Shown here: one piece after another, positions 1 to 64,000 of the stretch
Layout of the letters: the number at the start of each line of letters is the position of its first letter
Position numbering within the stretch: the stretch's first letter is position 1
From: Bradyrhizobium diazoefficiens
Lineage (GTDB): Bacteria; Pseudomonadota; Alphaproteobacteria; Rhizobiales; Xanthobacteraceae
DNA: 64,000 nucleotides
Direction of reading: 5' to 3'
Assembly: GCF_016616235.1 (NCBI RefSeq)
Contig: NZ_CP067100.1
Span: forward strand, 6,383,001-6,447,000
The notes under the pieces: model-generated
The model's input: the letters and a program-made list of their open reading frames with translations, nothing else
Databases searched by the model: none
What the model was told of the DNA's origin: nothing
Program-made: the position numbers and the translations under genes

Positions 1-276
1 GTTGCCGACGCTGCCCTCGGGCAGCGCCGTGAACGGCTCCGACGCCGCGCCGCCCGCAGGCAGCCGGCCGATGGTGCCGGGCTTGCCGAGATTGACCACA
101 AAGAGATTGCCGTCGAGATCGGCGGCGGGCCCTTCGATGCCAAAAGTGTATTCGCCGGCCGGCGTCACCTGCACGCTTTCGAACAGCCTGGTTTCAGCTT
201 GAGCCGTCGTCGTCGCGATGACGATAAAAACGCTACTGCACAGGCACCAGAAATTCCCGCCGGATGTAATAGCCAT
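1..276 (-). CDS. SMP-30/gluconolactonase-family protein, secreted, 3' part outside window
   Basis: The reverse frame opens with ATG at 276 and runs off the left edge, giving 92 residues. A hydrophobic segment ending TTTAQA before ETRLF looks like a cleavable signal peptide, so the product is probably periplasmic. The stretch FGIEGPAADLDGNLFVVN followed by GKPGTIGRL is the opening blade of the SMP-30/gluconolactonase/LRE six-bladed propeller, a family that hydrolyses sugar lactones using a bound metal. The start lies 44 nt inside the 3' end of the preceding sugar-dehydrogenase-like gene, so the two are very probably co-transcribed; dehydrogenase plus lactonase is a logical pair. The catalytic residues lie beyond the edge and cannot be checked. 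Confidence 0.8.
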   Translation of the reverse strand, partial: MAITSGGNFWCLCSSVFIVIATTTAQAETRLFESVQVTPAGEYTFGIEGPAADLDGNLFVVNLGKPGTIGRLPAGGAASEPFTALPEGSVGN

Positions 277-2305
277 CGTCGTCGCTGCACTCGCCGCTCA
301 AATAGTGATCGGCCGGCCGGTAGAACCGGCTGAAGCCGGATTTGTCTACAGCGCTCCTTTGTGTCACCACGACGACCTTGCCGGCCGGTATTTCGCCGCA
401 TTCCCTGTTGTCTCTGCTGAAGAACTTGCGCTGCGGCGGGCCGGCCTTGATCCGCATCCGTGTGCCCGGAACCATTTTCGCGACCAGCAGATCCGCGATG
501 TCGAGCAGCCGCGTGTAGCCGGGCTCGGCCTTCGGCAGGCTCTCGCCGCCCGGCGGCATCAGCTTCTCCGCGCCGATGCCGCGAAGGCGCGTGCGCAGCC
601 TGCCCGAGTCAGGATCGCCCGGATAGATCCAGCCGTCCTGCGACAGCATGAAGCGCAGCACCGTCTTGTCCTTCTCCGCGTCTGACTGTCCTGCCTTCAG
701 GCCGAAATCCGAATGGCAGCCGACGCAGTGCTTCTCGACGAGGCCTTTGCGTAAGCCGGTGAGCCGGATGCTGTTCTGCGCGTCCCTGGCAACGAACGCT
801 GCGAGCTGGTCGATCATCGCCTGGCTGCGCGTGTCGCAAGGCAGCGGCTGAGGCGGATCGCCCGCGGCGCGGTCGATGCGGATCACGGTCTGGTTCTTGT
901 CCTCGACCAGCCAGATCGCGCCGTCCTCCGCGACCGTCATGCCGACCGGCGCGCCTTGCGGCCGCACGCCGTTGACGCGGTGCCAGCCCGCGATCAGCTC
1001 CTCGAACGGCGCGGCGGCGACCTCGCCCGCCTCGGTCTGGAAGCTGTGGGTGGGATCGGCGGCGCAACTGACGTGATAGCGCACCGGCGCGGGCGCGGGT
1101 TTTGGGAAACCGTGATCGTCGACGTCGTAGATGAGGACGCGGCTGCCGGTCGGGCGATAGCCGTGCAGGCCGACCAGCAGCTTGCCCTCCAGCTCCGGAA
1201 ATTTCGTACCGTGATAATAGAGCATCGCGAGCGGCGCGCCGTGCGGCGGCAGTAGCGAGAACGGCGGCTTGTAGAGCGCGTTGGCCGTGCAGAGCGACTT
1301 GTAAGTTCCTGATTGCAGCACGCTCTTGAATTCAGGGCTCGGCGTCGAGAGGTCGTAACAATAGGGCCAGCCGTAATGCCGGCCCTGCTCGATCGCATTG
1401 ATTTCCTCGTTCGGCTTGAAGATGTCGGGCAGGTCGCGGCCGTTCTCGCCCTGCAGGAAGGCGTAGCCGACGTCAGGGAAATTCGGATGCAGCGCCAGCG
1501 CCATCGAATTGCGCAGGCCGCGCGCGTAGACACTGTGCGGCGGATCGGGATCGTTCGGCTTCAAGGCCGGAAAGACGCCGCCCGCGGGTGGCGTGAACAA
1601 CCAGATCGACGCCATCGCGGAGGCGCCCTCGGCGGCGGCGCAGGGTTTTGTGATCGGCGCCGGTGTGATGCAATCGTCGCTGTGCGCGCCGATATTGACG
1701 AACAGCCGACCGCTCTTATCGAACACGAATTGCTTGAGCGGATGCGCGCTCTCGTCGAGCTTCGTGCCGTCAGGCAGCTTGATCATTCGGCCGGGCATGT
1801 GACGGATGATGGTCTCGACCAAGCTGCGCGGATTCTCCGCCAGCGGATCGAAGCGGAAGATCGTCTCCGCGCTCGAGGCGTAGAGCTTCTTGTCGGGGCC
1901 GATCACGAGGCCGAACGGATATTCGATGCCGGTCAGCAACTCCTTGAACCGCTGGCCCTGCGGCGCATGCGGATCGAGCAGCAACAGCCGGCCGTCGGTG
2001 TGGCCCCAGCCGCCCATGTCGGCGACCACGAACAGGTCGCGACCCGGCACCTGGATGATCGAACGCGGAAATTTGAGACGGTCCTCCTCGCTGGCGACAA
2101 GGCCGGCGCAGAACCCCGCCTTCATGTCGATCTGGACTCTGGGAAAGGCGAGATCGCCGCTGCCGCAGCTGTCCGCGCCGATCGCATAGCCGCTTTTCCT
2201 GATCGGCTCGGACGACACCGGGGCGATAGCGAGCAGCGCTCCGACAATAACCGCTGCAAACAAGTGCAGATTTCGGCGTTCGCTCCCGAGTGTGAACTGG
2301 TTCAC
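233..2305 (-). CDS. PQQ-type sugar dehydrogenase-like beta-propeller with C-terminal haem c motif
   Basis: A 690-residue protein with a GTG start and a signal peptide (hydrophobic HLFAAVIVGALLAIAPVSS). Residues of about 50-500 resemble soluble quinoprotein glucose/sorbosone dehydrogenase propellers (VYARGLRNSMALALHP, GRHYGWPYCYD, PVGMTVAEDGAIWLVED). A single CVGCH haem c site follows at about residues 527-531, with MPPGGESLP downstream as a possible axial-Met region. The last 60 or so residues form a further small domain containing two Cys (RECGEI, SGECSDDDG) that I do not recognise. I infer a periplasmic, cytochrome-linked oxidation of a sugar or sugar alcohol. The gene overlaps the lactonase-like gene downstream by 44 nt. 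The substrate is not predictable. Confidence 0.8.
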   Translation of the reverse strand: MNQFTLGSERRNLHLFAAVIVGALLAIAPVSSEPIRKSGYAIGADSCGSGDLAFPRVQIDMKAGFCAGLVASEEDRLKFPRSIIQVPGRDLFVVADMGGWGHTDGRLLLLDPHAPQGQRFKELLTGIEYPFGLVIGPDKKLYASSAETIFRFDPLAENPRSLVETIIRHMPGRMIKLPDGTKLDESAHPLKQFVFDKSGRLFVNIGAHSDDCITPAPITKPCAAAEGASAMASIWLFTPPAGGVFPALKPNDPDPPHSVYARGLRNSMALALHPNFPDVGYAFLQGENGRDLPDIFKPNEEINAIEQGRHYGWPYCYDLSTPSPEFKSVLQSGTYKSLCTANALYKPPFSLLPPHGAPLAMLYYHGTKFPELEGKLLVGLHGYRPTGSRVLIYDVDDHGFPKPAPAPVRYHVSCAADPTHSFQTEAGEVAAAPFEELIAGWHRVNGVRPQGAPVGMTVAEDGAIWLVEDKNQTVIRIDRAAGDPPQPLPCDTRSQAMIDQLAAFVARDAQNSIRLTGLRKGLVEKHCVGCHSDFGLKAGQSDAEKDKTVLRFMLSQDGWIYPGDPDSGRLRTRLRGIGAEKLMPPGGESLPKAEPGYTRLLDIADLLVAKMVPGTRMRIKAGPPQRKFFSRDNRECGEIPAGKVVVVTQRSAVDKSGFSRFYRPADHYLSGECSDDDGYYIRREFLVPVQ

Positions 2306-2509
2306 GTTGGCCCCCGATGTCGCGGCGAAACTTGTTCCATGTCGCGTGAGTGCGGTCCAGTGATGATCACTGCGCTGTGATTAAACCTGTAACGACCTTC
2401 GAGCCGACCAATCTCCGTATATTCCCTTACCGGGCTCGCCCCGAATGTTTCGCGCATGCTTCGGGTGGTATCCGTGTGCCGTCCCAATCGCTTTCTACAG
2501 GAGGCGTCT

Positions 2510-2743
2510 ATGGTCCAGGTCTATTTTCACTGCTCCAATACCGAGGGCACGCTGATCGATCGCAACGGCGCCGCCGTGGCCAGCCTGACCGAGGCGCGCG
2601 ACCGTGCCGCCCAGATCATGAACTCGATGATCCAGACGCCCGGTGCCGAAGACTGGCGCGACTGGGTGATCCATGTCAGCGGCTCCGACGGCGAGGATTT
2701 GTTCGACCTCCCCTTCACCGCCATGCTCGGCAAGCCGCATTGA
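2510..2743 (+). CDS. DUF6894-family small protein
   Basis: A 77-residue protein. I chose the ATG at 2510 because a perfect AGGAGG lies 8 nt upstream; the same frame extends to 2456 without a ribosome-binding site. It begins VQVYFHCSNTEGTLID and continues with ASLTEARDRAAQ, the layout of the DUF6894 family that is abundant in Bradyrhizobium and relatives: a beta strand with YFH, an acidic D-x-x-G turn, then an (L/T)xEAR helix. The function of the family is unknown. A second tiny open frame follows after 9 nt. Confidence 0.8.
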   Translation: MVQVYFHCSNTEGTLIDRNGAAVASLTEARDRAAQIMNSMIQTPGAEDWRDWVIHVSGSDGEDLFDLPFTAMLGKPH

Positions 2744-2752
2744 GGTGATGCC

Positions 2753-2923
2753 ATGCTGTCAATGAACCTCATTATCCAGCCGCTGAGCTTCGTCGCCGCC
2801 AAATGGCAGAAGCTGGTGCGGATCGCCGGCAATCCCTATCGCCCCGAGCTTCACTACATGCGCGGGCCCGGCCCGAAATGGCACGCCAAGTATCAGGCCA
2901 GCCGGTTGAACCGCGGGCTCTAA
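2753..2923 (+). CDS. possible 56-residue hypothetical protein downstream of the DUF6894 gene
   Basis: The ATG lies 9 nt after the DUF6894 stop, with GAGGTGAT just upstream as a possible ribosome-binding site. The product starts MLSMNLIIQPLSFVAAKWQ and is basic in its second half (YRPELHYMRGPGPKW, ending SRLNRGL). No signal peptide or known motif is visible. The same-strand spacing and codon use fit a co-transcribed gene, but length alone gives weak support. Confidence 0.45.
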   Translation: MLSMNLIIQPLSFVAAKWQKLVRIAGNPYRPELHYMRGPGPKWHAKYQASRLNRGL

Positions 2924-2954
2924 GCGCGACAGCATTCCCATCAATTTCCGTCTC

Positions 2955-3050
2955 TTCGTCGTCATGGCCGGGCTCGTCCCGGCCATTCACGTTCTTTCGG
3001 CGCGGATGCCAGGACGTGAATGGCAAGACGTGGATACCGGGTCATAGGCG
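2955..3050. repeat. dispersed intergenic palindromic repeat (CGTCATGGCCGGG type)
   Basis: The sequence contains CGTCATGGCCGGGCTCGTCC and GGCCATTCACGT, then a mirrored GGACGTGAAT and GACGTGGATACCGGGTCA. This is the form of the abundant Bradyrhizobium intergenic repeat, whose arms read as inverted copies and can fold into a long hairpin. This copy is imperfect at its right end. It fills the gap between the small gene ending at 2923 and the gamma-glutamyltransferase-like gene and abuts a truncated gene remnant. Confidence 0.6.
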
Positions 3051-3091
3051 AACGCAAGATAGCGGCGGCGAGCAGGTGCGGTGTCGTCACG

Positions 3092-3163
3092 TCAAGGCTG
3101 GCCGGGCTCGTCGAGCGTCAGGATGCGGACCGCGCCATCCCGCGCCCGTTTCACACCAGCCAT
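3092..3163 (-). pseudogene. possible 5' remnant of an enoyl-CoA hydratase-like gene
   Basis: On the reverse strand a strong GAGGGAGG site precedes an ATG at 3163 and 23 codons, MAGVKRARDGAVRILTLDEP followed by GQP and a stop. The pattern 'short basic start, then V-x-(I/V)-L-T-L-(D/N)-x-P' is the N-terminus of crotonase-fold enoyl-CoA hydratases, but nothing follows it. The dispersed repeat at 2955-3050 lies just downstream, so deletion or insertion at that point is plausible. It is a short match and could be chance. Confidence 0.3.
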
Positions 3164-3246
3164 GTCGCGCCTCCCTCTGGATGTTCTCGTTGGCGGCAAT
3201 GTGCCATCCTTCGCAGGATCAAAACACCAGAGATCAAGACGACATC

Positions 3247-4836
3247 ATGCCTCATCAGTTCAGCCTCAACCAAACCGTCCGCAAACCCGCCGTCACATCC
3301 AGGGGCGGCATCGTCGCCTCGCAATCGCGGCGGGCGGCTGAAGTGGGGGCGCAGGTGCTGGAGGCGGGCGGCGACTGCGTGGACGCGATCGTCGCCACCA
3401 CCTTCGCGCTCAACGTGCTGGAGCCCTGGAATAGCGGCATCGGCGGCGGCGGCGCGATGGTGCTCTACCGCGCCAAGGAAAATCGCTACCAAGTGATCGA
3501 CTACGGCATGTGCGCGCCGCAGAGCCTGCGCGTCGCCGACTATCCGCTCAGCGGCGAAGGCGCGGCCTCCGATCTGTTCCCCTGGCCGCGGGTGAAGGAC
3601 GATCGCAACGTCCACGGCCCCGGCTCGATCGCCGTGCCCGGCGTCGTCGCCGGCATGGAGGAGGCGCATCGCCGCTACGCCAAGATGCCGTGGAAAGATC
3701 TGGTCGCCCCGGCAGCCGCGCTCGCCGGCGAGGGCCTGCTGGTCGATTGGTGGACCACAGTGACGATCTCAGGCTCTGCCGCCGATCTCAGACGCTATCC
3801 CGCAAGCGCAGCAGCGTTCCTGAAGGACGGCCTGCCGCCGAGCGCGCCATGGGGCATCAAGTCCGAGACGCGGCTGCCACAGGACACGCTGAAGGCGACG
3901 CTATCGCATCTCGCCGAGGCTGGACCGCGTGACTTCTATCAGGGCGATCTCGCTAAAAGCATCGCGTCCGATATCAATGTCGACGGCGGCTCGCTGTCGG
4001 TGGCGGATCTCGCGGCGTTCCGCGCCCATCTGCGCGAGCCGCTGGCGATCCCCTATCGCGGCGGCAAGGTGTATGCGACGCCGGAGCTGACGGCCGGCCC
4101 GACCATGGCGCATGCGCTGCGCCTGCTGCAGCAGAGCCTGGAGCCGGCACGCGCGCCCGATGCAACCGCCTATGTCGCATATGCGCTCGTCTTGCAAGCG
4201 GCCTTCCGCGAGCGGCTCAAGGACATGGGCGATGCCGACGGCAAGCGCTCGCTCGGTGCGGAATATCTGGCGCCGGCCTGCACCACGCATTTCTCCGTGG
4301 TCGACCGCCACGGCAACATCGCGGCGGTGACGCAGACGCTGCTCTCCTCGTTCGGCTCGAGATACGTGACACCGCACAGCGGCATCACCATGAACAACGG
4401 CATCATGTGGTTCGACCCGACGCCGGGCACCACCAATTCGCTCGCGCCCGGCAAGCGCTGCCTGTGCAACTATACGCCCGTGATCGCCGAGACCGGGGAC
4501 GGCAAGCGCCTCGCCGTCGGCGCCTCCGGCGGCCGCCGCATTCTGCCCTCGGTGATGCAGCTCGTCTCTTTTGCGACGGATTTCGGCATGGATCTCGATG
4601 GCGCGATCCATCAGCCGCGCATCGACGCCAGCGAGGGCGCAATCGTGATCGGGGACGCGCGCCTGCCGGCCGACATACGCAAGACGCTGGCGGAACGCTT
4701 CGACTACGAAGAGAGCCGGGTGCAGGCTTTGCCGCAAAAATTCGCCTGCCCGAGCGTGGTAATGCGCGACGGCGAGGTGAACTCCGGCGCGGTCGAGATC
4801 TTCCAGCCCTGGGCCGACGCGGTGGCGGAGGGCTGA
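3247..4836 (+). CDS. gamma-glutamyltransferase family protein
   Basis: A 529-residue Ntn-hydrolase relative. The ATG at 3247 gives the usual short N-terminus; an open frame extends upstream without homology. Family landmarks are AAEVGAQVLEAGGDCVDAIVATT (split here only by line), SGIGGGGAMVLY, HGPGSIAVPG and ACTTHFSVVDRHGNIAAVTQTL, where Thr near residue 346 would be both the autoprocessing site and the nucleophile. The sequence MNNGIMWFDP and GASGGRRILPS in the small subunit also fit. No signal peptide is visible, so it may be cytoplasmic, unlike E. coli Ggt. The neighbours (glutamylputrescine-oxidase-like enzyme, amino-acid importer) suggest release or transfer of gamma-glutamyl groups from amines or peptides. 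The exact donor is unknown. Confidence 0.85.
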   Translation: MPHQFSLNQTVRKPAVTSRGGIVASQSRRAAEVGAQVLEAGGDCVDAIVATTFALNVLEPWNSGIGGGGAMVLYRAKENRYQVIDYGMCAPQSLRVADYPLSGEGAASDLFPWPRVKDDRNVHGPGSIAVPGVVAGMEEAHRRYAKMPWKDLVAPAAALAGEGLLVDWWTTVTISGSAADLRRYPASAAAFLKDGLPPSAPWGIKSETRLPQDTLKATLSHLAEAGPRDFYQGDLAKSIASDINVDGGSLSVADLAAFRAHLREPLAIPYRGGKVYATPELTAGPTMAHALRLLQQSLEPARAPDATAYVAYALVLQAAFRERLKDMGDADGKRSLGAEYLAPACTTHFSVVDRHGNIAAVTQTLLSSFGSRYVTPHSGITMNNGIMWFDPTPGTTNSLAPGKRCLCNYTPVIAETGDGKRLAVGASGGRRILPSVMQLVSFATDFGMDLDGAIHQPRIDASEGAIVIGDARLPADIRKTLAERFDYEESRVQALPQKFACPSVVMRDGEVNSGAVEIFQPWADAVAEG

Positions 4837-4869
4837 GGGTTAAGCTGGCTCGATGGCCACGGGCACTGC

Positions 4870-5005
4870 CGCACCTCTCCCGCTTGCGGGAGAGGTCGAC
4901 GCGCTCGGAGAGCGCGGCGGGTGAGGGCTTTGTCCTCTTGGGGGTTCTTCCCGGCGGAGACACCCTCTCCCCAGCCCTCTCCCGCAAGCGGGAGAGGGAG
5001 CGCAC
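4870..5005. repeat. paired CTCTCCCGC palindromes, dispersed repeat copy
   Basis: Two near-perfect palindromes flank the segment: CCTCTCCCGC-TT-GCGGGAGAGG at 4874-4895 and CCCTCTCCCGC-AA-GCGGGAGAGGG at 4975-4998. Between them lie GGTGAGGGCTTT and ACACCCTCTCCCC. The same design recurs at 9345-9505, 28726-28880, 29492-29520 and 34823-34850. It sits between two convergent genes, where the hairpins could also serve as a bidirectional terminator. Confidence 0.7.
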
Positions 5006-5039
5006 CTGCTTCGTAGCCGCAGCACGATCCAACCGCGCT

Positions 5040-6323
5040 CTAGATCCCCAGCCGGTCGCGCACGCGCCCCGCAATCACCGCGGTCGTCACACCGAGCGGC
5101 CAGAACGCGTGCATCGGGATCGGCTTGATGCCGGTCACAGGCATGTCGATCTCGGCCTTGGCGCCGCCGATCAGCCGCCGCGCGAGTTGCGCGCCCATTG
5201 CAGTCGAGAGCGCGACGCCGCGGCCGTTGCAGCCGAGCGAGATCAGGACGCTCTCCGCCGGCTCATGCACATGCGGATAGTGATCCTTGGTGATCGCGAG
5301 GCGGCTGTTCCAGCCGTGGGTCCAGGCCACGCCCTTGAGCTGCGGCCACAGCCGCTCGGCGTAGCGGATCAGATAGGCAACGTCATCAGGCGAGTTGATC
5401 CAGCGCATCGGGCCGCGGCCGCCCATCAGCAGGCGATTGCCCTGGTCGATGCGATAATAGACCGTGATATGGCCGCTCTCATAAAGCACCGGGCGCGTCG
5501 GCATGATCGAGCGGGCGACCTCGTCCGAGAGCGGCGCGGTCGCCGCGATCGACGAAAACACCGGCACGATGGTGCGGCGGAGCGCGGGCCAGAGATCGCC
5601 GGTAAAGCCGTTGGTCGCGAGCAGCACCTTGTCGGCATGCACGACCGCGCGCGGGGTCTCGATCCGCCAGCGCGTGCCCGCGCGGCGGAGCGACAGCGCC
5701 GGCGTCTCGCCATGGACCTCCGCGCCGGCCGAGATTGCCGCGCGCGCGAGACCGCGGGCGTAGCTGAGCGGATGCAGGTCACCGCCGCGGGTGTCGAGCA
5801 TGGCGCCGATGTAGCGGTCGGTGCCGGTCATCTCGCGGAGCTGCTCGCGGTTCAGATACGACACCGGCATGCCGCGGCGAATGCATTGCTGCGCCGTGTT
5901 CTGGATCGCGGCCGCGCTGGTCTCGTTATAGGCGGCGCGCAGCGTGCCGTTCTGCCGTGCTTCGCAGGGGATCTGGTAGCGGCGGATCAGATCATGCGTG
6001 AAGTTCGTCGTGCCGTAGGAGAACGCGATCATGCGGCGGCCGAGCTCCGTGCCGAAATCCGCCTCGATCTTGTCAGGGTCGTGCTTCAGACCCGGATTGG
6101 TGTGACCGCCATTGTTGCCCGACGCGCCCCAGCCCGGCTCCTGCGCTTCCAGCACCAGGGCCTCGACGCCCTGCTCCGCCAGATGCAACGCGGTGGAAAG
6201 CCCCGTGTAGCCGCCGCCGATGATCGCAACGGAAACGTTCCTGTCCGTATCGAGCGGCGGCGTCGCGACCGGCGCGACGGCGGTGTCGGCATAGAGCGAA
6301 GGCGGCAGCGGCAGGCGCATCAT
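5040..6323 (-). CDS. FAD-dependent amine oxidoreductase, gamma-glutamylputrescine-oxidase-like
   Basis: A 427-residue DAO-fold flavoenzyme. The chosen start is the ATG at 6323 (MMRLPLPPSLYADTA), 13 nt after the ABC-ATPase gene stop. The dinucleotide-binding motif IIGGGYTGLSTALHLAE lies near residues 34-50, followed by LEAQEPGWGASGNNGG, the position of the active-site loop in PuuB-like enzymes. C-terminal LISLGCNGRGVALSTAMG completes the FAD site. PuuB relatives oxidise gamma-glutamylated polyamines; other members act on D-amino acids or sarcosine. Co-orientation with a polar amino-acid importer and a nearby gamma-glutamyltransferase-like gene supports a glutamylamine substrate, but this is inference. 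Confidence 0.8.
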   Translation of the reverse strand: MMRLPLPPSLYADTAVAPVATPPLDTDRNVSVAIIGGGYTGLSTALHLAEQGVEALVLEAQEPGWGASGNNGGHTNPGLKHDPDKIEADFGTELGRRMIAFSYGTTNFTHDLIRRYQIPCEARQNGTLRAAYNETSAAAIQNTAQQCIRRGMPVSYLNREQLREMTGTDRYIGAMLDTRGGDLHPLSYARGLARAAISAGAEVHGETPALSLRRAGTRWRIETPRAVVHADKVLLATNGFTGDLWPALRRTIVPVFSSIAATAPLSDEVARSIMPTRPVLYESGHITVYYRIDQGNRLLMGGRGPMRWINSPDDVAYLIRYAERLWPQLKGVAWTHGWNSRLAITKDHYPHVHEPAESVLISLGCNGRGVALSTAMGAQLARRLIGGAKAEIDMPVTGIKPIPMHAFWPLGVTTAVIAGRVRDRLGI

Positions 6324-6336
6324 TGTAAGAGTCCGG

Positions 6337-7068
6337 TCAGAGCGGATGCAGCACGCGCCGCAAGAAATCCTGCGTGCGCGGATGCTGGGGTTGATTGAGC
6401 AGCGCCTTGGCCGGCCCCTGCTCGACAATGATGCCGCCGTCGATGAACAGCACGCGGTCGGCGACGTCGCGGGCAAAGCCCATCTCGTGGGTGACGACGA
6501 CCATGGTCATGCCGTCGTCGGCGAGCTTGCGCATCACGCCGAGCACGTCGCCGACGAGCTCTGGGTCGAGCGCCGAGGTCGGCTCGTCGAACAGGATCGC
6601 CTTGGGCTGCATCGCGAGCGCGCGTGCGATCGCGACGCGCTGCTGCTGGCCACCGGACAGCTGCGGCGGATGCACGTCGGCCTTCTCGGCGAGCCCGACC
6701 CGGGCCAGCAGCGCGCGGCCGCGCTCGTACGCCTGGGCGCGCGGCTCTTTCTTCACGAACAGCGGCCCCTCGATGACGTTCTCCAGCGCCGTGCGGTGCG
6801 GGAACAGGTTGAAGCGCTGGAACACCATCGAGACCCGGGTGCGGATCGCAACGATCGACGGCGCATCGCGATCGACCTTGAGGCCTTCGACGCTGATCTC
6901 GCCGCGGTCGTAGCTTTCGAGGCCGTTGATACAGCGCAGGATCGTGGACTTGCCGGAACCTGACGGCCCGATGATGCAGACCACCTCGCCCTTCTCGACC
7001 TTCGCCGTGATGCCCTTGAGCACCTCGACCTTGCCAAAGCTCTTGTGGATGTCGCTGAGCTCGATCAT
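6337..7068 (-). CDS. polar amino-acid ABC transporter ATP-binding protein
   Basis: A 243-residue ATPase of the GlnQ/HisP class. Walker A is GPSGSGKST, the Q-loop region is VFQRFNLFPHRTALENV (the NLFPH signature of polar amino-acid systems), the ABC signature is LSGGQQQRVAIARAL, Walker B is AILFDEPTSALDPE and the switch His is in VVTHEMGFA. The ATG overlaps the permease stop as ATGA, showing translational coupling. It energises the importer formed with the genes at 7065-8509. Confidence 0.95.
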   Translation of the reverse strand: MIELSDIHKSFGKVEVLKGITAKVEKGEVVCIIGPSGSGKSTILRCINGLESYDRGEISVEGLKVDRDAPSIVAIRTRVSMVFQRFNLFPHRTALENVIEGPLFVKKEPRAQAYERGRALLARVGLAEKADVHPPQLSGGQQQRVAIARALAMQPKAILFDEPTSALDPELVGDVLGVMRKLADDGMTMVVVTHEMGFARDVADRVLFIDGGIIVEQGPAKALLNQPQHPRTQDFLRRVLHPL

Positions 7069-7718
7069 TTCTTGCCGGCCCGCTTCTCGAAGTGACGGAC
7101 CAGCAGGATCAGCGGAATGCTCATGGTCAGGTACATCAGCGCGACCAGCGTGAACACGCTGGTGTTCTTGAAGGTCGAGGAGGCGATCAGCTTGCCCTGC
7201 AGCGCGAGTTCGGCCACCGTGATGGTGGAAGCCTGCGAAGAATCCTTCAGCATCATGATCATGACGTTGCCGTAAGGCGGCAGCACGATGCGCACCGCCT
7301 GCGGCAGCACCACGCGACGCATGGTCAGCCACCAGCCCATGCCGATCGACTGCGCCGCCTCGATCTGGCCCTTGTCGATCGCCTCGATGCCGGCGCGGAA
7401 GTTTTCCGCCTGGTAGGCCGAATAGGCAATGCCGAGCCCGAGGATTGCGGTCTGCAAGGCAGATAACGTGACGCCCAGATCGGGCATCACGAAGTAGAGG
7501 TAAAACAACAGTACGATGATCGGGATGCCGCGGATCAAATTGATCAGGCTGGCGCTGAGCATCGCCAGCGCCTTGATGCCGGAGACCCGCATCATCGCCC
7601 AGATCAGGCCGAGCACCGTCGAGAGCAGCAGCGAGCCGATGGTGACGACGATCGTCAGCGCGACGCCGTTCATCAGGATCGGGAAGAACTCGGCGGCGTC
7701 GTGCCAGAAGCCTTTCAT
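7065..7718 (-). CDS. polar amino-acid ABC transporter permease
   Basis: A 217-residue inner-membrane protein of the HisMQ/GlnP type with about five hydrophobic segments (TIVVTIGSLLLSTVLGLIWA, GIPIIVLLFYLYFVM and others). The EAA loop that docks to the ATPase is IDKGQIEAAQSIGMGWWLT. Only one permease gene is present, so it probably acts as a homodimer. It overlaps the ATPase gene by 4 nt and follows the substrate-binding protein gene by 32 nt. Confidence 0.95.
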   Translation of the reverse strand: MKGFWHDAAEFFPILMNGVALTIVVTIGSLLLSTVLGLIWAMMRVSGIKALAMLSASLINLIRGIPIIVLLFYLYFVMPDLGVTLSALQTAILGLGIAYSAYQAENFRAGIEAIDKGQIEAAQSIGMGWWLTMRRVVLPQAVRIVLPPYGNVMIMMLKDSSQASTITVAELALQGKLIASSTFKNTSVFTLVALMYLTMSIPLILLVRHFEKRAGKK

Positions 7719-7750
7719 CGGCCAGCCTTCGATCGATCAGGTCTTGCCAA

Positions 7751-8509
7751 TCAGCCCTGCGCCTTCTGGCCCCACTTCTCGAGAATCTTGTCGATGGTGC
7801 CGTTGGCCTTGAGCTTCGCAAGCGAAGCATTGATCTTGCCGAGCAACGCAGTTTCGCCCTTGCGCACGCCGATGCCGACCGAGCCGACGGTGACGGGCTT
7901 GTAGCCGTCGACGAGGCGCACCTCGGGGAAGCCGCCCTGCTTCAGATTATAGGCCAGGATCGGATAGTCGGCGTAGCCGGCCTTGAGGCGGCCGGTGTTC
8001 ACGTCGCGCAGGATGTCCGGGATGCTGTCGTAGGCCTTGACCTCGGCGAACAGGCCGGACTTCTTGAGCGCATCGACGAAGGCGGTGCCGACCTGGGCGC
8101 CGACGGTTTCGCCCTTCAGGTCGTCCTGCGTGGCATAGGCCTTGGTGTCGCTCTTCGGCACCACGAGGCCTTCGCCGTAGGTGTAGATCGGGTCGGAGAA
8201 GTCGACGACTTCTTTCCGCGGCGCGGTGATGAACATCGCGGCGGCAATGATGTCGATCTTGCCCGAGGTCAGCGACGGGATCAGCGCCGAGAACTGCATC
8301 GGCTCGATCTGCACGTTGAAGCCGGCGTCCTTGCCCACCTCGGTGACGAGATCGACCATGATGCCCTGGATGGTGTTGGTCTTGGTGTCGAGGAAGGTGA
8401 AGGGAATGCCCGTCGGCGTCGAGCCGACCTTCAGCACCTGCTGCGCCGAAGCCGGCACTACTGCGCAAAGTGCAAGCGCCGCGACCGCGGCCAGACCAAA
8501 ACGCTTCAT
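7751..8509 (-). CDS. amino-acid ABC transporter substrate-binding protein
   Basis: A 252-residue periplasmic protein with a signal peptide (MKRFGLAAVAALALCAVVPASA). The family 3 solute-binding fold is shown by LKVGSTPTGIPFTFLD, GIMVDLVTEVGKDAGF, IDIIAAAMFITAPRKEVVDFS, and GVRKGETALLGKINASL near the end. It is first in the operon with permease, ATPase and flavoenzyme genes. The promoter probably lies in the 161-nt divergent region shared with the XRE-cupin gene, where two matching inverted repeats are found. The ligand cannot be told from sequence. Confidence 0.92.
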   Translation of the reverse strand: MKRFGLAAVAALALCAVVPASAQQVLKVGSTPTGIPFTFLDTKTNTIQGIMVDLVTEVGKDAGFNVQIEPMQFSALIPSLTSGKIDIIAAAMFITAPRKEVVDFSDPIYTYGEGLVVPKSDTKAYATQDDLKGETVGAQVGTAFVDALKKSGLFAEVKAYDSIPDILRDVNTGRLKAGYADYPILAYNLKQGGFPEVRLVDGYKPVTVGSVGIGVRKGETALLGKINASLAKLKANGTIDKILEKWGQKAQG

Positions 8510-8589
8510 CGCATCCCCCTTTCAGTCTGACCGATAACGGCGCTCGCACAGGTCGTGATCAGACGTTGCGGGCCAAGCCGTTTCGGCCT

Positions 8590-8658
8590 ATTTTCACCAA
8601 TATGAAAATTTGGTCACATTTTCGCGGATGATGCAAGCGGTTTTCATCCACATGAAGG
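8590..8658. promoter_or_regulatory. two TTTTCA-N6-TGAAAA-type inverted repeats in the divergent promoter region
   Basis: Site 1 is ATTTTCA-CCAATA-TGAAAAT (8590-8609), a perfect inverted repeat. Site 2 is TTTTCA-TCCACA-TGAAGG (8641-8658) with the same spacing and two changes in the right arm. Both lie between the importer gene start (8509) and the XRE-cupin start (8671); site 2 ends 12 nt before the latter. Identical architecture in a divergent promoter makes them good operator candidates for the adjacent regulator. Confidence 0.55.
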
Positions 8659-8670
8659 AAGCGGTTTGAC

Positions 8671-9345
8671 GTGAGCGGTGTCAAAAGAATGCGCAAACCG
8701 GCCGCCGCCAAGCCGGCGAGGAAGGTGAAGGCCAAGGCACGCAACAAGGCTAGCACCAAACCGGCCGAGCCGGCGATGGACGTCACCGTCGGCCGCCGCA
8801 TCCGCGATCTCCGGCGCGTCAGGCAATTCTCGCTCGAAACGGTCGCGACGCGTGCCTCACTTTCGATCGGCTTTCTCAGCCAGATCGAACGCGGCCTGTC
8901 GTCACCGTCGCTGCGCGTGCTGGCCACGCTCGCCGACGTGCTCGGCGTCGGCATCGCCGCATTGTTCGGCGCGAGCCCGAGCGCCGACGGCGCATCCGAT
9001 CAGGTCGTCACGCGCGGGCTGCAGCGGCCCGAACTCAAACTCTGGCGCACCGGCGTATCCAAGCAATTGCTGAGCCCGGCCCATGCCGACAACCGGCTCA
9101 ATCTGTTCCTGGTGCATCTGGAGCCCGGCGGCTCCACCGGCGACGAGCTCTACACACATGACGGCGAAGAGGCCGGCCTCGTACTCGAAGGCGAGATGAT
9201 GCTGACGGTGGACAGCGAGACCTGGTCGCTGAAGACGGGCGACAGCTTTCGGTTCGCGAGCCGCAGGCCGCACCGGTTTTCCAATCCGGCGCAGGATGCC
9301 AAGGCGGTGGTGCTGTGGGTGAATTGCGTGACGGGGACGGGATGA
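8671..9345 (+). CDS. XRE-family HTH regulator with C-terminal cupin domain
   Basis: A 224-residue protein with a GTG start at 8671; an ATG at 8689 is a possible alternative. The first 30 residues are Lys/Ala-rich. The HTH region is VGRRIRDLRRVRQFSLETVA through LSIGFLSQIERGLSSPSLRV, the SinR/XRE type. The C-terminal half is a cupin (THDGEEAGLVLEGEMMLTVD, TGDSFRFASRRPHRFSNP) that would bind a small ligand. Such proteins often regulate the divergent metabolic operon, here the amino-acid importer and flavoenzyme. Inverted repeats upstream are candidate operators. Confidence 0.88.
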   Translation: MSGVKRMRKPAAAKPARKVKAKARNKASTKPAEPAMDVTVGRRIRDLRRVRQFSLETVATRASLSIGFLSQIERGLSSPSLRVLATLADVLGVGIAALFGASPSADGASDQVVTRGLQRPELKLWRTGVSKQLLSPAHADNRLNLFLVHLEPGGSTGDELYTHDGEEAGLVLEGEMMLTVDSETWSLKTGDSFRFASRRPHRFSNPAQDAKAVVLWVNCVTGTG

Positions 9346-9505
9346 CTGCTCTCCCTCTCCCCGTTCTTACGGAGAGAGGGTCGGGATGAGGGGCTCTCTT
9401 CACGCAAACGATGCGAGCGAGACTCGCGGAGACTCCCCCTCACCCGGAATTTGCTCTTGCAAATTCCGGCCTCTCCCCGCACGCGGGGAGAGGCGAAGAC
9501 ATCAC
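9345..9505. repeat. CTCTCCC palindromic repeat cluster, second copy
   Basis: The segment contains CTCTCCCCGTTCTTACGGAGAG, then GGATGAGGGG, CCCTCACCCGGAATTTGC with its mirrored GCAAATTCCGGC, and CCTCTCCCCGC-ACGC-GGGGAGAGG at the right end. It is the same composite design as at 4870-5005 and lies between the convergent XRE-cupin and dadA genes. Confidence 0.65.
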
Positions 9506-10767
9506 CCAAATCGATACTTGTACCGATCCACCGACAGCGCGCTGACGTCGACCTCCGGCTTTCTGCCCGACAGCATGTCCGCGAGCACGCGTCCCGAACC
9601 GCAGGACATGGTCCAGCCGAGCGTGCCGTGGCCCGTGTTGAGATGGAAGTTGCTATACTGCGTCGGGCCGATCACGGGTGGGCCGTCCGGCGTCATCGGG
9701 CGCAGGCCGCTCCAGAACGTCGCCTTGGACAGATCGCCGCCGCGCGGGAACAGGTCGGACAGGGAATGATCGAGCGTGGCGCGGCGGGCGTCGTACAGTT
9801 TGCTCGAATAGCCGGAGATTTCCGCGGTGCCGCCGACGCGGATGCGATTGCCGAGACGCGTGATCGCGACCTTGTAGCTCTCGTCCATCACGGTGGATTC
9901 CGGCGCGCCGGAGGCGTCCTTGATCGGCACCGTGATCGAATAGCCCTTTACTGGGTAGACCGGCAGCGAGATGCCGAGCGGCGCGACGAGCCACGACGAC
10001 CAGCTTCCGAGCGCGAGCACATAGCTGTCCGCCTGCAACAGGCCGGCGCTGGTCGCGACGCCGCTGACGCGCGCGCCCTCGGTGACGATGCGGTCGATCG
10101 AGGTGTTGAACATGAAGCGCACGCCGAGCGCCTCGGCATGCTTCGCCAATGCCTGCGTGAACATGTGGCAGTCGCCGGTCTCGTCTTGCGGCAGACGCAG
10201 CCCGCCGGCGACCTTCTCCTTCACGCCTGATAGCGCCGGTTCAACCGCAAGGCAGCCCTCGCGGTTGAGCACCTCGAAGGGCACGCCGTACTGCTTGAGC
10301 ACGGCGATGTCCTCGGCGGTGCCGTCGAGCTGCGCCTGGTAGCGGAACAGCTGAAGCGTGCCCTGCGCGCGCTCGTCATATTGAATGCCGATGGCGCGGC
10401 GCAGATCGCGCAGGCAATCGCGGCTGTATTCCGCGATCGGGATCATCCGGCTCTTGTTGACCGCGTAGCGCGCGCTGGTGCAGTTACGCAGCATCTTGAG
10501 CAGCCAGACCCACATCACGGGGTCGAGCTTCGGCCGGATCACCAGCGGACCGTGCTTCATCAGCAGCCACTTCACCGCCTTGACCGGCACGCCAGGGCCG
10601 GCCCAGGGCGAGGAATAGCCGGGCGACACCTCGCCGGCATTGGCAAAAGAGGTCTCCAGCGCCGGCTCGGGCTGACGGTCGACGACCGTCACCTCGTGGC
10701 CGGCACGCGCGAGGTAGTAGGCAGAGGTGACGCCGATGACACCGCTGCCGAGGATCAGAACTTTCAC
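9502..10767 (-). CDS. dadA: D-amino acid dehydrogenase (DadA)
   Basis: A 421-residue FAD enzyme with a GTG start ([20 protein letters not shown]). The sequence [30 protein letters not shown] is the characteristic DadA N-terminal signature (given here in words: the ETSFANAG and SPGYSSPWA blocks), and the C-terminus has [15 protein letters not shown] and [16 protein letters not shown]. The enzyme oxidatively deaminates D-amino acids at the inner membrane, feeding electrons to the respiratory chain. The full family length of about 420 residues is present. The omega-aminotransferase gene lies directly upstream in the same orientation. Confidence 0.92.
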
Positions 10768-10838
10768 GCTTGGTCAAACTCCCGCGGCATCACGCTCGCC
10801 GCTGCAAGACGAAACTTTCGCAACGGCGAGAGCAAATA

Positions 10839-12167
10839 TCACGCCGCCTTCTTGATGGCATCGCCGAGGATCGAGACCATCTGGTCGATGTGGCTCTTCT
10901 CGACGATCAGCGGAGGCGACATCGCGAAGCTGTCGCCGCTCATGCGCAGGTAAAGGCCGGTGTTGAAGCAGTCGACCATGACGTCATAGCCGCGCGCACC
11001 GGCAATGCCATCGCGCGGCGCGAGCTCGACCGCGCCCATCAGGCCGCAATTGCGGATGTCGACGACATTCGGCAGGCCTTTGAGCGAATGCAGCGCATCG
11101 CGCCAGTATTCGGCCATCGTCGCACCGCGCGTCAGCAGGCCCTCGTCCTTGTAGATGTCGAGCGTCGCGATGCCCGCGGCGCAGGCGGTCGGATGCGCCG
11201 AATAGGTGTAGCCGTGGAACAGCTCCATCTGGTTCTCGGGGCCGACCATCATGCCGTCGTGCACCTTGCGGCTCGCGAACACCGCGCCGCAGGGAATGGT
11301 GCCGTTGGTGATGCCCTTGGCGGTGGTCATCAGGTCCGGCGTGACGCCGAAGAAATTGGCGGCGAACGGCGTGCCGAGGCGGCCGAAGCCGGTGATGACC
11401 TCGTCGAAGATCAGGAGGATGCCGTGCTTGTCGCAGATCTCGCGCAGGCGCTGGAGATAGCCCTTTGGCGGCGGCAGCACCGCGGTCGAGCCCGGCACCG
11501 GCTCGACGATGACGGCAGCAATGGTCTCGGCGCCGTGCAGGGCGACCAGACGCTCGAGATCGTCGGCGAGCTCGGCGCCGTGCTCGGGCTGGTCCTTGGC
11601 GAAGGCGTTGCGGGGGAGATCATGGGTGTGACGGATGTGGTCGACGCCCGGCAGGTGCGTCGCAAAGGCGCGGCGGTTGGCGACCATGCCGCCGACCGAC
11701 ATGCCGCCGAAACCGACGCCGTGATAGCCGCGCTCGCGGCCGATCAGGCGGGTGCGGCTCGACTGGCCGGTGGCGCGATGATAGGCGAGCGCGATCTTCA
11801 GCGCGGTGTCGACCGACTCGGAGCCGGAATTGGTGAAGAAGATGCGATCGAGGCCCGTGGGCGCGATCTCGGCGAGGCGCTCGGCGAAATCGAACGCCAG
11901 CGGATGGCCCATCTGGAAGGTCGGCGCGAAGTCCAGCGTCATCAGCTGCCGCTCGACCGCGGCGGCGATCTGCTTGCGGCCATGGCCGGCGTTGACGCAC
12001 CAGAGGCCGGCGGAGCCGTCGATCACTTTGCGGCCGTCGACGGTGGTGTAGTGCATGCCCTCGGCCGAGGAGAACAGGCGCGGCGCCTTCTTGAACTGCC
12101 GGTTGGCCGTGAACGGCATCCAGAACGAATCGGTCTTGATGGTGTTCGGAATCTGATGAAGGGTCAC
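10839..12167 (-). CDS. class III omega-amino acid:pyruvate aminotransferase
   Basis: A 442-residue PLP enzyme. I chose the GTG at 12167, which has CAGGAG about 9 nt upstream; the open frame continues to 12275 without homology. Landmarks are FTNSGSESVDTALKIALAYH, RERGYHGVGFGGMSVGG, LIFDEVITGFGRLG, and the PLP lysine in LMTTAKGITNGTIPCGAV. Its nearest styles are beta-alanine:pyruvate and polyamine:pyruvate aminotransferases. It is divergent from a PuuR-like regulator, which supports a role in degradation of putrescine, beta-alanine or a related omega-amine. The precise amine donor is uncertain. Confidence 0.9.
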   Translation of the reverse strand: MTLHQIPNTIKTDSFWMPFTANRQFKKAPRLFSSAEGMHYTTVDGRKVIDGSAGLWCVNAGHGRKQIAAAVERQLMTLDFAPTFQMGHPLAFDFAERLAEIAPTGLDRIFFTNSGSESVDTALKIALAYHRATGQSSRTRLIGRERGYHGVGFGGMSVGGMVANRRAFATHLPGVDHIRHTHDLPRNAFAKDQPEHGAELADDLERLVALHGAETIAAVIVEPVPGSTAVLPPPKGYLQRLREICDKHGILLIFDEVITGFGRLGTPFAANFFGVTPDLMTTAKGITNGTIPCGAVFASRKVHDGMMVGPENQMELFHGYTYSAHPTACAAGIATLDIYKDEGLLTRGATMAEYWRDALHSLKGLPNVVDIRNCGLMGAVELAPRDGIAGARGYDVMVDCFNTGLYLRMSGDSFAMSPPLIVEKSHIDQMVSILGDAIKKAA

Positions 12168-12240
12168 GGCCGCGCTCCTGTGCTGACGGCGTAGCAGAGG
12201 CACGGCCGCAAGACCGCAACAAGTCCTTTTCTGGCGACCT

Positions 12241-12258
12241 GCAAACCATTGATTTTGC
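12241..12258. promoter_or_regulatory. inverted repeat GCAAA-N8-TTTGC in divergent promoter region
   Basis: A symmetric repeat lies between the aminotransferase start (12167) and the XRE-cupin start (12326). Its centre is about 75 nt from each gene. It is the best operator candidate I see for the adjacent regulator, but only one copy is present and the arms are short. Confidence 0.35.
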
Positions 12259-12325
12259 TGCGGTGACTGGTCCATATTTGCGCGATCCGCAACACCTGCA
12301 ACAGCGCCAGGGCAAGGACTGAGGT

Positions 12326-12874
12326 ATGAGCGTCGACATCGGTGGACGACTGCGATTCATCCGGGCGCGCCACAAGCTGTCGCAGCGCGCGCTCGCCAAG
12401 CGCGCCGGGGTCACCAATTCGACGATCTCGCTGATCGAATCCAACCAGATGAACCCGTCGGTCGGTGCGCTCAAGCGCATCCTCGATGGCATCCCGATGG
12501 GGCTCGCCGAGTTCTTCGCGCTGGAGCCGGAGACGCGGCGCAAGATCTTCTATCGCTCTGAAGAGCTGACCGAAGTCGGCAAGAAGCCGATCTCGTACCG
12601 CCAGGTCGGAGACAATTTGTTCGGCCGCAGCCTGCAAATCCTGAAGGAGCGCTACGAGCCCGGCAGCGACACCGGGCGCGTGCATCTCGTCCATGACGGC
12701 GAGGAAGGCGGCATCGTGATTTCGGGCAAGCTCGAGGTCACCGTCGAGGACGAGCGCCGCATCCTCAATCCGGGCGATGCCTATTATTTCGAGAGCCGCC
12801 GGCCGCACCGCTTCCGCTGCGTCGGCGGCAAGCCGTGCGAGGTGATCTCGGCCTGCACGCCGCCGACGTTTTGA
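12326..12874 (+). CDS. PuuR-like XRE-cupin transcriptional regulator
   Basis: A 182-residue protein with ATG at 12326. The HTH is GGRLRFIRARHKLSQRALAK through VTNSTISLIESNQMNPSVGA, and the C-terminal cupin has DGEEGGIVISGKLEVTVED and NPGDAYYFESRRPHRF. Length and sequence style match E. coli PuuR, the repressor of putrescine catabolism. It is divergent from the omega-aminotransferase gene and may repress it. It is the second XRE-cupin regulator within 4 kb. Confidence 0.88.
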   Translation: MSVDIGGRLRFIRARHKLSQRALAKRAGVTNSTISLIESNQMNPSVGALKRILDGIPMGLAEFFALEPETRRKIFYRSEELTEVGKKPISYRQVGDNLFGRSLQILKERYEPGSDTGRVHLVHDGEEGGIVISGKLEVTVEDERRILNPGDAYYFESRRPHRFRCVGGKPCEVISACTPPTF

Positions 12875-12910
12875 GGGCGGCGGGCGGAGCTTGCCCACCG
12901 TTCTCCGCCG

Positions 12911-15172
12911 TCAGAGCCCCGTCAACAGCTCCTCGATCTTGATCGGGAAGCGGCGCACCCGAACGCCGGTCGCATGCCATACCGCATTGGCGACCGCGCC
13001 GGCGCTGCCGGTGATGCCGATCTCGCCGACGCCCTTGATGCCGAGCGCGTTGACGTGCGGATCGTGTTCCTCGACCGTGATCACGTCGAGCGGCGGCACG
13101 TCGGCATTCACGGGGACGTGGTACTCGCCGAGATTCGCATTCATGATCCGCCCGCTGCGCCGGTCGGTGATCGCCTCCTCATGCAGCGCAAAGGACATGC
13201 CCCAGATCATGCCGCCGAACAGCTGGCTCTTCACCAGATGCGGGTTGACGATACGCCCCGCGGCAAAGGCGCCGACCATGCGGGTGACCCGGACCTGGCC
13301 GAGCTCGGGATCGACCTTCACCTCCGCGAACACCGCGCCGTGGGCGTGCATGGCATATTCTTCCATCGCGGCAGGATTCGGCGCGCCGGTGCCGCGCGCC
13401 TCGACCTCGGCAACGCCGGCGCGTGCGAGGATCTCGGCGTAGCTTTCGCTGCGGCCCTCGTCGTCGCGCCGGATCAACCGGCCATCGCGCGCGATCACCC
13501 CGGCATTGCCGGCGCCGAATAGCGGCGAACGCTCGTCGCCGGTGGCGAGATCGGCGAGCTTGGCGATCACGGCCGCGCCGGCGCTGTGGATCGCGGCACC
13601 CGCCGTCGCCGTGTGCGCCGAGCCGCCGGCAATGCCGGCATCAGGCAGATCGGATGAGCCGGCCTTGAACTCGACGCGGTCGATATCGAGGCCGACCGCA
13701 TCGGCCGCGATCTGGGCAAGCGCCGTCCAGGCGCCCTGCCCCATGTCATGCGCGCCGATCTCCATCGCACCGGAGCCGTCAAGGCGGATCATGGCGCGTG
13801 CCTCGGCCTGGAACATCAGCGCCGGGAAGGTCGCGGTGCCCATGCCCCAGCCGACCAGAAGGCCGGCATCGTCGCGCATCTGCCGTGGCTGCAGCGGACG
13901 CTTGGCCCAGCCAAAGCGCATCGCGCCCTGCTCGTAGCAGGCGCGCAGCGCCTTGGACGAGAACGGTTTGCCGCTGATCGGCTCGACCTCGGCGTAGTTC
14001 TTGAGGCGGAAGGCGAGCGGATCGATACCGCAAGCCCAGGCCATCTCGTCGATCGCGCTTTCGAGCGCAATCGATCCGGTGGCCTCGCCCGGCGCGCGCA
14101 TGAACAGCGGCGTGCCGGTGTTGACGCGCACCGCATCGTGCGAGGTGCGGATCGCAGGCGCCGCATAAAGCGTGTGCGAGGCGTCGGCGGCGGGCTCGTA
14201 GAAATCGTCGAACGTGCTCGACACGGTCCGCGCATGGTGATCGAGCGCGGTCAGGCGTCCCTCGCCATCGGCACCGATACGCAATCGCTGCCGCGTCGGC
14301 GCGCGATGGCCGACCGGGCCGTACATCTGCTCGCGACGCAGCACCAGCTTGACCGGCCTGCCGACCAGCTTTGCGGCCATGATGCCGAGCGTCTGCGGCC
14401 CCGCCAGAAATCCCTTGGAGCCGAAACCGCCGCCCAGGAATGGGCTGCGAATGTGGATCTTGTCGTGCGCGATGCCGAACAGTTCGGCAATGCGCGCCAG
14501 CGACAGCATCAGGCCTTGGGTCGGCATGTCCACCGACAGTTTGTCGCCGTCCCAGTGAGCCACGATCGCATGCGGCTCCATCGCGTTGTGATATTGCGGC
14601 GGCGTCTCGTAAGTCGCGTCGATCCGCTTCTCGGCCGCGGCAAGCCCGGCCTCGACATCGCCGCGGTGATTTTCCGTGGGATTGCCGACGCCGACGACCG
14701 GCGGCACGTAGCTCTCGCCGGCGTCGAGGCCGACCAGCGCAGGCTGCACCTCATAACGCGGCGCCAGCAGCGCCGCGCCTTCGGTCGCTGCCTCCAGCGT
14801 GTCCGCGATCACGACCGCAATCGGCTGGTTGGCGTAGCGGACTTCATTGCTCTGTAGCACCTCCATCCGGAACACGAACGGATTGGTCTTGACGTCAGGA
14901 TCGATCGCGAGCGGCGGCTTGTGATCGGGTGTCATGACGTCGACGACGCCGGGGTGAGCCTTGGCTGCGGCGACATCGAGCGAGGCCACGCGGCCGCGCG
15001 AAATGCTCGAAACCGCCATCACCGCAAACAGCATGCCGGGCGGATGGTTGTCCGCCGCGTAGGTCGCGTGCCCCTTGACCTTGAGGATGCCGTCGCGGCG
15101 GGTCAGCGGCTGACCGATGTTCGAGCCGTGGCGCAGATGGGCGGGAGCGCTGGTGAGATTGAGCTCAGGCAT
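12911..15172 (-). CDS. aldehyde oxidoreductase molybdenum-binding subunit (PaoC type)
   Basis: A 753-residue large subunit of the xanthine oxidase family. The molybdopterin-binding features include SPFLGGGFGSKGF, the GTPLFMRAPGEATG loop and EIGAHDMGQGAWTALAQIAA. The catalytic glutamate is in GIKGVGEIGITGSAGAVANA near the C-terminus. It overlaps the FAD subunit gene by 8 nt. Together with the next two genes it forms a heterotrimer that hydroxylates aldehydes or N-heterocycles. The accompanying FAD subunit has the extra cysteines of PaoB, so an aldehyde-type substrate is more likely than xanthine. Confidence 0.9.
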   Translation of the reverse strand: MPELNLTSAPAHLRHGSNIGQPLTRRDGILKVKGHATYAADNHPPGMLFAVMAVSSISRGRVASLDVAAAKAHPGVVDVMTPDHKPPLAIDPDVKTNPFVFRMEVLQSNEVRYANQPIAVVIADTLEAATEGAALLAPRYEVQPALVGLDAGESYVPPVVGVGNPTENHRGDVEAGLAAAEKRIDATYETPPQYHNAMEPHAIVAHWDGDKLSVDMPTQGLMLSLARIAELFGIAHDKIHIRSPFLGGGFGSKGFLAGPQTLGIMAAKLVGRPVKLVLRREQMYGPVGHRAPTRQRLRIGADGEGRLTALDHHARTVSSTFDDFYEPAADASHTLYAAPAIRTSHDAVRVNTGTPLFMRAPGEATGSIALESAIDEMAWACGIDPLAFRLKNYAEVEPISGKPFSSKALRACYEQGAMRFGWAKRPLQPRQMRDDAGLLVGWGMGTATFPALMFQAEARAMIRLDGSGAMEIGAHDMGQGAWTALAQIAADAVGLDIDRVEFKAGSSDLPDAGIAGGSAHTATAGAAIHSAGAAVIAKLADLATGDERSPLFGAGNAGVIARDGRLIRRDDEGRSESYAEILARAGVAEVEARGTGAPNPAAMEEYAMHAHGAVFAEVKVDPELGQVRVTRMVGAFAAGRIVNPHLVKSQLFGGMIWGMSFALHEEAITDRRSGRIMNANLGEYHVPVNADVPPLDVITVEEHDPHVNALGIKGVGEIGITGSAGAVANAVWHATGVRVRRFPIKIEELLTGL

Positions 15173-16220
15173 GGACGGCTCCAGACATGGAGGTAAAGGG
15201 AGAGGCCGGCAGCGCGGGGATGCGCGCGGGCGTACCGGCTGCGGTAAGTGTCAGCGCGCGCACGACGATGCGGCGCGCGAGCTCGATCTTGAAGGCGTTG
15301 TTGCCGGACGGCTTGGCATCGGTGAGCGCGCGCCAGGCGGCTTCCTGGAACGCGTCCGCCGTGGGCGCAACGCCCTTGAGCACATCCTCTGCCGCGCGGG
15401 CACGCCAGGGCTTTGCGGCGACGCCGCCGAGCGCAAGCCGCGCCTCCGTGATCTTGCCGTTCTCGATCCGCAACGCGGCGGCGGCTGAGACCACGGCGAA
15501 GGCGTAGGAGGTGCGCTCGCGGACCTTGAGGTAGCGCGCATGTGCGGCAAAGCCGCGCGCTGCGGGCGGCAGGCGGACCGCCACGATGAGGTCACCGGGC
15601 TCCAGCACCGATTCACGCTCCGGCGTAATCCCCGGCAGGCGATGCAGGTCATCGAGCAGGATTTCGCGCCGACCATTTCTGCCTTCAATCTCGACGATCG
15701 CGTCCAGCGCGACCAGCGGCACGCAGAAGTCGGAGGGATGCGTGGCGATGCAACTGTCGCTCCAGCCGAGCACGGCATGGGAGCGATTCTCGCCCTCGCG
15801 GGCGTCACAGCCAGTGCCCGCCTCGCGCTTGTTGCATCGGCTGGCGGTGTCGTAGAAATACGCGCAGCGCGTCCGTTGCAGCAGGTTGCCACCGACGGTC
15901 GCGGCGTTGCGCAGTTGCGCGGAGGCGCCGGACAGCAGCGCTTCGGCCGCCGCGGGATAAGATCTGGCGAACTCGGCATCGTGCGCGAGGTCGGCGTTGC
16001 TGACCAGCGCGCCAATGCGCACACCGCCGTCGGCGAGGCGCTCGATCCGATCCAGCCCGTCGAGATGCGTGACATCGACGAGGCGATCGGGCCGGCTGAC
16101 GCCGCCTTTCATCAGATCGAGCAGATTGGTGCCGGCGGCGAGATAGACGGCGCCCGGCTGGGCTGCGGCAGCGACGGCCTCGGCGACCGTGGCCGGCCTG
16201 ACATAATCGAACGGTTTCAT
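15165..16220 (-). CDS. aldehyde oxidoreductase FAD-binding subunit (PaoB type)
   Basis: A 351-residue subunit; the ATG at 16220 overlaps the Fe-S subunit stop as ATGA. N-terminal DYVRPATVAEAVAAAA and YLAAGTNLLDLMKGG bind FAD, and VGGNLLQRTRCAYFYD follows. The insert CAYFYDTASRCNK and AGTGCDAREG carries cysteines spaced as in E. coli PaoB, where they hold an additional [4Fe-4S] cluster; this insert is absent from ordinary xanthine dehydrogenase FAD subunits. It passes electrons from the 2Fe-2S subunit to the final acceptor. Confidence 0.9.
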   Translation of the reverse strand: MKPFDYVRPATVAEAVAAAAQPGAVYLAAGTNLLDLMKGGVSRPDRLVDVTHLDGLDRIERLADGGVRIGALVSNADLAHDAEFARSYPAAAEALLSGASAQLRNAATVGGNLLQRTRCAYFYDTASRCNKREAGTGCDAREGENRSHAVLGWSDSCIATHPSDFCVPLVALDAIVEIEGRNGRREILLDDLHRLPGITPERESVLEPGDLIVAVRLPPAARGFAAHARYLKVRERTSYAFAVVSAAAALRIENGKITEARLALGGVAAKPWRARAAEDVLKGVAPTADAFQEAAWRALTDAKPSGNNAFKIELARRIVVRALTLTAAGTPARIPALPASPFTSMSGAVHA

Positions 16221-16714
16221 GCCGAGCGCCTCTGATTGGATTCGTCCATGCGTCCTTGCGCGCCCAGCACGGCGTCGACGATGCCGGCATAGGCGCCGCA
16301 GCGGCAGAGATTGCCGCTCATGCATTCGCGAATGCGCTCGGGATCGTCGCCGGCCTGCGCCTCCTGCATCATGCCGATCGCGCTCATGATCTGGCCGGGC
16401 GTGCAGAAGCCGCACTGGAAGCCGTCATGGGCAATGAAGGCGGCTTGCACCGGGTGAAGCTGGTCGCCGCGCGCGACGCCTTCGATGGTGAGGATATCGG
16501 CGCCGTCATGGCTGACGGCGAGCGCGAGGCAGGAATTGATGCGCTTGCCGTCGACGAGAATGGTGCAGGCACCGCACTGACCGCGGTCGCAGCCCTTCTT
16601 GGTTCCGGTGAGATGGAGGCGCTCACGCAGGAGATCGAGCAGCGTGACGCGCGGATCGTCGAGGACGAAGTCGCGCCGCGCACCGTTCACGGTGAGGCTG
16701 ATGGAGTGGTTCAT
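16217..16714 (-). CDS. aldehyde oxidoreductase 2Fe-2S subunit (PaoA type, no Tat signal)
   Basis: A 165-residue subunit with eight cluster cysteines in the usual arrangement: GCDRGQCGACTILVDG for the plant-ferredoxin-like cluster, then CGFCTPGQIM and CMSGNLCRCGAYAGI for the second cluster. E. coli PaoA starts with a Tat signal that exports the trimer; here the protein starts directly with MNHSISLTVNGA, so this complex is probably cytoplasmic. First gene of the three-gene operon, divergent from a TetR gene 250 nt away. Confidence 0.92.
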   Translation of the reverse strand: MNHSISLTVNGARRDFVLDDPRVTLLDLLRERLHLTGTKKGCDRGQCGACTILVDGKRINSCLALAVSHDGADILTIEGVARGDQLHPVQAAFIAHDGFQCGFCTPGQIMSAIGMMQEAQAGDDPERIRECMSGNLCRCGAYAGIVDAVLGAQGRMDESNQRRSA

Positions 16715-16964
16715 ACAAGGCTCCGATCAGATATGGACATGGCTTATCGCTCAGCGCGCCACCGCCGTGGCCGCCGTCGATGTCGAGTGGCCGGGCGGAA
16801 CCCGGCCAACATCCCAGCGAAAATACGGAGGCATCCTCCGCTTAACAAGGGCCGCCGAAAAATATTTGGAAATCATCAAAAGTCCATGCGCGTACAACGC
16901 GATGCGGCTCGCCAAGTGTTCGACAAGGGTTCAATCTAACCAATTCGTGATCTACATTGCCGGC

Positions 16965-17603
16965 ATGCACGACCACACCGACCACACCCGCAAGCCCCGC
17001 GCCGATGCCGTGCGCAATCGCGAGCGCGTGCTCGAGGCCGCCAAGGTCGTGTTCAATGCGGGCGGTCCCGAGGCAAGCCTGGAAGCGGTGGCAAAACGCG
17101 CCGGCGTCGGCATCGGCACGCTCTACCGGCATTTTCCGACGCGCGAGGATCTGTTCGAAGCCGTGTACCGGCGCGAAGTCGAGCAGCTCGGCGAGCTCGC
17201 CGAGCAGCTGAAGAATGCCAAGGATCCGGTCGATGCGCTCAGGCGCTGGCTCCGCTCCAACGTCGAATTCGTTGCCACCAAGAAGGGCATGTCGGCGGCG
17301 CTGGCCCTGACGTTCCAGAGCTCGTCGGACCTCGCCGCGTTCTCGATGGACCGGCTGACCAAGGCGATCGGCTCCTTGCTCAACCGCGCGGTCGCAGCTG
17401 GCGAGATGCGCGGTGATGTCAGCCCGGAGGATTTGCTGCGGGCGCTCGTCGGCATGTGCTACATGCACGACCAGCCCGGCTGGCAATCCTCGGTGCTGCG
17501 GATGCTGGATGTGTTCGTCGATGGGCTGCGGGTGCAGCCGGCCGCCAAGGCCAAGGCGCGCCCGGCCAAGCCCGCCAAGTCGGCCGCAAAGCGGAAGCGC
17601 TAG
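16965..17603 (+). CDS. TetR/AcrR-family transcriptional regulator
   Basis: A 212-residue protein with ATG at 16965; a GTG at 16947 is the alternative. The N-terminal HTH is typical: RNRERVLEAAKVVFNAGG, then LEAVAKRAGVGIGTLYRHFP and TREDLFEAVY. The C-terminal ligand domain ends in a Lys/Ala/Pro-rich tail (AKAKARPAKPAKSAAKRKR). It is divergent from the molybdenum oxidoreductase operon and is a likely repressor of it; an aldehyde or related compound would be the expected inducer. Confidence 0.9.
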   Translation: MHDHTDHTRKPRADAVRNRERVLEAAKVVFNAGGPEASLEAVAKRAGVGIGTLYRHFPTREDLFEAVYRREVEQLGELAEQLKNAKDPVDALRRWLRSNVEFVATKKGMSAALALTFQSSSDLAAFSMDRLTKAIGSLLNRAVAAGEMRGDVSPEDLLRALVGMCYMHDQPGWQSSVLRMLDVFVDGLRVQPAAKAKARPAKPAKSAAKRKR

Positions 17604-17628
17604 CAGCCAGCATCTGAAGACAGGCGAT

Positions 17629-18894
17629 TTAGGTTGCGAAGCCCGGATCCGCCTTTGCCGAATTCAACCGCGCGCGGATCAGCAGCGTCAGCACGATGCC
17701 GATGTTGAGCGCGTTCCACGCCACGCCGTTGGCGAACGCCGCGGCATAGGAGCCGGTGGCGTCGAAGATCACGCCCGAGACCCAGCCGCCAAAGGACATG
17801 CCGAACACGGAGGCGAAGATCACGATGCCGACGCGGGTTGCGGCTTCGCTCGCCGGCATCGCCTCGCGTACGATGATGGCGTAGCTCGGCACGATGCCGC
17901 CCTGGAACAGGCCGAACATCGCGGAGATCAGGTAGAGCGAGGAGAGGCTGTCGAAGAACAGATAGAACACCAGCGCAAAGCCCTGTGCCAGCGATCCGAT
18001 CAGCAGCGTGCGGATGCCGCCGATCTTGTCGGCGAGATAGCCCGAGCCGATCCGGCTGACGATGCCGCAGCCCATCATCAGCGACAGCATCTCGGCGCCG
18101 CGTGCCACGCCGTAGCCGAGGTCGCCGCAATAGGCGACGATATGCACCTGCGGCATCGCCATCGCGACGCAGCAGGAGATGCTGGCGATCGAGAGCAGCA
18201 CCGTCAGCGTGTTGGTCGAGAGCTTGAGATCGACCCGCGGCGGCGGCGCATTGGCGTGATTGCGGACGCTTTCATCGCCCATCTGCTTGCGCAGAAGCAG
18301 CACCAGAATGGTCATCAGGCTGGCGCAGACGAGGCCGATGCCGATATGGGTGGTGCGCCAGCCCAGGGTCTGCGTGCCGTAGCTCACGATCGGCGGCCAG
18401 ACCGTGCCGGCAACGTAATTGCCGCTCGCGACGATGGTCACAGCGAGCCCGCGATAGCGCTCGAACCAGTGCGAGGCCTCCGCCATCAGCGGCGCGAAGG
18501 TCGCCGAGGTGCCAAGACCGATGAGAAAATAGGCCGCCACGAATTGCCAAAGCTGCGTCGACAGGCCCGCGAGCACATTGGCGACGCCGAGGAAGGCGAT
18601 GCTGATCGCCATCGCCGGCACGATGCCGAACCGGTCGGTGATCTTGCCGGCGATCACGCCGCCGAGGCCGAAACCGAACATCATCAGCGTAAAGGCCAGC
18701 GACACCGCGCCGCGCGTGGCGGCGAATTCGCTCTGCACCACGGGAATCACGACCACGACCGCCCACATGCCGACGGCGCCAATCGAGCCGATCACAAGTG
18801 CAATGACGAGCCGCACCCAGGCCTGACGGGAATCGGGGGTGAAGGACGGCGGTTTTTGTCCTGGGTGATTTGGTGCGTGCACGGGCCGAACCAT
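17629..18894 (-). CDS. MFS transporter, oxalate/formate-antiporter-like
   Basis: About 421 residues and 12 hydrophobic segments. I prefer the ATG at 18894 (MVRPVHAPNHPG); an upstream start at 18942 adds 16 basic residues. The loop 2-3 motif reads AGKITDRFGIVPAM, and FLIGLGTSATFAPLMAE with SHWFERYRGLAVTIVASGNY are typical of the OFA and monocarboxylate-like branch. It is convergent with the TetR gene and may export or import a carboxylate linked to the aldehyde oxidoreductase; this link is inference. Confidence 0.85.
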   Translation of the reverse strand: MVRPVHAPNHPGQKPPSFTPDSRQAWVRLVIALVIGSIGAVGMWAVVVVIPVVQSEFAATRGAVSLAFTLMMFGFGLGGVIAGKITDRFGIVPAMAISIAFLGVANVLAGLSTQLWQFVAAYFLIGLGTSATFAPLMAEASHWFERYRGLAVTIVASGNYVAGTVWPPIVSYGTQTLGWRTTHIGIGLVCASLMTILVLLLRKQMGDESVRNHANAPPPRVDLKLSTNTLTVLLSIASISCCVAMAMPQVHIVAYCGDLGYGVARGAEMLSLMMGCGIVSRIGSGYLADKIGGIRTLLIGSLAQGFALVFYLFFDSLSSLYLISAMFGLFQGGIVPSYAIIVREAMPASEAATRVGIVIFASVFGMSFGGWVSGVIFDATGSYAAAFANGVAWNALNIGIVLTLLIRARLNSAKADPGFAT

Positions 18895-19043
18895 GTTCAC
18901 CGAGCGCCTCACCGTCAAGCATCGTGCCGCGATAATGGGCATGCGCTGTGCGCTGCGGTAAGAAGAGCTTGGCGAAAGCGCGCCTTGCCATTAGTTTGCA
19001 ATCTGCGTGTGCAACCATGCCGCGCGAAAGGCGTGCCAGCGGA

Positions 19044-19484
19044 ATGTTGCTGCGATTGACACGATCGATGCGGATCAGGGTGGGGCGCCTCATCGCCCTC
19101 GCCTATTTGTTCTGCGTGCTCGCGCCGGCCGCGGCACTTGCCTGGGGGAACGGCGCAACGCCCTGCCTCGGTGATGAAGCCGTGCTGGCCGATCTCGTGC
19201 CGGCGCATCACCAGATGCATGCGAGCCATGCGCATGGCGATGTGCCGCATGACCACGCGGGAATGCGCCACCATGCGGCCGCACAGGATGCCCCCGCCCC
19301 GCATCACCAGAACGGCAAGGGCCACGTTGGCCCGTGTTGCGCGATGATGTGCGTGAGCGCGCTGCCGGCCGATCTGCCCATATTTGCCAAGCCGCTTCAG
19401 CCGATCTCCGCCTGCGCGCCCGAGATCGTGGTCAGCCTGCACAGCGCGGCGCCGCCCCTGCATTACCGCCCTCCCATCGCCTGA
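19044..19484 (+). CDS. secreted His-rich protein of a copper locus
   Basis: About 146 residues. I took the ATG at 19044; 19068 is equally possible and neither has a strong ribosome-binding site. A signal peptide (RLIALAYLFCVLAPAAALA) is followed by a region dense in histidine (HHQMHASHAHGDVPHDHAG, HHQNGKGH) and a PCCAMMC cluster, all potential copper ligands. It does not match a family I can name with certainty. It heads a run of same-strand genes for copper handling, so a periplasmic copper-binding role is inferred. Confidence 0.65.
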   Translation: MLLRLTRSMRIRVGRLIALAYLFCVLAPAAALAWGNGATPCLGDEAVLADLVPAHHQMHASHAHGDVPHDHAGMRHHAAAQDAPAPHHQNGKGHVGPCCAMMCVSALPADLPIFAKPLQPISACAPEIVVSLHSAAPPLHYRPPIA

Positions 19485-19557
19485 TCTGACGCGACGATGT
19501 CGGGCCGTGCGCGCTTTTGCGCGCGCGGACCTGTGGTCTCCAGATCAGGGATGAATC

Positions 19558-19842
19558 ATGCTTACGCTTTCCGGGGCGGAGTCCGCCGGCGCATCTGCCG
19601 CGTGTGGACGATACTCTCCATCTAACTGGCCGCTGCTGGCCGCGATTGCGCTGGCGTTGTCCGGCTGCATGCCGGTGACCACGCAGGTCGCGGGCGCCGA
19701 TCCTGCCGATCCGGCGGCGAAGGTTCCGCCTATCGGCTATCGGCCCGCCATCGCGCCCTACACCAGCCTGCGGCCAGCAACGCCGGCGCCATGGCGCGAC
19801 CGCAACGACGGCGTCGCGCCGCAGCCGAAGCAAGACCGGTAG
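19558..19842 (+). CDS. small lipoprotein in copper operon
   Basis: A 94-residue protein with a hydrophobic segment (WPLLAAIALALSGC) ending in a lipobox LSGC at about residue 37, then a Pro/Ala-rich mature part of about 58 residues. The N-terminal extension before the hydrophobic segment is long, so the true start may lie further in. It lies 9 nt before the TolC-family gene, so co-expression is likely. The function is unknown. Confidence 0.6.
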   Translation: MLTLSGAESAGASAACGRYSPSNWPLLAAIALALSGCMPVTTQVAGADPADPAAKVPPIGYRPAIAPYTSLRPATPAPWRDRNDGVAPQPKQDR

Positions 19843-19851
19843 GAGCGCGCC

Positions 19852-21276
19852 ATGACACATTACCTGGCGCCAGGCTTGCTCGTTCTCGCGGCGCTCGGCC
19901 TGTCTGGCTGCGCCGCATTCTCGCCCGACGGCGGCATGAATGCCGTCTCGGAGTTGACGAGTCAGACCATCAACAAGGATGTCGCCTTCGTGCGGACAGC
20001 CGATAGCGCCGGCGCGGTCGATGAGCGCGTTCGCCAGCTGTTGTCGCGGACGCTCAGCGTAGATACTGCCGTGCAGATCGCGCTGTTCAACAACAAGGGT
20101 CTGCAAGCAGCCTATAACGAGCTGGCGCTAGCCGAGACCGATCTGGTCGAGCAGGGTCTGCCGCCCAATCCGGTGTTCTCGGTCTCACGGATCTCCGGCA
20201 ATGGCGCCAGCGAGGTCGAGCGCCAAGTGGTCGGCGACATCCTCGCGCTCGCCACCCTGCCGTTCCGCTCCGACATCGCCCGCGAGCGTTTTCGCCAGGC
20301 GCAGTTGCGCGCAGCACTGGCGACATTGCGGCTCGCCGCAGACGTACGCCGCGCCTACGTCATCGCCGTCGCCGGCAACGAAATGGTAGTGCTGCTCACC
20401 GACGGCAAGACGACGGCCGAATCGACCGCGCAGCTTGCGGTCAAGCTCGGCGAGACCGGCTCGCTCAACAAGCTCGACCAGGCCCGCGAGCAGGTGTTTT
20501 ACGCCGAGACCACCGCCGACCTTGCCGGCGCGCGGCAGGCGGCGACGAGCGCCCGCGAAAAGCTGGCGCGGCTGATGGGCCTGTGGGACGGTGACCTCGA
20601 CTTCCGTCTGCCCAACCGATTGCCGCCATTGCCGCGCCACCCGCTGGCGCTGCCCTCGATAGAAGCCGACGCAGTGGCCCATCGCATCGACCTGCAGATC
20701 GCGCGGCTGGAGCTGGCGGGGCTGGCCAAATCGCTTGATCTCACAGAGGCGACGCGCTTCGTGACGCTGCTCGATCTCGCCGGCATCTCCCGCCGCACCC
20801 AGGATCCGGAAGGGCCGCCGTTCCGCGAGCGGGGCTTCGACATCCAGTTCCAGATCCCGATCTTCGACGGCGGCGAGGTGCGGGTGCGGCAGGCGGCGGA
20901 GACCTACAATCTCGCGTTCAACCGCCTCACCGAGCGCGCGGTCAACGTCCGCTCGGAGGCGCGTGAAACCTACCGGACCTACCGCTCGACCTACGACATC
21001 GCCAGCCATTACCAGCGCGAGATCCTGCCGCTGCGCAAGATCATCACCGAGGAGATGCAGCTACGCTTCTCCAGCATGCAGGTCGATATCTTCGCGCTGC
21101 TCACCGAAGCGCGGCAGCGCCTCGCCTCGTTGCGCGGCGCGATCGATGCGAAGCAGCGCTTTTTCCTAGCGCAATCCGACCTGCAGACCGTCATTAATGG
21201 CGGCGGCGCGCCTGCAGCCGGTGGCGACAATCCTACCACCATCGCCGCGGCAGTCCCTGCCGACGGAGGTCACTGA
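19852..21276 (+). CDS. TolC-family outer-membrane efflux lipoprotein
   Basis: A 474-residue outer-membrane factor with a lipobox (LGLSGCAAF). The repeat structure of the family is visible: VDTAVQIALFNNKGLQAAYN in the first half and VRQAAETYNLAFNRLTERAV in the second, each with long amphipathic helices. It would provide the channel across the outer membrane in a CusC-like role. No RND pump or membrane-fusion gene is present next to it, which is unusual. It is followed 1 nt later by the multicopper oxidase gene. Confidence 0.88.
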   Translation: MTHYLAPGLLVLAALGLSGCAAFSPDGGMNAVSELTSQTINKDVAFVRTADSAGAVDERVRQLLSRTLSVDTAVQIALFNNKGLQAAYNELALAETDLVEQGLPPNPVFSVSRISGNGASEVERQVVGDILALATLPFRSDIARERFRQAQLRAALATLRLAADVRRAYVIAVAGNEMVVLLTDGKTTAESTAQLAVKLGETGSLNKLDQAREQVFYAETTADLAGARQAATSAREKLARLMGLWDGDLDFRLPNRLPPLPRHPLALPSIEADAVAHRIDLQIARLELAGLAKSLDLTEATRFVTLLDLAGISRRTQDPEGPPFRERGFDIQFQIPIFDGGEVRVRQAAETYNLAFNRLTERAVNVRSEARETYRTYRSTYDIASHYQREILPLRKIITEEMQLRFSSMQVDIFALLTEARQRLASLRGAIDAKQRFFLAQSDLQTVINGGGAPAAGGDNPTTIAAAVPADGGH

Positions 21277-21277
21277 C

Positions 21278-22621
21278 ATGGAGGCCAGCATGTTTTCCCG
21301 CCGAGGATTTTTGGGCACGGCCGCGCTTGCAAGCGCCTCCGTCGTCAGCGGCCGCGTCCAGGCGGCCGCGATCCCGGAAGCACCGCACATGGACAAAGTG
21401 GTGATGCAGCCGCCGCTGCACCCCACTGGCGGGCCCGACTATCGTCCCGTGGTGACGCTCAATGGCTGGTCACTCCCGTTTCGCATGAGCGGCGATTGGA
21501 AGGAATTCCATCTCGTCGCCGAGCCGGTGGTGCGCGAATTCGCCGAAGGCATGAAGGTGAACCTCTGGGGCTACAACGGCCAGTCGCCGGGCCCCACGAT
21601 CGAGGCGGTCGAGGGCGACAAGGTCCGCATCTTCGTCACTAACCGCCTGCCCGAATACACCACCGTGCACTGGCACGGCATGATCATCCCGAGCGGCATG
21701 GACGGTGTCGGAGGACTGAACCAGCCGCACATCCAGCCCGGAAAGACCTTCGTCTACGAGTTCGAGATGAAGAAGAGCGGGACCTTCATGTACCACCCGC
21801 ATTCCGACGAGATGGTGCAGATGGCAATGGGCATGATGGGCATGGTCGTCGTGCATCCGCGCGATCAAAGCTTCCGTCCCGTCGACCGCGACTTCGTCTT
21901 CGTGATGAGCACCTACCGCGTCGATCCCGGCACCTATCTGCCGAGGGTCAACGAGATGACAGATTTCAACATGTGGACCTGGAATGCGCGGGTGTTTCCC
22001 GGCATCGATCCGCTGCCGGTACGGCTCGGCGACAAGGTGCGCGTGCGCATCGGCAATCTCAGCATGACCAACCATCCGATCCATCTGCACGGTCACAGCT
22101 TTGCGGTGACCTGCACCGACGGCGGCTGGATTCCGCAGAGTGCGCAATATCCGGAGACGACGACCGACGTGCCGGTCGGGGCCGTGCGCGTGTTCGACGT
22201 GCTCGCCGACAATCCCGGCGACTGGGCGTTCCATTGCCACAAGTCGCACCACACCATGAATGCGATGGGGCACGACATGCGCAACCTGATCGGCGTGTCG
22301 CGCAAGGATCTCGCCAAGGCGGTCGGCAAGCTCGCGCCCGACGCGATGGTGATGGGCCAGTCCGGCATGGCGATGGGCAACATGGAGATGCCCGCGCCCG
22401 ACAACACGCTGCCGATGATGACGGGTACCGGCCAGTTCGGACCGATCGAGATGGGCGGCATGTTCACGGTGATGAAGATCCGCGAGGACCTCGCGCGCGA
22501 CGATTACCGCGATCCCGGCCCTTACCAATTCCCGAAGGGCACCGTCGCCTACGAGGTCGAAGCACCCGATGCAGCGCCGGCGCGCCAGCCCGGTCCGCCG
22601 ATGCACAAAATGAAGATGTAG
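21278..22621 (+). CDS. Tat-exported multicopper oxidase
   Basis: A 447-residue oxidase. The ATG at 21278 has GGAGG about 8 nt upstream; the Met at 21290 is an alternative. SRRGFLGTAALA is a Tat signal. All four copper motifs are present: HWHG (about 131-134), HPHS (about 173-176), HPIHLHGH, and HCHKSHHTMNAMGH. The last 100 residues are Met-rich (GQSGMAMGNMEM, MPMMTGTGQ style), as in CopA/CueO-type cuprous oxidases. I infer oxidation of toxic Cu(I) in the periplasm. It is in an operon with TolC-family, cupredoxin and CusF-like genes. Confidence 0.92.
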   Translation: MEASMFSRRGFLGTAALASASVVSGRVQAAAIPEAPHMDKVVMQPPLHPTGGPDYRPVVTLNGWSLPFRMSGDWKEFHLVAEPVVREFAEGMKVNLWGYNGQSPGPTIEAVEGDKVRIFVTNRLPEYTTVHWHGMIIPSGMDGVGGLNQPHIQPGKTFVYEFEMKKSGTFMYHPHSDEMVQMAMGMMGMVVVHPRDQSFRPVDRDFVFVMSTYRVDPGTYLPRVNEMTDFNMWTWNARVFPGIDPLPVRLGDKVRVRIGNLSMTNHPIHLHGHSFAVTCTDGGWIPQSAQYPETTTDVPVGAVRVFDVLADNPGDWAFHCHKSHHTMNAMGHDMRNLIGVSRKDLAKAVGKLAPDAMVMGQSGMAMGNMEMPAPDNTLPMMTGTGQFGPIEMGGMFTVMKIREDLARDDYRDPGPYQFPKGTVAYEVEAPDAAPARQPGPPMHKMKM

Positions 22622-22650
22622 CGTTGAACCACCAACCGGAGAACAAGAAG

Positions 22651-23103
22651 ATGAAGACGATCAAACTCGCCTTGGCCCTGGCCGCGCTTGGGATCGCGCC
22701 CGTGCTTGCCCATGAGCATCACGCGCATGGGAGTTTTTCGGCCGGCGAGCCCGGCGACCCCAGGAAACTGGCGCGCACCATCGAGATCGCGATGAGCGAG
22801 ATGTCCTACGAGCCGTCGAACATCACGGTGAAACGCGGCGAGCAGATCCGCTTCGTGCTGCGCAATGTCGGCAAGGAGGACCATGAATTCCTGCTTGCCA
22901 CGCCCAAGGAGAATCTCGCGCATGCCGAGGTGATGAAGAAGCATCCGCACATGGAACATGACGATCCCAACGGCGTCAGGCTGGCGCCGAACAAGACCGC
23001 CGAGATCCTCTGGAAGTTCACCAAGGCTGGCACGTTCGAATTTTCCTGCCTGATTCCCGACCATCGCGACTACGGCATGATCGGCCACGTCACCGCGAAA
23101 TGA
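22651..23103 (+). CDS. periplasmic cupredoxin (plastocyanin-like)
   Basis: A 150-residue protein starting at ATG 22651 after CCGGAG. The signal peptide is MKTIKLALALAALGIAPVLA, followed by HEHHAHG. A cupredoxin fold is shown by SYEPSNITVKRGEQIRFVLR, KEDHEFLLATP and the C-terminal FEFSCLIPDHRDYGMIGHV, giving His, Cys, His and Met as a type 1 copper site. It lies 30 nt after the oxidase gene and would carry copper or electrons in the periplasm. Confidence 0.9.
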   Translation: MKTIKLALALAALGIAPVLAHEHHAHGSFSAGEPGDPRKLARTIEIAMSEMSYEPSNITVKRGEQIRFVLRNVGKEDHEFLLATPKENLAHAEVMKKHPHMEHDDPNGVRLAPNKTAEILWKFTKAGTFEFSCLIPDHRDYGMIGHVTAK

Positions 23104-23119
23104 AGCAGCGGAGAAAGCC

Positions 23120-23422
23120 ATGAAACCGATGATCCGACTCACCGCAGCGCTCGCGTTGGCGCTGGGCCCGACCTTTGGCGCAGCTGCGGCGCAGGGCGCC
23201 CCGATCAGCGGCGAAGTCAAGAAGGTCGATGAAAGCGCCGGCAAGATCACGCTCAAGCACGGCCCGGCCAAGAGCCTCGGCATGGATGAACCCATGACCA
23301 TGGTCTACCGCGTCAAGGATCCCGCGATGCTCAAGCAGGTGAAGGTCGGCGACAAGGTCACCTTCGAGGCCGAGGAGGCGGCTTCCGGGTACACCGTGAC
23401 CAAGATGGAGAAAGCGAAGTAG
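23120..23422 (+). CDS. CusF-like periplasmic copper-binding protein
   Basis: A 100-residue protein with a signal peptide (MIRLTAALALALGPTFGAAAA). The mature part has the CusF OB-fold order: SGEVKKVDESAGKITLKHG, then LGMDEPMTMVYRVKD (Met ligands), then VKVGDKVTFEAE. E. coli CusF binds Cu(I) by one His and two Met; here the Met pair is present and the His of KHGPA is a candidate. It is last in the copper operon. Confidence 0.88.
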   Translation: MKPMIRLTAALALALGPTFGAAAAQGAPISGEVKKVDESAGKITLKHGPAKSLGMDEPMTMVYRVKDPAMLKQVKVGDKVTFEAEEAASGYTVTKMEKAK

Positions 23423-23427
23423 GCCCA

Positions 23428-23474
23428 ACCGTCATTCCGGGGCGCGCCCCTTGGCGCGAGGCCCGAAATGACGC
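23428..23474. repeat. CGTCATTCCGGGGC inverted repeat
   Basis: Arms CGTCATTCCGGGGC and GCCCGAAATGACG enclose a GC-rich centre. This is a second type of dispersed intergenic palindrome. It lies directly after the copper operon and could act as its terminator. A truncated relative (CGGTCATTGCGAGCGCAGCGA) lies near 26475. Confidence 0.55.
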
Positions 23475-23509
23475 CGGTGGCCCCGAAACACCCGCTCCGC
23501 CGCCCTCCG

Positions 23510-23525
23510 TTAACCCTTTGCTAAC
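23510..23525. promoter_or_regulatory. CtrA-box-like motif upstream of flhA
   Basis: TTAA-CCCTTTG-CTAAC is one mismatch from the CtrA consensus TTAA-N7-TTAAC. It lies 168 nt before the flhA start, followed by a CCCGGCAA...TTGCCGGG hairpin. CtrA controls early flagellar genes in Caulobacter, so the placement makes sense, but a single near-match is weak evidence. Confidence 0.4.
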
Positions 23526-23692
23526 CATACACCCGGCAAGAATTGCCGGGTGAAGTCGAGTGTCGTCAGCCGGGTAGAACGGGAGTCCCCGTGGACGCCA
23601 GTGCGGTGCCTCACTTTCGGAGCGGCGGCCCATCGGCCGCCGCGCAGACGTTTGGGGCGCGCGGACGGCAGTCGCGCGGGGAGGCAGCTACC

Positions 23693-25834
23693 ATGGTCGA
23701 CGTCACCGCAGGACAGGGCGTAGGCAGCGCGAAGCCAAGCATCCCGTCTCTCAACGACATCGTCAGCATCCTCAAGCGCGGCGACATTGCACTCGCGCTC
23801 GGCGTCCTCACCATCCTGGTGGTGCTGATCCTGCCCTTGCCGGCGATCGTGCTGGACTTGTTCCTGGCGATCTCGATCACGCTTTCGATCCTGATCCTGA
23901 TGACGTCGCTGTTCATCCAGACGCCGCTGGAATTCTCCGCCTTCCCGACCGTCCTCTTGATCTCGACCATGCTGCGCCTGTCGCTCAACATGGCCTCGAC
24001 CCGCCTGATCCTGTCGCACGGGCACGAGGGTACGGCTGCCGCCGGTCACGTCATCGAAGCCTTCGGCAGCTTCGTGATGGGCGGCAATTTCGTCATCGGC
24101 ATCATCGTCTTCGCCATCCTGATCATCGTCAACTTCGTCGTCATCACCAAGGGTTCGGGCCGTATCGCCGAAGTCGCCGCGCGCTTCCACCTCGATGCCA
24201 TGCCCGGCAAGCAGATGGCGATCGACGCCGACCTCTCTGCCGGCCTGATCGACGAGAAGGTTGCCAAGCACCGGCGCAAGGAGCTGGAGGACGAGAGCGG
24301 CTTCTTCGGCGCCATGGACGGTGCCTCCAAATTCGTCCGGGGCGACGCCATCGCCGGCCTGTTGATCGTCTTCATCAACGTCGTCGGCGGCATGATCATC
24401 GGCGTGGCGCAGCAGGGCCTGTCCTTCGCCGACGCCGGTCGCAGCTACACGCTGCTGACCGTCGGTGATGGCCTCGTCACCCAGGTGCCGGCGCTGATCG
24501 TCTCGACCGCGGCCGGCCTGCTCGTCTCCAAGGCCGGCGTGTCCGGCGCCGCCGACAAGGCGCTGATGAAGCAGTTCTCCGGCTATCCGCAGGCGCTGGC
24601 GATGTCCTCGGCGGTCATGCTGGTGCTGGCGGCCCTGCCGGGCATTCCGACCATCCCCTTCCTGGCGCTCGGCGCCGGCGCCGGCGCGCTGGCCTGGAAC
24701 GCGCGCAATCGTAACCGGGTGACCGCCAAGGCCGAGGAAGCGGCCAAGGCCGCGCCCGCTCCGGGAACGCCGGGCGCGCCGGGCACTGCCGCGGCCGAGG
24801 AGCCGATCTCGGCCGCGCTGAAGATCGACGACCTCAAGATCGAGCTCGGCTATGCTCTCTTGCCGCTGGTCAACGGCCCCGACGGCACCGACCGCCTCAC
24901 CGAGCAGATCAAGGCGCTGCGCCGCTCGCTGGCGATCGAGATGGGTTTCGTGATGCCGGCGGTACGCATCCTCGACAACGTCCAGCTCGAGGCCAACACC
25001 TACATCATCAAGATCAAGGAGGTCGACGCCGGCACCGGCAAGATCTGGCCGAACCAGTTCATGGTCATGGACCCCGGCGGCAGCCAGGTGCAGGTGCCCG
25101 GCATCCACACCACCGAGCCGACCTTCGGCCTGCCCGCGACCTGGGTCGACGCCAGCCTCAAGGAAGAGGCCTCGCTCAAGGGCTACACCGTCGTCGACGC
25201 CGCCACCGTGCTCTCGACCCATCTCACCGAGCTGCTCAAGGCCAACATGTCGGACCTGCTCTCCTATGGCGAGGTGCAGAAGCTGCTCAAGGAGCTGCCG
25301 AAGGAGCAGAGCGAGCTGGTCAAGGACATCGTGCCGGGACAGGTCACGGTCTCCGGTATCCAGCGCGTGCTGCAGCTGCTGCTGGCCGAGCGCATCTCGA
25401 TCCGCGATCTCTCGACCATTCTCGAAGGCATCGCCGACTCGCTCGCCTTCTCGCGCAATCCCGCCACCATGGTCGAGCACGTCCGCGCTCGCCTGGCGCG
25501 GCAGATCTGTGCACAAAACATCTCCTACAACGGCTATCTGCCGCTGATCGCGCTGTCGGCGCGCTGGGAACAGGCCTTTGCCGAATCCATCATCGGTCAG
25601 GGCGAAGAGCGCAGCCTCGCGATGCAGCCGTCAAAGCTGTCGGAGTTCATGACCGCGGTGCGCGAGGCGTTCGAGCGCGCCGCGCGCGAAGGCGAAGCTC
25701 CGGTGCTGGTCACCTCTGCGGCAATTCGCCCGTTCGTGCGTTCTCTCGTCGAGCGGTTCCGGGCGCAGACGACGGTGCTGTCGCAGGCTGAAATCCACCC
25801 TAGGGCGAGGTTGAAAACGGTCGGAAGCATCTGA
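23693..25834 (+). CDS. flhA: flagellar export apparatus protein FlhA
   Basis: A 713-residue FlhA. The ATG at 23693 follows GGGGAGG; the open frame continues upstream without homology. The N-terminal half has about eight membrane segments (LGVLTILVVLILPLPAIVLD and onward). The FHIPEP-family loop is present as LRLSLNMASTRLIL, GSGRIAEVAARFHLDAMPGK and QMAIDADLSAGLID. A short Ala/Pro-rich linker (AAPAPGTPGAPGTAAAEEP) leads to the cytoplasmic export domain (GYALLPLVNGPDG, IRDLSTILEGIADSL). It is the central gate of the flagellar type III secretion system. It stands apart from other flagellar genes except fliI/fliJ 4 kb away. Confidence 0.96.
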   Translation: MVDVTAGQGVGSAKPSIPSLNDIVSILKRGDIALALGVLTILVVLILPLPAIVLDLFLAISITLSILILMTSLFIQTPLEFSAFPTVLLISTMLRLSLNMASTRLILSHGHEGTAAAGHVIEAFGSFVMGGNFVIGIIVFAILIIVNFVVITKGSGRIAEVAARFHLDAMPGKQMAIDADLSAGLIDEKVAKHRRKELEDESGFFGAMDGASKFVRGDAIAGLLIVFINVVGGMIIGVAQQGLSFADAGRSYTLLTVGDGLVTQVPALIVSTAAGLLVSKAGVSGAADKALMKQFSGYPQALAMSSAVMLVLAALPGIPTIPFLALGAGAGALAWNARNRNRVTAKAEEAAKAAPAPGTPGAPGTAAAEEPISAALKIDDLKIELGYALLPLVNGPDGTDRLTEQIKALRRSLAIEMGFVMPAVRILDNVQLEANTYIIKIKEVDAGTGKIWPNQFMVMDPGGSQVQVPGIHTTEPTFGLPATWVDASLKEEASLKGYTVVDAATVLSTHLTELLKANMSDLLSYGEVQKLLKELPKEQSELVKDIVPGQVTVSGIQRVLQLLLAERISIRDLSTILEGIADSLAFSRNPATMVEHVRARLARQICAQNISYNGYLPLIALSARWEQAFAESIIGQGEERSLAMQPSKLSEFMTAVREAFERAAREGEAPVLVTSAAIRPFVRSLVERFRAQTTVLSQAEIHPRARLKTVGSI

Positions 25835-26128
25835 TTTGTCTTAAGAAGCCGTGTGTTTTTCGGCCACAGGCAAATGGTTTTTGAGTTCCTGGGGCCTTGT
25901 CGACCAAAGACCGAGAGGGCTTCTTACAGGTACATTACAGCTTTGAAATAATTATATAATCGAACGATCCAGCGTCGGTTTTGATCGCGTCCTTTCACGT
26001 CCTGTCACGCTCTTGTGATCGCCCCTTGGGAACGAATCCCCCCAATACTAGGTTGTTGGGCACCGGAAGCATGAACCTGCCCGAACAGGGCAGCGACTAC
26101 TTCGGGTAGATGGCGGCAGGAGCCTTCC
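25835..26128. other. intergenic region between flhA and a small membrane-protein gene
   Basis: No gene is seen. A 9-bp inverted repeat TAAGAAGCC (25842-25850) and GGCTTCTTA (25918-25926) is separated by about 67 nt. An AT-rich block with TATAAT at 25955-25960 could be a promoter element, though I do not see a convincing -35 at the right distance. A better promoter candidate is listed separately at 26029. Confidence 0.5.
26029..26054 (+). promoter_or_regulatory. EcfG-type promoter candidate, GGAAC-N17-GGTT
   Basis: GGAAC at 26029-26033 and GGTT at 26051-26054 are separated by 17 nt. The alphaproteobacterial general stress sigma factor EcfG recognises GGAAC-N16/17-CGTT, so there is one mismatch. 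It lies about 75 nt before the small gene at 26129 in the right orientation. Confidence 0.35.
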
Positions 26129-26329
26129 ATGAACCACTCGATCTACAGCGCTGATCGCTCGACCCATCTGAAGATCGTGGTCGTGGCCCTCGTCGCAGGG
26201 ATCGTGGTGGCGGGCCTCGGCATCACGGCGCGCTCGGGTTCGGACGAAGGCCTGACCCAGACTGCCCGCGTCATCAAGGCCGGCAAGCCGGTTGTTATCA
26301 CCAGCTCGAACGCGTCCCTCGTTCGATAA
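26129..26329 (+). CDS. 66-residue single-pass membrane protein
   Basis: The ATG follows CAGGAG at about 8 nt. After 15 polar residues there is one strong membrane segment (IVVVALVAGIVVAGLGITA), then a short basic tail containing KAGKPVVITSSNASLVR. Similar small proteins are common in Bradyrhizobium but have no assigned function that I know of. A clear hairpin terminator follows 99 nt after the stop, and an EcfG-like promoter precedes it, so this is a self-contained unit that may be stress-induced. Confidence 0.7.
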   Translation: MNHSIYSADRSTHLKIVVVALVAGIVVAGLGITARSGSDEGLTQTARVIKAGKPVVITSSNASLVR

Positions 26330-26427
26330 GGAGATTTGACGAGTTTTGTGAATTCACGCGGCTCTTTACCAGCCCCCCAAAGTCGCCACGTGGATATGTA
26401 GACGACCCCAACCCCAAGTCGACTACA

Positions 26428-26456
26428 GAAAGCGCCCGCCCCCCACGGGCGCTTTC
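26428..26456 (+). terminator. hairpin terminator after the 66-residue protein gene
   Basis: GAAAGCGCCCG and CGGGCGCTTTC form a perfect 11-bp stem around a C-rich 7-nt loop. The T-run after it is short (TCTCAT follows), but the A/T base of the stem is typical. It separates the small gene from the opposing AraC gene. Confidence 0.65.
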
Positions 26457-26541
26457 TCATGTCTGGCTACCCGGTCATTGCGAGCGCAGCGACGGAAGGT
26501 GCAAGGCCCTTCTTCCAGCCACGACCCGCAAAAATCGCCGC

Positions 26542-27501
26542 TTATACCTCGCGCAGCTCCGACGGCGTCGCGCCAAAGCGCTTGCGGAAGGCGCGGTTGA
26601 AATAGGACAGATCCGAGAAGCCCGAGGCGTGCGCGATGTCGCTGATCTTGCGCGCCCTGGCGCGGGGATCGCCGAGCAGCTTGCGCGCCTGTAGGAGGCG
26701 CTGCTCCAGCACGAATTCGGTGAAGGTGGTACCGGCCTGCTCGAACAGGCGCTGCGCCTGGCGCGGGCTAAGCCCCGAGCGCGTGGCGATCTCGGACAGG
26801 CAAAGATCGTTGCGGCCGAGCGCAGCCATGACGTTGGCACGCATGAGATCGAGCCGCGCCGCCGCATGTCCGCGCCCGCGAGCGAGGCTCGCATGCTCGG
26901 CATCGGTGCTGAGCAAGAGGCCGACGAGATCGACCATGTGCTGCGCGGTGAGACGCTGGCCGACGGCGTCGAGATGCGGCGCATGATGGGCAGCAAGCGC
27001 GTGATAGCGGAAGATGGTCTCGGCGACCGCGCCGTCGCAGAGCACTTGCGACAGCTTGTCCTCGGCGCGCGGATTGATGTCGAGCAGTGCGCGGCGCGGC
27101 ATGCGGATCGAGGTGAAGCGGTCTTCCTCGGTGTGGCCGACGGTGCCGGTGACGCTCATATCGACCAGCACCATCTGCGCTGGCGCAAGCTCGACGGCAT
27201 GGCCGTTCTGCCCGACCCGGACGAGGCCGGCATGGGCCGCGATCAGCACCAGATCGTCGCTGCCATCGGCAAGATGGCTCTGGTAACGCGAATATTGCGC
27301 GGAGGCGCCTTCGGGAATGGCGAGCGTGACATTGTCGACCACGCTGACCTGGAGCCGGCAATCGATGCTGTCGCCGTGGCTCGGTCCGATGTCGAGGCCG
27401 CAGGGACCGAAGGCCCGCTCGCGCCAATGTTCGAAAGCCGGACCGTGCGGCAGTCCCGCATATTGGTGGACGAAGATGCCCGGCGTTCTTGCTGCATCCA
27501 T
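26542..27501 (-). CDS. AraC-family transcriptional regulator
   Basis: A 319-residue regulator. The N-terminal two thirds form an AraC-binding-like domain (DDLVLIAAHAGLVRVGQNG, LAPAQMVLVDMSVTGTVGH). The C-terminal double HTH is clear: LCLSEIATRSGLSPRQAQRL, then ARKISDIAHASGFSDLSYFN and RAFRKRFGATPSELR. No obvious target lies next to it: the right neighbour encodes an anti-sigma factor and the left a small membrane protein. The effector is unknown. Confidence 0.9.
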   Translation of the reverse strand: MDAARTPGIFVHQYAGLPHGPAFEHWRERAFGPCGLDIGPSHGDSIDCRLQVSVVDNVTLAIPEGASAQYSRYQSHLADGSDDLVLIAAHAGLVRVGQNGHAVELAPAQMVLVDMSVTGTVGHTEEDRFTSIRMPRRALLDINPRAEDKLSQVLCDGAVAETIFRYHALAAHHAPHLDAVGQRLTAQHMVDLVGLLLSTDAEHASLARGRGHAAARLDLMRANVMAALGRNDLCLSEIATRSGLSPRQAQRLFEQAGTTFTEFVLEQRLLQARKLLGDPRARARKISDIAHASGFSDLSYFNRAFRKRFGATPSELREV

Positions 27502-27668
27502 CTGATTTCCTGCCCCTCTCCGGCATCATGATCGGCGATGCCGACTTGCAAGTTCCGGCATTTGACGCCTCGAATCGGGGGGAGGTTCAAATCGGGGTAG
27601 GATTTGGCGGGATTTGTCGGAATGCGACTGCGGAATGGACCGTGGCGACAGAACGCGGGCTACGGCAC

Positions 27669-28712
27669 CTACTTCTTCGCGGGCGCCTGCGGCAGCGCCG
27701 GCGGCACGGTCTCGATCAGCTTGCCGGAAAACACCGGCGCCGAGGTCGGCTGGCCGCTGGGCGAGCCGCCGGCCTGCTCGACGGTGACGGCGTAGGTGGC
27801 GTCGCTGACCACGTCGGCATCGTAGGCGCCGAGCACCGGACGTGCCGTGAAATCGCCCGTGCCGATCACGCCGAGCGAGCGCGGGCGCGGCAGCTTGTCG
27901 GAGATCAGCCAGAGCTCAAAACTCTTGCCGGGCTCCGGCGTCGCGCCGACCTTGCGCACCGTGAAATTCCGCGTCGCGCCATCGATGGTGAGGATGAAAG
28001 CGGGCCCGCCGCCCTGGCCCTGCAGCAGCGCCACGTATTGCGCCGAGGCGGCGAGCGGCGCCGCCGGTGTCTTCACCTCCACGGTCTGGATGCGCGGTGC
28101 GGGACGCAGCGCGCCCGGCAGCGCGTCGGGGCGGAAGATCTGCATCGACAGCGTCACCACCAGCGCGGCCGCGAGCGCACCAACGACGGAGGTGATGGTG
28201 CGCCAGCGCTTCACGTGGCTTTCGAGATAGATGACGTTGGTGTCGTCGACGATCGGCACCTGCGGTGCGCGCGCGACCTCGGGATCGGGCGCATGGACCT
28301 GCGGCATGAAGACCGGCGCGATGTCGCCAATCGCATCCGGTGCCGAGCGCATCGTCTCGGGCTGCTCCGCCTCGGCAGGCTGCGGCTCCGGCGTCTGCTC
28401 CGATGGCAAATCCGGCGGCGCAGTTTCGACCGGCGGAGATGGCGGCAGCTCGACTGCGGATGGAGCCGGCGGCTCCTGCGCAAGCGCCGTGCGCGCGATC
28501 TCGGACCTGATGTTCTCCCACACGATCGGCCGCGGCTCGATATTGCCAACCATCTGGTTGAGGACGCCGAGCCGGTAAGACCAGGCCTGCACGACGTCGG
28601 CGAACGCCTCGTCCACCGCCATCATGGTCTCGACCTGCGCGCGCTCCTCGGCGTCGAGCGTACCGAGCGCATATTCCGCGGCGAGCGCGATATGGTCCTC
28701 CGTGTAGGCCAT
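27669..28712 (-). CDS. RskA/ChrR-like membrane anti-sigma factor
   Basis: A 347-residue protein; I chose ATG at 28712 over the GTG just before it. The N-terminus (HIALAAEYALGTLDAEERAQ) is the anti-sigma helical domain, although the Zn-binding HxxxCxxC is absent. A Pro/Glu-rich linker (about residues 85-150) precedes one membrane segment (VVGALAAALVVTLSMQIF) and a periplasmic RskA-type domain with LQGQGGGPAFILTIDG and GKSFELWLISDKLPRPRSLG. It pairs with the ECF sigma gene upstream. The two are separated by a 206-nt repeat-filled gap rather than overlapping. Confidence 0.85.
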   Translation of the reverse strand: MAYTEDHIALAAEYALGTLDAEERAQVETMMAVDEAFADVVQAWSYRLGVLNQMVGNIEPRPIVWENIRSEIARTALAQEPPAPSAVELPPSPPVETAPPDLPSEQTPEPQPAEAEQPETMRSAPDAIGDIAPVFMPQVHAPDPEVARAPQVPIVDDTNVIYLESHVKRWRTITSVVGALAAALVVTLSMQIFRPDALPGALRPAPRIQTVEVKTPAAPLAASAQYVALLQGQGGGPAFILTIDGATRNFTVRKVGATPEPGKSFELWLISDKLPRPRSLGVIGTGDFTARPVLGAYDADVVSDATYAVTVEQAGGSPSGQPTSAPVFSGKLIETVPPALPQAPAKK

Positions 28713-28725
28713 CACTTTCCTTCAC

Positions 28726-28880
28726 CTCTCCTGAAGGGAGAGGTCGATTTGCCCCGGGCGATGCGAAGCATCGTCTTGTGCAAATCGGGTGAGGGGTTCA
28801 GGTCCCATGAGAGAGCGTAAGCCCTCACCCGGATTGCATCTTGCGATGCAGTCCGACCTCTCCCTCCATGAGAGGTGAAG
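28726..28880. repeat. CTCTCC palindromic repeat cluster between sigma and anti-sigma genes
   Basis: CACCTCTCCTGAAGGGAGAGG opens the cluster. It continues with GATTTGCCC and mirrored GCAAATC around GATGCGAAGCATC, then CCCTCACCCGGATTGCATC and mirrored GATGCAGTCCG, and ends CCTCTCCCTCCATGAGAGG. The design matches the clusters at 4870 and 9345. It occupies almost the whole gap between the ECF sigma factor and anti-sigma genes. Confidence 0.65.
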
Positions 28881-28918
28881 CGAGAACGCTGCGCCAGCAT
28901 ACACACTCTCGTCATCCT

Positions 28919-29464
28919 CTAAAGTCCGAGACACTCGCGGATATCCAGCATGCTGCGCCGCAGCCACGTCTTCACCGTGTTGACGGGCGCGGCGAATTTC
29001 TCCGCCAGTTGCTCGCGGCTCCAGCCGTTGTAATAGGCGAGAAGCACGAGCCGCTGGCGATCCGGCTCGAGCCGGCCGATGCATTCGAGGAGCCGCTTCA
29101 ATTCCTCGGTCATCTCCCTGCGTGCCAGCGGATCGGGACTGTCGGCCGCAACCTCCATCGCCTGAGGCTGTTCCTCGATCGAGACTTCCGTCTTCTTGCG
29201 CACGATGTCGATAGCGCGGTTGCGCGCGATCGACACCATCCATGTGATCGGCGACGACAGGGCCGGATTGAACTGGCCGGCGCTGTTCCAGATCTTGACG
29301 TAGGTCTCCTGAATGACCTCCTCTGCGAGATCCTGCCGGCGCAAGATACGGAGCACGACGCCATAGAGTTTCGCGCGCGTGGCGGCGTAGAGGCGCTCGA
29401 ACGCGGCCTGATCGCCCTTGGCGACGGCCTCAATCAGCCCGACCAGCTCAGCTGGCGTCAGCAT
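28919..29464 (-). CDS. ECF RNA polymerase sigma factor (SigK-like group)
   Basis: A 181-residue sigma factor. Region 2 reads FERLYAATRAKLYGVVLRIL, then LAEEVIQETYVKIWNSAGQF and SPITWMVSIARNRAIDIVRK. Region 4 reads LECIGRLEPDRQRLVLLAYY, then GWSREQLAEKFAAPVNTVKT and WLRRSMLDIRECLGL. Together with the RskA-like gene downstream it forms a stress-responsive pair in the style of rhizobial SigK/RskA systems. The inducing signal is unknown. Confidence 0.92.
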   Translation of the reverse strand: MLTPAELVGLIEAVAKGDQAAFERLYAATRAKLYGVVLRILRRQDLAEEVIQETYVKIWNSAGQFNPALSSPITWMVSIARNRAIDIVRKKTEVSIEEQPQAMEVAADSPDPLARREMTEELKRLLECIGRLEPDRQRLVLLAYYNGWSREQLAEKFAAPVNTVKTWLRRSMLDIRECLGL

Positions 29465-29491
29465 TCAGCCCCCCAACGCGCGGCTCGCCGT

Positions 29492-29520
29492 CCTTCACCT
29501 CTCCCAAAGGGAGAGGTGAA
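29492..29520. repeat. short copy of the CACCTCTCCC palindrome
   Basis: CCTTCACCTCTCCC-AAA-GGGAGAGGTGAA is a single hairpin of the repeat family, lying just upstream of the sigma factor gene. Its position means it is transcribed only if the promoter lies further upstream. Confidence 0.6.
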
Positions 29521-29615
29521 CACCTCCGCCGCCGGCACCGCATTCATGTCCGCTACCATAGCGCGCGGCCAAGCCGACCACCAAGGGGGCGCGGCGCCAC
29601 ACTGTGGACAGCAAA

Positions 29616-29646
29616 TGCAAAAACCCGGACCTCGCGGTCCGGGTTT
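29616..29646 (-). terminator. rho-independent terminator of fliJ
   Basis: AAACCCGGACC-TCGC-GGTCCGGGTTT is a perfect 11-bp stem (29621-29646). Read on the reverse strand it ends in a run of five T. It lies 30 nt after the fliJ stop and so ends the fliI-fliJ transcript. Confidence 0.85.
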
Positions 29647-29676
29647 CGCGAATTCTCGGCAGGTTGGCTGCAGGCC

Positions 29677-30096
29677 CTAGGCGACGGCCCCGATGCGGGC
29701 GCGCATCAGGCCGATGCTGTCGAGGTCGGCCTGCTCGCGGGCGTTTTCCTCGGCGCGTTCGCGGGCCTGGTCGCGCTCGTCGAGCAGCTCGACCTTCTTC
29801 AGCTCCTCGAAGGCCTCGGCCAGCGCGGCCTTGGCTTCGTCGAGCTGGCCCTTGAGCTCATCGGCCGAGCGGGTCAGGTTCTCGCGGCGCTGGATCGCAG
29901 CCTTGGCATAGGTTGGGTAGGCGAAGTGCGAGGGATCGTTGATCCCGGCGCGCTCCTGCTCGGTCTGGATCTCGCGTTCGAGATCCACCGACATCCGCTG
30001 GAAGTCGGCGATCATGGTCTCGATCTGGGTGACCCGGCGGCGCTTCTCGTCGACCTGAAACTTCTTCAGGCGGATGAGGGTATCTCGTGACTTCAT
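29677..30096 (-). CDS. fliJ: flagellar export chaperone FliJ-like protein
   Basis: A 139-residue, almost wholly helical coiled-coil protein. I chose ATG at 30096 (MKSRDTLIRLKKFQVDEKRR), which gives the usual FliJ N-terminus; an open frame continues to 30162. Heptad-like stretches include QIETMIADFQRMSVDLEREI and KKVELLDERDQARERAEENA. FliJ sits in the central hole of the FliI ATPase ring and couples it to FlhA. It is downstream of fliI with a 121-nt gap and is followed by a strong terminator. Confidence 0.88.
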   Translation of the reverse strand: MKSRDTLIRLKKFQVDEKRRRVTQIETMIADFQRMSVDLEREIQTEQERAGINDPSHFAYPTYAKAAIQRRENLTRSADELKGQLDEAKAALAEAFEELKKVELLDERDQARERAEENAREQADLDSIGLMRARIGAVA

Positions 30097-30217
30097 CGAC
30101 TCGTACTCCCCAGAAGTCCCCTGGCTGCGCGTGGGACAACACCGGTCTCCCCACAGGCCCAATTCGGGCCAAGACCGGCTCTGCTACTCTGTGGGATCGG
30201 ATGATGACCGGACAAAG

Positions 30218-31543
30218 TTAGCGTTCCGTTTCCAAATTACCGAGGATTTGCGCCAACTGGCGATAGCCGTCGGCCAGTGATGCATTTTCGTCCTTGCGCT
30301 GGCGCAGGAACGCTTCCAGCGGCTCGTGCAGGCGGATCGCCTCGTCGACCTCGGGGCTGGAGCCGGCCCGATAGGCCCCTAACCGGATCAATTCCTCCAT
30401 ATCGGCATAGGTCGCCATCACCTGGCGCGCCCGCTGAATGGTCGGCCAGAACTCTGGATCGGCCGATTTCGGCATGGTGCGGGAGACGGATTTGAGGATG
30501 TTGATGGCGGGGTAGCGACCGCGCTCCGCGATCGAGCGCTGCATCACGATATGGCCGTCGAGGATGCCGCGGACGGCGTCCGCGATCGGCTCGTTATGAT
30601 CGTCGCCGTCGACCAGCACCGTGAAGATCGCGGTGATAGCGCCCTCGCCGAGGCCCGGCCCGGCGCGCTCCAAAAGCTTCGGCAGCTCGGTGAAGACGGT
30701 CGGCGTGTAGCCCTTGGCGGTCGGCGGCTCGCCGGCGGACAGGCCGATCTCGCGCTGCGCCATTGCAAAGCGCGTCACCGAGTCCATCAGGCACAAGACG
30801 TCCTTGTCTTCGTCGCGAAAATATTCGGCGACCGCGAGCGTCAGATAGGCCGCCTGCCGGCGCATCAGCGCCGGCTCGTCGGAGGTTGCGACCACCACGA
30901 CGGAGCGCGCCAGGCCCTCCTCGCCGAGATCGTCCTGCAAGAACTCCTGCACCTCGCGGCCGCGTTCGCCGATCAGCCCGATGACGCTGACTGCGGCATC
31001 GACGTTGCGCGCGAGCATCGAGAGCAGCACGGATTTGCCGACGCCGGAGCCTGCGAAAATGCCCATGCGCTGGCCGCGGCAGCAGGTGAGGAAGGTGTTC
31101 ATCGCGCGCACGCCGAGATCGAGCGGCGCGCCGACACGCTTGCGCGAATGCGCCGGCGGCGGCGAATTGCGGTACGGCATCGGCGAGGAACCTTGCGGCA
31201 ACGGACCCTTGCCATCGATCGGCTCGCCCAGTGCGTTGACGACGCGGCCGAGCCAGGCCGACGATGGCCGCACTTGATTTGCGGCATTGGCGATCACCGC
31301 CTTGCAGCCGCGGCGCACGCCGTCGAGCCCGGCGAACGGCATTACAACGGCGTTGTTGCCGGAGAAGCCGATCACCTCGCAGGGAATGGAGCGACTGGCA
31401 CCAGTCTCGATCACGAGCCGCGCGCCGACCGACATCGCGTGGATGGGTCCGGCCACCTCCACCATGAGGCCGCGCACACCGACGACGCGGCCATAAATGT
31501 TGACGCCGTCGATATCGCCGATCTGATCGGCAAGAGCTTTCAT
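30218..31543 (-). CDS. fliI: flagellum-specific ATP synthase FliI
   Basis: A 441-residue ATPase. I chose ATG at 31543 ([20 protein letters not shown]); a GTG three codons upstream is possible. Walker A is [11 protein letters not shown] near residues 161-171, followed by [14 protein letters not shown], Walker [18 protein letters not shown] and the family signature [13 protein letters not shown] style C-terminal region. It is the F1-like ATPase of the flagellar type III exporter. It is divergent from ctrA, and the two share a 449-nt regulatory region. Confidence 0.96.
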
Positions 31544-31992
31544 ATGGACCACGCCTTCATAGGGAGCACGCCTTCATCAGAGGGCCTTCATGAGGTGGTC
31601 GCTTTCGCGATTTCCGCACTTCATGGCGAAACCTTAAGTTTCGCCATATTTCTGAACGGCGCTTAACTCCGTGTTTACCCGCATCATTAATCATTGCGTC
31701 ACTGTCTTTGTGACTGAGCGTGGCTCCCCTTCAGAAGAAGGCTGAGTCGCGGGAGTCGGTTAGGCCCGTCTCTTAAAGTGGAGCTTGAACGGAATCGGGT
31801 GACGAAAGCTGCTTCTCACGCAAGACCTTAGGGCGATTCGATAAAAATTGCACCCAGGGGACTTGCGTTCCAGAATCAGGATTTGTTAACCATCTGTTGT
31901 CAGGATCCGAATCAGTTGTTCAAAGGCGTTTTGTTGAGTGCCGCGAATGCGGCCGACCTGACGCCCAGGAGCGGCGACTATGGGGAACTGGC
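31544..31992. promoter_or_regulatory. fliI-ctrA divergent regulatory region with GANTC cluster and CtrA-like box
   Basis: The region is AT-richer than its neighbours. TTAA-CTCCGTG-TTTAC (31663-31678) is one mismatch from the CtrA box. Six GANTC sites, the CcrM methylation motif, fall at 31744, 31753, 31792, 31835, 31873 and 31909. A TTGTTAACCATC element near 31883 is a further CtrA half-site. In Caulobacter the ctrA promoter is controlled by CcrM methylation and by CtrA itself; the arrangement here suggests the same logic. No gene is seen in the region. Confidence 0.6.
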
Positions 31993-32694
<702 letters not shown>

Positions 32695-32740
32695 TCAGTC
32701 TACGTCGCAAGCCGCAGGGGCTTGCTCCTCCCAGCCTGGA

Positions 32741-32771
32741 CCCCGCCGCAAATGGCGGGGTTTTGTTTTTT
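32741..32771 (+). terminator. rho-independent terminator of ctrA
   Basis: CCCCGCC-GCAAAT-GGCGGGG forms a 7-bp GC stem followed directly by TTTTGTTTTTT. It lies 46 nt after the ctrA stop. Confidence 0.92.
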
Positions 32772-32851
32772 GGGTAGCTTCATCCGAAGCTTAATGTTTG
32801 AACCGCTATCCTCCCCCCGCCGACGAATGGTCGCTGCACGATGGGGGAACG

Positions 32852-33256
32852 ATGATCCTGCAATCACTCGCCGGCCTGCCAGCCTTCCTGGTCTATTTCT
32901 GCACCGGGCTGATTGCGATCGTGGCGTACCTGTTCGTCTACACCCGCATCACCCCGCACAACGAGTTCCAGCTGATCCGCGACAACGAGCCGGCCGCCGC
33001 GATCGCGCTCGGGCTCAGCCTGCTCGGCTTCGTCGCGCCGCTGGTCAGCGCCATCGCGCATTCGGCCAATGTGCTGGACTGCATGATCTGGGCGATCATC
33101 GCGCTGATCGTGCAGATCATCGTGCTGTTTCTCGTGAAGGTGCCGGTGCCGAACCTGTCGGCGCGGATCGCCGCCGGCGAGCTTGCGCCCGCGATCTGGC
33201 TCGGCCTGTCCTCGCTCGCCGCGGGCCTCTTGAACGCCGCCTGCATGATCTACTGA
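32852..33256 (+). CDS. DUF350 membrane protein (YjfL-like)
   Basis: A 134-residue protein; the ATG at 32852 follows GGGGGAA. Four hydrophobic segments are seen: AFLVYFCTGLIAIVAYLFVY, AIALGLSLLGFVAPLVSAIA, MIWAIIALIVQIIVLFLVKV and AIWLGLSSLAAGLLNAACMI. This paired layout with EFQLIRDNEPAAAIALG is the DUF350 signature. In E. coli the yjfL gene lies in yjfIJKLMC with a YgiB-like and a glutathionylspermidine-synthase-like gene, the same order as here. The function is not established. Confidence 0.88.
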   Translation: MILQSLAGLPAFLVYFCTGLIAIVAYLFVYTRITPHNEFQLIRDNEPAAAIALGLSLLGFVAPLVSAIAHSANVLDCMIWAIIALIVQIIVLFLVKVPVPNLSARIAAGELAPAIWLGLSSLAAGLLNAACMIY

Positions 33257-33270
33257 CGTGATCAACTGAT

Positions 33271-33651
33271 ATGGCGGACAAACCCACCAAAAAGGAGTTT
33301 GCCAAGCGCCGGCCGCCAGCCGAGCCGCCGCCATCGCGGCCGCCGGCGAAGCGTTCCGGCCAAGTCGCGCTGCTGGTGATGGGCACGATCGCGGTCGGCA
33401 CCACCGCCTATACGTTGATGCCGCGGCAGACCTGCGAGCCCTCCCCCGGCGCCGTGCCGGGGCAAACGACCACGACATGCACCAGTAGCAGCTCGTCGGG
33501 CGGCAGCGGCGGCTCGCGCTGGTCGTCGCGATCGAGCTTCTTCAGCAGCGAGTCCTCAAGCCATTCCTCCTCGTCGTCCGATTCGGGCTCCAGCAGTGTG
33601 AGCCGCGGCGGCTTCGGCTCGTTCGGCCACGGCTTCTCAGGCGGCGGCTGA
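33271..33651 (+). CDS. YgiB/YjfM-like protein with Ser/Gly-rich tail
   Basis: A 126-residue protein 14 nt after the DUF350 gene. A basic, proline-rich N-terminus is followed by one membrane segment (VALLVMGTIAVGTTAYTLM). The second half is low-complexity: runs of Ser with Gly, then SRGGFGSFGHGFSGGG at the end. The operon position between DUF350 and YgiC-like genes identifies it as the YgiB/DUF1190-type member, although it lacks much of the length of E. coli YgiB. Function unknown. Confidence 0.7.
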   Translation: MADKPTKKEFAKRRPPAEPPPSRPPAKRSGQVALLVMGTIAVGTTAYTLMPRQTCEPSPGAVPGQTTTTCTSSSSSGGSGGSRWSSRSSFFSSESSSHSSSSSDSGSSSVSRGGFGSFGHGFSGGG

Positions 33652-33654
33652 TCC

Positions 33655-34812
33655 ATGCAGCGCATCGTTTGCCCCGAGCGCGACGATTGGCGGCAGACCG
33701 CCGAGCAATGCGGCTTTGCCTTCCACACCATCGACGGCGAGCGCTATTGGGACGAGCGCGCCTATTACGGCTTCACGCTCGACGAGATCGAGCGCGGTAT
33801 CGAGACGCCGACCGGCGAGATCGACGCGATGTGCCTGGAGCTTGCCGGCCACGTGATCGGCGACGAGCGTTATCTGCGCCGCCTCAAGCTTCCGGAAGCG
33901 TTCTGGAGCCTGATCGCCGAGAGCTGGCAGCGCGATGACCGCAGCCTCTATGGCCGGCTCGACCTGAAGTTCGACGGCGCGGGGCCGGCAAAGCTGCTCG
34001 AATACAACGCAGATACGCCGACCTCGATCTTCGAAGCCGCGGTGTTTCAATGGACCTGGCTCGAACAGGCGATCGAACGTCGCATCATCCCGTCACGCGC
34101 TGACCAGTTCAACTCGATCCACGAGCGGCTGATCGCAGCGTGGAAGGACATTGCCGGTGGCCGCCATCTGCATCTCACCGGCACCACCGGCAATGACGAG
34201 GACGCCGGCACGCTCGCCTATCTCGAAGACACCGCGCGCCAGGCCGGGCTCTCGACCACGCTGCTCGACATCGAGGAGATCGGCTGGCGTGATGCCGGCG
34301 GCTTCGTCGATCTCGACAACAGCGACATCGCCCTCGCCTTCAAGCTCTATCCCTGGGAATGGATGTTCCACGATGCCTTCGGCGCCAAGCTCAAGGACGC
34401 ACCGACACGCTGGATCGAGCCGCCGTGGAAAGCGGTGCTTTCGAACAAGGGCATCTTGCCGCTGCTCTGGGAGATGTTTCCGAACCATCCCAATCTGCTG
34501 CCGGCCTTCTTCGAAGACGATCCGCGCGCAGCGGAGTTCGGAACGTCCTATGTGCGCAAGCCGCTGCTGTCGCGCGAAGGCGCCAATGTCACCCTGGTGT
34601 CCGGCGGCATGCCGCTCGACGTGCAGGCGGGACCTTACGGCGCCGAAGGCTTTGTGCGACAAGCACTCGCGCCGCTGCCGAATTTCTCGGGCCTCTATCC
34701 GGTGATCGGAAGCTGGCTGGTGAACCACGAGCCCTGCGGCCTGTCGATCCGCGAGGACGAGAGCCCGATCACGGGCAACCGCTCGCGGTTTCTGCCGCAT
34801 GCGATTTTGTGA
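33655..34812 (+). CDS. glutathionylspermidine synthase-family protein (YgiC/YjfC)
   Basis: A 385-residue ATP-grasp protein starting 3 nt after the previous stop. It contains YWDERAYYGFTLDEIERGIE, AKLLEYNADTPTSIFEAAVF, then FKLYPWEWMFHDAFGAK, IEPPWKAVLSNKGILPLLWE and RKPLLSREGANVTLV, the conserved blocks of the synthetase domain of glutathionylspermidine synthase. Stand-alone YgiC/YjfC proteins lack the amidase domain and, from published work on E. coli, have not been shown to make glutathionylspermidine; a peptide-like ligation remains the inference. Third gene of the operon. Confidence 0.9.
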   Translation: MQRIVCPERDDWRQTAEQCGFAFHTIDGERYWDERAYYGFTLDEIERGIETPTGEIDAMCLELAGHVIGDERYLRRLKLPEAFWSLIAESWQRDDRSLYGRLDLKFDGAGPAKLLEYNADTPTSIFEAAVFQWTWLEQAIERRIIPSRADQFNSIHERLIAAWKDIAGGRHLHLTGTTGNDEDAGTLAYLEDTARQAGLSTTLLDIEEIGWRDAGGFVDLDNSDIALAFKLYPWEWMFHDAFGAKLKDAPTRWIEPPWKAVLSNKGILPLLWEMFPNHPNLLPAFFEDDPRAAEFGTSYVRKPLLSREGANVTLVSGGMPLDVQAGPYGAEGFVRQALAPLPNFSGLYPVIGSWLVNHEPCGLSIREDESPITGNRSRFLPHAIL

Positions 34813-34822
34813 AGTCTGCTTC

Positions 34823-34850
34823 CTCTCCCCGTAAGGGGGCGGGGTGAAGC
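34823..34850. repeat. truncated CCTCTCCCC palindrome
   Basis: CCTCTCCCC-GTAA-GGGGGCGGGGTGAAG is a degraded single arm pair of the dispersed repeat, located between the YgiC-like gene and the convergent cheR gene. Confidence 0.45.
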
Positions 34851-34856
34851 GGCATC

Positions 34857-35729
34857 TCACCGCGCCGCGGCGACCTTTAGCGATTGCGGCATCAGTCCGC
34901 CCATCGGGCGGCCCGAGCGCGCGGGGTTGAGGTGATAGAGGCCGCGGCGCTCTGTGAGCGGGCGGAACGCGTCGGTGATGCCGACGACGGATTCGGCGGC
35001 CCCCAACAGCAGTGTGCCATCGGCTTCCAGACACTTCGCCATGCGCTCGAAGATCACCGCCTTGGTGGCCTGGTCGAAATAGATCAGCACGTTGCGGCAG
35101 AAGATCACGTCGAATGTGCCGAGATGCGAGAAGTCCTGCAGCAGATTGAGCTGGCGGAACTGCACCATGGCGCGGATGTCGGCATTGAGCTGCCAGACTT
35201 CGCCAATCTGCGTGAAGTACTTCATCAGATGCTGGATAGGCAGGCCGCGCTGCACCTCGAATTGGCTGTAAACGCCGGCCCTGGATTTCTCCAGCACCTC
35301 CTGCGACAGATCGGTGGCGACAATCTCGATGCGCCAGCCGGCGAAGGCCGCACCCATCTCCTTCACGCACATCGCGATCGAATAGGGCTCCTGCCCGGTC
35401 GACGATGCCGCCGACCAGATGCGAAGCGATCTGCGTGCCGCGCGCGCCTGGAGCAGGCCCGGCAGGATGGTGTCACGTAAATGGTCGAACGGGATCTTAT
35501 CGCGATAGAAGAAGGTCTCGTTGGTGGTCATCGCCTCGACCACGTCGGTCGCAAGCCGGCCGTCGCCGTTCCGGATCTTCAGGACAAGATCGGGAATGCC
35601 AGGAAGACTTGCCTTGCGCGCGAGCGGCAATAAGCGGCTCTCGACCAGGTACTGCTTGTCCGCGGAGAGATCGAGGCCGGAACGCTCTTTCAGGAATTTG
35701 CGCAGATAATCGTAGTCCGCCGGCGTCAC
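34857..35729 (-). CDS. cheR: chemotaxis protein methyltransferase CheR
   Basis: A 290-residue methyltransferase with a GTG start that overlaps the cheB stop as GTGA. The N-terminal helical domain ([20 protein letters not shown]) precedes the SAM-binding domain: [39 protein letters not shown], and [20 protein letters not shown] with the NVLIYF motif typical of CheR. It methylates glutamates on chemoreceptors. Last gene of the che operon. Confidence 0.96.
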
Positions 35730-36925
35730 GAGCGGTCTCCCGCGAACAGGCGGTTGACCTTGGCCCCGATCTGGTTGAGCGGCAGGATCGCCGCGCAGAT
35801 GCCGGCATTGGCCGCCGCGCCCGGCATGCCCCAGACCACGCTTGAGGCTTCGTCCTGCGCGATCACGCTGCCGCCGGCCGCAACGATGTCCTTGCCGCCG
35901 CGCATGCCGTCCGAACCCATGCCAGTCAGGATCACGGAGAGGATGTTGCCGTGCCAGATGTCGATGGCGGAGGTGAACAGCGGATCCACCGCGGGCTTGC
36001 AGAAATTGACGGCGGGGCCGTCGTCGAGCGCGATCGCCACATCGGCGCCGTTGCGCGCGACGCGCATGTGCTTGCCGCCGGGCGCCAGATAAATCCGTCC
36101 CGGCTTCACCGGCTCGCCATCGACGGCCTCCGCCGCCGGCTTGCGGCTCGAGCGCGCCAGATGCTCGGCGAGAATGGTGGTGAAGGTCGGCGGCATGTGC
36201 TGGGTGATCAGCACCGGGAAGCGATCGATCACCGGGCCGAGCTCGGTGACGAGCGCCATCAGCGCCTGCGGGCCGCCGGTCGAGGAGCCGATCAGCAGCA
36301 CCTTCGGAGCCTGGGTCGAGAACGGGCGCGTCGACAGCGGCCCTGACGACGGCGCTTGCGCGGCCGGAGCCGCCGTGGGCGGGGCAGGCCGCGCAACGGC
36401 CGCTCCGCGTGCAGCCGGAGCCGCGCTCGCGGGCGCCAGCGGCGGGCTCGCGACCGCGGGCTTGCGGCGCAGGCGTGCGCCGAGGTGACGGATCTTCTGG
36501 ATCAGGTCGTGATGAAAGATATCCGCGGCCTGCGCCTCGCGCGTCGATTCCGGCTTCGGAATGTAATCAGCTGCGCCGAGCGACAGCGCCTTGAAGCTGA
36601 TCTCCGCGTTGCGGCGGGTCAGGGTCGAAGCCATGATGATGACGAGGTCGCGCTTTTTCGCCAGCAGTCGCGGTAACGCCGAAAGGCCGTCGAGCTCGGG
36701 CATTTCGATGTCGAGCACGGCAACGTCGGGATTGATGCGTTCGAGCTGGTTGACCGCCTCGAGCCCGGTGCGCAAGGAGGCAGCGACCTCCATGTCGTGC
36801 TCGGCACCGATCCAGCGCGAGATGAGGCCGCGGATGACGACGGAGTCGTCGACGACCATCACCCGCAGCGGTCCGGCTTCGCGCGACGGGCCCGTGGTCG
36901 AACTACCTGCGAACGCAACACTCAT
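35726..36925 (-). CDS. cheB: chemotaxis methylesterase/deamidase CheB
   Basis: A 399-residue protein. The receiver domain has [13 protein letters not shown] and the phospho-acceptor Asp72 in [13 protein letters not shown]. An Ala/Pro-rich linker spans about residues 155-205. The esterase domain has the catalytic triad region [15 protein letters not shown] (Ser near 214), [10 protein letters not shown] (His near 243) and [10 protein letters not shown] (Asp). It removes methyl groups from receptors when phosphorylated by CheA. It overlaps cheR by 4 nt. Confidence 0.96.
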
Positions 36926-37000
36926 TACTCACCAACTCAGACTGAAACGGTTCATTTGAAGACAAGCACCGAAGGATCCGTTCAGCCTCCGGACGATCGC

Positions 37001-37366
37001 TCAGATCAGGCCGACTTCCTGGAATTTCGCCGTTACGATGTCCTTGTCGAACGGCTTCATGATGTACTCGTTGGCGCCGGCGTGCAGCGCACGCGCGATG
37101 TGCGCGACGTCGTTCTCGGTGGTGCAGAACACCACCTTGGGCTGGTCGCCGCCGGGCATGCGCCTGAGATGGCCGAGGAACTCGTAGCCGTCCATCACGG
37201 GCATGTTCCAGTCGAGCAGCACAGCGTCGGGCAGACCGCGCTTGCAGGCCTCTAGCGCCTTCTCACCGTCCTCGGCTTCGAGAATCTGGAAGTCGAGGCC
37301 CTCCAGGATCCGGCGCGCAACCTTGCGGATGACGCTGGAATCATCAACGACGAGACAAGTTCGCAT
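37001..37366 (-). CDS. cheY: single-domain response regulator CheY
   Basis: A 121-residue stand-alone receiver: acidic pocket VVDDSSVIRKVARRI, phospho-acceptor Asp52 in VLLDWNMPVMDG, Thr in VFCTTEND and Lys in YIMKPFDKDIV. The order between cheW and cheB marks it as the CheY of this pathway, which would act at the flagellar motor or as a phosphate sink. The gap to cheB is 75 nt. Confidence 0.94.
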   Translation of the reverse strand: MRTCLVVDDSSVIRKVARRILEGLDFQILEAEDGEKALEACKRGLPDAVLLDWNMPVMDGYEFLGHLRRMPGGDQPKVVFCTTENDVAHIARALHAGANEYIMKPFDKDIVTAKFQEVGLI

Positions 37367-37438
37367 GTGAACCTCTGCTTCCTATCCCCTTTGCGGGGCA
37401 CTTCCAATTGCAGGTCCGGCGACGGCGATGCCACCGTA

Positions 37439-37909
37439 TCAGGCCGCCATCATCTCGGGCGCGAGCTCGAGCACGCGATCGACGTCGAGGACGACCATGA
37501 GCTGGCCGTCGAGGCGGTGGACGCCGCCGGCGAGCTTGGCCATGCGGGGGTCGAGGTTGACGGGGTTTTCCTCCTTGCCGTCCTCGGCAAGGCGCAAGAC
37601 CTCGCCGATCTGGTCGATCAGCAGGCCGTAGGATTCGCCGCGCAGATCGACCCCGACCGCCATCGGCGCCTTGCCATCTTCGGGCCTCGGCAGGCCGAGC
37701 CGGGCGCGCATGTCGACCACGGTGACGATGCGGCCGCGCAGGTTCAAAACGCCCGCGATCTCGCGCGAGGACAAGGGAACGCGGGTGACGCGCTCGGGCA
37801 TGAACACGTCCTGGACGCGGGAGATCGGCAGGCCGAACAGCTGGCCGCCGATCATCGCGGTGACGTATTCGACCATGGCGCCTTCAGTGGACTGGGTCTT
37901 CTTGCTCAT
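37439..37909 (-). CDS. cheW: chemotaxis coupling protein CheW
   Basis: A 156-residue protein; the body shows the CheW fold (GGQLFGLPISRVQDVF, VPLSSREIAGVLNLRGRIVT, DMRARLGLPRPEDG, LIDQIGEVLRL). It links receptors to CheA. It lies 22 nt after the cheA stop and 72 nt before cheY. Confidence 0.95.
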   Translation of the reverse strand: MSKKTQSTEGAMVEYVTAMIGGQLFGLPISRVQDVFMPERVTRVPLSSREIAGVLNLRGRIVTVVDMRARLGLPRPEDGKAPMAVGVDLRGESYGLLIDQIGEVLRLAEDGKEENPVNLDPRMAKLAGGVHRLDGQLMVVLDVDRVLELAPEMMAA

Positions 37910-37931
37910 CGGCGTATCTCCTCCATCCGTC

Positions 37932-40724
37932 CTAGGCGGCTGCCCGGCTCAGCTCGGAGGCGCCGGCGGCGCCCGCGGTCTGCTCCTTCAGCGCCGCGAT
38001 CAGGCCGGGACGGTCGAACTTGGCGACATAGTCGTGGAAGCCGGCCTGCCGGCCGCGCTCGATCGCCGCCGGCGACACCAGCGCCGAGAGGCCGATGATC
38101 GGCGTCGATGCGAGATTGTTGTCGGAGCGGATCACTTCCGCGAACTCGAAGCCGTTCATGTCGGGCATCTCGATGTCGGTCAGGATCACGTCGAAGTTTT
38201 GCGCGCGGAGCGCAGCCAGGCCCTCCTGCGCGGTCGGCGCGGTGCGGACGCGGTAGCCGGCGGCCTTCAGGACGGGTGCCAGCATGTTGCGGAAGAACGC
38301 GCTGTCGTCGACCAGCAGCACCGACTGCGCGTGCATCGAAGGCTTCATCTCCTTGCGGGTGAACCAGTCGGCGAATGCCATCGGCAGGAAGTGGCCGACG
38401 TCGATCACCTCGGTGGCCTGGCCCTTGATCACGGCCGAGCCGAGAATGCCGCTGGCCGAGCCGCCGACCTCGATGTTGAGGCGCTCCTCGACGATGTCGA
38501 TGATCTCGTCGACGACGAGGCCCATCGAGCGGCCGTCATCGGCGAACACCAGGATCGGCTGGACGCCCTGCGTGGCGATGGTGACGCTCTCCATCGCCAC
38601 CAGCGGCATCAGCTGCTCGCGGTACTGCACCATGTAGCGGCCGTTACTGAACTCGATCTTGTCGGCCGGGAGCTCCTCCAGGCGGGTGACCAGCCCGAGC
38701 GGAACCGCCTTGGGCTGCGACGAGCCGGCGCGGAACACCAGGAGCGAGGTGGTCTGCTCGCCGGAGCCGATGTGATGGCCGGCGGCCTCGTCGGCCATGT
38801 CATGGGCCGAGGAGCCGGAGGCGCCGAGCGCTTTGGCAATGCCGTTGGGGTCGATGATCATGATGACGGCGCCATCGCCCAGAATGGTGTTGCCGGAGAA
38901 CATGTCGATGTGACGCAGCTTGGTCGACATCGGCTTCACGACGATCTCTTCGGTGTGGAACACGCCGTCGACGACGATGCCAAAGGTCTGGCTGCCGACC
39001 TGCGTCACCACGATGAAGCCGTTCTCGGGATCGCTGGCGGCGCCGTCGTCGATCTTCAAGAGCTTCTTGAGGTGGATCAGCGGCAGCAGCTTGTTGCGCA
39101 GGCGCAGGACCGCGGTGTCCTTGATGCGCTCGATGCGGTGCTCCGAGTTGGCGCGGGCCCGGACCAGCTCGACGACGGAGAGCTGCGGGATGGCAAAACG
39201 GTCGCCGGCCGCTTCCACGATCAGGGCGGAGACGATCGCCAGGGTCAGCGGGATCTTGATGGTGACGGAGGAGCCCTCGCCGGCCACGCTCTTGATGTCG
39301 ATGGTGCCGCCGATCTGGTCGATATTGGTGCGGACCACGTCCATGCCGACGCCGCGGCCCGAGACCGAGGTGATGGCGGCCGCGGTCGAGAAGCCCGGCG
39401 CGAAGATGAACTTGTGGATCTGCGCTTCGCTCATCTTCTCCAGCTCGGCCTCGGTGACGAGACCTGACGAGAGCGCCTTGGCCTTGATCTTCTCGGTGTT
39501 GAGGCCGCGGCCGTTGTCGGCGATGCAGATGATGATGTGACCGCCCTCGTGATAGGCGGAGAGGCGAATGGTGCCCTGCTCGCCCTTGCCGGCAGCGAGG
39601 CGCTCGGCGGGGGTCTCCAGGCCATGGTCGGCGGAGTTGCGCACCATGTGGGTGAGCGGATCCTTGATCAGGTCGAGCACCTGGCGGTCGAGCTCGGTGT
39701 CGGCGCCGTGCATCTCCAATTCGATCTGCTTGCCGAGTTCTGAGGAGAGATCGCGGACGATGCGAGGCAGCTTCTGCCAGGCATTGCCGATCGGCTGCAT
39801 GCGCGTCTTCATGACGCCTTCCTGCAGCTCGGCGGTGACGTTGGAGAGGCGCTGCAACGGCACCTTGAACTCGGTGTCCTCGTTGCGGCGGGAGATCTCC
39901 AAGAGCTGGTTGCGGGTCAAGACCAGCTCGGAGACCATGGTCATCAAATGCTCCAGCGTATCCACGTTGACGCGGATCGACTGGTTGGCGATGCGGTCGC
40001 CCTCGCCCATGACCTCGTCGGCCATCGACTTCTTCGGTGCGGCTTTTTCCTTGGCCGGCTTGGCGGCTTCCTTCGCAGCGGGCGCGGGCGCTTCAGCAGT
40101 CGGCGTGGGCTCCGCCTTGGCAACGGGCGCAGGTGCGGGCGCTTCGATCGCGGTCTCGCGGAAGGCGCGCTCGAGCTCGTCCAGCGAGACCTCGCCCGGG
40201 CGCAGCGGGCGCTCCAGGGTCTGGTCGATCAGCATGCCCTGGGTCATTGCTTTTGCGGGCGCCGGCTTGCTCTCGGCCTCGGCAACCGGCGCTTCCGGCA
40301 CCAGCGGCGGCGCCTCGGCAACGGGAGCTCCAGCGGCCATCGCCGCCATGCCCTGCTCGACCATCGCCTCAAGCTTGTCGATGAGGTCGCGGTCGTTGCC
40401 CTCGGGCTCGGCTTCGGTTGCCTCCAGGCCGGCGAGGATCTCCTTGATGCGGTCGATCGAGGACAGGATCACCGTCACCGCCTGCCCGGTCACCGGCATG
40501 CCGTCGCGGAATTTGCCCATCAAGGTCTCGCCGGCATGCGCCAACGCTTCCAGCCGCGGCAGGCCCAGGAAGCCGCAGGTGCCCTTGATGGTGTGGACCA
40601 GGCGGAAGATGTTATCCAGGATCTTGGCGTTGTTCGGCTCCTGCTCGAACTTCACCAGCTGATTGTCGACAGTGTCCAGGCTCTCGCTGGTCTCCGTCAA
40701 AAACTCCCGCAACAGATCATCCAT
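37932..40724 (-). CDS. cheA: chemotaxis histidine kinase CheA with C-terminal receiver domain
   Basis: A 930-residue hybrid kinase. I chose the ATG at 40724 (MDDLLREFLTETSESLDTVD) because AAGG precedes it; ATG at 40739 adds five residues. The Hpt domain has the phospho-His near residue 44 (FRLVHTIKGTCGFLGL). An Ala/Pro/Glu-rich linker follows, then dimerisation and ATPase domains (HMVRNSADHGLETPAERLA; GRGLNTEKIKAKA; SGRGVGMDVVRTNIDQIGG), a CheW-like domain, and a terminal receiver (VLLVDDSAFFRNMLAPVLKA; VILTDIEMPDMNGFEF). The fused receiver is common in alphaproteobacterial CheA. First gene of cheA-W-Y-B-R. Confidence 0.96.
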   Translation of the reverse strand: MDDLLREFLTETSESLDTVDNQLVKFEQEPNNAKILDNIFRLVHTIKGTCGFLGLPRLEALAHAGETLMGKFRDGMPVTGQAVTVILSSIDRIKEILAGLEATEAEPEGNDRDLIDKLEAMVEQGMAAMAAGAPVAEAPPLVPEAPVAEAESKPAPAKAMTQGMLIDQTLERPLRPGEVSLDELERAFRETAIEAPAPAPVAKAEPTPTAEAPAPAAKEAAKPAKEKAAPKKSMADEVMGEGDRIANQSIRVNVDTLEHLMTMVSELVLTRNQLLEISRRNEDTEFKVPLQRLSNVTAELQEGVMKTRMQPIGNAWQKLPRIVRDLSSELGKQIELEMHGADTELDRQVLDLIKDPLTHMVRNSADHGLETPAERLAAGKGEQGTIRLSAYHEGGHIIICIADNGRGLNTEKIKAKALSSGLVTEAELEKMSEAQIHKFIFAPGFSTAAAITSVSGRGVGMDVVRTNIDQIGGTIDIKSVAGEGSSVTIKIPLTLAIVSALIVEAAGDRFAIPQLSVVELVRARANSEHRIERIKDTAVLRLRNKLLPLIHLKKLLKIDDGAASDPENGFIVVTQVGSQTFGIVVDGVFHTEEIVVKPMSTKLRHIDMFSGNTILGDGAVIMIIDPNGIAKALGASGSSAHDMADEAAGHHIGSGEQTTSLLVFRAGSSQPKAVPLGLVTRLEELPADKIEFSNGRYMVQYREQLMPLVAMESVTIATQGVQPILVFADDGRSMGLVVDEIIDIVEERLNIEVGGSASGILGSAVIKGQATEVIDVGHFLPMAFADWFTRKEMKPSMHAQSVLLVDDSAFFRNMLAPVLKAAGYRVRTAPTAQEGLAALRAQNFDVILTDIEMPDMNGFEFAEVIRSDNNLASTPIIGLSALVSPAAIERGRQAGFHDYVAKFDRPGLIAALKEQTAGAAGASELSRAAA

Positions 40725-40852
40725 GAAACAGGCCTTCATTAGGGCGGGCGCGCACGAATTGTGATGCGCCTATTCGGAATGGGGCCAGCTTCACCGCAAA
40801 GCGTTTAATATTGGTTGAGTATGTGCAAAAGAACGGAACCAACAAAGAGATA

Positions 40853-40879
40853 AGGCGCTCCGGACAACCCGAAGCGCCT
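40853..40879 (-). terminator. hairpin downstream of chpT
   Basis: AGGCGCT-C-CGG-ACAAC-CCG-A-AGCGCCT forms a 10-bp stem with one C-A mismatch. It starts 42 nt after the chpT stop. The run after it on the reverse strand (TTATCTCTTT) is only moderately T-rich. Confidence 0.55.
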
Positions 40880-40920
40880 CATAAAGATTCGATTAACGTC
40901 TGGAAGGCGATGTCGCGCGT

Positions 40921-41574
40921 TTACGAAGCGGTAACGATGATGGCGTCGCCTTCGTGCTTGAGCGCCACGGTCAGCCCGCAGGCCTGCGCCAACAGCCGCG
41001 TATAATAGGGCTGGATTGCGTGCGCATCGGCGGCAGGGCCGCGTTCGCCGCTCAACAGCTCGGAGATGTTCTGCGGCAGGCGCGCGTTGTGTCCGGTCGC
41101 GGTGATGCGAAAGCTCATCGTCTCGCCCTCGCCGATCGGATCGACCGTCAGCATGCCGCCGCGCGGGATCGTGTGCTGGGCGACGACCAGCATGTTGAGC
41201 AGCAGCTTGACGCGATTCTTCGGCAGCAAGAGCCGCGGCAGATTCCAGGTGATCGAGCACTTGCCGTCCTCGATGTGGCCGCGCGCCATGGTCTGGGCAT
41301 CGCCGAGATCGATCTGCGCGCCGGAGGAGCCGGCCGCGCCGAAGGCGAGGCGGCAGAACTGGAGCCGGGCGGAGGCGGTCTTGGCGCTCTTGCGGATCAG
41401 GTCGAGCGCGAATTCGCGGTCCTCGGGCTTGGGATCGTCGTCGAGCACCTCGAGCCCGTTGACGATGGCGCCGACGGGGCTGATGAGATCGTGACAGACC
41501 CGCGAGCACAAGAGCGCTGCGAGTTCGAGCATGTCGGGAGCAGTGGCGGTCGCGGGCGACGAGGCGTCAGACAT
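40921..41574 (-). CDS. chpT: histidine phosphotransferase ChpT
   Basis: A 217-residue protein; ATG at 41574 gives MSDASSPATATAPDMLELAA, and the longer frame upstream has no homology. The phospho-His is His28 in LLCSRVCHDLISPVGAIVNG, followed by the degenerate ATPase-like C-terminal domain (RVKLLLNMLVVAQHTIPRGG). In Caulobacter and Brucella ChpT carries phosphate from CckA to CtrA and CpdR. It lies beside the che operon rather than with cckA, and 9 kb from ctrA. Confidence 0.9.
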   Translation of the reverse strand: MSDASSPATATAPDMLELAALLCSRVCHDLISPVGAIVNGLEVLDDDPKPEDREFALDLIRKSAKTASARLQFCRLAFGAAGSSGAQIDLGDAQTMARGHIEDGKCSITWNLPRLLLPKNRVKLLLNMLVVAQHTIPRGGMLTVDPIGEGETMSFRITATGHNARLPQNISELLSGERGPAADAHAIQPYYTRLLAQACGLTVALKHEGDAIIVTAS

Positions 41575-41776
41575 ATTAAAGGGGTCCTGGAGGGTTCCTG
41601 GAATTACACGGCGCTGGACGCCGCGAATCACGCATGCTTGACGGATGCTGCGGGTTCTAACATTCGCCAGCCTGTGGCAGCTAGCTTGCGATAGGTTCGA
41701 AGCGGCCATAAAGGCGCCATCGAATCAATCGGGGCGAATCAGGTGAAGAGGAGCAAGATTTGCCGATGAACGAGGC

Positions 41777-42604
41777 ATGCAGGTGAGCATCATCGACACG
41801 GAGGCCGCTTCCCGGTTGATGGATCCGCTCACCGCGCTGGTGGTGAAGGCCGGCGAAGCGATTCTGGCCGTCAACCGCGCGGCGATGCGGGTCGACGGCA
41901 AACAGGACGGCTCGCCGGTGACCGAGGCGGACCTTGCCGCCGACCGCATCATCGCGGACGGCCTGGCACAGCTCGCCAGCGGCGTTCCGACGCTGTCGGA
42001 AGAGCGGACCCAGCTCGCTTCCCCGCCGTTTCACGGCAGTTTCTTCCTGATCGATCCGCTCGACGGCACCAAGGAGTTCGTCGCCGGCCGCGACGAGTTC
42101 ACGGTCAACCTCGCCCTCGTGACGGAAGGCGTGCCGCTGCTCGGGATCGTCAGCGCGCCCGCGCTCGGGCTGCTCTGGCGAGGTATCGTCGGGCGCGGCG
42201 CCGAGCGCGTCAGGTTTGACGGCACGACCATCGGTGCCACTGAAGCGATCCTCACCCGCAGGCTGCCGGCACAGGGCGAGCCCTGGATCGCGGCGGTGAG
42301 CCGCTCGCACGGCGATCCCAAAAGCGAGGCCTTCATCGACAACAGACCCAACGCCGTGAGAAAGACCTGTGGCTCGGCGGTGAAATTCGGCCGGATCGCG
42401 GAGGGCAGCGCCGACATCTATCCCCGCTTCGGGCCTACCTCCGAATGGGACGTCGGGGCCGGCTGCGCGGTCGTGACCGCCGCCGGCGGCAGGGTCACCG
42501 ACGGAAACGGCGGCGAGCTTCGATTCGGCCAACGCGGCGATACCGGCTTCATCATCCCCGACTTCATCGCCTGGGGCGACCCGCAGGCGGTAGATGGCTA
42601 CTGA
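41777..42604 (+). CDS. cysQ: 3'(2'),5'-bisphosphate nucleotidase CysQ
   Basis: A 275-residue metal-dependent phosphatase of the inositol monophosphatase superfamily. Metal-binding motifs are TLSEERTQ (Glu), FFLIDPLDGTKEFVAGRDEF (DPxDGT) and TSEWDVGAGCAVVTAAGG (WDxAxG-like). It hydrolyses PAP/PAPS in sulfur assimilation. Its start is uncertain by a few codons (MQVSIIDTEAASRLMDPLTA). It overlaps the opposing YHS-domain gene by 7 nt at the 3' end. Confidence 0.92.
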   Translation: MQVSIIDTEAASRLMDPLTALVVKAGEAILAVNRAAMRVDGKQDGSPVTEADLAADRIIADGLAQLASGVPTLSEERTQLASPPFHGSFFLIDPLDGTKEFVAGRDEFTVNLALVTEGVPLLGIVSAPALGLLWRGIVGRGAERVRFDGTTIGATEAILTRRLPAQGEPWIAAVSRSHGDPKSEAFIDNRPNAVRKTCGSAVKFGRIAEGSADIYPRFGPTSEWDVGAGCAVVTAAGGRVTDGNGGELRFGQRGDTGFIIPDFIAWGDPQAVDGY

Positions 42605-43131
42605 CCGAGCTTGTCCTGGAGGGCCGGCCAGCGCTTGCCAACCTCATAGAGAAAGCGCTCCGGATCAGCGGCGAAGGCGTCGCGATTGGCTTCCCGGCTG
42701 AACAGATAGAGCCGCTGCGCTGCGATCACGAAGAAGCGGGGGTTGCCGGCGACGGTGACTCCGCGGGCGATATCGGCCGGATCATAGCCGCCGAACTGCG
42801 GTCCATAGATCTCGGGATGGGCCAGGAAAGAAGCCCGGTTGCCCTCGTTCCGGAAGCGCCAGACCGCACCCCAGAGGTTGGCCTCGAACTCCGCTGTGCC
42901 CTGCGTTGCCGTACCATCGACGAAATAGGCCACGGGGTCGAAACCCTCGATAGCGACGCCAGAGAAGCGGTTGACCACGATCCGCTCGGTGGTGGCGGCC
43001 TGTGCCGGCAACCAAGAGCAGGTCAGCCAAATGCCCGCCAGCAGGCAGACGCGGCGGCCGATCAAGGCAATTCCGGGGCGCAAAGGGCTGGCTTCCTGCC
43101 GTTGTGCCGTCATAGTTGCTACGGATAACAT
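42598..43131 (-). CDS. secreted YHS-domain protein
   Basis: Up to 177 residues; the start at 43131 or 43113 is undecided, since neither has a clear ribosome-binding site. A signal peptide (VCLLAGIWLTCSWLPAQA) precedes the YHS-like core FSGVAIEGFDPVAYFVDG, GTAEFEANLWGAVWRFRNEG, and FLAHPEIYGPQFGGYDPADI. YHS domains often bind metals, but here the cysteines of the classical form are replaced. Function unknown; such proteins are common in Rhizobiales. Confidence 0.82.
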   Translation of the reverse strand: MLSVATMTAQRQEASPLRPGIALIGRRVCLLAGIWLTCSWLPAQAATTERIVVNRFSGVAIEGFDPVAYFVDGTATQGTAEFEANLWGAVWRFRNEGNRASFLAHPEIYGPQFGGYDPADIARGVTVAGNPRFFVIAAQRLYLFSREANRDAFAADPERFLYEVGKRWPALQDKLGQ

Positions 43132-43222
43132 CCGAGTCGAGGGGACATCCGCCGCAACCTAGGGCCGTGCCTGTTGGCGTCAGGTTAAGGAAGCGGTGGG
43201 ATTCGATACCAGGGGTTCTTTT

Positions 43223-43831
43223 ATGACTTTCGCATCACGCCTTGCCGCAGTGGCGCTTGTAGCGCTGGCTGGCTGGATCGTGCCGGCCTCCGCCCAGACG
43301 GCCGCGCCGCCGCCCGACCTGCCGCCGCCGCAGCGGAGCCCGACGCCCAACACCTATGGGCCGGACGAGTTGGTGAACGCCGGCCACCGCTTCTTCGGCA
43401 ATGTCTCCCGCGGGCTCGCCTCGATCATCGAGAAGGCGGTCAGCCAATGGGGCCTGCCCAACGGCTATATCCTCGGCGAGGAAGGCTCCGGCGCCTTCGT
43501 CGCCGGCCTGCGCTACGGCGAAGGCACGCTCTACACCAAGAACGCGGGCGATCTGCGCGTCTATTGGCAGGGCCCCTCGGTCGGCTTCGACTGGGGCGGC
43601 GACGGTGCGCGCACCATGACGCTGGTCTACAATCTGCCCGCCACCAACGCGATCTATCAGCGCTTCGGCGGCATCGACGGCTCGGCCTACATCATCGGCG
43701 GCTTCGGCATGACGGCGCTGACCGCCAACAACATCGTGCTGGTGCCGATCCGCTCCGGCCTCGGCCTGCGGCTGGGCGCCAATATCGGCTATCTCAAATA
43801 CACACCGCGCGCGACCTGGAACCCGTTCTAG
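43223..43831 (+). CDS. eipA: envelope-integrity periplasmic protein EipA (DUF1134)
   Basis: A 202-residue protein; ATG at 43223 starts a clear signal peptide (LAAVALVALAGWIVPASAQT). After a Pro-rich linker comes the DUF1134 domain: FFGNVSRGLASIIEKAVSQW, GSGAFVAGLRYGEGTLYTKN, VYWQGPSVGFDWGGDGARTM, and GIDGSAYIIGGFGMTAL. The Brucella homologue EipA is a periplasmic beta-barrel-like protein needed for envelope stress resistance and is reported to be under CtrA control. Two GANTC sites and a TTAAGG element lie upstream here. Confidence 0.88.
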   Translation: MTFASRLAAVALVALAGWIVPASAQTAAPPPDLPPPQRSPTPNTYGPDELVNAGHRFFGNVSRGLASIIEKAVSQWGLPNGYILGEEGSGAFVAGLRYGEGTLYTKNAGDLRVYWQGPSVGFDWGGDGARTMTLVYNLPATNAIYQRFGGIDGSAYIIGGFGMTALTANNIVLVPIRSGLGLRLGANIGYLKYTPRATWNPF

Positions 43832-43876
43832 ATCCACTTCTCCCCTCCAGTTCCGGATTCACGTTAACGACAGGGC

Positions 43877-43900
43877 GGGGCTGGCTTTTTGCCAGCCCGC
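43877..43900 (+). terminator. hairpin after eipA
   Basis: GCGGGGCTGGC-TTTTT-GCCAGCCCGC gives a stem of about 10 bp with one bulge. No T-run follows directly; AAATTTTTCC comes about 20 nt later. It may be a terminator or an attenuator before the coiled-coil gene. Confidence 0.4.
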
Positions 43901-43949
43901 CATGCATTGTCGTTGGTAAATTTTTCCTTAGCTTTGGGAGTTCTGGCCC

Positions 43950-45245
43950 ATGGTCGAACCGATCATGTACCTGGCGATCGGTTTCCTGCTCTCGATGCTG
44001 TGCGGGCTTGCCATCGTGCCACTGGTGCATAACCGCGCGGTGCGCCTGACCACCCGCCGGCTCGAGGCCGCCACCCCGCTGTCGATGGCCGAGATCCAGG
44101 CCGACAAGGACCAGCTGCGCGCCGAGTTCGCCATGTCGGCGCGGCGGCTCGAGATGAGCGTCGAGCAGCTCAAGAACAAGACCACGAGCCAGCTTGCCGA
44201 GCTCGGCAAGAAGAGCGATGCGATCAACCGCATGAAGATCGAGCTTGGCGAGAAGAACGCCACGATCTTCGCGCTGGAGGCGCGCGAGAAGGCGGTGAAG
44301 GAGCAACTCCGCGCCACCGAAGAAGAATTCAACGCCAAGACCGAGGCGCTGCGCGCCGCCGAGAAGGCGCTGACCGACAAGCAAGGCGAGCTTGCAAAAA
44401 TCAATTCCGAGCTGTCCGACCGTTCGATGATGGCGGAGAGCCGCCAGGTCGAGCTGGTCGCGGTGCGCGCGCAGATCGAGGAATTGAAGAACCGCGTCGG
44501 CGACGCCGAGAAGGAATTTGCCGCGACGCAAGCGCGGCTGGCGCAGGAGCGCACCGAATCCGAGACCGCTTCGCGCGAGCTTTCGGAGGCGCGCGGGCGG
44601 GTCGAAAATTTGAGCCAACGCGTCACCGAGCTCGACCGCCAGCTCATCGTGCAGGTGAAAGAGGCCGAGATGCTGTCGGGCCGCGTCGCCGACCTCGAGG
44701 GGCGCCTCGCCACGCAGGGCAAGCTGCTTGCCGAGCGTGACTACGAGAACAACCAGCTGCGCCAGGCCAATGAGGCTGCCGAGCGCACCGTCAAGGAGTT
44801 GCGCGTCGAGATCGCGGCCCTGAGCGGCGGCAAGTCGTCGGCCGCGTTCGAGGCGCTCCGCGCCGAAAAGACCGCGCTGGAGGAGCAGCTCCGCACCGCT
44901 CGCGACGAACGCGCAAAGCTCCAGCGCGACATCAACGCGATCCAGCAGCAGGCGGAAAGCTCCTGGGCGACCGAGCGGATGGAGAATGCGCTTCTGCGCG
45001 AGCGCATCAACGACATCGCCGCCGAGGTCGCCAAGCTCGCGATGCAGCTCGAAGGCCCGAACTCGCCGATCGAGGCCCTGCTCGCGGCTGAAGCCGGCCA
45101 GCCGCCGAAGCCGGCGCCGCGCCCGGCGAATGACGCCGCGAGCAAAGGCGCCGCAGGCACCCTGCCCGAGGGCGGCGGAACGCTCGCCGAGCGCATCCGC
45201 GCCCTCCAGGCCCACGCCTCCCGCGCCCGCCAGCAGGGCGCGTAA
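43950..45245 (+). CDS. membrane-anchored coiled-coil protein, function unknown
   Basis: A 431-residue protein. One N-terminal membrane segment (IMYLAIGFLLSMLCGLAIVP) is followed by about 320 residues of nearly unbroken Glu/Ala/Lys/Arg-rich coiled coil (for example MSVEQLKNKTTSQLAELGKK, then NATIFALEAREKAVKEQLRA). The last 70 residues are Pro/Ala-rich with a short helix (LAERIRALQAHASRARQQ). No catalytic motif is visible. It follows eipA by 118 nt, suggesting an envelope or division role; that is inference only. Confidence 0.8.
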   Translation: MVEPIMYLAIGFLLSMLCGLAIVPLVHNRAVRLTTRRLEAATPLSMAEIQADKDQLRAEFAMSARRLEMSVEQLKNKTTSQLAELGKKSDAINRMKIELGEKNATIFALEAREKAVKEQLRATEEEFNAKTEALRAAEKALTDKQGELAKINSELSDRSMMAESRQVELVAVRAQIEELKNRVGDAEKEFAATQARLAQERTESETASRELSEARGRVENLSQRVTELDRQLIVQVKEAEMLSGRVADLEGRLATQGKLLAERDYENNQLRQANEAAERTVKELRVEIAALSGGKSSAAFEALRAEKTALEEQLRTARDERAKLQRDINAIQQQAESSWATERMENALLRERINDIAAEVAKLAMQLEGPNSPIEALLAAEAGQPPKPAPRPANDAASKGAAGTLPEGGGTLAERIRALQAHASRARQQGA

Positions 45246-45404
45246 GCGGCCCCAAGCGCGGCTTCGCGGTCGGATGGCGGGGTGGGCCCAAGGTTTTCGC
45301 CCCCGCAAGGCACCTCGAAACTTGACACCTTGAGCCCGCACTTCTAAATCGCGGGCTCCCATGCGCCGGCCGGCCGAAAGTCCGGCCGCCTGCATGATGG
45401 TCCC

Positions 45405-45479
45405 GGGCGCATAGCTCAGCGGGAGAGCGTTCCCTTCACACGGGAGAGGTCCAAGGTTCGATCCCTTGTGCGCCCACCA
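45405..45479 (+). tRNA. tRNA-Val (anticodon CAC)
   Basis: A full cloverleaf: acceptor GGGCGCA pairs with TGCGCCC, D-stem GCTC/GAGC, anticodon stem TTCCC/GGGAG around TTCACAC (anticodon CAC), T-arm CAAGG-TTCGATC-CCTTG, and an encoded CCA at the 3' end. The sequence downstream changes character, so it may be an integration site. Confidence 0.95.
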
Positions 45480-46118
45480 TTAGTTCTTTCTTTGCAATGA
45501 CTTAGCGGCTCCTCTCCCCCACGATGTGCCCCTAAAATCCTGGGGCTCAACCGGGGCACACCCACGTCACCTGCCGCACCGATCTCGACGGCCAATCAAG
45601 AAGACTTAGCTGCAGTCCGCGCTGGCAGACCGGCGTGCCAGGGCGATCCATCGCGACGGTTACGTGATTAATCCCCTCTTGCTCCGTTATTGCCCACATG
45701 AATGGAATCAACAGCCGCTGCTATGTCGATCCTGACTTGATGCGCAAGCACCCCTGTCCCAACAGACCGGATCTCGGTCTTGTTCAGAATGTCAACGGCG
45801 TTCCGGCCGTACCGCGATCGATGCAATGGTTCGCGCACCGCAAAGCACAGATGTGCCCCTCTACCGGATAAACGACCAAGGCTCGTGCCGCATTCGATCA
45901 AGCGGAAGAGTTGCCGGATGGGACAGAGCAGCGGTCGTTCTTGACTGACTTTGCGTCCGAGCCATAGCGCTTTACCGTGGCCATCAACGAGCAGGTGACT
46001 GCACGACGAGTTTGGAAGTAACAGCCCCGACTGGAGCGGGGCCGTATGTCAGCGTTGATCGACTAATTCGATCGTGCGAAGGTGACGCGGTATTTCGCGT
46101 GAGCGATGTCTGGTGACG
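45480..46118. other. gene-poor stretch after tRNA-Val, no convincing gene
   Basis: Open frames in this stretch are short and none resembles a family I recognise. A 77-codon reverse frame at 45668-45901 has protein-like composition but no ribosome-binding site. The base composition is visibly less GC-rich than in the core genes to the left. It probably represents decayed accessory DNA. I found no copy of the tRNA 3' end within the window. Confidence 0.5.
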
Positions 46119-46310
46119 CTACTCATTCGCTATGCCGCGTGCGATCCATCCGAAAAAGCTACCCGATGCTTGCTCATCCGAGTTTAGAGATAGTTCAAGA
46201 TTGTCCCCTGTTAGAAGTTGACCAATTCCGTACAACACCGACATCGCAACAATCACAGCGTAGAGATAGGCTGCAAGTTGAGACCAGAATTCACCGTCAC
46301 GGCTGAACAT
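46119..46310 (-). CDS. possible 63-residue membrane protein
   Basis: An ATG at 46310 opens a frame with one hydrophobic segment (LAAYLYAVIVAMSVLYGIGQ) and an acidic-to-polar tail ending WIARGIANE. No family match and no clear ribosome-binding site are seen. The next 200 nt or so (46311-46524) hold nothing recognisable. Confidence 0.3.
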   Translation of the reverse strand: MFSRDGEFWSQLAAYLYAVIVAMSVLYGIGQLLTGDNLELSLNSDEQASGSFFGWIARGIANE

Positions 46311-46524
46311 TAGCGCGCCACTGAAGCTCAGAAGCCATTGCTGCCATCGCAGACAACAAGTCGCGTTTGCTCTGTCCAGCCCGTCATCAATGTGCCCCCT
46401 GACCTATCCGCGCTTCCAACTAAAAATTAGGAGCCCCGCCTCCTGGAGCACAAGGGCGAAGCCGCTTCCCATGCCCCCCAAGGCGGGAAGCCGCGCTGCT
46501 GGGAAACAGCGCGCCTCTTCGGGG

Positions 46525-46674
46525 TCACTCAGAGACCAAAGGGCGTGCCGATTGTCGCCCCTCCTCGCTCTCTACGACGTTGCGCAAGACAATTTCAGAA
46601 AGCTGCACAACCAGCTGTCTGAGATGCGCAATCTCTTGCTTGCAGCGCTCCAGCTCTCGCTCTTCGTCTGTCAT
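46525..46674 (-). CDS. 49-residue coiled-coil-like small protein
   Basis: MTDEERELERCKQEIAHLRQ then LVVQLSEIVLRNVVES is a small helical protein of a type often seen in Bradyrhizobium. The ATG at 46674 overlaps the stop of a five-codon open frame (46688-46671, MKHRR then TGA) as ATGA. That mini-frame has the good ribosome-binding site (AAGGAGG, 7 nt away), so translation may be coupled or a one-base indel may have split an N-terminal extension. The frame can also be opened at 46725, overlapping fpr. Function unknown. Confidence 0.6.
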   Translation of the reverse strand: MTDEERELERCKQEIAHLRQLVVQLSEIVLRNVVESEEGRQSARPLVSE

Positions 46675-46705
46675 CGCCGGTGCTTCACGGCGATGCCTCC
46701 TTGCA

Positions 46706-47521
46706 TCATGATTCATGTAGAACAATTGTCCGCGAAGAGCTCAAACTATTGCGTTCGGCAGACGCCTTTTCGACCACGAATTGCGCGGGCTCGCCGTGAT
46801 TGCCTTCGACAAAGCCCCTCGCCACCAACAGCTCGCGGGCATCGCGCACCAGTGCAGGGCTGCCGCAAATCATGACGCGGTCATGCTGCGGCTGGAGTGC
46901 CGGCAGCTCGATATCCGTAAACAGCGTGCCTGACGCGATCAGATCGGTGATCCTACCGCGATTGTGGAAGGGATCGCGCGTCACGGTCGGATAATATATC
47001 AGCTGGTACCGCACGAAGTCGCCGACCAGCTCATCGCTCGGCAGTTTTTCCGTGATCATCTCACCATAGGCGAGCTCGGCGATCCGGCGGCAGCCATGCA
47101 GCAGCACGACATTCTCGAATCGCAGATAGGTTTCGGGATTCTTGATCACGCTCAGGAACGGTGCAAGTCCGGTGCCGGTGCCGATCAGATAGAGATTGCG
47201 CCCGTCCTCGAGGTTATCGATGACCAGCGTCCCCGTCGCCTTGCGGCTGACGATGATCTCGTCACCCTCCTTCAGATGCTGCAGACGCGAGGTTAAGGGA
47301 CCATTCGGCACCTTAGTCGAGAAGAATTCGAGGCGGTCCTCGTAATGGGCGCTGGCGAGGCTGTACGCACGTAACAACGGCTTCTCGTCGACCTTGAGCC
47401 CGATCATCGTGAATTCACCGCTGCGGAAGCAGAATGATGGATTCCGCGTGGTGGTGAAGCTGAAGAGATTGTCGGTCCAGTGATGAACGCTCAGCACGCT
47501 TTCCTGGTTGAAATTGCTCAT
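46706..47521 (-). CDS. fpr: ferredoxin-NADP+ reductase (Fpr type)
   Basis: A 271-residue flavoenzyme; ATG at 47521 gives MSNFNQESVLSVHHWTDNLF. FAD binding is shown by LLRAYSLASAHYEDRLEFFS (RxYS motif) and NADP binding by LYLIGTGTGLAPFLSVIKNP, GRITDLIASG and RVMICGSPALVRDARELL. It exchanges electrons between NADPH and ferredoxin or flavodoxin. Typical Fpr proteins end shortly after FVVEKA(F/Y); here about 15 extra residues (SAERNSLSSSRTIVLHES) follow, suggesting a frameshifted or extended C-terminus. Functional impact is unclear. Confidence 0.9.
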   Translation of the reverse strand: MSNFNQESVLSVHHWTDNLFSFTTTRNPSFCFRSGEFTMIGLKVDEKPLLRAYSLASAHYEDRLEFFSTKVPNGPLTSRLQHLKEGDEIIVSRKATGTLVIDNLEDGRNLYLIGTGTGLAPFLSVIKNPETYLRFENVVLLHGCRRIAELAYGEMITEKLPSDELVGDFVRYQLIYYPTVTRDPFHNRGRITDLIASGTLFTDIELPALQPQHDRVMICGSPALVRDARELLVARGFVEGNHGEPAQFVVEKASAERNSLSSSRTIVLHES

Positions 47522-47635
47522 TGTGACCGCTTGCGAAAAAATTAGAGCATGATCATCGTTCTGAGTTGCCGAGCATCTCATCTTCAAATGGAAACCCTGA
47601 TTGACAAGAGCGCGAAACGCACCAATGCGTTCTCC

Positions 47636-47734
47636 TTAAGCAAAGGCAAAGGCGAGCAGGCTTGAGCTGAGCAGTACGAGACCGACTCCGGTCAGTGCCA
47701 GGAAGCTGTCGGAGACAAGGTCGTGATTGCCCAT
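47636..47734 (-). CDS. 32-residue membrane peptide
   Basis: ATG at 47734 starts MGNHDLVSDSFLALTGVGLV, followed by LLSSSLLAFAFA and TAA. The second half is one hydrophobic helix. The arrangement of polar head and single membrane segment with a clean stop looks like a real small protein. It is shorter than standard gene callers accept. It has no known function and lies 115 nt upstream of fpr. Confidence 0.45.
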   Translation of the reverse strand: MGNHDLVSDSFLALTGVGLVLLSSSLLAFAFA

Positions 47735-47805
47735 GAAATAGCCTCGACAAGGCGTCGCCACTGGACGGATACGCAACTCACGCTCGGGTCGCCGCGGAAA
47801 CAGGA

Positions 47806-48003
47806 TCATGACCGCGCTTCCGTCACGCTGAGATGAAGCCTCTGCCCACCCTCCAGCAAGAGAGATAGCAGTGGGCAGTCGCTGGTTGGCTTGCTGATAG
47901 AAATCGCGACTTTGCGCCGCCCAGAGTAGTATCTCAGAAGGGCTTCCTTCACGTCCTCTGCAAGGATTTCTCGAGGATCTGAAAGCACGGTGGTGGTTGC
48001 CAT
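47806..48003 (-). CDS. 65-residue hypothetical protein
   Basis: I chose the ATG at 48003 (MATTTVLSDPREILAEDVKE), though the frame opens at 48090. It continues ALLRYYSGRRKVAISISKPT and LLSLLLEGGQRLHLSVTEAR, predicted as alternating helix and strand. No family is recognised. It is in the same orientation as fpr and the 32-residue peptide. Confidence 0.5.
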   Translation of the reverse strand: MATTTVLSDPREILAEDVKEALLRYYSGRRKVAISISKPTSDCPLLSLLLEGGQRLHLSVTEARS

Positions 48004-48245
48004 GGCTTTTGGTTTCCCGGTTTGCTGTGGGCTCGAATCTGCAAAGTGGCGATCGCCGGGTGGTTGGGTTGATGTCCTAATTGCCATCATTCAGCAGCAG
48101 AGGTGTCGTAAAACTGTCATTCAACATACTCGTGTCGTATAACTGTTTCCGTTGCATTTTCCTGTCATTCGGAGGACTTTCTGCATTACATCGGCATCTG
48201 GCGACGGAATCCACCTTCAAGGGGGAGGCCGATAGCGCGATACGA

Positions 48246-48460
48246 ACGGACGCCCGCACCCTCGAGATTGTGCAAAAGAACAACCGTTCCGAGGCGATCG
48301 GCGAATTGGCCGGGCTTTCTGCGACCGCATGTCAACGACGACTGAAGAGGCTGCGCTCGGAAGGCATCATCGAGGCCGATGTCTCCGATCGTTTCGCCGA
48401 AGGCGGTAGGAAGACCCATTGAAATGCTTGTGCTAGTGACCTTGGAGCGAGAGCGTAGCG
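48246..48460 (+). pseudogene. Lrp/AsnC-family regulator pseudogene
   Basis: LEIVQKNNRSEAIGELAGLS and ATACQRRLKRLRSEGIIEAD is the N-terminal HTH of an Lrp/AsnC protein, with about three residues missing after NNR. After EADVS the frame breaks: shifting by one base near 48387 restores IVSPKAVGRPIEMLVLVTLE and RERS, the expected continuation into the effector domain. Homology then ends and a stop is met at 48514. The gene therefore carries a small deletion, a +1 frameshift and a lost 3' half. It is clearly non-functional. Confidence 0.8.
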
Positions 48461-48589
48461 CCCGCTGGATAAAACCGCGATTGGTTGAGCTTGGCAGATC
48501 GGACTGCGAAGAATAAAATAGGATTCGTACGTATATTGCCTAACCAGCAGTTTTCGCGCCGCTTCGCTAACGATATGCTCGCTCTCCTT

Positions 48590-48820
48590 CTAGCTCCTCC
48601 GGGCGAGCTCGTCATTGAGTGTCTTGATTTCCTCCAGCTTTGCGTCGATCTGCTTCGCGTTCGATTCAATCAACTGCGCCCGACTCGCCGCACCTTGCGG
48701 CAGCGCGAGGCCCGCTTCTAAGTCGGCCGTATATTTTTGTAGATTGATCACGGCCTGATCGCAGCGCTTGATTGCATCAATCAGGTCCTGTTTTGTCATC
48801 TTTGCATACTTGTCTTCCAT
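48590..48820 (-). CDS. 76-residue coiled-coil protein
   Basis: ATG at 48820 has GGAG 5 nt upstream and lies 1 nt after the stop of the preceding gene, a strong sign of coupling. The sequence MEDKYAKMTKQDLIDAIKRC then QAVINLQKYTADLEAGLALP is helical, and the end (QIDAKLEEIKTLNDELARRS) is a coiled coil. No family is recognised. Confidence 0.65.
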   Translation of the reverse strand: MEDKYAKMTKQDLIDAIKRCDQAVINLQKYTADLEAGLALPQGAASRAQLIESNAKQIDAKLEEIKTLNDELARRS

Positions 48821-48821
48821 A

Positions 48822-49565
48822 TCACTCTCCAGAATCAAGCTGCGCCTGCGCCTTTTCCAGCTTCAAGACTGTCTTTGCCTCATTGCCGGTGACGAAGTCC
48901 ACTACACGGTCGAGATAATCGTCGATTGATTGCCGCAAGATCATTAGCGGCTCCGTGTCGAACTGCTCTGGGTCGCTTCCCCGCGGATAAATACGCATCA
49001 TCACGATACGCGCGAGCTGGTCTTCTCCCCACATCGTGCCAGTCATCGTGCGCGGGCTTTTCTCGTGCGAAAACTTATAATCGCGCACATCCGAAATCCG
49101 ACGCTTCAGATCAGCTATGGCTGCGACCAATTCCGGGGCAACGGTGATGTCCTTTTGTGCCGAATATTGCGCTAAGCTTCGTGCGAGATCGTCATGCGAA
49201 TCTAGCGGCAAGCCTCGCGCCGCACCGAAATAGTATTCGATGGCCCTGGCGACATCATCCAGGATAATCTTTGCGAAGAGATAGTAAGATTCGATTTGCA
49301 GATGCACCTCAGCACCCAGAGGGATGGCTGCCTCGTGCAGCGCAGCCAGCTCCGGACCGACCGGATGAGTGCCGGGCTTTATCAGTTGTCGAGCGGCGTC
49401 CGAGTTCGCAATGAAGGCTGCACTGGCCTCAATGTAGTTTTTCTCCAGGATCTCCAAAAACGCGAGCCTGCGCGTGATCTTACTCCAGGAAAACGCAAAG
49501 ACATTGTTCTGCGTGACCTCAAACCGTTCACGGTGCGTAGTGATAAATTCAAGTAATTTCTTCAT
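48822..49565 (-). CDS. 247-residue hypothetical protein, partner of the coiled-coil protein
   Basis: I chose ATG at 49565 (MKKLLEFITTHRERFEVTQN); the frame also opens at a TTG near 49631. The protein is mostly helical with FAKIILDDVARAIEYYFGAA and RRISDVRDYKFSHEKSPRTM in the middle, and a terminal LKLEKAQAQL. I do not recognise a family or catalytic motif. It forms a two-gene unit with the 76-residue gene. GC content is lower than in the core genome, consistent with transfer. Confidence 0.6.
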   Translation of the reverse strand: MKKLLEFITTHRERFEVTQNNVFAFSWSKITRRLAFLEILEKNYIEASAAFIANSDAARQLIKPGTHPVGPELAALHEAAIPLGAEVHLQIESYYLFAKIILDDVARAIEYYFGAARGLPLDSHDDLARSLAQYSAQKDITVAPELVAAIADLKRRISDVRDYKFSHEKSPRTMTGTMWGEDQLARIVMMRIYPRGSDPEQFDTEPLMILRQSIDDYLDRVVDFVTGNEAKTVLKLEKAQAQLDSGE

Positions 49566-49804
49566 CGGACCAGTATACGCGACCGATACCGAGCACTCTA
49601 CCCTGGGGCTTTCGCCCGCCGGCTTCGCCAATACTGCAAGGCCTATTTAAAAAGTACTCTCGATTGCCAAGCGCCGTCTCCGCGTACCGGTCGATCGCAA
49701 CGATGACCTTGGACGTGCTGATAGCAGCACCCTTCCCGCCCTTTGACATTTAGAGGATTCGAGTCTCCCCGGCCCAGTCATAGACGTCCTGGAATAGGGT
49801 GCCC

Positions 49805-49975
49805 GTGGATCGCCTTGAAATGCGTGAAATCCAGATCGCCGGCCGCGAGTGCTTCGTCGGCCCAGCCGTCACCTACTTCCGCTTCGAACGCGTCGAGCTC
49901 GTCCGCGTCGGTAAGGTCGAGCTTGTTTTTCAGGACAGTGGTTCGGGGATAGCAGTAGTCATCGGCTATGCCTGA
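49805..49975 (+). CDS. possible 56-residue protein
   Basis: GTG at 49805 or ATG at 49820 opens a frame reading MREIQIAGRECFVGPAVTYF then RFERVELVRVGKVELVFQDS, predicted beta-rich. It ends at 49975, overlapping the opposing HTH pseudogene by 10 nt. No family or good ribosome-binding site is seen. Confidence 0.3.
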   Translation: MDRLEMREIQIAGRECFVGPAVTYFRFERVELVRVGKVELVFQDSGSGIAVVIGYA

Positions 49976-50623
49976 GACGTCGGGCGCACAGCATAGGTCT
50001 CGATCGCGCGGCCCGCGCTGAGGCGCTGCGAAGCGCCAACCTGACGGCGTAGGACTTCCCGCTTTTCAAGGAAAAATTCTGTAGGAGGCCCTTCGTCGTC
50101 GGCGACTTCGAGCCCTTCATCGAAGCCCTCATGCTTGGCAAAATAGGCCAATGCAGCTTCAGGGCTCAGTTCTCCGGGGATTGACCATTCATTCTTTTGT
50201 GCCGGGTCAAACAGCGGTGTTGCCCGCTGCAGGGTGTACCAGTGAACTCGGTCCGAACCGTCTTTGGCAGGCTGCCTGGTCAGTATCTCCAGGGCTTCTA
50301 CAAGGCTCTTTCGGGAGGCCGTGAGACGCTCAATGTCGGTGTCGGTCTGGTCGATCCTGCCGGCACGCGTAGTTTCGCCGCTGGTCATTTTGCCCGAGCG
50401 CAACATGGCCAGCTGCTTGTCGATCAGCTTGATACTGTCGAGATAGCCTATTGCCGTTTCTAGAATGACGATGACGGGCCCGGGGATTTCGCGTTCGCCA
50501 GCTTCCCCATCGACGCACCGTGCGCCCATCTTCAACCCGCACGATTTTGGCCAGGGCGCCGGCGCTTAATCCAAGCCTAGCGCGCGCATCCTTCAAAGCT
50601 TCCGACGTTCTGACGAGGGTCAT
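49966..50623 (-). pseudogene. HTH regulator gene with single-base frameshift, divergent from fic
   Basis: The ATG at 50623 starts MTLVRTSEALKDARARLGLS then AGALAKIVRVEDGRTVRRW, an XRE-like HTH. At the CCCC run 50505-50508 (GGGG in the coding strand) the frame is lost. Removing one G continues as EAGEREIPGPVIVILETAIG and on to 50535-49966, the expected HTH continuation (RRWEAGEREIPGP). The rest has ERLTASRKSLVEALEILTR and HWYTLQRATPLFDPAQ. The break may be real or a homopolymer sequencing error. It would encode about 219 residues if intact. Confidence 0.7.
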
Positions 50624-50633
50624 AAAGAACTCG

Positions 50634-50672
50634 TAGGGCCATTGGCCCTAAATATGGATAGGTTCATTGGCC
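50634..50672. promoter_or_regulatory. palindromic operator candidate in the HTH-fic divergent region
   Basis: TAGGGCC-ATT-GGCCCTA (50634-50650) is a perfect palindrome beginning 11 nt from the HTH gene start, and a further ATTGGCC half-site lies at 50666-50672. The position is suited to autoregulation by the HTH protein. Confidence 0.45.
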
Positions 50673-50707
50673 TTAAGAAACAAGAGTTCCATTTTTTGCC
50701 TTTGAAA

Positions 50708-50792
50708 CGGCAATAAAAGCGGCAAATAAATCGGCACAAACTTTACATAACCATTGATATTGCTATATATTTAGCGGCAATGAAAGCGGCAA
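50708..50792 (+). repeat. CGGCAA repeats with 12-nt period across the fic start
   Basis: Three copies of CGGCA(A/C) lie at 50708, 50720 and 50732, and two more at 50775 and 50787, each spaced 12 nt start to start within a cluster. A-rich spacers (TAAAAG, ATAAAT, TGAAAG) separate them. The second cluster overlaps the proposed fic ATG at 50780. The intervening 37 nt are very AT-rich (TATTGCTATATATTTAG), as for a promoter. They resemble iteron-type binding sites. Confidence 0.55.
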
Positions 50793-51964
50793 AAATGGAT
50801 GTATCAGCAATGGAACCCCTCCTGCCCGAAGATCGGCAGGAACTCGAAGATCTGGGGACCGACCTGGTCGCTAAGGCCAACACACTGGCTGGCCGCCTCC
50901 ACCCGGTGATGCGGGCCTCGGTAGGCGACTTGGTGCGTTCGATGAACTGTTACTACTCCAACCTCATCGAAGGCCACAACACACTGCCCATCGACATTGA
51001 TCGAGCACTGAACAACGACCTGGCCAAGGAGCCCGAGCGCCGCAATCTGCAATTGGAGGCGCGTGCTCACATTGAAGTCCAGCGGATGATTGATCGCGGC
51101 GAAGCCCCCTCGCCCGCGCTGTTCGTCGATTTCATTATCTGGACGCACAAAAACTTCTGCGGGCGCCTGCCCGAAGAGTTGCTGGTCGTCGACCATCCCA
51201 CGACCAAAGAGAAGATCAAGATTGTCCCCGGCGAACTTCGTAAGGACCAAGTGAGAGTGGGACGTCACATCCCGCCCGATCCAGCCGATCTCCCCGCATT
51301 CCTGAAGCGTTTTGCCGAAGGATATTCGTCCCCTCACCTTTCGAAGCTGCGCAAGATTATCGGCGTTGCAGCATCACACCATCGCCTAGCTTGGATTCAC
51401 CCGTTTTTGGACGGCAATGGCCGCGTGACACGCCTGTTCTCGCACGCGCTCTTGCGAGAATTGGATGTCGGCTCCGAGCTTTGGGCCGTTTCGCGGGGAC
51501 TTGCGCGGCGGGTCGCCGATTACAAAGCAAATCTGCAGGCAGCGGACGAACCGCGGCGCGGCGACCTTGATGGCCGTGGTAATCTCACAATGTCGGGACT
51601 TGTCGGATTCTGTACGTTCTTCCTGACCACGTGCGTCGATCAAATCGACTTCATGGCCGGGCTCCTGGAGCCCGAAGAATTACTGAGGCGTATGGAAATC
51701 TGGACCGAAGAGGAAACGCGTGCAAAGCGGCTTCCAAAGGGCTCTTGGCCTTTGCTGCGCGAAGCGGTGATGGCCGGAGAGTACGCACGGGGTAAAGCGC
51801 CTGCTCTTACGGGCTACGAAGAACGCCAAGCGCGAACGGTCCTGAATGCCCTCATTGAGAAGGGCTACCTGGTTTCACCCACGACGCGCTCGCCGGTGAA
51901 GCTCGGATTCCCCACAGCCGTGGTCGATCGATGGTTTCCTAGACTGTACCAGCCGGTCGGGTGA
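50780..51964 (+). CDS. Fic-family protein (AMP transferase type)
   Basis: A 394-residue protein; ATG at 50780 or at 50795 (MDVSAMEPLLPEDRQELEDL) is the start, and the latter leaves the whole repeat array untranslated. The Fic motif HPFLDGNGR is at residues 207-215, with catalytic His207. The N-terminal part has SNLIEG at 60-65, matching the (S/T)xxxE(G/N) inhibitory helix of class II Fic proteins, so it is autoinhibited in cis. A C-terminal winged-helix-like region (YEERQARTVLNALIEKGYLV) follows. Such proteins transfer AMP to hydroxyl groups of target proteins. It is divergent from a frameshifted HTH gene. Confidence 0.9.
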   Translation: MKAAKMDVSAMEPLLPEDRQELEDLGTDLVAKANTLAGRLHPVMRASVGDLVRSMNCYYSNLIEGHNTLPIDIDRALNNDLAKEPERRNLQLEARAHIEVQRMIDRGEAPSPALFVDFIIWTHKNFCGRLPEELLVVDHPTTKEKIKIVPGELRKDQVRVGRHIPPDPADLPAFLKRFAEGYSSPHLSKLRKIIGVAASHHRLAWIHPFLDGNGRVTRLFSHALLRELDVGSELWAVSRGLARRVADYKANLQAADEPRRGDLDGRGNLTMSGLVGFCTFFLTTCVDQIDFMAGLLEPEELLRRMEIWTEEETRAKRLPKGSWPLLREAVMAGEYARGKAPALTGYEERQARTVLNALIEKGYLVSPTTRSPVKLGFPTAVVDRWFPRLYQPVG

Positions 51965-52401
51965 ATTCCCGGTGGGCGACGCCGGGCGCGACCATCGTAA
52001 AATCGTAAATACGATTCGAGCTCAAGTATCGCTCCTCACCATGCGTCCTCTGGAAACCAAAAGCTTTCGACGTACCGGTCGAGGGCCTGCCGGATGTGTC
52101 GCACGTGGGCGGGACGATAGCGATTCTGAGCTTTGGCACGTAGACGAGGGAAGCCAAGGTAGATCGGTCGCCGGGTACGCTCCAGACGATAGAACGCCGG
52201 CTGTTATCGTCGATTCCACCATCGACCGAGCCCCCATGATGACGTAGATGCAATCCTTGTTGTCGACTGCGACGCAGGCGACGTCGGTGGGCTGCCAGCC
52301 ATCCGATAGCTTCGCGCAATTGTCGACGACGCGGTACCCGAGCCGAGAATGGCCTGCCAGTTGGTCCTTCTCGTTATTGCGCGCCTGCGGCGCGTGACCC
52401 C
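51965..52401. other. degraded stretch between fic and the aldolase gene
   Basis: No intact gene is seen. A reverse frame around 52040-52180 reads PRLRAKAQNRYRPAHVRHIR then QALDRYVESFWFPEDAW and ends, which looks like the C-terminus of a lost protein, but I cannot name the family. The stretch marks the right edge of the accessory region. Confidence 0.4.
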
Positions 52402-53073
52402 TCAGGCGAAGGTGCAGGCCTTGGACTCCAGCACCTTGCCTATGCCGGAGAGTTCGAGGATGTCACCGCCGGCCTTGAGTGCCTTCATGATGCCGGCCTC
52501 CTTCTCCTCGCGCGCAGCCGACTTGACGCAAACGTCGGCAATGTTCTCCTTGGGCACGATCACCACACCGTCGTCGTCGGCACTGACGATATCGCCGGGA
52601 CGAAGCGTAATCCCGCCGATGACGATTGGCTGATTGATGGTGCCAAGCGTCTCTTTAACAGTGCCCTTCATGCAGAGGCCGTAGGAGAAGACGTTGAAGC
52701 CGGTGCCGCGCACCGCGAGACCATCGCGAACGCCGGCATCAGTGACCAGCCCGACGATGCCCTTGGCGACGCAGGCCGTCGCCAGTACTTCGCCGAAGCC
52801 GCCCTGCTCGGGATGATCGCCCGCGCTCACCACGAGCACGTCGCCCGGCTTGGCCAGCGAAATCGCCGTGATCAGCATCATGTTGTCAGCTGGATGGCAG
52901 CTCACCGTCAGCGCCGGTCCGCAGGCGCGCATCCCGGAATAGATCGGCTTGATGCGGGAAGTCAGCGCGCCCAATCGCCCCTGCGCCTCGTGAAGGGTGG
53001 ACGGAGGAAACTTCTTGATGCGCTCGACAAGCTCGGCAGAGGGCCGATCGAATGTCCTGATCACGTGCACCAT
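52402..53073 (-). CDS. RraA-fold aldolase (4-carboxy-4-hydroxy-2-oxoadipate aldolase/oxaloacetate decarboxylase type)
   Basis: A 223-residue protein; ATG at 53073 has a perfect AAGGAGG 7 nt upstream, and the longer frame upstream is not coding-like. The conserved core is seen: STLHEAQGRLGALTSRIKPI, GPALTVSCHPADNMMLITAI, DVLVVSAGDHPEQGGFGEVL and GLVTDAGVRDG (the metal and oxo-acid site GxR/D). Members cleave CHA or HMG to pyruvate in aromatic catabolism, or decarboxylate oxaloacetate. It lies 96 nt downstream of a LysR gene and near a carboxylase operon; the acceptor here is unknown. Confidence 0.85.
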   Translation of the reverse strand: MVHVIRTFDRPSAELVERIKKFPPSTLHEAQGRLGALTSRIKPIYSGMRACGPALTVSCHPADNMMLITAISLAKPGDVLVVSAGDHPEQGGFGEVLATACVAKGIVGLVTDAGVRDGLAVRGTGFNVFSYGLCMKGTVKETLGTINQPIVIGGITLRPGDIVSADDDGVVIVPKENIADVCVKSAAREEKEAGIMKALKAGGDILELSGIGKVLESKACTFA

Positions 53074-53169
53074 GATAACCTCCTTGCAGCCGCGATTTCC
53101 GTTACACCTCCATAACCAACCGCCTTGGCGCGGCAAATTCAGATTTTGGGATTGCCGCATCGTGTTTCG

Positions 53170-54156
53170 TTATGGCTCGTCCTTCGGCGTGTCCACAGAC
53201 GACGTTGAGCCCCCCATCGCAATAGTCGCCGGGCCGAGATGGAGCTCGAGCGGCCCCCAGGTCTTGACGATGATCTCAAGCAATATTTTGTAGACGGCGA
53301 ACGCGGCATCGGACAACGCTGCGCTATCTGAAATGCACAGCGACATCTGTTGTGAGGCCGACGGCGCATTGATCCGCCGAATGCAGAGTTCGTCGACGTT
53401 CGGCAATTCCTTTGCGATCGACATGGGCAGCACTGCCGCCCCTACTCCGGCTGCAATCGCCGAAGATAGAGTCGATTGGGAATGGATCTCGGCAACGATG
53501 CGCGGGCGGAGTCCCACCTCGGCGCAGACGCGCTCGACCGTTTGTCGCAGGAAGGACTCCCGATATGGAAGAAGCAGGTCGAATTGCGCGACCTCCGTCG
53601 CCGATACTTCCTCTGCAGGCATCTGCTCCGGAGACATGCTGCGGGGCACGACAAGATAAAAGTACTCGCGCATCAGCGGCTTGTAGTCGAGACCGGTCAC
53701 CGGGCGTTCGCCGTAGAGGACAGCGATATCCATGCTCCCCTTCAGGATCATCTCGCTGAGCATGACCCCGGAGCTGTCGTAGATGTGCGGCACGATGCCG
53801 GGATAGCGTTCACGCACCTGCATCAGTAGCGGGGTCGCGAGCAACGCCGCCGAGCTGAGCGGGGCCAGACCGATCGTGACATTGCCGGTCAACTCCGGCT
53901 TGCTGTCCAGAATGGTGCGCCTGGCCTCCTCGATCTGCCGCTGGATCGACTTGGCATAGCGGTAGAGGATTCGTCCTGCTTCGGTGGGCTTGACCCCGCG
54001 GGCACTGCGATCGAGCAGCTTGCACTTGAAGTCCGCCTCCAGGCTCGCGATATGCTGACTCAGCGCCGGCTGCGCGACATTCAGCACCTTGGCCGCGCTC
54101 GTCATGCTGCCGAGATCCACGACCTTGATGAAGGCCTCCAAACGTTTCGTATCCAA
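53170..54156 (-). CDS. LysR-family transcriptional regulator (Nac/Cbl-like)
   Basis: About 328 residues. I prefer the TTG at 54156, which gives the usual LysR N-terminus (MDTKRLEAFIKVVDLGSMTS) with GGAG 9 nt upstream; another TTG at 54189 adds 11 residues. The HTH reads AAKVLNVAQPALSQHIASLE. The effector domain has NVTIGLAPLSSAALLATPLL and SAIAAGVGAAVLPMSIAKEL. It is divergent from the SDR-accBC-pxpBC operon and upstream of the aldolase gene, so it is the natural regulator of both. Confidence 0.88.
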   Translation of the reverse strand: MDTKRLEAFIKVVDLGSMTSAAKVLNVAQPALSQHIASLEADFKCKLLDRSARGVKPTEAGRILYRYAKSIQRQIEEARRTILDSKPELTGNVTIGLAPLSSAALLATPLLMQVRERYPGIVPHIYDSSGVMLSEMILKGSMDIAVLYGERPVTGLDYKPLMREYFYLVVPRSMSPEQMPAEEVSATEVAQFDLLLPYRESFLRQTVERVCAEVGLRPRIVAEIHSQSTLSSAIAAGVGAAVLPMSIAKELPNVDELCIRRINAPSASQQMSLCISDSAALSDAAFAVYKILLEIIVKTWGPLELHLGPATIAMGGSTSSVDTPKDEP

Positions 54157-54199
54157 TACGGCGTCTCCGGATATCCAGACGGGGAGCAATGCAGCAGCA

Positions 54200-54214
54200 A
54201 TAGGCTGAAGCTAT
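54200..54214. promoter_or_regulatory. LysR-type box ATAG-N7-CTAT
   Basis: ATAG-GCTGAAG-CTAT is an inverted repeat with the T-N11-A form of LysR binding sites. It lies 43 nt from the LysR start and about 130 nt from the SDR gene, as expected for an autoregulatory and activating site. Confidence 0.5.
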
Positions 54215-54342
54215 GGGATCAGAAGGAATTGTTCTTACCACCGGGAACCTGAGGGGCCTATAGCTAGTGCTGAACTCGTCCTCCGCTCGCGTTACAGCCG
54301 ACGCCACCAGCGGGTCGGACGGTAGCAGAGGAGCCCTCGCGG

Positions 54343-55101
54343 ATGGGATTTTCGGATTATCGGACGGCCTTGGTGACGGGCGCGTCCTCTGGGATTGGGG
54401 CCGCGACGGTTCGGCGCCTGAGCGCGGAAGGGCTCCAGGTTCACGCCGTGGCACGCGACGCCGCTCGCTTGAGCGCCTTGGCCGCGGAGACCGGATGCCA
54501 GCCCTGCGCCGTCGACATCAGCGATCTCGACGCGCTTGCGGCACTGGCGAAGTCGGCCGAGTTCGATGTCCTCGTCAACAATGCCGGGCAGTCCCGGCGC
54601 GGCAACATCCTGGGTACCACGCCAGAGGATATCGACGCGCTCATCGACGTTAATCTGCGCGCGGTCCTGCACCTGACGCACCTCGTCGTGCCGGGCATGG
54701 CAAGTCGCGACCGCGGCCACGTCGTCAATATCTCCTCCATCGCTGGCCACTATGCATTCGCCGGCGGCAACACCGTGTATCACGCCACGAAAGCCGGCAT
54801 TCACTCCCTGTCGCAGCAATTGCGCGTCGATCTCTACGGAACCAGGGTTCGCGTCACCGAGATATCGCCGGCACGGGTCGAGACCGAAGTCTTCGGACGG
54901 CTGCTGGGCGATCTGGCTGAAGCCAAGCGCCGCTTCTTCGACGATTATGATGCTCTCCAGCCCGAAGACATTGCCAATTCGATCGCCTTTGCGATTGGAT
55001 CGCCGGCGCGCATGAACGTCGCCTTCATGGAGGTCCTGCCGACCCAGCAAGTCGTCGGCGGCCTCAATTTCGCGCAGAAGAGCAGGCCGCCGGCTGAGTA
55101 A
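54343..55101 (+). CDS. short-chain dehydrogenase/reductase
   Basis: A 252-residue classical SDR with ATG at 54343 after AGAGGAG. Cofactor motif TGASSGIGAATVRRL, structural NNAGQSRRGNIL, catalytic Ser in NISSIAGHYAFAG and YHATKAG. It resembles the YdfG/serine-3-dehydrogenase branch, which uses NADP on 3-hydroxy acids. It is first in the operon with accB, accC, pxpB and pxpC, 40 nt before accB. Its substrate is unknown. Confidence 0.88.
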   Translation: MGFSDYRTALVTGASSGIGAATVRRLSAEGLQVHAVARDAARLSALAAETGCQPCAVDISDLDALAALAKSAEFDVLVNNAGQSRRGNILGTTPEDIDALIDVNLRAVLHLTHLVVPGMASRDRGHVVNISSIAGHYAFAGGNTVYHATKAGIHSLSQQLRVDLYGTRVRVTEISPARVETEVFGRLLGDLAEAKRRFFDDYDALQPEDIANSIAFAIGSPARMNVAFMEVLPTQQVVGGLNFAQKSRPPAE

Positions 55102-55141
55102 TGCGTGAGGCCCCGAGCGCGATAGGCCGTCAACGCGGAGC

Positions 55142-55606
55142 GTGACCGTGGACTTCGCCAAGATCGAACAACTCGTGGATCTGGTTGCCCGCTCGTCGAT
55201 CGCGGAGCTGGATCTGACGCAAGACGGAACCCGCATCCGCATCCTCAAGCGCCCGTCTGCGGAAGCGCCGCCGGCCCCGGCTCGCCCTGCCGGCGGAAGC
55301 GATCCGCAAATTCCTTCCGCCAATCATAAGGACGGCCCAGCGCCCGGCGCCCCCGCCGATATCGTCGTCTCCGCGCCGATGCACGGCGTGTTCTACCGGT
55401 CTGCAGCGCCGGACGAGCCCCCGCTGGTCGAGGTCGGCGCGAGGGTCGAGGCCGGGCAAAAGATATGCACGATCGAAGCGATGAAGACCTTCATCGATAT
55501 CGCCGCCGAGACGTCCGGCGTCGTGCTTGCGGTCCTTGCCGAAAATGGTGACGAGATCGCAGCGGGGCAAGCGCTGTTCCGGATCGGTCCTGCGGGTTCA
55601 TCCTGA
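55142..55606 (+). CDS. biotin carboxyl carrier protein (AccB-like)
   Basis: A 154-residue protein with a GTG start. The N-terminal helices ([20 protein letters not shown]) and the (A/P)-rich linker are AccB-like. The biotinyl domain has [20 protein letters not shown] then [20 protein letters not shown], with biotin on Lys115 of the EAMK motif. It overlaps accC by one base. It supplies the swinging arm for the next enzyme. Confidence 0.9.
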
Positions 55607-56961
55607 TGTTCGACAAGGTCCTGATCGCCAACCGCGGTGAGATCGCGCTCCGTATCCAGCGCGCCTGTCGGACCATGGGTCTCAAGACGGTCGTCATTCA
55701 CTCGGAAGCAGACAGCGACGCGCGCTATGTCGCACTCGCCGATCAGGCACTCTGCATCGGACCTGCGCCGGCGAACAGCACCTATCTCAACGTGGCGGCG
55801 ATCCTGCTCGCGGCCGAAGTCAGCGGCGCCCAGGCGATCCACCCGGGATACGGGTTTCTCTCGGAAAGCGCGGAGTTCGCCGATCGGGTCGTGCGCGCCG
55901 GTCTCACCTTCATTGGCCCTCCCGCGGAGTGCATCCGGACCATGGGCGACAAGGTTGCCGCCAAGCGCGCGATGCGGCTGGCGGGTGTGCCTTGCGTACC
56001 CGGGCCGGACAGCGCGCTGCCGGATGATCCGGCGGAGGTGCGCGCGATCGCGCGGGACATCGGATATCCCGTCATCATCAAGGCCGCCGGCGGTGGCGGC
56101 GGCCGCGGCATGCGGATCGTGCGCAAGGAAGAGGCGCTGGACGAGGCGCTTGCGCTGACGCGCGCGGAAGCCGGCAAGGCCTTCGGAAACGCTGCGGTCT
56201 ATATCGAGAAATTCCTCGAGAAGCCGCGCCATATCGAGATTCAGGTGCTGTGCGATCAGCACGACAACCATCTCTGGCTCGGTGACCGCGACTGCTCGCT
56301 CCAGCGCAGGAACCAGAAGGTCGTCGAGGAAGCTCCCGCGCCGGGCATCGATCGCACGCTGATCGAGCAGGTCGGCGCGAGCTGCGTCGAAGCCTGCCGG
56401 CGGATCGGCTATCGCGGCGCCGGCACGTTCGAGTTCCTCTACGAGAACGGGCAGTTCTTCTTCATCGAGATGAACACGCGCGTCCAGGTGGAGCATCCCG
56501 TCACCGAGATGACGACGGGTATCGACATCGTCAAGGAACAGATTCGCATTGCGCGCGGCGAGCACCTCGGGATCGCGCAAGGCGACATCGCGCCTGCCGG
56601 CCATGCCGTCGAATTTCGCATCAATGCCGAAGATCCCGCCACCTTCACGCCGTCGCCCGGCACGGTGACGCGCTGGGACGTGCCCGGCGGCATCGGCATT
56701 CGCGTCGACTCCCATATCGCGGCGGGCGCCACGGTACCGCGTCACTATGACTCCCTGATCGGCAAGCTGATCGCCCACGGCAGCACTCGCGACGAGGCCC
56801 TGGCCCGCGCGCGCGTCGCCTTGTCCGAACTGCGCGCCGAAGGCATCCGGACCAACGTGCCCTTGCACCAGGCGATCCTTTCGGACCCGACATTCTGCCG
56901 TGGCGGCTTCGATATCCACCATCTCGAACACTGGATGAATGCGAAGATGGCCGCACAATGA
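55606..56961 (+). CDS. biotin carboxylase (AccC-like)
   Basis: A 451-residue ATP-grasp enzyme: [20 protein letters not shown] at the start, [20 protein letters not shown], the ATP-binding [20 protein letters not shown], then [20 protein letters not shown], and [20 protein letters not shown] (catalytic). It carboxylates biotin on the carrier with bicarbonate and ATP. Because the genome should have a separate housekeeping accC, this copy is probably dedicated to the pxpB/pxpC-type carboxyltransferase that follows with a 4-nt overlap. Confidence 0.92.
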
Positions 56962-57620
56962 CCGTGCCCGACCGGCCGCGGATCAGCCTGCTCGGTACAT
57001 CGGCTCTCCTGTTCGAGGCCCCCGGGGCGTTCGACCTGCCGCAGCAGCGACGCATCTGGGCACTGGCCGCCACGGCATCGAAATGGCCTGGCATTCGCGA
57101 AGCCGTTCCAGGCATCACCAACCTGATGCTGACCTTCGCAACGCCTCCTCGCCAACTCGACGCCCTGATCGCCGCTCTCAACGACGGCTGGGATAGGGCG
57201 GAAGGCCTCGTCATCGGCGGTCGCGAGATCAGGCTACCGGTCACCTATGGCGGCGAGATCGGATCGCAGCTCCGGTCCGTCGCCGATCATTGCAGCCTGT
57301 CCGTCGATGACGTCGTGGCGATCCATGCCGCGCCGCTCTACACGGTCTTCGCGCTGGGTAGCCATCCCGGCTATTGCTATCTTGGCGGCATGGACCCGCG
57401 CATCACCATGCCGCGACGACAGACACCGTTGCAACGCTCCGCCGGCGGCTCGGTATCGATCGGCGGGTTGCAGACCGGCGTCTCCGCCTCTCCCGGCCCC
57501 AGCGGCTGGCACGCTATCGGACACACGAGCTGGACTTTCTTCGACCCATCCTGGCCGACGCCAGCCGCGCTCGCACCGGGCGATACGATCCGTTTCGAGA
57601 TCGAACGGGTGATCCAGTGA
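56958..57620 (+). CDS. PxpB/KipI-type subunit, copy 1
   Basis: A 220-residue protein of the allophanate hydrolase subunit 1 (KipI) family; ATG overlaps accC as ATGA. The blocks [60 protein letters not shown], and [20 protein letters not shown] are typical. In 5-oxoprolinase it pairs with PxpC; in urea amidolyase the same domain is half of the carboxyltransferase. Here, beside accB and accC, the carboxyltransferase role is favoured. Confidence 0.85.
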
Positions 57621-58594
57621 TCGAGATCCTGTCAGTCACAGGCCCCGCCAGCATCCAGGATCTCGGGCGCTTCGACCAGTACCGCTTCGGGGTCGGCACC
57701 TCGGGTGCGATGGACGATGTCGCGCTGCGCGCCGGCAACATCATGCTCGGCAATGACGAGAATGCCGCCGCCGTCGAAATCCCGATGATGCCGTTCAGGC
57801 TCCGCTTCGATCGGAACATCGCTTTTGCGCTCACCGGCGCCGCCGTCGAGGCCGAGATCGCAGGACGCGCCATTCCGCCGTGGTGGCGCTCGTACGCGCG
57901 CGCCGGAGATATTCTGAACATCAAGGCGATGTCTCACGGCGCACGAAGCTATCTGGCCGTCAGCGGCGGCATCGACGTGCCGATGGTGATGGGCTCGCGC
58001 AGCACGCAGTTTCGCGGCGAGTTCGGCGGCTTGCACGGACGGCCGCTGCAGGCGGGCGACATCCTGCCCTGCGCTGCGTCGACCGCAGTCTTTGGCGAGC
58101 TCGGGATCGAGCCCGCCGGCATCACGCTGGCGCGAACGAACGATGCTGCGGACGAGACCATCGTCAGGGTCATCGTTGCCGGTGAGTATGAGGCGTTCGA
58201 CGCCACGGCGCAGGACTTGTTCTGGTCCAGCAGCTGGACGATCACGCCGCAAAGCAATCGCTATGGTTACCGCCTGCAAGGCCCCGCGGTGAAGCCGAAA
58301 GCGCCGGTCGAAAAGCGCTCGCACGGCATCGTTCCGGGTGTCATCCAGATTCCCCCCAACGGACAGCCCATCATCCAGATGAGAGATGCGCAGACATCCG
58401 GCGGCTATCCGAAGATCGCGACCGTGATCGGGGCCGACCTGTGGCGCGTCGGGCAGGCGCGGCTCGGCGGCAAGCTGCGGTTCGAGCAGAGCGCCTACAC
58501 TGATGCGCTTGCAGCCGAAGGCGAGATGTCGGCATATCTCGACCGGCTGCGGGCCAATATGCGTCTTGTCGAGGAGGCCCGAACATGCCGATAG
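57617..58594 (+). CDS. PxpC/KipA-type biotin-dependent carboxyltransferase subunit, copy 1
   Basis: A 325-residue protein; GTG at 57617 overlaps the previous stop as GTGA. Family blocks: VTGPASIQDLGRFDQYRFGV, GTSGAMDDVALRAGNIMLGN, GSRSTQFRGEFGGLHGRPLQ, and QIPPNGQPIIQMRDAQTSGG. It is the KipA/AHS2 half of the carboxyltransferase module. It overlaps the next gene by 10 nt. Confidence 0.87.
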   Translation: MIEILSVTGPASIQDLGRFDQYRFGVGTSGAMDDVALRAGNIMLGNDENAAAVEIPMMPFRLRFDRNIAFALTGAAVEAEIAGRAIPPWWRSYARAGDILNIKAMSHGARSYLAVSGGIDVPMVMGSRSTQFRGEFGGLHGRPLQAGDILPCAASTAVFGELGIEPAGITLARTNDAADETIVRVIVAGEYEAFDATAQDLFWSSSWTITPQSNRYGYRLQGPAVKPKAPVEKRSHGIVPGVIQIPPNGQPIIQMRDAQTSGGYPKIATVIGADLWRVGQARLGGKLRFEQSAYTDALAAEGEMSAYLDRLRANMRLVEEARTCR

Positions 58595-59019
58595 AGACAA
58601 CCGATATCGCGCGGCTGGCGCAGATCCTCGAAAACTCCGGCGTCGACACGATCGAGATCGAGGAGTCGGGACTGACCCTGAAGCTCGTTGTGGACACAAG
58701 GCTCCGCACGGCAGCGTCTGCATCGCGTGCCGCCGCAACCGCCCCTGCCGCCGATCATTTCGTCATGGCGAAAGCCGATGTCGCGGGACATTTCCGTGCG
58801 GCCCATCCCTGGCAGGACAAGCCGTTCGTCGCGCCCGGCCAGCGCATCGAGGCTGGCGCGACGCTCGGCCTGGTGAAGATCGGGCTATTGTATGCACCCG
58901 TCGTTGCGCCCACCGCGGGCGTCGTCGATGCCGTGATCGCGGAAACCGGCGCCATGGTCGGATACGGCACTCCGATCGTGCGCATCCTTCCGCTCGCGCC
59001 AGGCAACCCGCTCAATTGA
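58585..59019 (+). CDS. BCCP-like protein without the biotinyl lysine
   Basis: A 144-residue paralogue of the carrier at 55142. The two align without gaps over the C-terminal domain: GQRIEAGATLGLVKIGLLYA here against [20 protein letters not shown] there, then T(A/S)GVV in both. EAMK is replaced by KIGL, so Leu101 stands where biotin would be attached. The N-terminal helices (DIARLAQILENSGVDTIEIE) are also alike. It cannot be biotinylated at the normal site, so it may be structural, regulatory or carry something else. It overlaps pxpA by 8 nt, end to end. Confidence 0.8.
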   Translation: MPIETTDIARLAQILENSGVDTIEIEESGLTLKLVVDTRLRTAASASRAAATAPAADHFVMAKADVAGHFRAAHPWQDKPFVAPGQRIEAGATLGLVKIGLLYAPVVAPTAGVVDAVIAETGAMVGYGTPIVRILPLAPGNPLN

Positions 59020-59779
59020 GCAGTACAGTTGCAGGCGTGACTTCGCCGCCGCCCTGTTCGATCACGCGGCGAACCGTGCGGGCGAGATCGACCGATCCAG
59101 GCGTGTCGCTGTGGATCAGGATCGAGCGGGCCTCGATCTTGATCGACTTGCCCTCGATGGTCTTCACGGTTCCACTGTCCAGGAACTGCTTGACCCGTTC
59201 AGCTACCGCTTCCTGCGAGGTGATGACGGAATTGGGAAGCTTGCGGGAGACCAGATGGGCGTTCTCGTCATACGCCCGATCAGCCAGGAACAACGTCAAG
59301 ACGCGCAAGCCGACCCCGCGCGCGGCGCGCACGATCTCGGCGTCGGGCTGCGAGAACACGATGAAATCGCGGTTGATGGTCGCGATCGCGCGCGCGACGA
59401 CATCAGCCATGTCGGGGTCCGCGTTGACCATATTGCCCATCGCGGCGTGGAAGCTGACATGGGTCACGCGGTGGCCGGCATTGGCCGCGATCGCCTGCAA
59501 GGCGCCGATCTGATAGACCATATGCTTCTCGAGTTCGGCGGCATCCATCTGGATCACGCGGCGGCCAAACCCGAGCAGGTCGGGCAGGCCCGGATGGGCA
59601 CCGACCTCAACTCCCTTCTGCTTTGCCAAGCGGACCATGCGATCCATGGTCATGGGATCCCCGGCGTGGAAGCCGCACGCCACGTTGGCGGACGAGACGA
59701 TGCCCATCAGCGCCTCGTCATCGCAGATGCGATAATTGCCGAAGCCTTCGCCCATGTCCGAATTGATGCCGACTTTCAT
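59012..59779 (-). CDS. PxpA/LamB-YcsF family protein (5-oxoprolinase subunit A-like)
   Basis: A 255-residue protein; ATG at 59779 gives MKVGINSDMGEGFGNYRICD. The family pattern is present: ANVACGFHAGDPMTMDRMVR, VGAHPGLPDLLGFGRRV and ADRAY. However, the block I know as VKPHGALYN reads VSFHAAMGN (108-116), and CVHGDTPGA reads LIHSDTPGS. These lie at the active site of the fold, so a different substrate from 5-oxoproline is possible. It is last in the pxpB-pxpC-pxpA operon. Confidence 0.88.
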   Translation of the reverse strand: MKVGINSDMGEGFGNYRICDDEALMGIVSSANVACGFHAGDPMTMDRMVRLAKQKGVEVGAHPGLPDLLGFGRRVIQMDAAELEKHMVYQIGALQAIAANAGHRVTHVSFHAAMGNMVNADPDMADVVARAIATINRDFIVFSQPDAEIVRAARGVGLRVLTLFLADRAYDENAHLVSRKLPNSVITSQEAVAERVKQFLDSGTVKTIEGKSIKIEARSILIHSDTPGSVDLARTVRRVIEQGGGEVTPATVLLN

Positions 59780-59814
59780 GTTCGCACCCTGCTCTTGTTC
59801 TCGTTGACGTTCAC

Positions 59815-60792
59815 TCAAAGCTGTCGATAAAGATCCGCGGCAGCCCGCAAGCTGGCGAGATAGTCATTGACGGGGGCCATGGCCGCGACCGCGTCCTGGT
59901 AGCTCACATCCCTGAAGGTGATGAATGATCCTGGCGCCGCCTGGCCCAGGCGCCAGAGATCGGCCTGAATCACGGCCGCCATCTTGGGATAGCCGCCTGC
60001 CGTGTTGGCGTCGCTCATCTGGATGATCGGCTCGCCGGCCGGCGGCACCTGCACGACGCCGGCCACGACGCCATGCGAGCGCATCTCGATCGGCGCGTCC
60101 AATGTCAACTTGTCTCCGGTGAGACGGTATCCGCCGCGGTCGCTCCGGGCACTGGCCTTCCACGCAGTGGACCAGAACCTCGCCTGCATCGCCTCTGAAA
60201 ACAGATCATATTCACCGGCCCGCATGACACGTATCCGCAGCACGCCGTCATCTCGCGGGCCGGCGCCTGGGATCGCGACGTCCGGCGGCGCGGCGCCGAA
60301 GTCGAAACGGCGGGCAGCCTCTCGCGGTGGTTTGCCGACCGGAATGACGTCGCCCGTCTGCAAGCTTCGCCCCTCGAGCCCACCGAAGCCGGCGCGCAGA
60401 TGCGTGCTGCGCGAACCCAGCACCCGCGGAACGTCGAGGCCGCCGCCGAACGTCGCGTAGACGCGCGCACCGCGGCGCGGCGTTCCGATCGCGAGAATGT
60501 CGCCAGCCCTCGCCCGCTTGCACCACCACGGGCGCATGGATAATCCGGCCAGCGTCGAGACGTGATCGGCGCCCGTGAGCGCAAATGTCGTGTCCTCCTG
60601 GAAACGCAGGCGGAACGGAAATGTCTGGATCTCGATGCCGGCCGCATCGTCCTCATTGCCGAGCAGTGCATTTCCGGCCGCGAGCGCGACGGGATCCATG
60701 GCGCCGGACGTGCTCACACCGATGCCGCGCGCACCATGCCGGCCGAGATCCTGGATCGTATTGAAGGCGGGGCTGGCGAGGATCTCGATCAT
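59815..60792 (-). CDS. PxpC/KipA-type subunit, copy 2
   Basis: A 325-residue protein; ATG at 60792 overlaps the pxpB copy 2 stop as ATGA. Blocks: SPAFNTIQDLGRHGARGIGV, STSGAMDPVALAAGNALLGN, GSRSTHLRAGFGGLEGRSLQ and QVPPAGEPIIQMSDANTAGG. It is clearly related to the copy at 57617 but diverged. With PxpB copy 2 and PxpA it forms a 5-oxoprolinase-like complex. Confidence 0.87.
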   Translation of the reverse strand: MIEILASPAFNTIQDLGRHGARGIGVSTSGAMDPVALAAGNALLGNEDDAAGIEIQTFPFRLRFQEDTTFALTGADHVSTLAGLSMRPWWCKRARAGDILAIGTPRRGARVYATFGGGLDVPRVLGSRSTHLRAGFGGLEGRSLQTGDVIPVGKPPREAARRFDFGAAPPDVAIPGAGPRDDGVLRIRVMRAGEYDLFSEAMQARFWSTAWKASARSDRGGYRLTGDKLTLDAPIEMRSHGVVAGVVQVPPAGEPIIQMSDANTAGGYPKMAAVIQADLWRLGQAAPGSFITFRDVSYQDAVAAMAPVNDYLASLRAAADLYRQL

Positions 60793-61484
60793 AGCTCGAT
60801 CCGATCGATCCTGAATCTGACACGGTCCCCCGGCAGCATGAGAGACGGTTGCTCGCGCTGCGGATCGAACATGGCGACAGAGGCCCAGCCGATCGCGTTC
60901 CATCCATTGGGGCTCGACAGCGCCGCGACGCCGGTCTGCATCCCGCCGATGGTCACCGAACCCGCGCGCATGTTGAGCGAGGGCACTGATTTGCGCGGCA
61001 TGTGGATGCGCGGATCGAGACCATGGAGATAACCAAACCCCGGCGAGCTCGCGACGGCGCAGACCGTGTAATCGCCCTCGCTATGAATTCTGATGACCTC
61101 GCGCGCGGGCAGTCCGGTGTGCTTCGCGACCGCCGGCAAGTCGAAGCCGAGCTCGCCGCCATAGATCACAGGAATTTCGATGACCTTGCCGTCGGCCTTG
61201 CGGCCGGGCAAGCGATGCCACAGCTCGACGATCGAAGCGCCGAGCATGCCGATATCAGCAGGCGGCTGCTCGAATACCAGCATCACATTGGTGACGCCGA
61301 TGACGGCTTCCTGGACATTCGGCCACGACGACGCAGCATCCGCGAGCGCCCAGATGCGTCCCTGTTGAATCAGGTCAAACTCACCCGGTGCCTCGACCAG
61401 CATCGCGAGCGTGCCGATCAGGCTGATCTTCGGGCTTTTCTCGATCGCGCCGACAAGGGGAGCGCTGGGCTGATTAATCGACAA
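60789..61484 (-). CDS. PxpB/KipI-type subunit, copy 2
   Basis: A 231-residue protein with a TTG start at 61484 (GAGG 5 nt upstream; no better start in frame). Blocks: EAVIGVTNVMLVFEQPPADI, IPVIYGGELGFDLPAVAKHT, SSPGFGYLHGLDPRIHMPRK and SVTIGGMQTGVAALSSPNGW. First gene of the pxpB-pxpC-pxpA operon, 137 nt from the ABC-transporter ATPase gene upstream. Confidence 0.85.
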   Translation of the reverse strand: MSINQPSAPLVGAIEKSPKISLIGTLAMLVEAPGEFDLIQQGRIWALADAASSWPNVQEAVIGVTNVMLVFEQPPADIGMLGASIVELWHRLPGRKADGKVIEIPVIYGGELGFDLPAVAKHTGLPAREVIRIHSEGDYTVCAVASSPGFGYLHGLDPRIHMPRKSVPSLNMRAGSVTIGGMQTGVAALSSPNGWNAIGWASVAMFDPQREQPSLMLPGDRVRFRIDRIEL

Positions 61485-61621
61485 AAGGGCCTCATTGGTC
61501 CAACGCCTGCGGCGCCGCCGTCTCCAGTTCTAACCAAACAGCCCAAGTCGATCCAAGACGATGTTCGTCTATGGGTATAAGGGATGTCGATTGCCCGCGC
61601 CCGCTGCGCCCGTATCGCGCG

Positions 61622-62716
61622 TCAGTGACGGGCAATGATATGATTGCTCGGCGACTCCCACCGCGCGACAACTTCCTCGCCCACAGCGTATCGAAGTCCC
61701 GCGTGTTGCGACTGATTCTGCTCGAACACGATGATCTGCCCGCCACTCGGCGTCCTGAGGTAATAGTGACTGACGAAACCGCGATAGATCGCCTGGTCGA
61801 CACGCGCCATCACGCTGTTCGCAGGTTGCGCCGCCGAGGCCTGACCAGCCCTCTCGACGATGATCGCCTCGGGCCTGATCGAGACCATCGCGTCGCTCGC
61901 CGATGCTGGAAGCTGCTCGACCTGAAGGCTCAATTCGGGCGACACGCGAATGACCGCTCCACTGCCATTGCGCTGCTCGACCGGACCTTCAAACAGGTTT
62001 GAGGCGCCGATGAACTGCGCGACGAATTTTGAAGCCGGACGCTGGTAAATTTCGGTGGCCGAGCCGACCTGCTCGAGCTTGCCATCGCGCATCACCACGA
62101 TCTTGTCAGCCATGGTCAGCGCTTCGTCCTGATCGTGGGTCACCATGATGGTGGTCAGGCCGAGCCTGCGCTGCAGGGCGCGCAGCTCGACCTGCATGCT
62201 CTCGCGAAGCCCCTTGTCGAGCGCCCCGAGCGGCTCGTCAAGCAGCAGCATTGCCGGCTCGATCACCAGGGCACGCCCCAGCGCGACGCGCTGTTGCTGA
62301 CCGCCGGAGAGCTGGGCCGGATAGCGCTTTCCGAAGTTCGACAGCTGGACGAGACTGAGAGCTTCGCTCACCTTCCTCGCAGCATCCGCCTTGGACATCC
62401 CGCGCATCTCCAGGCCGAATACGATGTTCTCCTCGACAGTCAGATGAGGGAACAAGGCATAGTTCTGGAACAGCATCCCGACGTTGCGGCGATGCACCGG
62501 CACGCCGGTCATCCTCTTGTCGTTGACGAAGACGTCGCCGGATGTCGGGCGGATCAGGCCCGCAATCATGCGGAGACAGGTCGTCTTGCCGCATCCGCTC
62601 GGACCGAGCAGAGCGACCATGTGCCCGGGCTCGATCGCGAGCGACACGTTGTCGACCGCGACCATGCGGCCGTATTCCTTGCCGAGGCGCTCAAGCCTGA
62701 CTTCAGAAGATTTCAT
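61622..62716 (-). CDS. polyamine-type ABC transporter ATP-binding protein (PotA-like)
   Basis: A 364-residue ATPase with a C-terminal TOBE regulatory domain. Walker A GPSGCGKTT, Q-loop MLFQNYALFPHLTVEENIVF, signature LSGGQQQRVALGRAL, Walker B MLLLDEPLGALDKGLRE, His switch in MVTHDQDEALTMADKI. The TOBE part has AIIVERAGQ and IYRGFVSHYYLRTPSGGQII. This is the spermidine/putrescine or Fe3+ importer class. It lies between the pxp operon and its own binding protein gene. Confidence 0.92.
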   Translation of the reverse strand: MKSSEVRLERLGKEYGRMVAVDNVSLAIEPGHMVALLGPSGCGKTTCLRMIAGLIRPTSGDVFVNDKRMTGVPVHRRNVGMLFQNYALFPHLTVEENIVFGLEMRGMSKADAARKVSEALSLVQLSNFGKRYPAQLSGGQQQRVALGRALVIEPAMLLLDEPLGALDKGLRESMQVELRALQRRLGLTTIMVTHDQDEALTMADKIVVMRDGKLEQVGSATEIYQRPASKFVAQFIGASNLFEGPVEQRNGSGAVIRVSPELSLQVEQLPASASDAMVSIRPEAIIVERAGQASAAQPANSVMARVDQAIYRGFVSHYYLRTPSGGQIIVFEQNQSQHAGLRYAVGEEVVARWESPSNHIIARH

Positions 62717-62727
62717 GACGACTCCAC

Positions 62728-63792
62728 TCAGCTCGTGAACACCTCGTTATATTTCTCCAGCCAGGGACCGCGGCGCGGGACGATGAAATTCCAGTCCGGC
62801 GTGAAGAGCCCGAGATCGGTTGCCTTCGTATCGGGATAAGCGAGGTATTTTGCCGTCTCAGGCTTGAAGTCGATGCCGCCGACCGAGGGCGCGCTCAGCG
62901 TCTGCTCCGATAGCATCTTGGCGACTGCCGGGTCTAGGATACGGTTGATGAAGGCAGCTCCGAGTTCCGGCTCCGGTGCATTCTTGACGATCGTCATGCT
63001 GTTGATGCCGGTAAACGCGCCTTCCTTCGGGAAGGTCATGTCGAGCGGCAGACCCTTCGCGGTGTGCGGATAGATCGCCTTGGAATATTCGATGCCGCCG
63101 ATCATCGCCTGCCCCTGCGCGACCTGGAGCACCTGCGCCTCGCTGTCGTAGATCGTCAGCACGTTCGGCTTGAGCGTCGCCAGCTTGTCCCAGCCCTGAT
63201 CGACCAAATATTGCGCCTCCTTGAACGGCTTGCCCGTGACGAGCGAGGCCGCAACGATGAGCATCAGCACGCTCTGGGTATTCTTCGGCGTGTTGAGGAG
63301 GATCTGCTTGCGATATTTGGCATCGAAGATCTCTTCATAGCTCTTGAGCGGCTTGGTCACCTGCGGATTGATGAACATCGCCGCGCTGGAGATCGAGAAT
63401 CCGACGCCGTATCCGTCCTCGAAAATATATCGCGGATAAACCTTCGCCAGATTGGGGATCTTGTCGGCGTCGAGCTTGCCGATCAGGCCCTCCTGCTTGG
63501 CCTGGGGGATGCCGACGTCATCCATCATCATGACGCTGAACCGCGGTGTATCGCGCGTTGCACGAAGCGCGGCGATGTTGGAGAGCGTCGCGCCTTCGAT
63601 CGTGAAGACCCGGCATTTGAACTCGGCTTCGAACTTGGGAATGACCTCCTTCTGGATCAGTTTACCCAGCGCGGAGTTGTAAACGCCAACATGCAGCTGC
63701 CTGGCGTCCTGCGACCAGGCCCGGCTGATGATGGTCGGGAAAGCGACCGCGGATGCACCGGCCTTGATGAGAGTCCTACGCGTCAGTCTCAT
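62728..63792 (-). CDS. ABC transporter substrate-binding protein (PotD/family 1-like)
   Basis: A 354-residue periplasmic protein; RRTLIKAGASAVAFPTIISR is a Tat-type signal. The mature part has LHVGVYNSALGKLIQKEVIP, GYGVGFSISSAAMFINPQVT, QGQAMIGGIEYSKAIY and FPKEGAFTGINSMTIVKNAP, the pattern of polyamine-type binding proteins. It gives specificity to the importer. The gene is 11 nt upstream of the ATPase gene. The ligand is unknown; the neighbourhood suggests an amide, lactam or amine. Confidence 0.88.
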   Translation of the reverse strand: MRLTRRTLIKAGASAVAFPTIISRAWSQDARQLHVGVYNSALGKLIQKEVIPKFEAEFKCRVFTIEGATLSNIAALRATRDTPRFSVMMMDDVGIPQAKQEGLIGKLDADKIPNLAKVYPRYIFEDGYGVGFSISSAAMFINPQVTKPLKSYEEIFDAKYRKQILLNTPKNTQSVLMLIVAASLVTGKPFKEAQYLVDQGWDKLATLKPNVLTIYDSEAQVLQVAQGQAMIGGIEYSKAIYPHTAKGLPLDMTFPKEGAFTGINSMTIVKNAPEPELGAAFINRILDPAVAKMLSEQTLSAPSVGGIDFKPETAKYLAYPDTKATDLGLFTPDWNFIVPRRGPWLEKYNEVFTS

Positions 63793-63819
63793 GGTCCTAT
63801 CTCCATCTACAAGAGCAAA

Positions 63820-64000
63820 TCAGGCGGCCAGCGCGCGGCGAAGACCTACCAATTTTTCCAAAATCAAGACGCCGACCATTGCCATCAGAATGATGATGGT
63901 CGACATCGCCGGCACGGACGGATCGAAAACATTGACGAGCTGCCGCATCAAGACCAGCGGAACGGGCGAGTATTCGGAGTTCGCCAGCCACATCGTGACA
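63820..64000 (-). CDS. ABC transporter permease, C-terminal part
   Basis: The reverse frame ends at 63820 with TGA and runs off the right edge, giving 60 residues. It reads VPLVLMRQLVNVFDPSVPAM then STIIILMAMVGVLILEKLVG, ending LRRALAA, with one membrane helix. The position 27 nt before the binding-protein gene and the C-terminal style fit a PotB/PotC-type permease. Confidence 0.7.
   Translation of the reverse strand, partial: VTMWLANSEYSPVPLVLMRQLVNVFDPSVPAMSTIIILMAMVGVLILEKLVGLRRALAA

Follow-up and report, generated by a model that had tools for sequence, protein, structure and literature searches.

The closest described systems are the PxpABC 5-oxoprolinase (E. coli pxpBCA, C. glutamicum pxpTABC) and urea carboxylase with urea amidolyase. 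Like the first, the locus studied here encodes PxpA, PxpB and PxpC homologues together, and ATP-linked lactam opening is expected of it; it differs in adding accB, accC and a lysine-less AccB paralogue, in a PxpBC clade of its own, in its aminotransferase, SDR and aldolase neighbours, and in the presence of a second pxpBCA in the genome. With urea carboxylase and urea amidolyase it shares a biotin carboxylase, a biotin carrier, a carboxyltransferase family and, as a proposed logic, carboxylation followed by hydrolysis. However, its subunits are separate, an Arg stands in place of the general-base Lys, PxpA (LamB/YcsF) replaces allophanate hydrolase, and a pseudo-carrier is added. AccB and AccC are also subunits of heteromeric acetyl-CoA carboxylase (AccBCDA), but no accA or accD was found among the cluster genes, and PxpBC occupy the carboxyltransferase position. 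The lysine-less paralogue resembles plant BADC, as described in the literature, in being a BCCP relative without a biotinylation motif. In the available part of PMC11926652, BADC is reported to help BC-BCCP assemble, and a role as inhibitor is proposed too. Unlike BADC, the paralogue is bacterial, is encoded with PxpABC and persists in some clusters that lack accB and accC.

Among the literature matches listed (titles and abstract openings, with most subscription papers outside), no description was found of accBC-linked PxpBC or of a lysine-less carrier beside PxpABC. PMC3199775 (2011), in the part available, mentions two adjacent unfused genes resembling the carboxyltransferase halves of urea carboxylase, without functional data; the accessible portions of PMC8453981 and PMC13390462 have no bearing on accBC linkage.

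Gene content and conservation of the locus

The window, the whole stretch of 64,000 nucleotides of Bradyrhizobium diazoefficiens DNA that we analysed, contains the following genes.

52402..53160, minus strand: RraA-type aldolase (4-carboxy-4-hydroxy-2-oxoadipate aldolase-like), likely start 53073
53170..54189, minus strand: LysR-type regulator (Pfam HTH_1 and LysR_substrate)
54343..55101, plus strand: SDR oxidoreductase (Pfam adh_short)
55142..55606, plus strand: accB, lysine-bearing biotin carboxyl carrier (Pfam Biotin_lipoyl; EAMK intact)
55606..56961, plus strand: accC, biotin carboxylase (NCBIfam accC, 660.5 bits, above the cut-off of 626.5)
56958..57620, plus strand: pxpB1 (CT_C_D), type I pair (Pfam PF02682, 205.5 bits; trees)
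57617..58594, plus strand: pxpC1 (CT_A_B), type I pair (Pfam PF02626, 304.5 bits; trees)
58585..59019, plus strand: accB2, a pseudo-BCCP: paralogue of AccB that lacks the biotin lysine (hhalign, alignment)
59012..59779, minus strand: pxpA (LamB/YcsF), type II (Pfam PF03746, 299.6 bits; tree)
59815..60792, minus strand: pxpC2 (CT_A_B), type II pair (Pfam PF02626, 287.3 bits; trees)
60789..61484, minus strand: pxpB2 (CT_C_D), type II pair, TTG start (NCBIfam TIGR00370; PF02682; trees)
61622..62716, minus strand: ABC transporter ATPase (Pfam ABC_tran and TOBE_2)
62728..63792, minus strand: ABC transporter solute-binding protein (Pfam SBP_bac_8)

A check of the window sequence found the nine genes from the SDR to pxpB2 all present, open and in frame at the expected coordinates, and Pfam and NCBIfam name them as an earlier sequence-only reading had. 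The overlaps of 1 to 10 nt which that reading reported from accB on measure 1 (accB/accC), 4 (accC/pxpB1), 4 (pxpB1/pxpC1) and 10 nt (pxpC1/accB2), after a gap of 40 nt between SDR and accB. The two operons are convergent, and their 3' ends share 8 nt: accB2 ends at 59019 and the pxpA frame at 59012. The start of pxpC2 is most likely the ATG at 60792. A promoter scan returned 0 sites, and terminators were at chance level. Beyond the window the cluster continues with an aminotransferase, a second SDR and two more frames that stand where relatives have permease genes. The counterpart of the LysR-type regulator is annotated nac in several relatives.

The NCBIfam model named PxpB, TIGR00370, scores above its cut-off for both PxpB (pxpB2: 183.1 bits, cut-off 145.55; PF02682 gives 213.9 bits in the genome search), and PxpA exceeds that of the PxpA subfamily NF003814. 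The PxpC_5OPro equivalog is not reached, the window PxpC scoring 305.5 and 275.8 bits against a cut-off of 500. The aldolase gene passes NF006731 (213.7 bits, cut-off 179) and falls below TIGR02798 (191.9 bits, cut-off 304.5). For the first SDR the best NCBIfam match, the YdfG-type NF007829, lies at 154 bits, far below the cut-off of 411.

A scan of genome contigs found the same layout, with both PxpBC pairs, in 15 of 15 named Bradyrhizobium loci; the accC of one of them (L032) is broken up into two frames. For all 11 window genes compared with six relatives (five of these 15 loci and one plasmid record), dN/dS is 0.04-0.41, and for the first SDR 0.04-0.07. The window genes, including accB and accC, are under purifying selection, and the retained layout together with these ratios argues that the cluster is not a product of chance.

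The accBC genes are not the only, housekeeping copies, since a second accB-accC pair lies at 4.377 Mb beside an aroQ-like frame. Its AccC is 54% identical to the window AccC and identical to it at 11 checked positions (E. coli numbering), which are intact in the window AccC. A third pxpB-pxpC-pxpA operon, of canonical type, lies at 4.108 Mb, bringing the PxpA count of the genome to two. Because the genome has this separate pxpBCA, the window cluster is not its sole candidate 5-oxoprolinase; the operon at 4.108 Mb is a more likely candidate. The sequence-only reading had passed over this operon, the absence of the biotin lysine from AccB2 and the extension of the cluster past the window.

Two PxpBC pairs and a single local PxpA

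Trees divide the window PxpBC into one type I and one type II pair and assign the single local PxpA to type II. Both pairs fall inside a 38-row group (97/91) that excludes E. coli PxpBC and are also separate from the canonical pxpBCA of the same genome, the E. coli and canonical rows being long branches of unsure placement. The phylogeny proposed as a check thus groups neither pair with ordinary 5-oxoprolinase, and pair 2 as such an enzyme is rejected by the trees. With both pairs in one superclade without E. coli PxpBC, the locus is not a urea carboxylase operon opposite an ordinary 5-oxoprolinase operon. Of the residues that the other rows conserve, pair 1 departs at 0 of 32 in PxpB and 0 of 57 in PxpC, and pair 2 at 2 of 32 and 0 of 57, respectively. 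Decay of one pair was considered and is unsupported, given these counts and dN/dS.

PxpBC match the carboxyltransferase domain of urea carboxylase, and the BC, BCCP and AHS-type carboxyltransferase modules are all present as separate proteins. This domain set, that of urea carboxylase, speaks for a split urea or guanidine carboxylase. The general-base lysine of the K. lactis enzyme, K1605, nevertheless aligns with Arg in 43 of 43 PxpB, E. coli included, although moving the alignment by one residue would put K at this place for pair 2 and R for pair 1. The label 'urea-carboxylase-like' is therefore not upheld, and pair 1 fails the lysine test for a urea carboxylase carboxyltransferase. NCBIfam urea_carbox is not reached either (best 475.2 bits, for AccC, against 1303.85), but that model describes a fused protein, and separate subunits could hardly attain its cut-off. 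In 13 annotated stretches, 'allophanate hydrolase' is limited to two L147 genes, at the PxpB and PxpC positions. We consider a urea or guanidine carboxylase very improbable.

The sequence-only reading had assigned one PxpBC copy to each activity, pair 1 with AccBC acting as carboxyltransferase and pair 2 with PxpA as hydrolase, in sequence. The arrangement agrees with it: pair 1 adjoins accBC and accB2, pair 2 adjoins pxpA, PxpA is single, and all 15 Bradyrhizobium loci keep both pairs in this layout. However, annotated plasmid stretches carry single-pair clusters with accBC and pxpA for type I and for type II, and such clusters elsewhere hold every part (accB, accC, pxpB, pxpC, second carrier and pxpA). 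In Terrarubrum, accB, accC and accB2 accompany a type II pair and PxpA; its AccC and AccB2 fall among type I sequences, and its stretch contains no type I pair. Both window pairs, moreover, belong to one superclade and lose at most 2 of 32 of its conserved residues. One copy per activity is accordingly an unlikely account. Labour division could still have evolved after the pairs were joined, and is conceivable because only pair 2 is accompanied by a PxpA.

The two pairs are of different origin and coexist in one lineage, type I beside accBC and type II beside pxpA. Pair 2 and PxpA group with the Terrarubrum single-pair system and pair 1 with type I systems, and the SDR is likewise duplicated. 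All this would suit a merger of two related systems whose pairs differ in substrate range or add dosage while sharing AccBC, AccB2 and PxpA. Against it, use of a type II PxpA by a type I pair is itself putative, and we regard the merger as quite unlikely to be the explanation.

A second carrier without the biotin lysine

AccB2 is a full-length AccB paralogue (hhalign against AccB, residues 1-139, probability 98.9). In the alignment the biotin motif EAMK becomes KIGL, with Leu in the attachment column, whereas AccB keeps EAMK and its Lys. No NCBIfam model scores above its cut-off for AccB2. The lysine is absent from the column in 119 of 120 close AccB2 homologues, one having Lys, and the second carriers of Rahnella and Paracoccus are lysine-less by alignment.

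We examined 48 stretches found via accB2, AccC or PxpC. All 38 that bear accC encode both a lysine-bearing and a lysine-less carrier; given how the stretches were found, the share with accC (38 of 48) does not reflect how common such clusters are in nature. Nine of the 15 Bradyrhizobium loci and L147 were also read, outside the 48, and agree. L044-L048, L119, L122 and L123 likewise stand outside: L044, L119 and L123 carry a lysine-bearing carrier without any pxp genes, L045 is a fused frame resembling urea carboxylase, and L046 yielded no match; L047 and L048 come from elsewhere in the genome to which the window belongs. In L122 a lysine-bearing carrier adjoins pxpB-pxpC-pxpA, and the stretch, which stops at the contig end, contains no second carrier. 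Among 16 plasmid loci taken from PxpC or AccC match lists, chosen for genus spread and not at random, some of whose records are also accB2 matches, 15 have a lysine-less carrier. The sole exception, Bosea, has a decayed remnant of an accB-accC fusion between pxpA and pxpB. A scan of viral contigs found no relative.

The carrier tree, in which the lysine label was assigned from the residue itself and its agreement with gene position checked on row names, is compatible with a single origin of the lysine-less carriers. Rahnella and other genomes keep AccB2 in clusters that lack accC, and its role may be that of a structural, non-catalytic subunit. Gene fusions were considered as a pointer to its partner, and none was convincing; long frames over accB2 in some loci were apparently overlapping frames. 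If this role is true, a bacterial lysine-less BCCP as an operon-encoded subunit would parallel plant BADC.

A candidate biotin-linked lactamase

Our preferred reading, with a probability of roughly 0.4, is that the genes of the cluster specify a single biotin-linked enzyme of several subunits, belonging to the PxpABC family, which imports supply with an amino-acid-like lactam or amide to be opened, with AccB2 as scaffold and a shared PxpA. Gene content, conservation, the two pair origins, the lysine loss and purifying selection are observed; the carboxylation step, the substrate, the role of AccB2 and the shared use of PxpA are what we infer. AccC would load CO2 onto AccB-bound biotin, and PxpBC would transfer it to the amide nitrogen, weakening the amide bond. 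PxpA would then hydrolyse this bond, and the carbamate would shed CO2. Type I and type II pairs alike would use the single local PxpA, and AccB2 would link PxpBC, PxpA and, if present, the biotin carrier without catalysis. The aminotransferase, SDR and RraA-type aldolase would degrade the resulting amino acid. Such a scheme suggests a putative route for breaking stable amide rings. The claim of an uncharacterised carboxylation and hydrolysis system stands insofar as we found no characterisation and the scheme is the most economical reading; its carboxylation half stays putative. Its accBC and PxpBC pairs are indeed distinct from the other accBC and the canonical pxpBCA of the genome.

The relatives without accC bear directly on the carboxylation step. 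Rahnella (L127) and two genomes grouping with it (L118, L121) keep pxpABC, accB2, SDR and aminotransferase, and their stretches contain neither accC nor a lysine-bearing carrier; L118 and L121 have AccC matches away from the cluster. Five loci of one family within the taxonomic order of the window's organism have pxpABC and both carriers and no accC within the stretch. In six genomes of that family AccC occurs only elsewhere, as a copy with 54% identity and as part of a frame of 1,158-1,193 codons. Carboxylation is thus either not obligatory or supplied by another AccC, and these relatives, with the missing base lysine, speak against an obligatory carboxylation model.

They count in favour of a PxpABC-type ATP-dependent lactamase working by phosphorylation, the mechanism assumed for 5-oxoprolinase, in which ring opening is biotin-free while AccBC and AccB2 have a regulatory function or take part in some other carboxylation. 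The decayed accB-accC of Bosea and the PxpB-type 'PR[RK]' site in both pairs point the same way, and the part of PMC13274462 available gives a phosphorylation model for PxpABC. On the other side, accB and accC are members of the operon whose frames overlap, both in the window and in several relatives; the two genes are under purifying selection in the window, and accC is present in 38 of the 48 stretches. We find this alternative possible, if doubtful. A bolder form of our preferred reading is similarly tentative. It would be a bicarbonate- and biotin-dependent lactamase in which N-carboxylation activates the ring for PxpA, the lysine-less BCCP is an essential sixth subunit that appears to span alpha-, beta- and gammaproteobacteria, and some lineages dropped the biotin half but retained the pseudo-carrier. 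PxpBC of one kind, tied to biotin carboxylase in many lineages and alone in others, form a natural experiment, bearing on the use of ATP by PxpBC and on the reason for its kinship with the urea carboxylase carboxyltransferase.

Among the 48 stretches an aminotransferase occurs in 37, an SDR in 36 and an RraA-like gene in 32, suggesting catabolism of an amino-acid-like lactam or amide. Root nodules, grapevine or soil are the source of many of the plasmid records examined, which makes a plant compound a possible substrate. A 4-methyleneglutamate-type substrate, prompted by peanut hosts and the aldolase, had no support among the papers listed and is not in our model. In Terrarubrum and Neorhizobium NCHU2750 the single-pair system adjoins an ABC ATPase similar to that of the window; the Neorhizobium ATPase is annotated as spermidine/putrescine type.

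Gene layout and copies elsewhere in the genome

The genes named in the sequence-only reading are all real and correctly positioned, and the overlaps that it gave for the plus-strand operon are borne out. Its account of gene set and placement was right. The window spans positions 6,383,001-6,447,000 of a genome of 7.67 Mb in a single contig, assigned to Bradyrhizobium by homologue names and by named loci that carry this cluster. The cluster with its flanks is laid out as follows.

Left of the cluster: LysR regulator and RraA-type aldolase
Plus strand, operon: SDR, accB, accC, pxpB1, pxpC1, accB2
Minus strand, operon: pxpB2, pxpC2, pxpA
Right of the cluster: ABC transporter ATPase and solute-binding protein
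Past the window's right end: aminotransferase and second SDR

The two operons converge, and their 3' ends share 8 nt. A second accB-accC pair, likely the housekeeping one, adjoins an aroQ-like frame at 4.377 Mb, its AccC being 54% identical to that of the window. At 4.108 Mb the genome has a third pxpB-pxpC-pxpA operon. The genome holds three PxpC, two PxpA and three PxpB in total; therefore there is one PxpA for the two window pairs, except if the genome's other PxpA is shared. Directly left of the cluster, within 45405-52000, a low-GC stretch (0.55-0.57 vs ~0.65) comes after tRNA-Val (45405-45479) and includes a Fic/DOC protein at 50780-51964. This region may be a small island.

A lysine-less carrier that persists without biotin carboxylase

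The new element is a conserved pseudo-carrier, AccB2, and its persistence without biotin carboxylase. AccB2 is homologous to AccB along its full length (hhalign probability 98.9, residues 1-139), has KIGL in place of EAMK in the window, and there matched no NCBIfam model at or over cut-off. The attachment column lacks lysine in 119 of 120 close homologues, with lysine present in one, and in divergent systems the residue of the second carrier is likewise not lysine. Of 40 lysine-less carriers, 37 retain H74 and 37 retain P75. In a tree of 75 carriers with the attachment columns left out, one branch splits those 40, by position all second carriers or the sole carrier seen (stretches L118, L120, L121 and L127), from 35 with lysine (30 first carriers and five references: the genome's other AccB, L044, L119, L122 and L123). 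Because its SH-aLRT of 94 is under the program's star level, these sequences are compatible with a single origin but do not prove it.

We annotated 48 stretches, the window among them, drawn from a genus search, accB2-profile searches at order and phylum level, a genome_contigs scan, and plasmid records found through accB2, PxpC or AccC. The profile tallies of the order and phylum searches (291/347 and 350/398) have ordinary AccB mixed in and are not system counts. A close accB2 (at least 219 bits) occurs in 20 of 195 Bradyrhizobium genomes, two of these matches crossing a stop codon. Weaker matches of 52-75 bits occur in eight genomes, of which three also belong to the 20; among these weaker loci that were read, six are single-pair type I systems (defined below), and a seventh, L040, has another arrangement. 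A ninth genome scoring in that range (G004, stretch L044) has an accB-accC pair and no pxp genes.

All 38 stretches with accC carry one lysine-bearing and one lysine-less carrier, judged by alignment. The other ten stretches lack accC: both carriers occur in five of them and only the lysine-less one in four (L120 ends soon after pxpC, at a contig end), and Bosea has neither. Bosea is also the exception among 16 plasmid loci from the PxpC or AccC lists, chosen for genus spread, of which 15 have a lysine-less carrier. Its 'hypothetical protein' between pxpA and pxpB (L140, 7924-8364) matches AccB at the N-terminus and AccC at the C-terminus, and is by these matches an internal deletion remnant. 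In L032, a Bradyrhizobium manausense contig, accC is broken over two frames, a sequencing error or a real break. L122 has pxpB-pxpC-pxpA at a contig end, outside the tree group holding both window pairs, beside a lysine-bearing carrier; a second carrier was not seen there.

L118 and L121, from two genomes of one family, group with Rahnella at 100/100. All three stretches hold pxpB, pxpC, pxpA, accB2, SDR, aminotransferase and transporter genes, with neither accC nor a lysine-bearing carrier in them, and whole-genome searches of the L118 and L121 genomes gave AccC matches only distant from the cluster. In five loci from a single family within the window's order, pxpA, pxpBC, accB2 and a lysine-bearing carrier occur without accC; one of these loci is on a contig of just 5.6 kb. 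Six genomes from this family, including four that contribute to the five loci, have two AccC matches each, both away from the cluster. Because accC-less lineages keep accB2, it is tied to PxpABC more closely than to biotin carboxylase. This distinguishes it from an aid like plant BADC (PMC11926652) that would serve the assembly of only BC and BCCP.

Two types of PxpBC

FastTree trees of PxpB and of PxpC and an IQ-TREE tree of 46 concatenated pairs concur on a main split into two types.

Type I (99/96, 18 rows): window pair 1, other Bradyrhizobium, Microvirga, Variovorax, Burkholderia, Paracoccus; usual order accB-accC-pxpB-pxpC-accB2-pxpA
Type II (100/99, 19 rows): window pair 2, Rhizobium, Sinorhizobium, Agrobacterium vitis, Terrarubrum, Rahnella; usual order accB-accC-accB2-pxpB-pxpC-pxpA

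E. coli PxpBC and the genome's other pxpBCA fall outside both types, on long branches whose placement is unsure. The sister of window pair 2 is a single-pair system of Terrarubrum (99/98) with a similar ABC transporter, and its PxpA is sister to that of the window lineage (FastTree 0.93). AccC and AccB2 are not type-consistent throughout; because those of Terrarubrum group among type I sequences, the cluster modules have been reshuffled. Residues conserved across the other rows are intact in both window pairs (controls: 0-6 changes in other clades, 4 and 10 in E. coli), and purifying selection acts on all genes compared. The proposal of a biotin-linked PxpABC system of unassigned function stands, and that of one pair per activity does not. 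L104, L105 and L130 show a third arrangement, accB-accC-accB2-pxpA, with pxpBC separate or not seen; the Mesorhizobium stretch L130 adds proline racemase-family, Ldh-family and FAD oxidoreductase genes. L040 (contig 2 of G061) carries a divergent accB-pxpB-pxpC-accB2-pxpA-accC cluster on a long branch.

Candidate reaction and pathway

The AccC positions checked are intact and PxpBC match the carboxyltransferase (CT) domain of urea carboxylase, from which it follows most directly that an amide nitrogen would be carboxylated before hydrolysis by PxpA, with urea amidolyase as the parallel. This is a tentative reading, with a probability of roughly 0.4. Against it, K1605, given in a passage of PMC5770610 as the CT general base of urea carboxylase, is replaced by Arg in 43 of 43 aligned PxpB, so that the cluster, proposed in the sequence-only reading to be urea-carboxylase-like, is not so at the residue tested; accC is also missing in some relatives. 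Both points favor a somewhat less probable alternative, in which PxpBC would phosphorylate and PxpA open the ring, as PMC13274462 assumes for PxpABC.

By thresholds of our own setting, an aminotransferase is present in 37 of the 48 stretches (that of the window lies just beyond its edge), an SDR in 36 and an RraA-like gene in 32; 22 have an ABC ATPase of the amino-acid type. Of two models for 4-carboxy-4-hydroxy-2-oxoadipate aldolase/oxaloacetate decarboxylase, the window's aldolase exceeds the cut-off of one and falls short of the other's. These neighbors are consistent with a candidate route in which the lactam of a 4-hydroxyglutamate-like amino acid would undergo ring opening and transamination, after which aldol cleavage would yield pyruvate and another 2-oxo acid. 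The Burkholderia, Microvirga and Paracoccus clusters have D-glycerate or 2-hydroxyacid dehydrogenases beside them, which would fit the same route. Several type I clusters have L-idonate 5-dehydrogenase-like genes as neighbors (L109-L112, L131, L135, L139), with a 2-hydroxyacid dehydrogenase also in the last three, a candidate link to sugar-acid catabolism.
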